Shown here: positions 1 through 20,894 of the stretch, piece by piece
Layout: the number at the start of each line of letters is the position of its first letter
Position numbering within the stretch: the stretch's first letter is position 1
IMG/VR virus record: IMGVR_UViG_3300020416_000073
Span: 1-20,894 of that record
Source: a virus
Strand: one strand, 5' to 3'
DNA: 20,894 bases
The notes under the pieces: model-generated
Seen by the model: the letters and a program-made list of their open reading frames with translations, nothing else
Told to the model about the DNA's origin: nothing
Databases searched by the model: none
Position numbers and translations under genes: made by a program

Positions 1-229
1 GAAATGGATGGTGCTTTTCACCTTCTTCTGCGGCCTGTCTTCTTACTGCTGCGTATGCAAGATTTGTCAATACTTTAATATCATCTTTAAGTTTCTGATC
101 TATATCATAATCCCTGTCTTCCATAATCTCATATAATACTTCTGATACTAATGCTACAGTATCAAGATCATATGCTATACCTGCAGGAGGTCGAGTCAGT
201 TCAATAGGGAATTCAATTATTTCAGCCAT
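1..229 (-). CDS. Conserved small phage protein, 3' end cut by the window edge
   Basis: An open frame begins with ATG at 229-227 and runs off the left edge, giving the first 76 residues. It starts MAEIIEFPIELTRPPAG and continues with an acidic helical stretch (YEIMEDRDYDID) and a run that looks amphipathic (LTNLAYAAVRRQAAEEG). A strong Shine-Dalgarno, TGGAGGAATCA, precedes the ATG and decides the start. The start lies inside the last codons of the GIY-YIG gene upstream, whose stop is at 222-224, so the two are probably translationally coupled. I see no catalytic motif. It resembles short cytoplasmic proteins of unknown function in marine T4-like phages, but I cannot name a family and the C-terminus is not visible. 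Confidence 0.75.
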   Translation of the reverse strand, partial: MAEIIEFPIELTRPPAGIAYDLDTVALVSEVLYEIMEDRDYDIDQKLKDDIKVLTNLAYAAVRRQAAEEGEKHHPF

Positions 230-632
230 TGATTCCTCCAAGATGTTTTGCATGAATTTTGCATCCTATAAACTCATTATAGTAATTGTCGTTAAATAGT
301 ACATCATTATCAAATTGAAGCTTTGTTTCAAAATACGACATTTCACCTTTTGTCTTACATAGTCTTAAGATTACTTTTCGGAATCCTTCATTACCTTTGC
401 TTTCAACCAATGAATTAACTTTTTCACTGGAGCCAAAATAACTCTTCCAATCAGACTCAGTACGCGTACGCACGCGTCTTCTGCGAGTCTTAGTAATCGG
501 GAGGGTCTTAGGTTTCCAAAAATTCTTTTTGCCAATGTACTTACGCCCAGTATCAAGCTCCACAATTTCATACACAAAGCCTTGATAATCTTCAGGGGTG
601 CTGTTAAATATTTCATCATTGTAATACCACAT
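222..632 (-). CDS. GIY-YIG family endonuclease-like protein
   Basis: This 136-residue protein has the GIY-YIG nuclease signature: FVYEI at 19-23, then KYIGKK at 31-36 with the usual ten-residue spacing. A basic stretch (TRRRRVRTRTE, 49-59) leads into ESDWKSYFGSS at 59-69. The candidate metal-binding glutamate is E102 in SYFETKLQF, and YYNEFIG follows at 117-123. GIY-YIG enzymes are single-metal nucleases that include homing, repair and restriction enzymes; the catalytic Tyr, Gly and Glu all appear present. There is no added DNA-binding domain, so it is a minimal nuclease. It is not obviously T4 DenA, which has a different sequence. It could be a free-standing homing endonuclease or act in host DNA degradation. 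The family is fairly sure; the role is open. Confidence 0.75.
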   Translation of the reverse strand: MWYYNDEIFNSTPEDYQGFVYEIVELDTGRKYIGKKNFWKPKTLPITKTRRRRVRTRTESDWKSYFGSSEKVNSLVESKGNEGFRKVILRLCKTKGEMSYFETKLQFDNDVLFNDNYYNEFIGCKIHAKHLGGING

Positions 633-640
633 AATAGTAT

Positions 641-799
641 TTATTCATCATATTCTTCTCCATCTTCTTCTCCTTCTGTTTCATCATCCTCGTCTTCCCA
701 TAAATCTTCTCCACACGACGGACAATAGTTGAGTTCGTGCTCCTCTGGATCATCGAACTTTACGTCAAACTTTGCTCCACAGTAATCACAGTCTTCCAT
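641..799 (-). CDS. 52-residue zinc-ribbon protein with an acidic tail
   Basis: The ATG at 799-797 is preceded by GGAGGAAAAA, a near-perfect ribosome binding site, and the frame stops with TAA at 643-641. Cysteines C4-x2-C7 (CDYC) and C26-x2-C29 (CPSC), 18 residues apart, form a treble-clef or zinc-ribbon type Zn site. Residues 31-52 are almost entirely Glu and Asp, ending EEYDE. The spacing fits a small rubredoxin-like or zinc-ribbon adaptor, and the acidic tail suggests a DNA mimic or a protein-protein contact. It lies 9 nt after glutaredoxin and 8 nt before the GIY-YIG gene, in one operon. No enzymatic function can be assigned. Confidence 0.8.
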   Translation of the reverse strand: MEDCDYCGAKFDVKFDDPEEHELNYCPSCGEDLWEDEDDETEGEEDGEEYDE

Positions 800-808
800 T
801 TTTCCTCC

Positions 809-1051
809 TTATGATAAGTCTCGTGACAAAATAAAGCTCTGTAATTCTACAAAGCCACCTATCATCTTACCATCAACAAAAACCATTGGAACTGTTTTCC
901 ATCCATTGGCATGTTCAAGCACTTGGTCTCTGGCAATATCTTTACCAATGACCAAATTCTCGTATTCTATACCTTTTACTTTAAGCAAAGCTTTAGCCGC
1001 CTCACAGTAACTGCAAGGCGGTGATTCTTTAGTGTACAACTTAATGTTCAT
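809..1051 (-). CDS. Glutaredoxin (NrdC-like)
   Basis: This 80-residue protein has the thioredoxin fold of a classical dithiol glutaredoxin: beta-strand IKLYT, redox motif C13-S-Y-C16, the TVP cis-proline loop at 53-55, and the glutathione-binding GG at 65-66. It would pass electrons to disulfides in the cytoplasm. T4 carries NrdC for its ribonucleotide reductase, and here the gene is close to a class II reductase whose C-terminal cysteine pair needs such a reductant, so it probably serves that enzyme. It begins at a TAATG junction with the pseudoazurin stop (one-base overlap). Its length is normal for a phage glutaredoxin. The non-standard CSYC in place of CPYC is seen in functional homologues. 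Confidence in the family is high; the partner is inferred. Confidence 0.92.
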   Translation of the reverse strand: MNIKLYTKESPPCSYCEAAKALLKVKGIEYENLVIGKDIARDQVLEHANGWKTVPMVFVDGKMIGGFVELQSFILSRDLS

Positions 1052-1485
1052 TAAATATCTTCTAGAAGTTTTTTAAACTTCTTCTTACTTTTACCTCTTA
1101 TCTTGATCTTTTTAATAGCATCAAGATTTGAAGTATCTTCACCAACTACTACAAGTGCAATCATGCCCATTGTAGCATGAGGTGTACACTGATACAAATA
1201 CACACCTGGGACATCGAATGTAATAGCAACTTCTGCGTTGTTTTTACTTTTCTTAGGAAGATCCCAACCTTCTGGGCCTCCAATAAAATGTACGTTATGT
1301 CCTTTAGATGTTGGTACCCAAGTAATTGTATCGCCTACGTCAATTCGAGCAATATCTTCACTATACAACATTTTCTCTTTGTCTCGCTTATTCAACATTT
1401 CAACAGTCATATCTGCAGCATTTGCAGATACAAGCATTCCTCCGAATAAACCGAGCATTATTACAATAAAATATACATTCTTCAT
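1051..1485 (-). CDS. Pseudoazurin-type blue copper protein with signal peptide
   Basis: Starting at ATG 1485-1483 (AAGGAAAAAGA upstream) gives 144 residues; the longer frame to 1533 would invade the reductase gene and adds no signal-like sequence. Residues 1-23 form a Sec signal peptide (basic MKN, a hydrophobic core, then ANA before ADMTVEML). The mature part matches pseudoazurin: VGDTITWVPTSKGHNV, VPGVYLYQC, TPHATMGM and a lysine-rich C-terminal helix. The four type I copper ligands are intact: H63, C100, H103 and M108, with the C-x2-H-x4-M spacing of pseudoazurin. Such proteins shuttle electrons in the periplasm, for example to nitrite reductase or cytochrome partners. It sits between the ribonucleotide reductase and glutaredoxin. 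It is a likely auxiliary metabolic gene of bacterial origin and differs from the plastocyanin of cyanophages. Confidence 0.9.
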   Translation of the reverse strand: MKNVYFIVIMLGLFGGMLVSANAADMTVEMLNKRDKEKMLYSEDIARIDVGDTITWVPTSKGHNVHFIGGPEGWDLPKKSKNNAEVAITFDVPGVYLYQCTPHATMGMIALVVVGEDTSNLDAIKKIKIRGKSKKKFKKLLEDI

Positions 1486-1501
1486 TCTTTTTCCTTCTAT
1501 A

Positions 1502-3418
1502 TTATATTTCACAATTACCAGCTGTACATGCAAGTTCCTGTGACCCTACAGTCATATCTTGTGTTTCATAACTTGCTAATACAGACCAATCAACGTTCTT
1601 TGGCATTTTAGTTAACATATCTTTATAAGCTTCCATATCACAATCTTGATACGGTGCTTGTTGATATGTATGATCACTGAATGGTAAGAATGAAACTCCA
1701 CTCATCCATTCAAAGTTTTTATGAACCCATGCACCTACTTCCATCCATTCTTCTTCTTTAACAGAAATAGTTACTGATGGTTTATGTTCACACCAATTTT
1801 TCTGATATGACAACCATAACTCTAACTGATCTATAGCAGACATATCAGTACGGAATACCGCATGATCTGGTGCTTTCATTGGGAATGAAAATACAGAAGT
1901 ATGTCCTGGATTCATTATATCGTCTTCAACTGGAAAACCAGCATCAACCATCATTTGCGTAAGCGGATCCTTCTTATCACCTCTAATGGTCCTGATATAA
2001 TAAGGATTATGCCTAGCATGTATACCTGAAGCTGCGTCAACAAGCTGCGATACAGTTCCACTAGGTTTGACACACGTAATGGCGGCACTTTGCGGTATGC
2101 CAATCTCTTTAGCAATCTTTGCATTTGTTTTAATAGCCCTTTCTTTAAGTTCTTTTAGAAGAGAATCAAGATCTCCTTCTTTGCCGTTAGTTAAAGGATT
2201 ATCCATAATTCCAGTGATTGATACACCCAGCAATCGTTCCTCTTCACAGTTCTTTCTCCATTCTTTACTTACATATTTAAAATTAACTAATGTAGATTGA
2301 AATGTTCCAAGAACGGCAGCAAGCTCTACCTTTTCCAAAAGAGTTTCCTTTGTATCTTCAGGTCTTACAACAACCTCGGAAAGATTACAGAACTCACGGT
2401 CACGAAGAATAATTTCACTACATGGATTAGTTCCATACTCATGACCTTCGGTATTACGTCTACCGTTTCTAGCAGCTTGTTCAGTTGCAGATGCACGGTT
2501 GAATATACCTCTTTCACCTGATTTAGAATCATAGAGTGCTTTCCATTCATCCATGAATATACCCATGTCAGGTTTTTCTGTATAACATGCAGAGTTATTT
2601 GCAAGAGCTCGTTGACCTTCATTTTCCCACCATTGTCCTGATTTTGCATGCCTCATTCTATCATCTGAAAGATTTGACAAAGAGATTAAAGCTGATCTTC
2701 TTACACCACCAACGACAACAATTTCTGCAATTTTACAAACAATATCATGGCATTCAATAGAACTTAACTTTCTACCTGCAGATCTTTTGAAAATTTCAGA
2801 TGTAAATTTAAATAGACCATTCAATGGTTCTGGACCTGAAGCTCTACCACCAAAAGTTTTGAGTGGTGTACCAGCTGGGCGTACTTTACTTAAATCCCAT
2901 TTTGGAATTTGTCCAATATACAACAGGCCAACGAGTTCTTTGAATGCTTTAGACCAACCTAACTTGGAGTCAGCAACTTGGATAACAGTATCTGTTTCAA
3001 AAAACTCTTCTGCTACTACAGGTAGTTTTGAAACGAATTGTCTTTCAACTGAAAAACCTACGCCTGTTCCATTCATTAGTACATACAAGATTTCATCAAA
3101 AGCTTGTACTCTATCAATTGCTACATATGAACAGTTATATCCAGCAATGTTTTCTCTCTTCAACGCTTCACCTGCCGTCATTAGACATCTCATAGAAGGC
3201 ATTACTTTACATTCTAATATTGCTTCTTCTAATTTATTTTTTAGTGATTTGTTAATTTTATACCCGTGCATTTCTCCCATATGATCTTGGAAAAAATCAA
3301 AGTATCTTTCTATTGTTTCACCCCAAGTTTCTCTGCGTCCTTTTTCTGGAAGCCAACGGGAATAACGTGATAAGTGAATAAACTCTTGGTAAAGAGTCGG
3401 CAAGTGGTTACTTGGCAT
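1502..3418 (-). CDS. nrdJ: Class II (adenosylcobalamin-dependent) ribonucleotide reductase, monomeric type
   Basis: The enzyme reduces ribonucleotides to deoxyribonucleotides for phage DNA synthesis. The 638-residue sequence follows the Lactobacillus leichmannii triphosphate reductase pattern: C96 (GYNCSY) as one active-site reductant, C333 in NPCSE as the thiyl-radical cysteine, C344 in FCNL as its partner 11 residues on, and a C-terminal pair C631/C636 (CTAGNC) that recycles the disulfide. The NGTGVGFSVE and VKPSGTVSQ motifs are also present. No tyrosyl-radical NrdB partner is seen, as expected for class II. The start at 3418 has GGAGAG six bases upstream. The length is short of the approximately 740 residues of the Lactobacillus enzyme but normal for phage versions. 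Glutaredoxin downstream is a plausible electron donor. Activity depends on cobalamin from the host or environment. The choice between diphosphate and triphosphate substrate is not determined. Confidence 0.93.
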   Translation of the reverse strand: MPSNHLPTLYQEFIHLSRYSRWLPEKGRRETWGETIERYFDFFQDHMGEMHGYKINKSLKNKLEEAILECKVMPSMRCLMTAGEALKRENIAGYNCSYVAIDRVQAFDEILYVLMNGTGVGFSVERQFVSKLPVVAEEFFETDTVIQVADSKLGWSKAFKELVGLLYIGQIPKWDLSKVRPAGTPLKTFGGRASGPEPLNGLFKFTSEIFKRSAGRKLSSIECHDIVCKIAEIVVVGGVRRSALISLSNLSDDRMRHAKSGQWWENEGQRALANNSACYTEKPDMGIFMDEWKALYDSKSGERGIFNRASATEQAARNGRRNTEGHEYGTNPCSEIILRDREFCNLSEVVVRPEDTKETLLEKVELAAVLGTFQSTLVNFKYVSKEWRKNCEEERLLGVSITGIMDNPLTNGKEGDLDSLLKELKERAIKTNAKIAKEIGIPQSAAITCVKPSGTVSQLVDAASGIHARHNPYYIRTIRGDKKDPLTQMMVDAGFPVEDDIMNPGHTSVFSFPMKAPDHAVFRTDMSAIDQLELWLSYQKNWCEHKPSVTISVKEEEWMEVGAWVHKNFEWMSGVSFLPFSDHTYQQAPYQDCDMEAYKDMLTKMPKNVDWSVLASYETQDMTVGSQELACTAGNCEI

Positions 3419-3463
3419 TAATCTCTCCTGCTTATAATATATTAAAATTTGTAGTTGTAGGTT

Positions 3464-3471
3464 TATTTATC
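3464..3471 (-). promoter_or_regulatory. Possible late-promoter-like box upstream of the reductase gene
   Basis: GATAAATA on the minus strand matches seven of eight bases of the T4 late consensus TATAAATA. It lies about 46 nt before the reductase ATG and overlaps the last codons of the holin-like gene. In T4 the nucleotide-metabolism genes are early or middle, so a late promoter here would be unexpected. In such AT-rich DNA the match may be chance. Confidence 0.25.
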
Positions 3472-3925
3472 TTTTACGACTTTTCTCGATGGCCCTTGAG
3501 CCAAACCAAAATGAAATAATTGCAGCAAAAATTGCTTTTGTTTCATCATCCCATAAGAGGTTTATTGCCTCTGAAAAGTCAGTACCTTTATCAAGTGCTT
3601 CCATAAGAAGCACTATCTCAATCGTGCAGAATAGCCCGAAGAAGGCATAAGTGATAACTGGACGTACAGATCTTTGTAAAGCGCTGATCCATCCGCCAGT
3701 ATTTGAGATAGCAATGTCATGTTCAATAAGGCGCTTATGCTCTTCAGCAGCACCCATTTCATTGTACATCTTGATATCGTGATCGTACCCGTCTTTACGA
3801 AGTTCTGCCATCACTCTCATTTTTTCCAGTTCATGCTTTTGATCTGTTTTCTTTGCAAATGAGTCCGTGATTGCGGGTACAGCAGAACTTGCAAACCCTA
3901 AAAGGGATCCTAATATTGATAACAT
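3467..3925 (-). CDS. Holin-like membrane protein, gene-transfer-agent 3-TM type
   Basis: This 152-residue protein has an N-terminal hydrophobic stretch (LSILGSLLGFASSAVPAI), a charged middle with predicted coiled-coil character (residues 25-70), then two membrane segments at about 90-112 (PVITYAFFGLFCTIEIVLL) and 129-146 (KAIFAAIISFWFGSRAI). The SVRPVITY entry and the FGSRA-x-E-K-S-R-K-R basic end are the pattern I recall for the family named after the holin of alphaproteobacterial gene transfer agents. Holins form inner-membrane lesions that release the endolysin at lysis. The start has GGAG seven bases upstream at a TAATG junction. No endolysin is in this window. A structural or non-lytic membrane role is possible. 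Confidence 0.65.
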   Translation of the reverse strand: MLSILGSLLGFASSAVPAITDSFAKKTDQKHELEKMRVMAELRKDGYDHDIKMYNEMGAAEEHKRLIEHDIAISNTGGWISALQRSVRPVITYAFFGLFCTIEIVLLMEALDKGTDFSEAINLLWDDETKAIFAAIISFWFGSRAIEKSRKR

Positions 3926-4452
3926 TAAATTACTCCGTGATTTCTTCTAAACATTCGACCGATAGAATATTTGTGTCGGTCATCTTTTTTTCTTATTCCT
4001 GGCGATAGGTCTACACCTCCGCCTGCTACTGAATTGGCCGCGACTTCATCTACTCTCTTCTTCATTTCTTCTCGCTTCATTTCAGCTTTAGCCTTACTGA
4101 ATACGCTTACGACTCCCATCTTACCCATAACTTTAGCTCTTTGCTCGCCAACAGTTAGTATTTGAATCTTCCTAGCATACGGCTTACTAATTTTCTTGAC
4201 CTTCTCCACAGTTCTCTTGGCATCAGCCACAGTGGCAAATCTAATAGAGACTGTATCTTTGGGATTCTCATCTGTATATAATCTCCTTCCTGAACCTTTT
4301 GGCTTTTTACCTGTTCCAACTTTTGGATCTGATCCTTCTTTCGGTACACAATTAGGAACTAAACCAGGCCTACCCGGTTTCTTCTTCATTCCTACCTGTT
4401 TATGTGTAGACCAGCATGGACCGTTTTCTCTTAACTCTCTTAGCGTTATCAT
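3925..4452 (-). CDS. Conserved basic phage protein with a PNCVPK motif
   Basis: This is a 175-residue, strongly basic protein (many Lys and Arg) with no hydrophobic segment. Near the N-terminus is GPCWSTHKQVGMKKK followed by LVPNCVPK at 31-38, a short cysteine-containing motif that recurs in many marine T4-like phage proteins of unknown role. The middle (TVSIRFATVADAKRTVEKVKKI, read in two parts) looks like a small alpha/beta fold, and the C-terminus is disordered and glycine-rich before MFRRNHGVI. It starts at an ATGA overlap with the gene upstream and ends at a TAATG junction with the holin-like gene. It may be a minor virion or internal protein, but I have no direct evidence for a function. 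Confidence 0.7.
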   Translation of the reverse strand: MITLRELRENGPCWSTHKQVGMKKKPGRPGLVPNCVPKEGSDPKVGTGKKPKGSGRRLYTDENPKDTVSIRFATVADAKRTVEKVKKISKPYARKIQILTVGEQRAKVMGKMGVVSVFSKAKAEMKREEMKKRVDEVAANSVAGGGVDLSPGIRKKDDRHKYSIGRMFRRNHGVI

Positions 4453-5030
4453 CTTGTCAAATCCTGTGCTGTAACAAATATTTTTTGTCTTGTTGGTATA
4501 TGATGTACAGCAAATATGCGTTCACCAAACACCGTACCAACTGGCATAATTCCTTCATTTACTATTACAGGTGTAGTAGCTTTTGCAATAGGTTCGCCAG
4601 TAAGTATAGATGCTATATCTTGTGTTAATGTATATTCACCAGGCATTATATCTCCATATTCGTCTTGGTGAAATTGTTTTTCTTCTGGTAGAAAAGAATC
4701 AGAATCAATATCCATTTTCTTTAGTATAGCATTAAGTTGATCATCATTCAACTTACCGTCTTCCTTTATGAGAAACAAAGCTGCTGCGTATGAAGCTAAC
4801 CTTGATTTTCCAAATGGAAGTTTTTCTAGTATTCTTTTAAGATTGAACACTAATCTATGGAAGTAACTATATTCAGTCCTTTCTTCAGAAGTTTGCGGAC
4901 TTTTAAGTTTCTTTCCATTTTCATCGACTAAGCCTAATTCATAAGCTTTCATCTTGTTCCATGGAGTTACAAGATGTTTGATGAAACGATACGCATAGTA
5001 TGTATCAGCAGCTCTTGAAATTATCCCCAT
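4449..5030 (-). CDS. Conserved T4-like phage protein of unknown function
   Basis: The 193-residue protein begins MGIISRAADTYYAYRFIKHL, an amphipathic helix, then WNKMKAYELGLVDENGKKLK, a type of N-terminus I recall from conserved proteins of marine T4-like phages. The middle (LPFGKSRLASYAAALFLIKE) could be helical, and the C-terminal 40 residues (VGTVFGERIFAVHH and KIFVTAQDLTR) look like a beta-rich domain. No enzyme motif, signal peptide or clear membrane segment is seen. It is coupled to both neighbours by TAATG and ATGA overlaps. The run of such genes suggests head or internal protein production, but the function is unknown. Confidence 0.75.
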   Translation of the reverse strand: MGIISRAADTYYAYRFIKHLVTPWNKMKAYELGLVDENGKKLKSPQTSEERTEYSYFHRLVFNLKRILEKLPFGKSRLASYAAALFLIKEDGKLNDDQLNAILKKMDIDSDSFLPEEKQFHQDEYGDIMPGEYTLTQDIASILTGEPIAKATTPVIVNEGIMPVGTVFGERIFAVHHIPTRQKIFVTAQDLTR

Positions 5031-5398
5031 TAGATTCCTCTTAGTACTTTAACTATATTTACATCTAGAGGAACATCAACATAAAGTTCCTCTTTCAAAT
5101 AATTTAAATATACAAGGAACGTTTTTAAGGCCGGCCAATGTTGTTCTTCAACTTTGAAGAATAGCATTTTAATCGCCGCATCTATACCAAACACATTCTG
5201 TATAATAATAAGATGGTTTAGTATCAAACGCTCTTGTAAATCACCAGCAGCTGAATATCTTTTAAAGAGTCTTTTAAGATATTTAAAACGTTGTATATCC
5301 TCTTTAAACTCTTCCATAGAAGTACACTGCTTATTTTCATAATGTTTAGACGCATAAAGTAAAAAGTTTTTATTCGTTAACTCTTCAAGTAATTTCAT
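5030..5398 (-). CDS. Conserved small helical phage protein
   Basis: This 122-residue, apparently all-helical protein has FKEDIQRFKYLKRLFKRY, then LQERLILNHLIIIQNVFG and a C-terminal half rich in Leu, Phe and Tyr. The pattern of an aromatic N-terminal segment (NFLLYASKHY) followed by FKYLKRLF is familiar from T4-like phages as an unnamed family. There is no signal peptide, and the hydrophobic face suggests an oligomer interface. A perfect 8-bp hairpin sits immediately before its ribosome binding site (TGAGGATATAATG), so its translation may be controlled. Function unknown. Confidence 0.75.
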   Translation of the reverse strand: MKLLEELTNKNFLLYASKHYENKQCTSMEEFKEDIQRFKYLKRLFKRYSAAGDLQERLILNHLIIIQNVFGIDAAIKMLFFKVEEQHWPALKTFLVYLNYLKEELYVDVPLDVNIVKVLRGI

Positions 5399-5405
5399 TA
5401 TATCC

Positions 5406-5428
5406 TCAGGTAATTTTATCTTACCTGA
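5406..5428 (-). promoter_or_regulatory. Perfect hairpin next to the ribosome binding site of the 5030-5398 gene
   Basis: On the minus strand TCAGGTAA is followed by a seven-base loop GATAAAA and TTACCTGA, an uninterrupted 8-bp stem. The 3' arm ends in the first bases of the GAGG Shine-Dalgarno, with ATG six bases on. No T-run follows, so this is not an intrinsic terminator. A translational operator or an RNA processing site are the simplest readings. Confidence 0.5.
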
Positions 5429-5438
5429 TTATATATTA

Positions 5439-5726
5439 CTATTCCATGTGTTCAGTTAATTCATCAACTAAATCTGATTTGCTCTTGCGTCTGTCTAATT
5501 CAATACCGTGTTGACGACCTAATGCTTCAAGTTCTTTTTTATTCATATCATCAAGTGATTTACTTGATGGAGACTCATTCAATTGCTGTGGCGCGCTTGT
5601 GCCATTCCATTCTGCAATTTGTTCTGGACTCATAGAACCACTCTTTAATTTTTCACCATCAGGTGAATAGATTCCGTCAGCTTTGGCAACTGAATCTTCA
5701 AGCCAGCCAGCTTTTTGCATACCCAT
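5439..5726 (-). CDS. Small protein with a C-terminal HeH/SAP-like helix-extension-helix motif
   Basis: The protein has 95 residues. The first half (1-56) is polar and probably disordered. Residues 57-93 read LDDMNKKELEALGRQHGIEL followed by RRKSKSDLVDELTEH, the two-helix pattern of SAP, HeH and Rho-N-terminal domains: a first helix containing KKELEALG, a hydrophobic turn, and a second helix beginning KSKSDLV. Such motifs bind nucleic acid or act as small protein adaptors. It is joined by TAATG junctions to the EF-hand-like gene upstream. A virion-associated DNA-binding role would suit its setting, but this is inference. Confidence 0.7.
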   Translation of the reverse strand: MGMQKAGWLEDSVAKADGIYSPDGEKLKSGSMSPEQIAEWNGTSAPQQLNESPSSKSLDDMNKKELEALGRQHGIELDRRKSKSDLVDELTEHME

Positions 5727-6520
5727 TATTTGCTCCTTAAATCTTTAAGTGTTTTAGGCTTTGGTGCCTGTTTCATTTTTTCACCACCGGTTTTATTTTT
5801 ATCCGCTGGGTAATCTCTTTTCTCACCTTTACGATGCATGTCTAAAACTTTTTTAGTATTAGGTGCCATGTCTGGTTGCTTAGGTAAGTCAGGATTTTCT
5901 TCAGGTTCAACTTCAGCCGCTTTTGGTGAAGCTGCATGAGAAGCTTTTGCTTTCTCTTCTTGCATAATATCTACATAACTTTTTAGCACTGTGCTTTCGC
6001 CTTTCATTGATTTACTAATTGCCTTACGTCTTTTATGTAAGAACTTATCAGATGAATCTACATCACCGTCATTATCGATGTCTTTATCTTTTCGATCATC
6101 AAACTTTTTCTTGACCGCATCTTTATTTACCGGATCCATTTCACTTGTTATTTTTTTAATTCTTTTTTGAAATGGTGACTCACCAGCTCTGAATTTATTC
6201 ATTCCAGGTTTACCAGTTTGTTTTTTAGCTTTATTATCTTTTCCTAAGACATTCTTACTTGCTATTTTGACTTCATCTATTTCGACTTCTTCTTTTTTCA
6301 TTAAAGCGTCGTGGTTCTTCTTGGCATATGCATCAGCTTCATCTTTTGTTTTAAACTCAGCTACTTTCTTGCCATTTATATCGTAAACACAAAACATGCC
6401 AGTATCTTTATTTTTAGAAACATGACTCGTTGGATTCATATCATGATCTTTTTTAGGATCATAATCGTCTTGTAGCATGCTCATGTATGTTTGAGCTATG
6501 CTCCTCAGTTCTTTACTCAT
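5726..6520 (-). CDS. Lysine-rich protein with an EF-hand/dockerin-like calcium loop
   Basis: The protein has 264 residues, very rich in Lys, Asp and Glu, with little hydrophobic core. Residues 147-158 (DIDNDGDVDSSD) fit the canonical calcium loop: Asp at positions 1, 3, 5, 9 and 12, Gly at 6, Val at 8; a basic helix FLHKRRKAISKSM follows. Residues 41-69 (GMFCVYDINGKKVAEFKTKD then EADAYAKKN) form a small motif seen in phage accessory proteins. A second leader-like segment occurs at about 179-190 (LKSYVDIMQEEK). The start has AAGGAAAGG upstream. The single loop resembles one dockerin repeat rather than a paired EF-hand. It may be an internal head or scaffold-associated protein; calcium binding is inferred. 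Confidence 0.7.
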   Translation of the reverse strand: MSKELRSIAQTYMSMLQDDYDPKKDHDMNPTSHVSKNKDTGMFCVYDINGKKVAEFKTKDEADAYAKKNHDALMKKEEVEIDEVKIASKNVLGKDNKAKKQTGKPGMNKFRAGESPFQKRIKKITSEMDPVNKDAVKKKFDDRKDKDIDNDGDVDSSDKFLHKRRKAISKSMKGESTVLKSYVDIMQEEKAKASHAASPKAAEVEPEENPDLPKQPDMAPNTKKVLDMHRKGEKRDYPADKNKTGGEKMKQAPKPKTLKDLRSK

Positions 6521-6538
6521 GAGCTTGCCTTTCCTTTT

Positions 6539-6817
6539 CTACATTAAATATTGCCCGATAAAAGCCGCTGTTCCTGCAGCGATTATTATCCAGCATATTC
6601 TATTTATAATTGTTATAGTTCTAGTGTTAGCGTCAACTGATCGTTGAAGATCATCTAGCTTTTGTGAAAGCCTATTCATTCTTTCACGCATATTGTCATG
6701 ATCATCTTGCAAGGCTAGTATTTTCTCCTCTGCTCTAGCAAGAGATATCATGGCGTCTGCAAGCTTATCGATCTTTTGTTCGATTCTTGTTAGCCTATCT
6801 TCTACTTTATCCGCCAT
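6539..6817 (-). CDS. Coiled-coil, tail-anchored membrane protein (XhlA-like)
   Basis: Residues 3-65 of this 92-residue protein show heptad spacing of Leu, Ile and Met (RLTRIEQKIDKLADAMISLA and further), predicting a long coiled coil, and residues 71-91 (IINRICWIIIAAGTAAFIGQ) form one C-terminal membrane helix. This arrangement is that of haemolysin XhlA and similar phage proteins that sit near lysis genes. It would place the coiled coil on one face of the inner membrane. The ribosome site AAGGAGTAATC is strong. Together with the two membrane proteins nearby it may form a lysis or membrane-remodelling set. Function is by analogy only. Confidence 0.7.
   Translation of the reverse strand: MADKVEDRLTRIEQKIDKLADAMISLARAEEKILALQDDHDNMRERMNRLSQKLDDLQRSVDANTRTITIINRICWIIIAAGTAAFIGQYLM
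6601..6608 (-). promoter_or_regulatory. Late-promoter-like TATAAATA box
   Basis: A perfect TATAAATA on the minus strand, the T4 late (gp55-dependent) consensus, lies inside the C-terminal codons of the coiled-coil gene and about 80 nt before the EF-hand-like gene. It could drive 5726-6520 and the genes beyond. Because it is inside a coding region of AT-rich DNA, chance is a real alternative. Confidence 0.35.
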
Positions 6818-6837
6818 GATTACTCCTTAAATAAAAA

Positions 6838-6845
6838 TATTTATC
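6838..6845 (-). promoter_or_regulatory. Late-promoter-like box before the coiled-coil gene
   Basis: GATAAATA (seven of eight to the T4 late consensus) sits 20 nt upstream of the ATG at 6817, in one of the few intergenic gaps, with the ribosome site AAGGAG between. A transcript would begin just before the Shine-Dalgarno, which is a compact but workable arrangement. Confidence 0.4.
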
Positions 6846-6866
6846 TGCAAAACTACTCAAAACAAA

Positions 6867-6918
6867 TATTTGACACGTCCATTTATTTGACACTACTTAT
6901 TGTCAGGTTTTTGACAAT
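6867..6918. repeat. 10-bp direct repeat and 7-bp inverted repeat in an intergenic gap
   Basis: TATTTGACAC occurs at 6867-6876 and 6884-6893, exactly 17 bp apart. Next to it ATTGTCA (6899-6905) and TGACAAT (6912-6918) form a perfect inverted repeat with a six-base spacer. The second repeat copy touches the stop codon of the 6893-7120 gene and the inverted repeat covers its last codons. No T-run follows on the minus strand, so it is a poor terminator. The repeated TGTCA core suggests a binding site. Confidence 0.45.
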
Positions 6919-7120
6919 TACAGCTGTCCTTTCCAGAAACGTATCCAGCAACTATACCTACTATACCGGTAATTGCCATTTGTAATAATTCAATAATTCT
7001 TCCATCAAGTGCTCCACCTACTTCAGTTGCCATCATAAACTCATCTACTACAATTAGCCCTAATAGTCCCATCAAACCTACGGCTAACAACAATACTGTA
7101 ATATCCTTGATTCTTGACAT
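6893..7120 (-). CDS. Small two-helix membrane protein (possible holin)
   Basis: The 75-residue protein has two membrane segments, about 6-25 (DITVLLLAVGLMGLLGLIVV) and 42-61 (IIELLQMAITGIVGIVAGYV), joined by a short acidic loop. The tail has two cysteines (CNC) and charged residues. Size and topology suit a small phage holin or a similar membrane protein. It lies between the coiled-coil tail-anchored protein and the head-leader gene cluster. There is no family motif to prove a lysis role, and a second holin-like gene exists at 3467-3925. Confidence 0.65.
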   Translation of the reverse strand: MSRIKDITVLLLAVGLMGLLGLIVVDEFMMATEVGGALDGRIIELLQMAITGIVGIVAGYVSGKDSCNCQKPDNK

Positions 7121-7131
7121 TAACTTCTCCT

Positions 7132-7497
7132 TTAGTTATCTACTTTTTTACCTGCTCGCCACTGGAAACATGACCAGTATCGTGCTTTAAACTTGGGCCC
7201 AGGATTATCGCAGTTATGTCTGGCACGGAAAGAAGCTCTACGCTTAGGATCATCTCTTTTGATTTCCATGTTTGGATCACCGAAACGTACAACAACAACT
7301 TTGCCATTAGGACCCATAGTATAAACTTTAAATTTTTTATTAGGATTTTCGGAAGTTCTAATAGGATCATTGAGTGTTACTTTCTTTCCTTGGTATTCTG
7401 CTTCAACTAGTTCCAAGTCTTCATAAAGATCTACACACTCGCAGAACTCATCAATAGATTCTTCACTAAATTTTTTAAATTTATCCACCGAATTCAT
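7132..7497 (-). CDS. Conserved marine-phage protein with a C-terminal RARHNC...YWSC motif
   Basis: The protein has 121 residues. The N-terminus has FKKFSEES at 7-14, which resembles the head leader of its neighbours. The conserved part is VTLNDPIRTSENPNKKFKVY (40-59), then VRFGDPNMEIKRDD (70-83), and SFRARHNCDNPGP with ARYWSC at 89-110. The invariant-looking His94, Cys96 and Cys110 suggest a metal site or structural disulfide. I recall this as a widespread small family in marine phages and large algal viruses with no assigned function. It overlaps the 7481 gene upstream by 17 nt. It may be a virion protein. Confidence 0.75.
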   Translation of the reverse strand: MNSVDKFKKFSEESIDEFCECVDLYEDLELVEAEYQGKKVTLNDPIRTSENPNKKFKVYTMGPNGKVVVVRFGDPNMEIKRDDPKRRASFRARHNCDNPGPKFKARYWSCFQWRAGKKVDN

Positions 7498-7951
7498 GTC
7501 CTGCCACCCTTTTCATTTGTTTGTTAAATTCTGCCTGTGAAGGCTTTTCTTTATATAACCTTATAGAAATTTCAGGTCTGTCTTTACCTTTGATTCTCCA
7601 GTTCATTCCTTTTTCTTTATGCTCAGGTTTTGTAGTTTTTACAACTCGTCTTTTATAACCTGCTTCCCATGATTCTGGTTTACCGCTACCTTCACTCTTA
7701 AGATCTCTTATTTTCTTATCTATCCTTGCAACCTTTAAGTCACGCTTCTTTTGGTCAACGTCTACTGTTGAGATCCTTTCGTTCTTTTCGGAATCTTTAG
7801 CATCAAGGTATGCTGCAATAGCCATCTTTTGTTTTTTCTTATCTGACTTACCCTTGAACTGAGGTGCATCTGATTTTCTAAAATCTTTTACATAATCACC
7901 GGCTGTTGCATCTCTGCCCAGCTTTTCTAATAAAGTCTTAAGACTTACCAT
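7481..7951 (-). CDS. Basic head-cluster protein with leader-like N-terminus
   Basis: I chose the second of two adjacent ATGs (7951), which puts GGAG six bases away. The first, at 7954, would add one Met. The N-terminus MVSLKTLLEKLG resembles the leader peptides of the neighbouring genes (hydrophobic-x-Glu near residue 9). Residues about 17-50 contain GDYVKDFRKSDAPQFKGKSD followed by KKKQKMAIAAYLDAK, a repeated element of marine T4-like phage proteins, and the end has ISIRLYKEKPSQAEFNKQMK and VAGHEFGG. Charge is strongly basic with no membrane segment. It is likely a packaged or virion DNA-binding protein. Exact function unknown. Confidence 0.72.
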   Translation of the reverse strand: MVSLKTLLEKLGRDATAGDYVKDFRKSDAPQFKGKSDKKKQKMAIAAYLDAKDSEKNERISTVDVDQKKRDLKVARIDKKIRDLKSEGSGKPESWEAGYKRRVVKTTKPEHKEKGMNWRIKGKDRPEISIRLYKEKPSQAEFNKQMKRVAGHEFGG

Positions 7952-8561
7952 CATACACTCCTTTGTTAGTTACAGACATTGGCATAACAAAACCATTATC
8001 TTTTGCTTTTACCTGAGCTTCAATCTGACTTCTTGCATGTATATTACCTTCTTTTTGTTTACTATCTCGGATATGATATACAAACATTTGTTTATCACTT
8101 GTGTCAGATTTAACAACTGTTGGTTTAGTAACCTTTGGTTTTTGTCTCATTTTTGCAATACCGGCTTTTGCTTTTGCAAGTCTTTGACGATCTGCAGCGG
8201 CTTTCTTTAATCTAGCCAACTTGGCCTGAGCAGAATCTGCTCTGCCTGCTGTACTGAAGCGAAAGTTGCCTTTCTTATTAACAACGCTTGCTTTAGCACC
8301 TTTTGCAATAAGCGATCCAGTTTTCTTTACTGGTTTAGATGTTACTACTTTCTTTACACCTTTGGCTACTGCTTTAGTTGCTCTGTAAGGTACTGTTACG
8401 GGGAGAGTAAGTACCTTCTTAGCAGTTCTTGCAATGCCGCCAATGAATTCAGTAAGTTCTTCAAGTTCTTTATCATTTAACGTAGCAACATATTCATCAA
8501 ACTCTTTATCATTGAGCTCAAGGATTTTTTCTTCGTTGATATATGACTTAAAGGTTTTCAT
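7938..8561 (-). CDS. Histone-like basic protein with T4 internal-protein type leader
   Basis: It starts MKTFKSYINEEKI, closely like the T4 internal protein leader MKTYQEFIAE, with INE as the candidate prohead-protease site. An acidic helical segment follows (residues 14-43), then a long Lys/Ala-rich region (VAKGVKKVVTSKPVKK, AQAKLARLKKAAADRQ, and LAKAKAGIAKM) that resembles histone H1-like and HU-like tails. The C-terminal 50 residues (MFVYHIRDSKQKEGNIHARS) resemble a small folded domain. At 207 residues this would be a packaged DNA-condensing protein if the leader works as in T4. It begins at a TAATG junction. The leader homology is seen; packaging is inferred. Confidence 0.75.
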   Translation of the reverse strand: MKTFKSYINEEKILELNDKEFDEYVATLNDKELEELTEFIGGIARTAKKVLTLPVTVPYRATKAVAKGVKKVVTSKPVKKTGSLIAKGAKASVVNKKGNFRFSTAGRADSAQAKLARLKKAAADRQRLAKAKAGIAKMRQKPKVTKPTVVKSDTSDKQMFVYHIRDSKQKEGNIHARSQIEAQVKAKDNGFVMPMSVTNKGVYDGKS

Positions 8562-9445
8562 TATATGTCATCACCTGGATCTTTTATGTCAGCTTTAAAA
8601 ACTCTCTGTAAAGACTTCATTAGTTTTGGAACATCTTTCATCGGTATATTTACATATGCGCCTGTGAGTTTTCTTTGCATTCCTGGCATTGTTTTAGTTT
8701 GAGTTATCTGTAAACCTAGTCCGCCTGTTGCAGAATATCTTGTAAGTTGAACGTGTTGTGTTCCTGTAAAACTAGTAGACTCTTCAATATTTTCTACTTC
8801 TTCATATCTTACTATTTCACTACCTCTACCAACTTTAGGTTTTTGTTTCTTTTTGTTTCCTATATCAAAAGGCATTTTTGCTAGACTGACTTTATCTTTA
8901 GGAGCACCTTTTGCTTTTGCTAAAGCAGCTCTTTGAATTGGTGTCATTCTTTTCAATCGATTTTCGTTAGTTTCTGCATGCTTCTTAAATGCATCTTGAA
9001 CTTTAGGATCATCATATGCATCAGGATATTTAGCTTTAACAGCTCTCATAAGACCGCTGGTATTACCTTTAAATTTTCTATCCTTAAGCATTTTACTTAT
9101 GTCTTTTAGATGAATAGGATTAGTAGAATAAGCGATACCTGTAGGACCTCTCTTCTTTTCTGATAAATTCCAATGATCTCCATACTCAGTAACATGAGCT
9201 GATTCAACTTGAATATCTGGCATATCAAGTTTATGAGATTTTTTCTTCAATGCTTTCATAGCAGCATCTTTATCTCTCTTTGAAACCATTAACTTATTAT
9301 TTTTAAAGTAACCATCAATTCCTTTCTTTTTTAGGATTTTAGTTACTTCACCTTCATAACCTTCATTCTGGCCTGGTGTCATTTTCTTTACGTAATTTGC
9401 GTACTCATCAGTACCCATTTCGTATACTTCTTTAAAGCTTTTCAT
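8561..9445 (-). CDS. Multidomain basic protein of the head-leader cluster
   Basis: This 294-residue protein starts MKSFKEVYEMG, a leader variant. Residues 30-75 form a small alpha/beta domain (GYEGEVTKILKKKGIDGYFK, LMVSKRDKDAAMKALKKK) that resembles a putative double-psi or RRM-like unit. A second part (LTPIQRAALAKAKG-like, residues 150-180; actually KRMTPIQRAALAKAKGAPK) is basic. The C-terminus (THVQLTRY-like region, 225-290) has GTQHVQLTRYSATGGLGLQ and a Lys/Arg-rich end. Possible internal cleavage sites, VTE at about 84-87 and IEE at about 218-221, would divide the protein. It may be a precursor processed in the prohead. The domain descriptions are my reading and carry no family name. Confidence 0.65.
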   Translation of the reverse strand: MKSFKEVYEMGTDEYANYVKKMTPGQNEGYEGEVTKILKKKGIDGYFKNNKLMVSKRDKDAAMKALKKKSHKLDMPDIQVESAHVTEYGDHWNLSEKKRGPTGIAYSTNPIHLKDISKMLKDRKFKGNTSGLMRAVKAKYPDAYDDPKVQDAFKKHAETNENRLKRMTPIQRAALAKAKGAPKDKVSLAKMPFDIGNKKKQKPKVGRGSEIVRYEEVENIEESTSFTGTQHVQLTRYSATGGLGLQITQTKTMPGMQRKLTGAYVNIPMKDVPKLMKSLQRVFKADIKDPGDDI

Positions 9446-10782
9446 TATCCCCTCACCTTTGCTGCGAGGTCTTTATCTGCTTTTCCCCAAGTACCTGAAG
9501 ATTTAGTAGCAAAGGAGTTGACTCTTGCCAAACCCCATTGTGTTGGATTGGTCCCTGGTCTATGACCAGTTCTCCAAGCAGCAACACCTCTGTTGAAAAC
9601 TTGTCTTAATATACCCATAGGCATGCCTGACTTATCCGCCTTCTTTTTCAAAGCAGCTGTGACATCAGCCTCTGTTACAAACTGTTTAAATGTATGCACG
9701 TTATCCTCCCCGAACATTTTATTAAATTTTTTGGTGTGCTTTGACGGTTTAGTCTTCGCGCTTTTATCTCCAGGAGCAGGTTTATATGCTGCCGGATTAT
9801 CATCATCCATTTTTGCACCCTTCTTAAAGTGTCTATCACGAGCTGCTTTAGTCGATTTAGACATCTTTTTTCCTTTAGCGTCTTTTCCATAATATGGCTT
9901 AGGTTGTGTACCGGGTCTATCTTTAATATCTGGATCTTGGCCTGGTCCTCTATCTTTTTCTTCAAGTGGCTCAACTTGATTTAGCCAATATCTGTATTTT
10001 CCATTTGATGTTTCAATCAACAAATAATTGGTTCCAAGTTGTAAGACGTTACCTATTTCTTGCGTTTCTTTAATTACTGCTAGATCACCTTCTTCATATA
10101 AGTTACCTTCAACATATTCTTCTCTTTCATTAGATACTTTTTCAAGTTCAATGTGTTGACGATACTTGTATGATTCTTTAAGATTCATTCCTTTACGCAC
10201 ATCATTAAAAAGCTTTTGTGCTTCTTTGAATCCAGAAGGTAGACCTTTTGTAAATGTTTGAATATCATTATCTGCAGCAGCTGCTCTCATCTTGGAGGCT
10301 GACATGCCTGTAGCACCTTCCGCATCAGGATCTCTTACACCTGCAGATACAACGTTTATTCCTCCGTCAAAGTTATAGAAACCATGACGACCTTTAGTTT
10401 TATTATACTTATTTGCTAATGTTTGATACTCAGCAACTCTATCACTTCCAGCTACAATAGTAACTTTATTAAAACCTTGATCATAGAGTGATGATAGCAA
10501 CTCCATAATAGTTCTAATCTTCGAAGATATCATAATATTACGTGAATGTTTTGGAAACATCTTACGCATATACTTGATTTTATCTTTATATTGAAGTGGA
10601 TTCTTTTTAGGATCAGCCGACTGAGATGCATATATTTTATATGCAGAACCTCTTGCAGTTTTTGCTACTGCGGTAAGTAACTTCTCATGACCTATTGTTG
10701 GAGGATTGAATCTACCCCAAGCAATAGTGACATCCTTAGTGCCTTCAGTTACATACTGTGTAAAACTTTTAAGATTTAGCAT
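9445..10782 (-). CDS. Fusion: nicotinamide-nucleotide adenylyltransferase-like domain plus a second leader and a C-terminal phage domain
   Basis: Residues 1-14 are a leader, LKSFTQYVTEG. Residues 17-200 form a nucleotidyltransferase alpha/phosphodiesterase superfamily domain: GRFNPPTIGHEKLL with the T-x-G-H signature at 29-32, a VAGSDRVAEY segment at 110-119, and GMSASKMR at 159-166, the usual ISSTxVR position. Such enzymes join NMN or similar nucleotides to AMP, or make CDP compounds. Residues 235-275 are a small beta domain (GTNYLLIETSNGKYRYWL). After a basic disordered linker (KPAPGDKSAKTKPSKHTKKF) the sequence HTFKQFVTEA at 363-372 repeats the leader with its cleavage site, and the C-terminal domain (GMPMGILRQVFNRGVAAWRT, HRPGTNPTQWGLARVNSF) is a phage family with unknown function. 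The protein may be cut into two parts in the prohead. Substrate is unknown. Confidence 0.85.
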   Translation of the reverse strand: MLNLKSFTQYVTEGTKDVTIAWGRFNPPTIGHEKLLTAVAKTARGSAYKIYASQSADPKKNPLQYKDKIKYMRKMFPKHSRNIMISSKIRTIMELLSSLYDQGFNKVTIVAGSDRVAEYQTLANKYNKTKGRHGFYNFDGGINVVSAGVRDPDAEGATGMSASKMRAAAADNDIQTFTKGLPSGFKEAQKLFNDVRKGMNLKESYKYRQHIELEKVSNEREEYVEGNLYEEGDLAVIKETQEIGNVLQLGTNYLLIETSNGKYRYWLNQVEPLEEKDRGPGQDPDIKDRPGTQPKPYYGKDAKGKKMSKSTKAARDRHFKKGAKMDDDNPAAYKPAPGDKSAKTKPSKHTKKFNKMFGEDNVHTFKQFVTEADVTAALKKKADKSGMPMGILRQVFNRGVAAWRTGHRPGTNPTQWGLARVNSFATKSSGTWGKADKDLAAKVRG

Positions 10783-11164
10783 TCTGTCCGCCTGAAGGTT
10801 TTCTTAGTTTATTGCGATCCTTCTGGCGAACTTGTGGAAGTAGTTTTCTAGCCAATCTTTGGATTGCATTCTTTGCACCTGGTCTTGCTAACTTTTTCTC
10901 TAATGCACCTCTTGCTGCATAAGATAAATCTTGTTTACTCTTGTTTTTTAGGAACTTCTTTATTAAAACATTCTTAGCCTGTTTAATTGAACGTTTCCTA
11001 AGAGTATCTAAGTCGGCAATCTTTCTTCTGGCACGTTTAGCACCCATTTGTATCTTGGCTTTGTTGCGTCTTATTGCTTGTTTTAACTTCACACGTTGTT
11101 GGATAGTCAATAGCTCGTTGACTTCTTCTTCACTCATGTGATAGTACTTTTTAAACTCTAGCAT
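10769..11164 (-). CDS. Small highly basic protein, probable packaged DNA-binding protein
   Basis: This 131-residue protein starts MLEFKKYYHMSEEE, a leader-like peptide, then LTIQQRVKLKQAIRRNKAK and a series of Arg/Lys-rich helices (RARRKIADLDTLRKRSIK, KNVLIKKFLKNKSKQDLSY), ending with LIRKLLPQVRQ-like basic sequence (RLARKLLPQVRQKDRNKLRK). The basic residues are spread along amphipathic helices. I recall this architecture from many marine myophages, with the LPQV/LPKV element near the end. A role in binding packaged DNA or RNA is plausible. It overlaps the next gene by 14 nt. No enzyme motif is seen. Confidence 0.75.
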   Translation of the reverse strand: MLEFKKYYHMSEEEVNELLTIQQRVKLKQAIRRNKAKIQMGAKRARRKIADLDTLRKRSIKQAKNVLIKKFLKNKSKQDLSYAARGALEKKLARPGAKNAIQRLARKLLPQVRQKDRNKLRKPSGGQNAKS

Positions 11165-11183
11165 ATACTTTCCGCTCTTTCCA

Positions 11184-12416
11184 TCAGGATCGGGACGGTG
11201 TGTCCCAGCCTTTTATAACATTAGGGCTGAAGTTGTTTGTACTGAACTCCAACCGATCAACTAATTTTACTGCACCGCCTTTAAGTTTATCAATGGCAAC
11301 ATAACCTTCTACACCGGTTACTTTGAATCCATTCTTAGTCTTAACGAAGGTACTCATATTTGATAGTTTATCTAGTTTATTTATAATCTTTAGCTTCCCA
11401 TCGACTATAGCATTTTGTAGATCAAAAACAAGTTTAAGATTAGCTTTATTTCTTGATGAAAAGAATTTAAGCATCTTATCTCTTGCATCAACTTGTTTTG
11501 ATTTACCAGCTGGTGTAGATCTTTTGTCAATTTCTTTTTGAAACTTATCATTTATAAATTTAATTAAACTATCTACATGCCGAGAAGTATTAGTTACCTT
11601 CTGGCCTGCTCTTACATATTTGTTGTTGTGTGTTTCTATAACTGCTGCAAAATCTTTATTTCTTTCAATATCTCTGAGTGTTGAACTAGCAATCTTTTGA
11701 AATATCTTACCTGCTAATGATAATGCTTTTGTAACTTCTTTAGTATCTTTTTCTGATAAAGTAGCCGACACCATGCGTAAGTTAGCATCATCTGCCCATA
11801 GACCTTTTAGATTTTTTAAGCTATCTACATTTGGTCCATAAGATGCTTTCATATCTTCAAAGCTTCCGCCAGTATATTCAGTATGAAATACTATACCGAC
11901 TTTTGAAGATAATATCTTTTTAGCTAAATCTGATTTAGCTGGTACCGCATACACAATTGTATTAGGATGGAATGTTATATAACTTTCACCAGCAATTGTT
12001 TCTTTCTTAAGTTCTGGTTTCGTAAACATAATATCACCTTGAAGTACGTTCTTGATACCAGCACCTTTTAGTGCATCAAATGCTGCTTTTAATTTGTCTG
12101 ATAGATCACCGCTTGTATCAGCATCAATATCTGCATGATTCTTATAAACCTTTGGTGTTTTATTGAATACACCTTTCTTTGCAACAAAGAACTTACCGTC
12201 TCTTGGATCTTTTCCAGCAAAGACAGCAGGTGCACCATCCCACTTAACTGTAACATCAGTAGATTTAGAAGAGTTGCCTGCCAACATGTCTCTTAAAGAC
12301 CTAAGACCAAGTATAGCGTCTCTGGCACCTTTAACACCACCATAGATCACTTGATCTTCAATGTGAGTCATGTGTGTGTTTTTTTCTTCTTTCAGATATT
12401 GATTAAAAGTTTTCAT
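11184..12416 (-). CDS. Ligase/nucleotidyltransferase-like protein with a head leader
   Basis: This 410-residue protein starts MKTFNQYLKEEKN, a clear leader with an LKE site. Residues 55-63 contain VTVKWDGAPAV, giving a KxDG motif (K58), the nucleotide-attachment lysine of DNA ligases, RNA ligases and capping enzymes. Possible further nucleotidyltransferase motifs are FVAKKGVF (77-84), LQGDIMF (125-131), ITFHPNTIVYAVP (147-159) and KVGIVFHTEY (172-181). The rest (190-410) is helical and basic. Marine T4-like phages carry this family with no assigned function as far as I recall. It may seal or repair nucleic acid as the genome enters the cell, or modify host RNA. The catalytic reading rests on motif I alone plus plausible spacing. 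It starts at a TGATG junction with the thermonuclease gene. Confidence 0.8.
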   Translation of the reverse strand: MKTFNQYLKEEKNTHMTHIEDQVIYGGVKGARDAILGLRSLRDMLAGNSSKSTDVTVKWDGAPAVFAGKDPRDGKFFVAKKGVFNKTPKVYKNHADIDADTSGDLSDKLKAAFDALKGAGIKNVLQGDIMFTKPELKKETIAGESYITFHPNTIVYAVPAKSDLAKKILSSKVGIVFHTEYTGGSFEDMKASYGPNVDSLKNLKGLWADDANLRMVSATLSEKDTKEVTKALSLAGKIFQKIASSTLRDIERNKDFAAVIETHNNKYVRAGQKVTNTSRHVDSLIKFINDKFQKEIDKRSTPAGKSKQVDARDKMLKFFSSRNKANLKLVFDLQNAIVDGKLKIINKLDKLSNMSTFVKTKNGFKVTGVEGYVAIDKLKGGAVKLVDRLEFSTNNFSPNVIKGWDTPSRS

Positions 12417-12853
12417 CAGTTATCCAATGCTTTCACAGCTGTTACAACATGAGGTTCTGCGAGTTTTTTTCTATTTTGTAGATGTGCTTCGGCAATCTCT
12501 TCTTTTGACTGGCCATGATACCTTACTGCATGATGATTATCTACAAGTAACTGATTGATGTTGTGTTCTTTACCATACCATATCTCACCGAGTATTCTAC
12601 CAAATTTTCCTCTTGCATCATCTTTAAAAGTTTTAAGAATCAAATCACCGGAATTAGTCCACTTAGTTAAATAGTCTTTAGCTAAGTTTCCATATATTTT
12701 TTCATCAGCATCTGATGTTCTTGACTCAGGTGTGTCAATACCGTAAAGTCTTATTCTTTGTTTTTGTAGCCATACATCAAATCCTAGATCAATGTCGACA
12801 TCAATTGTATCTCCATCAACTACTTTGACTAAGCGACATTTATATTCATACAT
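12416..12853 (-). CDS. Thermonuclease (staphylococcal nuclease family)
   Basis: The 145-residue protein has the OB-fold nuclease pattern: VVDGDTIDVDIDLGF at the N-terminus with D15 of DGDT, then IRLYGIDTPESRT carrying R35, D40 and E43, and GKFGRILGEI with R86. These correspond to the calcium ligands and the two catalytic arginines of staphylococcal nuclease, so activity is likely. It would cut DNA and RNA to nucleotides. There is no signal peptide and no head leader, unlike its neighbours, so it probably acts in the infected cell, perhaps in host genome or RNA breakdown. It overlaps the gene upstream by 25 nt and has only a modest AAGGA ribosome site seven bases upstream. Confidence 0.9.
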   Translation of the reverse strand: MYEYKCRLVKVVDGDTIDVDIDLGFDVWLQKQRIRLYGIDTPESRTSDADEKIYGNLAKDYLTKWTNSGDLILKTFKDDARGKFGRILGEIWYGKEHNINQLLVDNHHAVRYHGQSKEEIAEAHLQNRKKLAEPHVVTAVKALDN

Positions 12854-13068
12854 AGTTCTTTCCTTATCTTTTGTTCCAGATGACTAACAAGTACTTTTCT
12901 CATTGTCACTGCTCTATTTCTATCTGTAAAAGAATATTCGCGGACATCATCGTTATCCACTCGAATACTGAAAACAAAAAAGGCACCTTTTTTATTAATA
13001 TTCGAAGCTGAACCAACAGCCATTCTTTCAGGATCGACTTTATGACCAAAATTAGTTTCTACTATCAT
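12829..13068 (-). CDS. Small conserved protein of unknown function
   Basis: The start at 13068 is chosen because AAAGGAAGGTT lies immediately upstream and the ATG forms a TAATG junction with the previous stop; the longer frame to 13098 would run into the upstream gene. The 79-residue product has a compact alpha/beta appearance: MIVETNFGHKVDPERMAVGS, a strand KGAFFVFSIRVDNDD, then YSFTDRNRAVTMRKVLVSHL, a basic helix, and a tail with a Cys. No catalytic motif is seen. It lies between the nuclease-like and thermonuclease genes in one transcript. Confidence 0.7.
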   Translation of the reverse strand: MIVETNFGHKVDPERMAVGSASNINKKGAFFVFSIRVDNDDVREYSFTDRNRAVTMRKVLVSHLEQKIRKELCMNINVA

Positions 13069-14438
13069 TAACCTTCCTTTACTACTATGTGAATGCATGC
13101 ATCTTCTGAAGTTGATGCTGCGTAATTAACAATAGCGTTTATAACACTATTGGCTCTTTTTCCCTTATTAGTAATTAATAAGTATGATGCATATGTTGCT
13201 GCATACTTTGCAACAATCCAAATCTTATCTTTCTTAGCAAGTTCTGCTTCAAAATTCCTTTCAGAAGTTCTATCTACTTTAGCAGCGTACTTTTTAAATA
13301 ATCCTATTTCCTTCTTATCACCCTTTGCCATTTTAAGACCTTGAGCTTTTATAGATGTATAAGGCGGAACAGTTTCATTCATATATCTTTTTGCAAAATC
13401 CATAAACACCGTCCAACCTGCACCACCAGCCCTTGCTGCCTTTTGAACTATTTCAAACTTAGATGCAGCCAAAGGTGCATTAGCACGGATATCCATTTTT
13501 CCATCTGGTTTAAACAATATGGTTGCCATCTTATTAGACCAGAAGTTTCCTCTTCCACTTTGAAGTAGTATCTTATCAAGAGTGTAAGCAGGTGAATCTG
13601 ATCTTGCTGGTGTTTGTGTTATGATTTTTGCTTTCTTCTTTACTTTTTTCAATGATATTGGAACTAATTTTCTTGAATCCAATAACTTCTTAATTGAAAG
13701 ATTTAAAGCAGATACTGAAGTTACATCTAATTCTTTCTTTAAATCCAATCCGTCTTCAATAGCCCATATATCACCAGGATTCCATTTATCATCTTTTAGT
13801 TTTCCTAATCCAGAATTTTTAAATGCAGTATCTTTTGCTTTATAGATGTATTGCATTTCTGGAGAATCTCTATGGAATGTGTGTTTAGTAGTTACATATC
13901 CTTGCCTAATCAATATCTGTCCAGATATGTATGCTGATACACCCCAGCTTGCATCGAGTTCTTCAAATGTTTGTTCCAAAGTAGTTTTACCTGTTGAAGC
14001 TCTACCTCTTGTTTTTTCCAATATTTCCGGTGTATAGTATTCTATTGGTTGATTTTTATATTTTAACATTGCAGCAAGATAATAGCACTGTTGTGTTTCT
14101 GCAAATGCTGTATTTTCTGTTCCTCCGCCTGATCCTTTACCTCCTCCAAAGACTGGTGATTTTGCAATCTTTGAGCTTGAAATCATATCACCATTTGTTT
14201 TATATAAAGTAAAAGCTTTTCCCGGATTGTCTTCAAAATCTTTTATTGAACCGTAGTTCTTTTCATCATCAGCTAGCTTGATTGTTTCGTTATCAATGGT
14301 AACTATATCTGCCTTTTGTTGAATAAGTCTTTTGAGGATTGAGAGACGAGGCTCATTTGTCTGCGAGTTAGGTTTATCCCACTCAGCAGGAGATAATGGT
14401 CTCATGCCTTCCTCCAAAAATGTTTTAAACTGTATCAT
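13068..14438 (-). CDS. Head-leader protein with possible PD-(D/E)XK nuclease core
   Basis: This 456-residue protein starts MIQFKTFLEEG, a leader whose LEE site is followed by Gly, as expected for prohead protease cleavage. A Gly-rich segment (FGGGKGSGGG) precedes ENTAFAETQQCYYLAAMLK, with E114 as a possible first acid. WNPGDIWAI at 219-227 gives D223, and VPISLKKVKKK at 259-269 gives an S-x-K in the usual place of E-x-K. The order Glu - Asp - x-Lys with these strand patterns is that of restriction-type nucleases and phage relatives. The C-terminal 170 residues (GGAGWTVFMDFAKRYMNET and onwards) look helical and membrane-free. A strong GGAGGAAGGC site before Met12 means a leaderless form could also be made. 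The fold assignment is moderate; DNA specificity is unknown. Confidence 0.75.
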   Translation of the reverse strand: MIQFKTFLEEGMRPLSPAEWDKPNSQTNEPRLSILKRLIQQKADIVTIDNETIKLADDEKNYGSIKDFEDNPGKAFTLYKTNGDMISSSKIAKSPVFGGGKGSGGGTENTAFAETQQCYYLAAMLKYKNQPIEYYTPEILEKTRGRASTGKTTLEQTFEELDASWGVSAYISGQILIRQGYVTTKHTFHRDSPEMQYIYKAKDTAFKNSGLGKLKDDKWNPGDIWAIEDGLDLKKELDVTSVSALNLSIKKLLDSRKLVPISLKKVKKKAKIITQTPARSDSPAYTLDKILLQSGRGNFWSNKMATILFKPDGKMDIRANAPLAASKFEIVQKAARAGGAGWTVFMDFAKRYMNETVPPYTSIKAQGLKMAKGDKKEIGLFKKYAAKVDRTSERNFEAELAKKDKIWIVAKYAATYASYLLITNKGKRANSVINAIVNYAASTSEDACIHIVVKEG

Positions 14439-14802
14439 TAATATATTTATACTTTTTCAACATTGACTCTTGAAGTTTATAAGCTTCAATTTCAAATGGT
14501 CTATCTAAATAATTTAAACTAAAATCCATTTCTTCACCACGTTCTGACTGACGGACATGCACCATTTCATGAAATACAGCAGTAATCAAATCGTCTTTAC
14601 TCATACCTTTTTTTAATTCTATTTCATGAAAAGTCTTTTCAATCATAACCTGAAAACCCTGTGTTCCTTTCATTTTTACTAACGAAAATAAAACATCAAG
14701 GTTCTTTTTACGAGGCATCAGTTCTTTCAACGCAAACCAGAAAGCATTCTCAACGAGTTGCTTTTCTGATTTAGATCCACCGATAATTTCAAAATAAATC
14801 AT
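14425..14802 (-). CDS. Small zinc metallopeptidase-like protein
   Basis: The 125-residue protein contains VFHEMVHVRQSE at 77-88, the HExxH zinc-binding and catalytic motif (H78, E79, H82), and PFEIEAYKLQ at 102-111 with a candidate third ligand E104 or E106. The spacing of about 22-24 residues from the motif to the glutamate fits gluzincin-like and SprT-like peptidases. The N-terminal half (KSEKQLVENAFWFALKELMP) is helical and followed by a strand region. It has no signal peptide or head leader. It may act on host proteins in the cytoplasm or in virion assembly. It starts at a TAATG junction and overlaps the next gene by 14 nt, with a late promoter-like box inside its last codons. Confidence 0.78.
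   Translation of the reverse strand: MIYFEIIGGSKSEKQLVENAFWFALKELMPRKKNLDVLFSLVKMKGTQGFQVMIEKTFHEIELKKGMSKDDLITAVFHEMVHVRQSERGEEMDFSLNYLDRPFEIEAYKLQESMLKKYKYINDTV
14444..14451 (-). promoter_or_regulatory. Late-promoter-like TATAAATA box at the head of the leader-protein cluster
   Basis: A perfect TATAAATA on the minus strand lies six bases upstream of the ATG of 13068-14438. Transcription from it would begin at or just within the first codons, and the next ribosome site, GGAGGAAGGC before Met12, would then be first in the transcript. Its place, exactly where the series of leader-bearing genes begins, argues for function. Confidence 0.45.
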
Positions 14803-15101
14803 TACCTACGCCTGTAGATATATGCATCCAATCTTTCGGCATCAGGTAATCTTATTGAACCGGCTGCCGGTCCGTAATAACCGCCGTTTCTGTACTTTGG
14901 AGCATTAGGATTATTTTTACCAAGACGTCCTTGGCATTTAACATAAAACTGATAGTCCTTATTAGCGTCCCTTAAATCTTTATTAAGGTTAGTAACCATT
15001 CTCCTAAGATTAGCAAGAAGTTCCATGTCTTCTTTACTATTCTTGTAGAAAGTACCGATTTTATTTGTATAATTTTTATAATCAACTATTGTCATTGGCA
15101 T
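14802..15101 (-). CDS. Small basic protein of unknown function
   Basis: The ATG at 15101 has GGAG seven bases upstream. An in-frame TTG directly before it is a less likely start. The product of about 99 residues is MPMTIVDYKNYTNKIGTFYK, a helix with LLANLRRMVTNLNKDLRDAN, and a Gly/Tyr-rich end (YRNGGYYGPAAGSIRLPDAE, then AYIYRRR). The middle helix looks able to form a coiled coil. No known family or catalytic motif. It overlaps the next upstream gene by about 20 nt and is part of the tightly packed operon from 16041. Confidence 0.7.
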   Translation of the reverse strand: MPMTIVDYKNYTNKIGTFYKNSKEDMELLANLRRMVTNLNKDLRDANKDYQFYVKCQGRLGKNNPNAPKYRNGGYYGPAAGSIRLPDAERLDAYIYRRR

Positions 15102-15303
15102 CAAGCTTCTCCTCTATTGTAATAACATATTTTTTGCCGTTCATATCGTATAATTCAATTGTCTTCTTAGGTGATACAAACCAACCGCCTTTTGGATGCA
15201 GGTCTGATTTGATACCTTCAACTGGTCCTATGATTCCATCTGAATCATATTTCAGTAATGCTTTGCGAACTGTATCCGCTATCTTATCGCAATATACCAT
15301 CAT
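15082..15303 (-). CDS. Small protein of unknown function
   Basis: I place the start at ATG 15303, where it overlaps the stop of the small membrane protein (ATGA) and has TTAGGAAACTTATC upstream; a longer frame to 15339 lies inside that gene. The 73-residue product MMVYCDKIADTVRKALLKYD contains a GIIGPVEGIKSDLHPKGGWF segment, then IELYDMNGKKYVITIEEKLD, an amphipathic strand pair, and an acidic end. It looks like a small alpha/beta protein. I do not recognise a family. Confidence 0.65.
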   Translation of the reverse strand: MMVYCDKIADTVRKALLKYDSDGIIGPVEGIKSDLHPKGGWFVSPKKTIELYDMNGKKYVITIEEKLDANDNS

Positions 15304-15455
15304 GATAAGTTTCCTAAGTATTGCATTAAGTACCACCATGTGTACGTTTTGCTATCTTCTACACCGAAGATCCAAAGAGTGTCTATCCAACCGAATGCAA
15401 AAACTGCAAGGATTAGGAATGTAAAGATTTCTGATATCCAAAGTTTCATAGTCAT
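15300..15455 (-). CDS. 51-residue tryptophan-rich membrane mini-protein
   Basis: An ATG at 15455 overlaps the previous stop (ATGA) and the frame stops with TGA at 15302-15300, which itself overlaps the next ATG. The product starts MTMKLWISEIFTFLILAVFA and continues FGWIDTLWIFGVEDSKTYTW and WYLMQYLGNLS. Residues 5-31 are hydrophobic and form one membrane helix; five tryptophans (6, 23, 28, 40, 41) suggest interfacial anchoring. A second Met at position 3 is an alternative start. Both junctions being tight stop/start overlaps supports a real gene in spite of its size. Role unknown: membrane modifier or superinfection-related protein are possibilities. Confidence 0.72.
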   Translation of the reverse strand: MTMKLWISEIFTFLILAVFAFGWIDTLWIFGVEDSKTYTWWYLMQYLGNLS

Positions 15456-15805
15456 ATTTTTATTCCTTGTTCTTTAGCAGCTGCCTGCATAAGTTGAGTT
15501 ATAACTGGTTCAAGTTTTTCTTCAAACCTTCTCCAATCGTGATCGCGGTAGTAGTAACCACCTCTTTGTGAGTGTGGAACCCAACCAAAGAATTGACCGA
15601 ATCGAGATCTTCTATTCATAAGACCATTGTTGAAAAGATCGTAAGCCAAGTTAGAAGCAACTCTGAATTTTTCAAGATGCTTGTTAGTTGAACGAGGACT
15701 TGGTACGCTACCTGATCCAGGTATACGCTCATCAAGAGCTGATTGAAGTTTTTCGAATCCTTCGTGGACTCCCCATGATTTTTTGAATAATTCTAGCTGT
15801 TCCAT
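15452..15805 (-). CDS. Conserved T4-like phage protein of unknown function
   Basis: The 117-residue protein has an N-terminal helix (MEQLELFKKSWGVHEGFEKL), a short proline-rich stretch, then a well-packed helical part KHLEKFRVASNLAYDLFNNG followed by MNRRSRFGQFFGW, and ends HDWRRFEEKLEPVITQLMQA with a basic tail. The RSRFGQFFGW element and the aromatic YYYRDHDW are distinctive and remind me of an unnamed family in marine myophages. No metal-binding or catalytic pattern is seen. It lies two bases from the gene upstream. Confidence 0.72.
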   Translation of the reverse strand: MEQLELFKKSWGVHEGFEKLQSALDERIPGSGSVPSPRSTNKHLEKFRVASNLAYDLFNNGLMNRRSRFGQFFGWVPHSQRGGYYYRDHDWRRFEEKLEPVITQLMQAAAKEQGIKI

Positions 15806-15807
15806 AA

Positions 15808-16041
15808 TTAACCTCTCAATTCCATAGTTTTATTCCAAAGGATTCTAGCACCATCGCCATTTTTGAATCCATACTCATCTGCAAAATCCATTGAACTTGT
15901 AAAAGCAACTTCACCTTGAAGATTATTATCATTGATAAGCTTATTTAAAGTTTCAGGTGTTTTTGCAAGACCTATTCTATTACCTGGTCCTAAATCTATT
16001 GAGATTCCGCCTCTTTCAGCATTTATAAAGATTGTTTCCAT
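15808..16041 (-). CDS. Small protein, first gene after the promoter
   Basis: The ATG at 16041 has GGAG six bases upstream (GGAGAAAATT) and is preferred to 16056, which has only AAGG ten bases away and would add MMEKI. The product of 77 residues, METIFINAERGGISIDLGPG followed by NRIGLAKTPETLNKLIND and an acidic end with GARILWNKTMELRG, looks like a small beta-rich fold. It is the first gene after a sigma70-like promoter at 16080-16108 and so is probably expressed early. No family recognised. Confidence 0.68.
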   Translation of the reverse strand: METIFINAERGGISIDLGPGNRIGLAKTPETLNKLINDNNLQGEVAFTSSMDFADEYGFKNGDGARILWNKTMELRG

Positions 16042-16079
16042 AATTTTCTCCATCATTATTTTTTTTACCTTATATATCT

Positions 16080-16108
16080 AGTATATACAGTTTTTCCGGG
16101 TTTGTAAA
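16080..16108 (-). promoter_or_regulatory. Sigma70-like promoter
   Basis: On the minus strand TTTACA (16108-16103) and TATACT (16085-16080) are separated by exactly 17 bp; each matches five of six consensus bases (TTGACA, TATAAT). It lies between the terminator and the first ATG of the 16041 operon, in the only larger intergenic gap. Host RNA polymerase could use it without phage factors. Confidence 0.55.
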
Positions 16109-16109
16109 C

Positions 16110-16138
16110 AAAAAAATGCAGCCTAGCTGCACTTTTTT
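16110..16138 (-). terminator. Intrinsic terminator after the gp41 helicase gene
   Basis: TGCAGC, loop TAG, GCTGCA form a perfect 6-bp stem, flanked by A and T runs; on the minus strand seven T follow. The symmetric A/T flanks mean it could work in both directions. It lies 36 nt after the helicase stop and directly before the promoter at 16080-16108, marking the boundary between two transcription units. Confidence 0.8.
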
Positions 16139-16174
16139 GCATTTTATCCAAATACTGTGACATTTATATCACAA

Positions 16175-17542
16175 TTACATTTTAAACCCTGAAAAATCCT
16201 TCATGTCTTCACCTGATTTAGTATTATCAAACACTGGTGTATCATCGGTGAGAGTCTGAGCATTTTCCTCAACATCATATAGTTTCATACGAGATCTATC
16301 TACACCAATAATAAACCTTTTAGTTTTACTTGGATCATTATATCTGTTCTTTAATTGCTTAACCATCATCTGGCCGAGTTTATCAAGTTCTTCGGTAGTA
16401 ACTAAGGCAAACATTAGATCCGCGGTAGCGGGTAATCCAAAAGATTCGGATGTATCTTCAAGCCCAACATCCGAGTTAGAATAACCTGAACGAGTCGTTT
16501 GCGTTGCAGTGACGACCGGTAAGTTGAACTCAACCGCAAGACCGCGTAATTCTTCAGCAATTGCTTTAACGTAAGAGTATGTATTGATTGCACCGCCTAA
16601 TCCTTTCATTCTAGAGCTTGAACATATATTAAGATAATCAATAAAGATTATATCTGGTGTAAAGTTTCTTTTAAGTTTTAATTCATTAAGTAATGCACGG
16701 AAGTGACCTGAATGAGCAGCACCTGTTGGATATTCCTTAATGATTAGTTTACCTACATTCTTTTGAGCTATCTTAGTAATCTTATCTTCAAACATAGTTT
16801 TGGATAATGCATGAAGTTGATCAATAGGTATATTCATGAGGTTAGCATCAATTCTTTCTGCTATTCTTTCTTCAGCCATTTCCAAAGTAATATACAAAAC
16901 ATTCTTACCGAGTGTAAGTACTGAAGCTGCATGATGACACATAAACAAAGATTTACCTACACCTGTGCCAGCAAGTGCAACATTCAATGTTTTGTTTGGT
17001 ATACCATCTTTAGTAATTTTATTGAAGTATTCAAGATCAAATGGAATCCTATCTTCAACCTTATGATAAAATTCAAACCTTTCATCTGAATTATCAATAT
17101 AGTCATGACCTACATTAGTGTCAAAACAAACACCAAGAGCGTCCGATAAAAGTTGTGGCAGTGCATCCTTTTTCAATGTGTTATGTTTACCATCAATAAT
17201 GTTTATTGATTCCATAATGGCAAGATAGATACTTCTATCCTGACACCACTTTTCAGTTTCATGAAGCAACCATTCTTCATTTACTTCTTTAGGTGTAAAC
17301 ACTTGGCCAAGTACTTCAGAAACACCAGGACCGTCTTTTATATTTGCATTAGTTAACTCAATTGATAATGCTTCTTGAGTTGGAAGCTTGTTGTATTTGT
17401 CAACGAACTCAACCACAGAGTCAAATACAACTCTATGATTGTTTTCAAAATATTCTTTCTTAAGAAATGGAATTACTGATCGAGTATAATCTTCATCATT
17501 AATTAAGTTTCTTAGAATTGTCGTTTGTATGTTTGGTTCCAT
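16175..17542 (-). CDS. 41: Replicative DNA helicase (T4 gp41, DnaB/RecA-like)
   Basis: The hexameric helicase unwinds DNA at the phage fork and works with primase. After an N-terminal helical domain (about 1-140), the RecA-like core has Walker A GTGVGKS at 193-199, LEMAEERIAER with the catalytic glutamate near 222, Walker B IIFID at 299-303, and TQTTRSG at 348-354 with a sensor Gln and arginine finger. Length and motif order match T4 gp41. The frame begins GTG ATG; I choose the ATG at 17542, one codon in, with GGATAGGTG upstream. It lies after UvsX and a small gene, the T4 order, and is followed by a terminator. The C-terminal 40 residues are acidic. Confidence 0.93.
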   Translation of the reverse strand: MEPNIQTTILRNLINDEDYTRSVIPFLKKEYFENNHRVVFDSVVEFVDKYNKLPTQEALSIELTNANIKDGPGVSEVLGQVFTPKEVNEEWLLHETEKWCQDRSIYLAIMESINIIDGKHNTLKKDALPQLLSDALGVCFDTNVGHDYIDNSDERFEFYHKVEDRIPFDLEYFNKITKDGIPNKTLNVALAGTGVGKSLFMCHHAASVLTLGKNVLYITLEMAEERIAERIDANLMNIPIDQLHALSKTMFEDKITKIAQKNVGKLIIKEYPTGAAHSGHFRALLNELKLKRNFTPDIIFIDYLNICSSSRMKGLGGAINTYSYVKAIAEELRGLAVEFNLPVVTATQTTRSGYSNSDVGLEDTSESFGLPATADLMFALVTTEELDKLGQMMVKQLKNRYNDPSKTKRFIIGVDRSRMKLYDVEENAQTLTDDTPVFDNTKSGEDMKDFSGFKM

Positions 17543-17831
17543 CACCTATCCTATAGTTGCCCGATTCAACAGCCTCAGTCATACAGTGCTGGAGAATAGC
17601 ACCAATATGATTACCAAAGTCTGGATCATTATCTAGTTTCATGTCTGTTGGGTTTTCAATTATTTGATATTTAAAATCAAGTCTTGCAATATCATCATTG
17701 CTTTCAACAACTGCTTTTACTTTTCCATAAGCATATATAACATCTTTATATATGCCTGTTTTTATTCTTATGCAATGATGTTCAGGGAACTTTTCATTGT
17801 CCATGAATGTATAATCATTCTCCGATATCAT
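17499..17831 (-). CDS. Conserved small protein between uvsX and the helicase gene
   Basis: The 110-residue protein overlaps UvsX by 17 nt and the helicase start by about 45 nt. It shows a strand-rich part (HHCIRIKTGIYKDVIYAYGK, then VKAVVESNDDIARLDFKYQI) and IENPTDMKLDNDPDFGNHIG before a helical, acidic end with Cys and a disordered Asn/Lys tail. Its position is that of T4 gene 40 and of conserved small genes of T4-like cyanophages between UvsX and gp41; I do not see the membrane features of T4 gp40. It may be an accessory of recombination or priming. The family is recognised by place and style, not function. The ribosome site is weak, implying coupling to uvsX. Confidence 0.72.
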   Translation of the reverse strand: MISENDYTFMDNEKFPEHHCIRIKTGIYKDVIYAYGKVKAVVESNDDIARLDFKYQIIENPTDMKLDNDPDFGNHIGAILQHCMTEAVESGNYRIGDGTKHTNDNSKKLN

Positions 17832-18846
17832 CTTTGTAATCTTCCATATTCACTACAGAACCAATCTGATAGTTTTTCTTTATATATTCTTTAAAGTCTG
17901 TAGTTTCAAAGATAGGTTTCCAAAACTCTTCGGTAAGTGTCTCTCCAACTCTTACTTTATTTTCTTCACCTGTTCGTTGGTACCAGCCTGGAGAAGGTTT
18001 AGTTACATATCCACCACCCATAGCTACATCAAGAAGACCTGACCATTTTTGGATGCCACCTTCCCATGAAACTGAAATAGGAATCTTTGACTTTTCACGT
18101 ACAAACCTTGATTTTTCAACATTAATGACAAAGTGATAACCTTTGATTTCTGTACCAACTTTATCCTGTTGTCTACCAATGATCCAAATATTATCAGCGC
18201 TGTAGTAGATACCTGTACCACCACCGACAATATCTTTTGGAAACAAACCAATTTCTTTATAAGTGTGGTTAACAGCAAGAAGAGGAATGTTTTTCATAGT
18301 AAGATATGGTGTAACCATTCTAAACAAACCTTTCAGTGCTTTTGCTCGTGACATATCAGCAACTGACTTTTCATTCAATGCATCTTCCATTTCTTTCTTT
18401 GATGCGAGGTTACCGATAGAGTCAATTACAATAATGACCTTATCATCTCTTTCTAAGTTTTCTAATTGACCTACCAAATCAAATTTTAATTTTTCAACAT
18501 CTGTGATAGGTGTATGTAGTACTCTATCAATATCAATACCAAATGTTTCAAAGTATTGTTGTGGAGAACCAAACTCAGAATCATAAAATAACATAACAGA
18601 TTCTGGGTGTTTTCTCATATATGCACTCGCTATTTTCAATGCGAATGAAGTTTTAAAGTGTTTAGATGCACCAGCCAAAACAGTAAGGCCTGAACTTAGT
18701 CCGCCTTCAACATCACCAGCTAAAGCAACATTAATCATTGGAACATCGGTTGTGACAAAATCTTTGTCACGGAAGAACTGCGATTTACTAAGGATAGCTG
18801 TTTCCTTAATCTTTGAGTTCTTTTTTAGTTTATCCATTATTGACAT
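17815..18846 (-). CDS. uvsX: UvsX recombinase (RecA-like)
   Basis: The protein forms filaments on single-stranded DNA and performs strand exchange for recombination-dependent replication and repair. Its N-terminus (MSIMDKLKKNSKIKETAILS) aligns in style with T4 UvsX. Walker A is GASKHFKTS at 59-67, E92 (YDSEFGS) is the ATPase glutamate, Walker B VIIVID is at 137-142, and the VNHTYKEIG and IVGGGTGIYYSADNI loops follow. At 343 residues it is slightly shorter than T4 UvsX. The start has GGAGATAATGA upstream, and the gap before it carries a promoter-like sequence. It is followed by the small gene and gp41, as in T4. Confidence 0.94.
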   Translation of the reverse strand: MSIMDKLKKNSKIKETAILSKSQFFRDKDFVTTDVPMINVALAGDVEGGLSSGLTVLAGASKHFKTSFALKIASAYMRKHPESVMLFYDSEFGSPQQYFETFGIDIDRVLHTPITDVEKLKFDLVGQLENLERDDKVIIVIDSIGNLASKKEMEDALNEKSVADMSRAKALKGLFRMVTPYLTMKNIPLLAVNHTYKEIGLFPKDIVGGGTGIYYSADNIWIIGRQQDKVGTEIKGYHFVINVEKSRFVREKSKIPISVSWEGGIQKWSGLLDVAMGGGYVTKPSPGWYQRTGEENKVRVGETLTEEFWKPIFETTDFKEYIKKNYQIGSVVNMEDYKDDIGE

Positions 18847-18861
18847 TCATTATCTCCTAAA

Positions 18862-18897
18862 ATTATATTATACCATAAATTGGTCAAGTTGTACAAC
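18862..18897 (-). promoter_or_regulatory. Extended -10 promoter and 10-bp palindrome before uvsX
   Basis: On the minus strand TGGTATAAT (18875-18867) is an extended -10 element with a second TATAAT overlapping its end, and about 12 bp upstream is the perfect palindrome GTTGTACAAC (18888-18897). They lie over the last codons of the methyltransferase gene. No good -35 is present, and the palindrome occupies its place, so an operator or an activator site is conceivable. Function is unproven. Confidence 0.45.
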
Positions 18898-20064
18898 ACT
18901 TTTTTCATAATCGTATGATTTAGATTTGTTGCACTGAACCATAAAAGGTGTGTCAATCATACGGTTACTTAATCTTCCATCGCAAAACTTCAGTACGTGT
19001 TCAGCCATATCTTGTGCTGTAGTCACTGGTACGTTTTGACAAATATGATTAAGATTTTTTAATCCACCTTGCAATATGAAATCATCAGGTAATCCCATAA
19101 TGTGCAAGCATTCTCTTATTGTTAAATATCTATCTTCATCAGGATGTGTAAGACATGTTGGTGTGCTACCTACAAATGCACCAATATAATCTTTAGGAAT
19201 ATAAACACCTCTTCTCATAATATTCCCGCCTGATTCAAGCTTAGCATGCATGGTCCTACACCTTGTTGCTTCTTTTTCAAAGCCGTGCTTGTCCATCCAA
19301 TCAGCAACTTTGTCATAACTTATATTGTGATCTTCAATATAAAGTTTTACATCAGTGCTTTTTTTAATTTTGTTTTGAAAGTCATTATGACTGATACCGC
19401 CCTCAATCTCATTGAGAACGTACTTATAGAACGGGTCTTCCGTAGGAGCACTTAATTTTACAAGGACTGACATTGGATCATCTGGATCCCGTTTCACGGA
19501 ACGAATCGTTTCCTCAATTTTTTCATGCTCTCTAGTTATATATTCAAATTGTGGTACCTTTTCGCCCTTCCAGAAAAAATAAAATGCTCTGTCTCTTACT
19601 TGTCCGAGTCCATGAAGGATAGACTTTGTTTTATACAGTGAGAAAGTATATCCGAAGTTTTGTCCAATTTCTCGAAGATCCCTAACGACTGGCTCTCCCA
19701 TTTTCGAAGCGAGTCTTGGTGCATTTTCACCCCAGAATACTTGAGGCTTGAGTTTACCCAAGACATGAGTGGCTGAAGTGCGCATCCAATCGTTAGCACC
19801 AGCATTAGAAGAAGCTGAAGTATTAAGGCTAGACAACCCAGCACAAGGACATACGGTATTAATAACATCGACAGAAGGTACGTCAGGTACCCTATCACCT
19901 CGAATAAGATGATAGGGAACTTCTCTTTTATAGTATTCCACAAGATGGTTATCGTTTGCATTAAAATCCTCATATGATAATATATATTCAGGTCTTTTGC
20001 CAAATGCATTTTGCATAGCAATCGTTTCACCACCAATCAATGGAACTATACTAGCGTACTTCAA
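18868..20064 (-). CDS. C5-cytosine DNA methyltransferase-like enzyme
   Basis: The enzyme would transfer a methyl group from S-adenosylmethionine to cytosine C5 in DNA. Motifs occur in order: SIVPLIGGET (motif I variant, residues 5-13), VCPCAGLSS with catalytic C74 (motif IV), FWGENAPRL (motif VI, E113), GQVRDRAFYFF (motif VIII, 154-164), RECLHIMGLPDDF (317-329) and QNVPVT (343-348, motif X). Between VIII and IX is a target-recognition stretch of about 150 residues. The start is TTG at 20064, overlapping the TGA of the epimerase gene; the next ATG (Met17) would lose motif I. It occupies the place between the polymerase and uvsX where T4 carries dCMP hydroxymethylase and glucosyltransferase. 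AGLSS in place of the usual QGFS/QGLS is a small departure. It probably protects phage DNA from restriction. Confidence 0.85.
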   Translation of the reverse strand: MKYASIVPLIGGETIAMQNAFGKRPEYILSYEDFNANDNHLVEYYKREVPYHLIRGDRVPDVPSVDVINTVCPCAGLSSLNTSASSNAGANDWMRTSATHVLGKLKPQVFWGENAPRLASKMGEPVVRDLREIGQNFGYTFSLYKTKSILHGLGQVRDRAFYFFWKGEKVPQFEYITREHEKIEETIRSVKRDPDDPMSVLVKLSAPTEDPFYKYVLNEIEGGISHNDFQNKIKKSTDVKLYIEDHNISYDKVADWMDKHGFEKEATRCRTMHAKLESGGNIMRRGVYIPKDYIGAFVGSTPTCLTHPDEDRYLTIRECLHIMGLPDDFILQGGLKNLNHICQNVPVTTAQDMAEHVLKFCDGRLSNRMIDTPFMVQCNKSKSYDYEKSVVQLDQFMV

Positions 20065-20840
20065 CTGTGTAGCTCTTCGTTTATTGTCATTGTTTGATGA
20101 TACAATTCTTTTTGTGCTGTAACGTAATCTAACACATTAAGTTGTGGTTCCCAACCTAATTTTTTGGCTGGTTCAATATTCAATGTATTATCATCAGCTT
20201 CACAATCATCGCCGTCTTCTACTGGAAGATCTTGATAACCTACAGCTTGACCGAGTTCAGAAACTAACACACCTTTACTTGTGCCGATATCATATGCTCT
20301 TTCAACGGTGTGTAAATCTTTTTCCATTAACAAAACAATAAATGCTACTACATCATCAACATGAACAAAATCACGAGTATGATTAGTGAGATATTTAATA
20401 TTGCCACTTACAAGTCTCCCTATTAGCATTGAATCTCTGGCATTCGGCCCATAGACTGTACTAAACCTCAAGCCAACTTGTCCAGGCATTGCTGTTTCTT
20501 CATTTACTTTCTTACTGATACCATAAGGTGAAGCTGCCCAGTTATGAATACAAGATGAAGATGCATAGATGAGAGGTACGCCTGCTTCATAACACATTCT
20601 TTGTATTCGTGTTGTTGGGGTTACGTTATTATCCCAAAATGCTTGAGCATTATCAATTGATGCTCTTAAATCTGCAAATGCTGCTAGATGAATTACGTAT
20701 TCTTCATCATTTAATTGAAAGTCATGAATATCTTTACCAAGTTGTGTATCCCACTCGGTAATCTCATGCCCTTGAGATTCAAGGACTGTTTTAAGGCGAC
20801 TTCCAATAAAGCCGCTTGATCCGGTTAATGCTATTCTCAT
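20061..20840 (-). CDS. NAD-dependent epimerase/dehydratase (extended SDR)
   Basis: This 259-residue cytoplasmic enzyme has the Rossmann motif GSSGFIG at 7-13, the SSS segment at 94-96, the catalytic YGISK (YxxxK) at 106-110 and RDFVHVDDVV at 156-165. It belongs to the extended short-chain dehydrogenases that epimerise or dehydrate nucleotide sugars such as UDP-glucose or GDP-mannose. Close packing with the cytosine methyltransferase (TTGA overlap) suggests joint expression. In marine T4-like phages such enzymes are sometimes linked to DNA or surface sugar modification; nothing here shows which sugar. It is shorter than the typical 310-340 residues, with a compact C-terminal part. The ATG has GAGGAG upstream. 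Confidence 0.87.
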   Translation of the reverse strand: MRIALTGSSGFIGSRLKTVLESQGHEITEWDTQLGKDIHDFQLNDEEYVIHLAAFADLRASIDNAQAFWDNNVTPTTRIQRMCYEAGVPLIYASSSCIHNWAASPYGISKKVNEETAMPGQVGLRFSTVYGPNARDSMLIGRLVSGNIKYLTNHTRDFVHVDDVVAFIVLLMEKDLHTVERAYDIGTSKGVLVSELGQAVGYQDLPVEDGDDCEADDNTLNIEPAKKLGWEPQLNVLDYVTAQKELYHQTMTINEELHS

Positions 20841-20894
20841 GCAAAAAACTCCTCTAATGTTGCTTGTTGTTTTACTTCGTTATATGTTAACGTT
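20837..20894 (-). CDS. C-terminal end of a clamp-binding protein, probably DNA polymerase gp43
   Basis: Only the last 18 residues are in the window, TLTYNEVKQQATLEEFFA, ending with TGA that overlaps the epimerase ATG. QATLEEFF is a PIP-box (Q-x-x-L-x-x-F-F), the sliding-clamp-binding tail found at the end of T4 gp43 (ASLFDMF type). In T4 the polymerase gene lies upstream of uvsX and gene 41, as here. Another clamp-binding protein is the alternative. The identity rests on this tail and on gene order. Confidence 0.55.
   Translation of the reverse strand, partial: TLTYNEVKQQATLEEFFA

Follow-up and report, generated by a model that had tools for sequence, protein, structure and literature searches.

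The window analysed here, a 20,894-base IMG/VR record from an uncultured, T4-related marine phage, carries a T4-like gene set on its minus strand that includes a cassette in which four genes start with a clear T4-type capsid-targeting sequence and four others with weaker versions, several of which are stronger in homologues. The shared N-terminal peptide is very probably a capsid-targeting sequence like that of the T4 internal proteins, and the cassette a set of tagged cargo that would be packaged, cut, and injected. In related phages, the best-tagged proteins occur in purified particles, which makes it probable that phages of this kind bring ready-made enzymes with them when they infect a cell. 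For the window phage itself, we infer that the tagged proteins are packaged, cut, and injected, and that they act during the initial minutes of infection.

The cassette follows a uvsX/recA-like gene (17815–18846, minus strand) and a gp41-like helicase gene (16175–17545, minus strand), and is itself followed by a ribonucleotide reductase gene (1502–3418, minus strand); these names come from reading of the sequence and from synteny with relatives. No phage of the annotated collection matches the window at the DNA level. At the protein level, phage C48C1 and Methylophilales phage Melnitz come closest among complete relatives; next are Stenotrophomonas phage DLP6, pelagiphage HTVC008M, and many cyanophages. 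Melnitz encodes DUF6267 and the nucleotidyltransferase as well as further proteins with leaders. The cassette precedes the ribonucleotide reductase genes in C48C1, Melnitz, and HTVC008M, and immediately follows the gp41-like helicase in the latter two; HTVC008M has the same genes with only weak leaders. One contig (L012) shares 99.66% identity with the window across 19.7 kb.

All of the leader peptides named by the first-pass annotation are present at the gene starts given there, on the minus strand. A strict T4-like pattern (M..[FYL]..[FYL][ILVM].E) matches three window genes, each with a predicted cut after E10. These encode a ligase-like DUF6267 protein (11184–12416; PF19782, E 2e-99; leader MKTFNQYLKE at 12387–12416), a basic 207-aa protein (7938–8561; leader MKTFKSYINE at 8532–8561, from strict pattern and profile), and a 456-aa protein of phrog_1462 with no fold assigned (13068–14438; MIQFKTFLE/E/G, with residues 1–10 at 14409–14438, from strict pattern, profile, and homologue alignment). 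A nucleotidyltransferase fused to DUF5824 (9445–10782; phrog_3041 cytidyltransferase, E 4e-100; CTP_transf_like and DUF5824 domains) displays the same core shifted three residues inward (MLNLKSFTQYVTE, 10744–10782), with the cut predicted after E13. Scored with a profile built only from T4, S-CREM2, S-CRM01, S-SZBM1, S-SM1, Syn9, and S-SCSM1, the DUF6267 protein ranks highest in the window at 20.5, followed by the 207-aa protein at 18.8, the nucleotidyltransferase at 11.9, and the 456-aa protein at 10.8, which places all four at or above the 99.9th percentile of shuffled N-termini (10.8). The eight genes originally singled out take eight of the top nine ranks among the 35 window genes. Structure models predict the leader to be disordered.

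The remaining leaders are weaker. The first-pass annotation had counted at least five clearly related peptides; four are clear T4-type leaders, but the fifth, MKSFKEVYEMG on a 294-aa protein (8561–9445, minus strand), is weak (p 0.024) and the core appears in 0 of 7 homologous N-termini, making the proposed VYE cut site doubtful. Three further leaders, described as looser, are indeed degenerate: MVSLKTLLEK on a 157-aa protein (7481–7954; p 0.028), MLEFKKYYHMSEE on a basic 131-aa protein (10769–11164; p 0.056), and FKKFSEES on a 121-aa protein (7132–7497; p 0.004), all on the minus strand. Clean leaders occur in some homologues of all three. The C-terminal domain of the 157-aa protein lies behind them elsewhere (e.g., MMKTFSQYISE), homologues of the 131-aa protein carry MLSFKQFVSE, MIGFKKYLTE, and similar peptides, and the C48C1 homologue of the 121-aa protein starts MKKFKQYIDEG. 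The suggestion that the tagged cargo includes a nuclease-like protein does not hold, as the sole recognisable nuclease gene, a staphylococcal-nuclease-like gene in mid-cassette (12416–12853, minus strand; PF00565, E 6e-14), has no leader. The core is found in 0 of the 9 distinct homologous N-termini of this gene.

The N-terminal similarity persists in homologues of the tagged proteins, the core being present in 37 of 43 distinct DUF6267 N-termini and 39 of 42 distinct nucleotidyltransferase N-termini. E10 is found in all 16 N-terminally complete homologues of the 456-aa family, where position 5 is conserved too, and both F7 and E13 are invariant among 23 homologues of the nucleotidyltransferase. 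In alignments that were not selected by the pattern, the most informative positions are 4 (F), 7 (Y/F), 8 (L/I), and 10 (E), while positions 5, 6, and 9 are more variable. Residues 4 and 7 of T4 IPIII mainly govern targeting, and residues 8 and 10 govern processing (PMC9026906). Among the arguments that the leader is a capsid-targeting sequence, the coincidence of the conserved positions 4, 7, 8, and 10 with these key residues weighs most. One tag precedes unrelated mature parts: the DUF6267 protein, the nucleotidyltransferase, the 456-aa protein, and the basic proteins belong to different families, and searches of PHROGs and Pfam matched no window protein to an internal-protein family. The window proteins can be placed with good support in the tag class but not in the T4 internal-protein families, to which their mature parts are unrelated.

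A second copy of the tag lies within the nucleotidyltransferase. The peptide HTFKQFVTE/A (residues 363–371; 9670–9696, minus strand), directly before DUF5824, scores 17.9 and ranks first among 5,499 internal positions, the next reaching 10.1. The first-pass annotation had missed this internal leader. A similar FxxF/Y..E junction occurs in most fused homologues and is absent in some (e.g., L016, L018, and L028), and DUF5824 encoded as a separate gene tends to carry a leader of its own. On the simplest reading, the internal leader would reflect a gene fusion that retained its tag, letting the prohead protease split the product.

The gp21 prohead protease, for which the first-pass annotation had suggested a check, is not found in the window, a 20.9-kb fragment, but occurs in all nine of the complete genomes, among them T4, in which its family was sought. 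Among eleven contigs that carry the cassette, gp21 was found in one (G002), together with gp23; the remaining contigs are fragments. T4 gp23 is known to be cut at FLTE/A. At this position, relatives have LLTE/A, FLAE/A, FLSE/A, or FLTE/T, and G002 has FISE/A; a similar site is situated near the start of gp21 itself in relatives. The leader site thus agrees with the capsid-protein (gp23) site of the phage group. An extension of the leader to cyanophages without gp21 is not supported, as S-CBWM1 and S-TIM5 have no convincing leader.

These features suggest the following course of events. Aromatic residues at positions 4 and 7 would bring a newly made protein into the prohead core, where a gp21-type prohead protease would then cut after glutamate 10 (13 in the nucleotidyltransferase). 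The mature proteins would be left among the packaged DNA until the next host is infected, when they would be expelled into it. The cassette, bounded by the genes for the gp41-like helicase and the ribonucleotide reductase, would then be a run of cargo genes sharing a tag, with at least one cargo double, given the predicted second cut site between the nucleotidyltransferase and DUF5824 parts.

Several of the cargo proteins resemble enzymes. DUF6267 contains an invariant KWDG (K58-W-D-G61) that resembles ligase motif I, and the best fold matches of its structure model are RNA and DNA ligases, none of them significant. The nucleotidyltransferase retains GRxNPPTxGH and GMSASK. For the 456-aa protein, no function emerged from profile searches of Pfam, PADLOC, and PDB, and its model has no PDB relative. 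A CRISPR-protein identity for the basic proteins was rejected, since the PADLOC matches are weak and look compositional. Among the tagged proteins of S-CREM2 are ORF6, whose match to the SAM lyase family exceeds the cut-off, and a kinase-like protein. T4 IPI acts in anti-restriction, with which the SAM lyase match would fit, making it plausible that the window cargo is a candidate first-response counter-defence set. Tentatively, we extend this to marine T4-like phages at large: a generic tag may load modular enzymes (nucleotidyltransferase and ligase-like proteins here; kinase, SAM lyase, and Cas9-like nuclease in relatives) for injection as a first-response counter-defence, with internal tags letting the prohead protease split fused cargo inside the head into two injected proteins. 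It is unlikely that the tag instead sends proteins to the prohead core to act there as core or head proteins and not as enzymes delivered to the host. In favour of this reading, core proteins would enter the head by the same tag, several members of the cargo are small basic proteins, and delivery is not revealed by virion mass spectrometry; however, the enzyme signatures have been kept (the nucleotidyltransferase motifs and KWDG, and the SAM lyase and kinase-like proteins of S-CREM2), and the T4 internal proteins that carry the same tag are injected (PMC9391042).

The proposed head targeting of tagged cargo is further supported by transfer of the leader profile between phages. A second profile, for which marine contigs supplied the DUF6267, nucleotidyltransferase, and 456-aa families as the sole training set, with T4 left out, places gp61.1, IPIII, IPII, and IPI at ranks 1, 2, 6, and 8 of 678 T4 ORFs. 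Here gp61.1 is identified by the annotation of the record, while IPI, IPII, and IPIII were recognized by their sequences. With this cassette-trained profile, the six best of 219 annotated S-CREM2 proteins are ORFs 154, 14, 13, 6, 136, and 137. All six are among the 52 proteins found in the S-CREM2 virion (PMC10665884), an enrichment with a hypergeometric p of 1.4e-4 for a post hoc cut-off of six (p 0.003 at other offset settings). A Fisher test with the strict pattern in the same phage reaches no better than p 0.012, owing to ORF175 (55 aa), which matches but is undetected in the virion; this ORF ranks ninth with the cassette-trained profile. Another virion protein of S-CREM2, the Cas9-like ORF12, carries the motif at residues 17–26, and its relative g128 in S-CRM01 has it at a similar place.

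The nucleotidyltransferase is the top profile match in both S-SCSM1 and S-SM1 and has been reported in the virions of both (PMC9602691, PMC3037559); that of S-SZBM1 (S-SZBM1_140), a component of the S-SZBM1 virion (PMC9146016), ranks third in its own genome. S-CRM01 has the leader on a kinase gene and the neighbours of that gene, and a kinase is cited as a component of the S-CRM01 virion. The DUF6267 proteins of S-SZBM1 and S-CREM2 have no leader and are absent from those virion lists. Exceptions are S-SZBM1_191, S-SZBM1_192, and S-SCSM1_30, which have strong leaders and were undetected in the published virions. Packaging is well supported through the virion-detected homologues, the profile transfer, and the protease and its site in relatives. 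Head targeting with gp21-type processing, as originally proposed, is likewise supported by the profile transfer to T4 internal proteins, the matching gp23 and gp21 sites in relatives, and the published virion mass spectrometry of leader-bearing homologues.

The authors of the S-CREM2 and S-SCSM1 studies caution that virion enzymes may be carry-over (PMC10665884, PMC9602691), and the cassette adjoins replication genes. Still, it is very improbable that the detections represent contaminating abundant enzymes whose leader serves otherwise, for example in docking to the neighbouring replication machinery: the S-CREM2 virion list lacks abundant replication proteins yet includes tagged proteins encoded at three widely separated genomic sites, and the tag is predictive in four phages and corresponds position by position to that of T4. 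That the N-terminal similarity is chance or residual homology of duplicated genes is strongly disfavoured despite the shortness of the motif and four of the eight leaders being individually marginal, since only 9 of 109,500 shuffled N-termini score at least 12 where four window genes score at least 18.5 (a computation separate from the other-phage profile scores above), and the parts behind the leader come from unrelated families.

The targeting of IPI, IPII, and IPIII to the T4 head by such a tag is already known and has been reviewed (PMC9026906, PMC3012670); clustered enzyme cargo behind the tag is the new aspect. Like these internal proteins, the window proteins have a ten-residue N-terminal peptide with key positions 4, 7, 8, and 10, unrelated mature parts behind one tag, and a gp21-type protease in the phage group. 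Unlike the T4 set, the window cargo includes large enzymes, is clustered in one cassette, and has one member with a second internal tag; its mature parts are unrelated to those of T4, and its packaging and injection are predicted. The closest parallels for the nucleotidyltransferase are the cytidylyltransferase/NMNAT-like virion proteins of cyanophages (S-CREM2 ORF154, S-SCSM1_91, S-SM1_190, and S-SZBM1_140), which are likewise leader-bearing nucleotidyltransferases encoded in or near the corresponding cassette and have been detected in purified virions, whereas that of the window is a fusion with DUF5824 and has an internal leader. The accessible portions of the cyanophage virion studies do not mention the leader. 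In phiKZ and SPN3US, head proteins are also cut after glutamate by a gp21-like protease and some are ejected; in contrast, little besides the glutamate reportedly determines their cut sites, a comparison made by description only (PMC9026906). We found no earlier naming of such a tag in marine T4-like phages in the open-access literature; subscription journals were outside the search, and priority is uncertain.

The tag supplies a sequence rule for predicting the head-carried proteins of marine T4-like phages. It provides a mechanism for the presence in cyanophage virions of cytidylyltransferases and kinases, which have repeatedly been found there unexplained, and makes an early action of these enzymes on the host directly testable. 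The same rule singles out an uncharacterised candidate in T4 itself, gp61.1.

Beyond the marine contigs whose cassette families supplied the leader profile, the top-ranking N-terminus in T4 is MKTFKEFIKE, which belongs to gp61.1, the hypothetical 54-aa product of gene 61.1 (NC_000866, 18966-19130). The residues that follow this leader-like peptide resemble gp23 around the gp23 cut site, with half of the 32 residues identical (16/32). Gene 61.1 is flanked by gp61 and gp41, and known anti-toxin genes adjoin.

Among the cyanophages, S-CREM2 (OR473000) has a gene at 3837-5081 whose product belongs to the SAM lyase family, bears a clean leader and is present in the published virion; this protein is likely an injected anti-restriction enzyme. 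The cytidyltransferase gene (63448-64857) of C48C1 (OQ984149), one of the nearest complete relatives, loses its leader through the annotated start at 63514, and an upstream start restores MIKNFSQYLLEEE. Leader genes also occur at a second location, where small tagged proteins (S-SZBM1_191, S-SZBM1_192, and S-SCSM1_30) are encoded close to terminase genes. These three were not detected in virions, where some of their neighbors were.

Unrelated cyanophage enzymes share a second module, roughly AxxLxLxxxGxGxWxDxxxG, placed after the leader (S-CREM2 ORF12 and ORF14; S-CRM01 g128 and g130; S-SCSM1_91; S-SM1_190). In S-CRM01 g130, this arrangement is internal. The module might serve as an additional packaging or ejection element. 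Another short peptide, YEMGTDEY...MTPGQ, is common to otherwise different proteins of the window (8561-9445, minus strand) and of contigs L013 and L038; in L038 it lies at the C-terminus of a nucleotidyltransferase.

Around the window's cassette of leader-bearing genes, all on the minus strand, a 264-aa protein (5726-6520) matches PHROGs of unknown function as well as a portion of a cytidyltransferase family, and carries LKSYVDIMQEE inside the chain, which may represent a further cut site. Immediately upstream of the cassette, the small product of a gene without a leader (14425-14802) contains FHEMVHVRQ, an HExxH-type motif recognized by eye and possibly marking a metallopeptidase. A gene resembling, also by eye, a small blue copper protein of the plastocyanin or pseudoazurin type (1051-1533) adjoins the ribonucleotide reductase gene.
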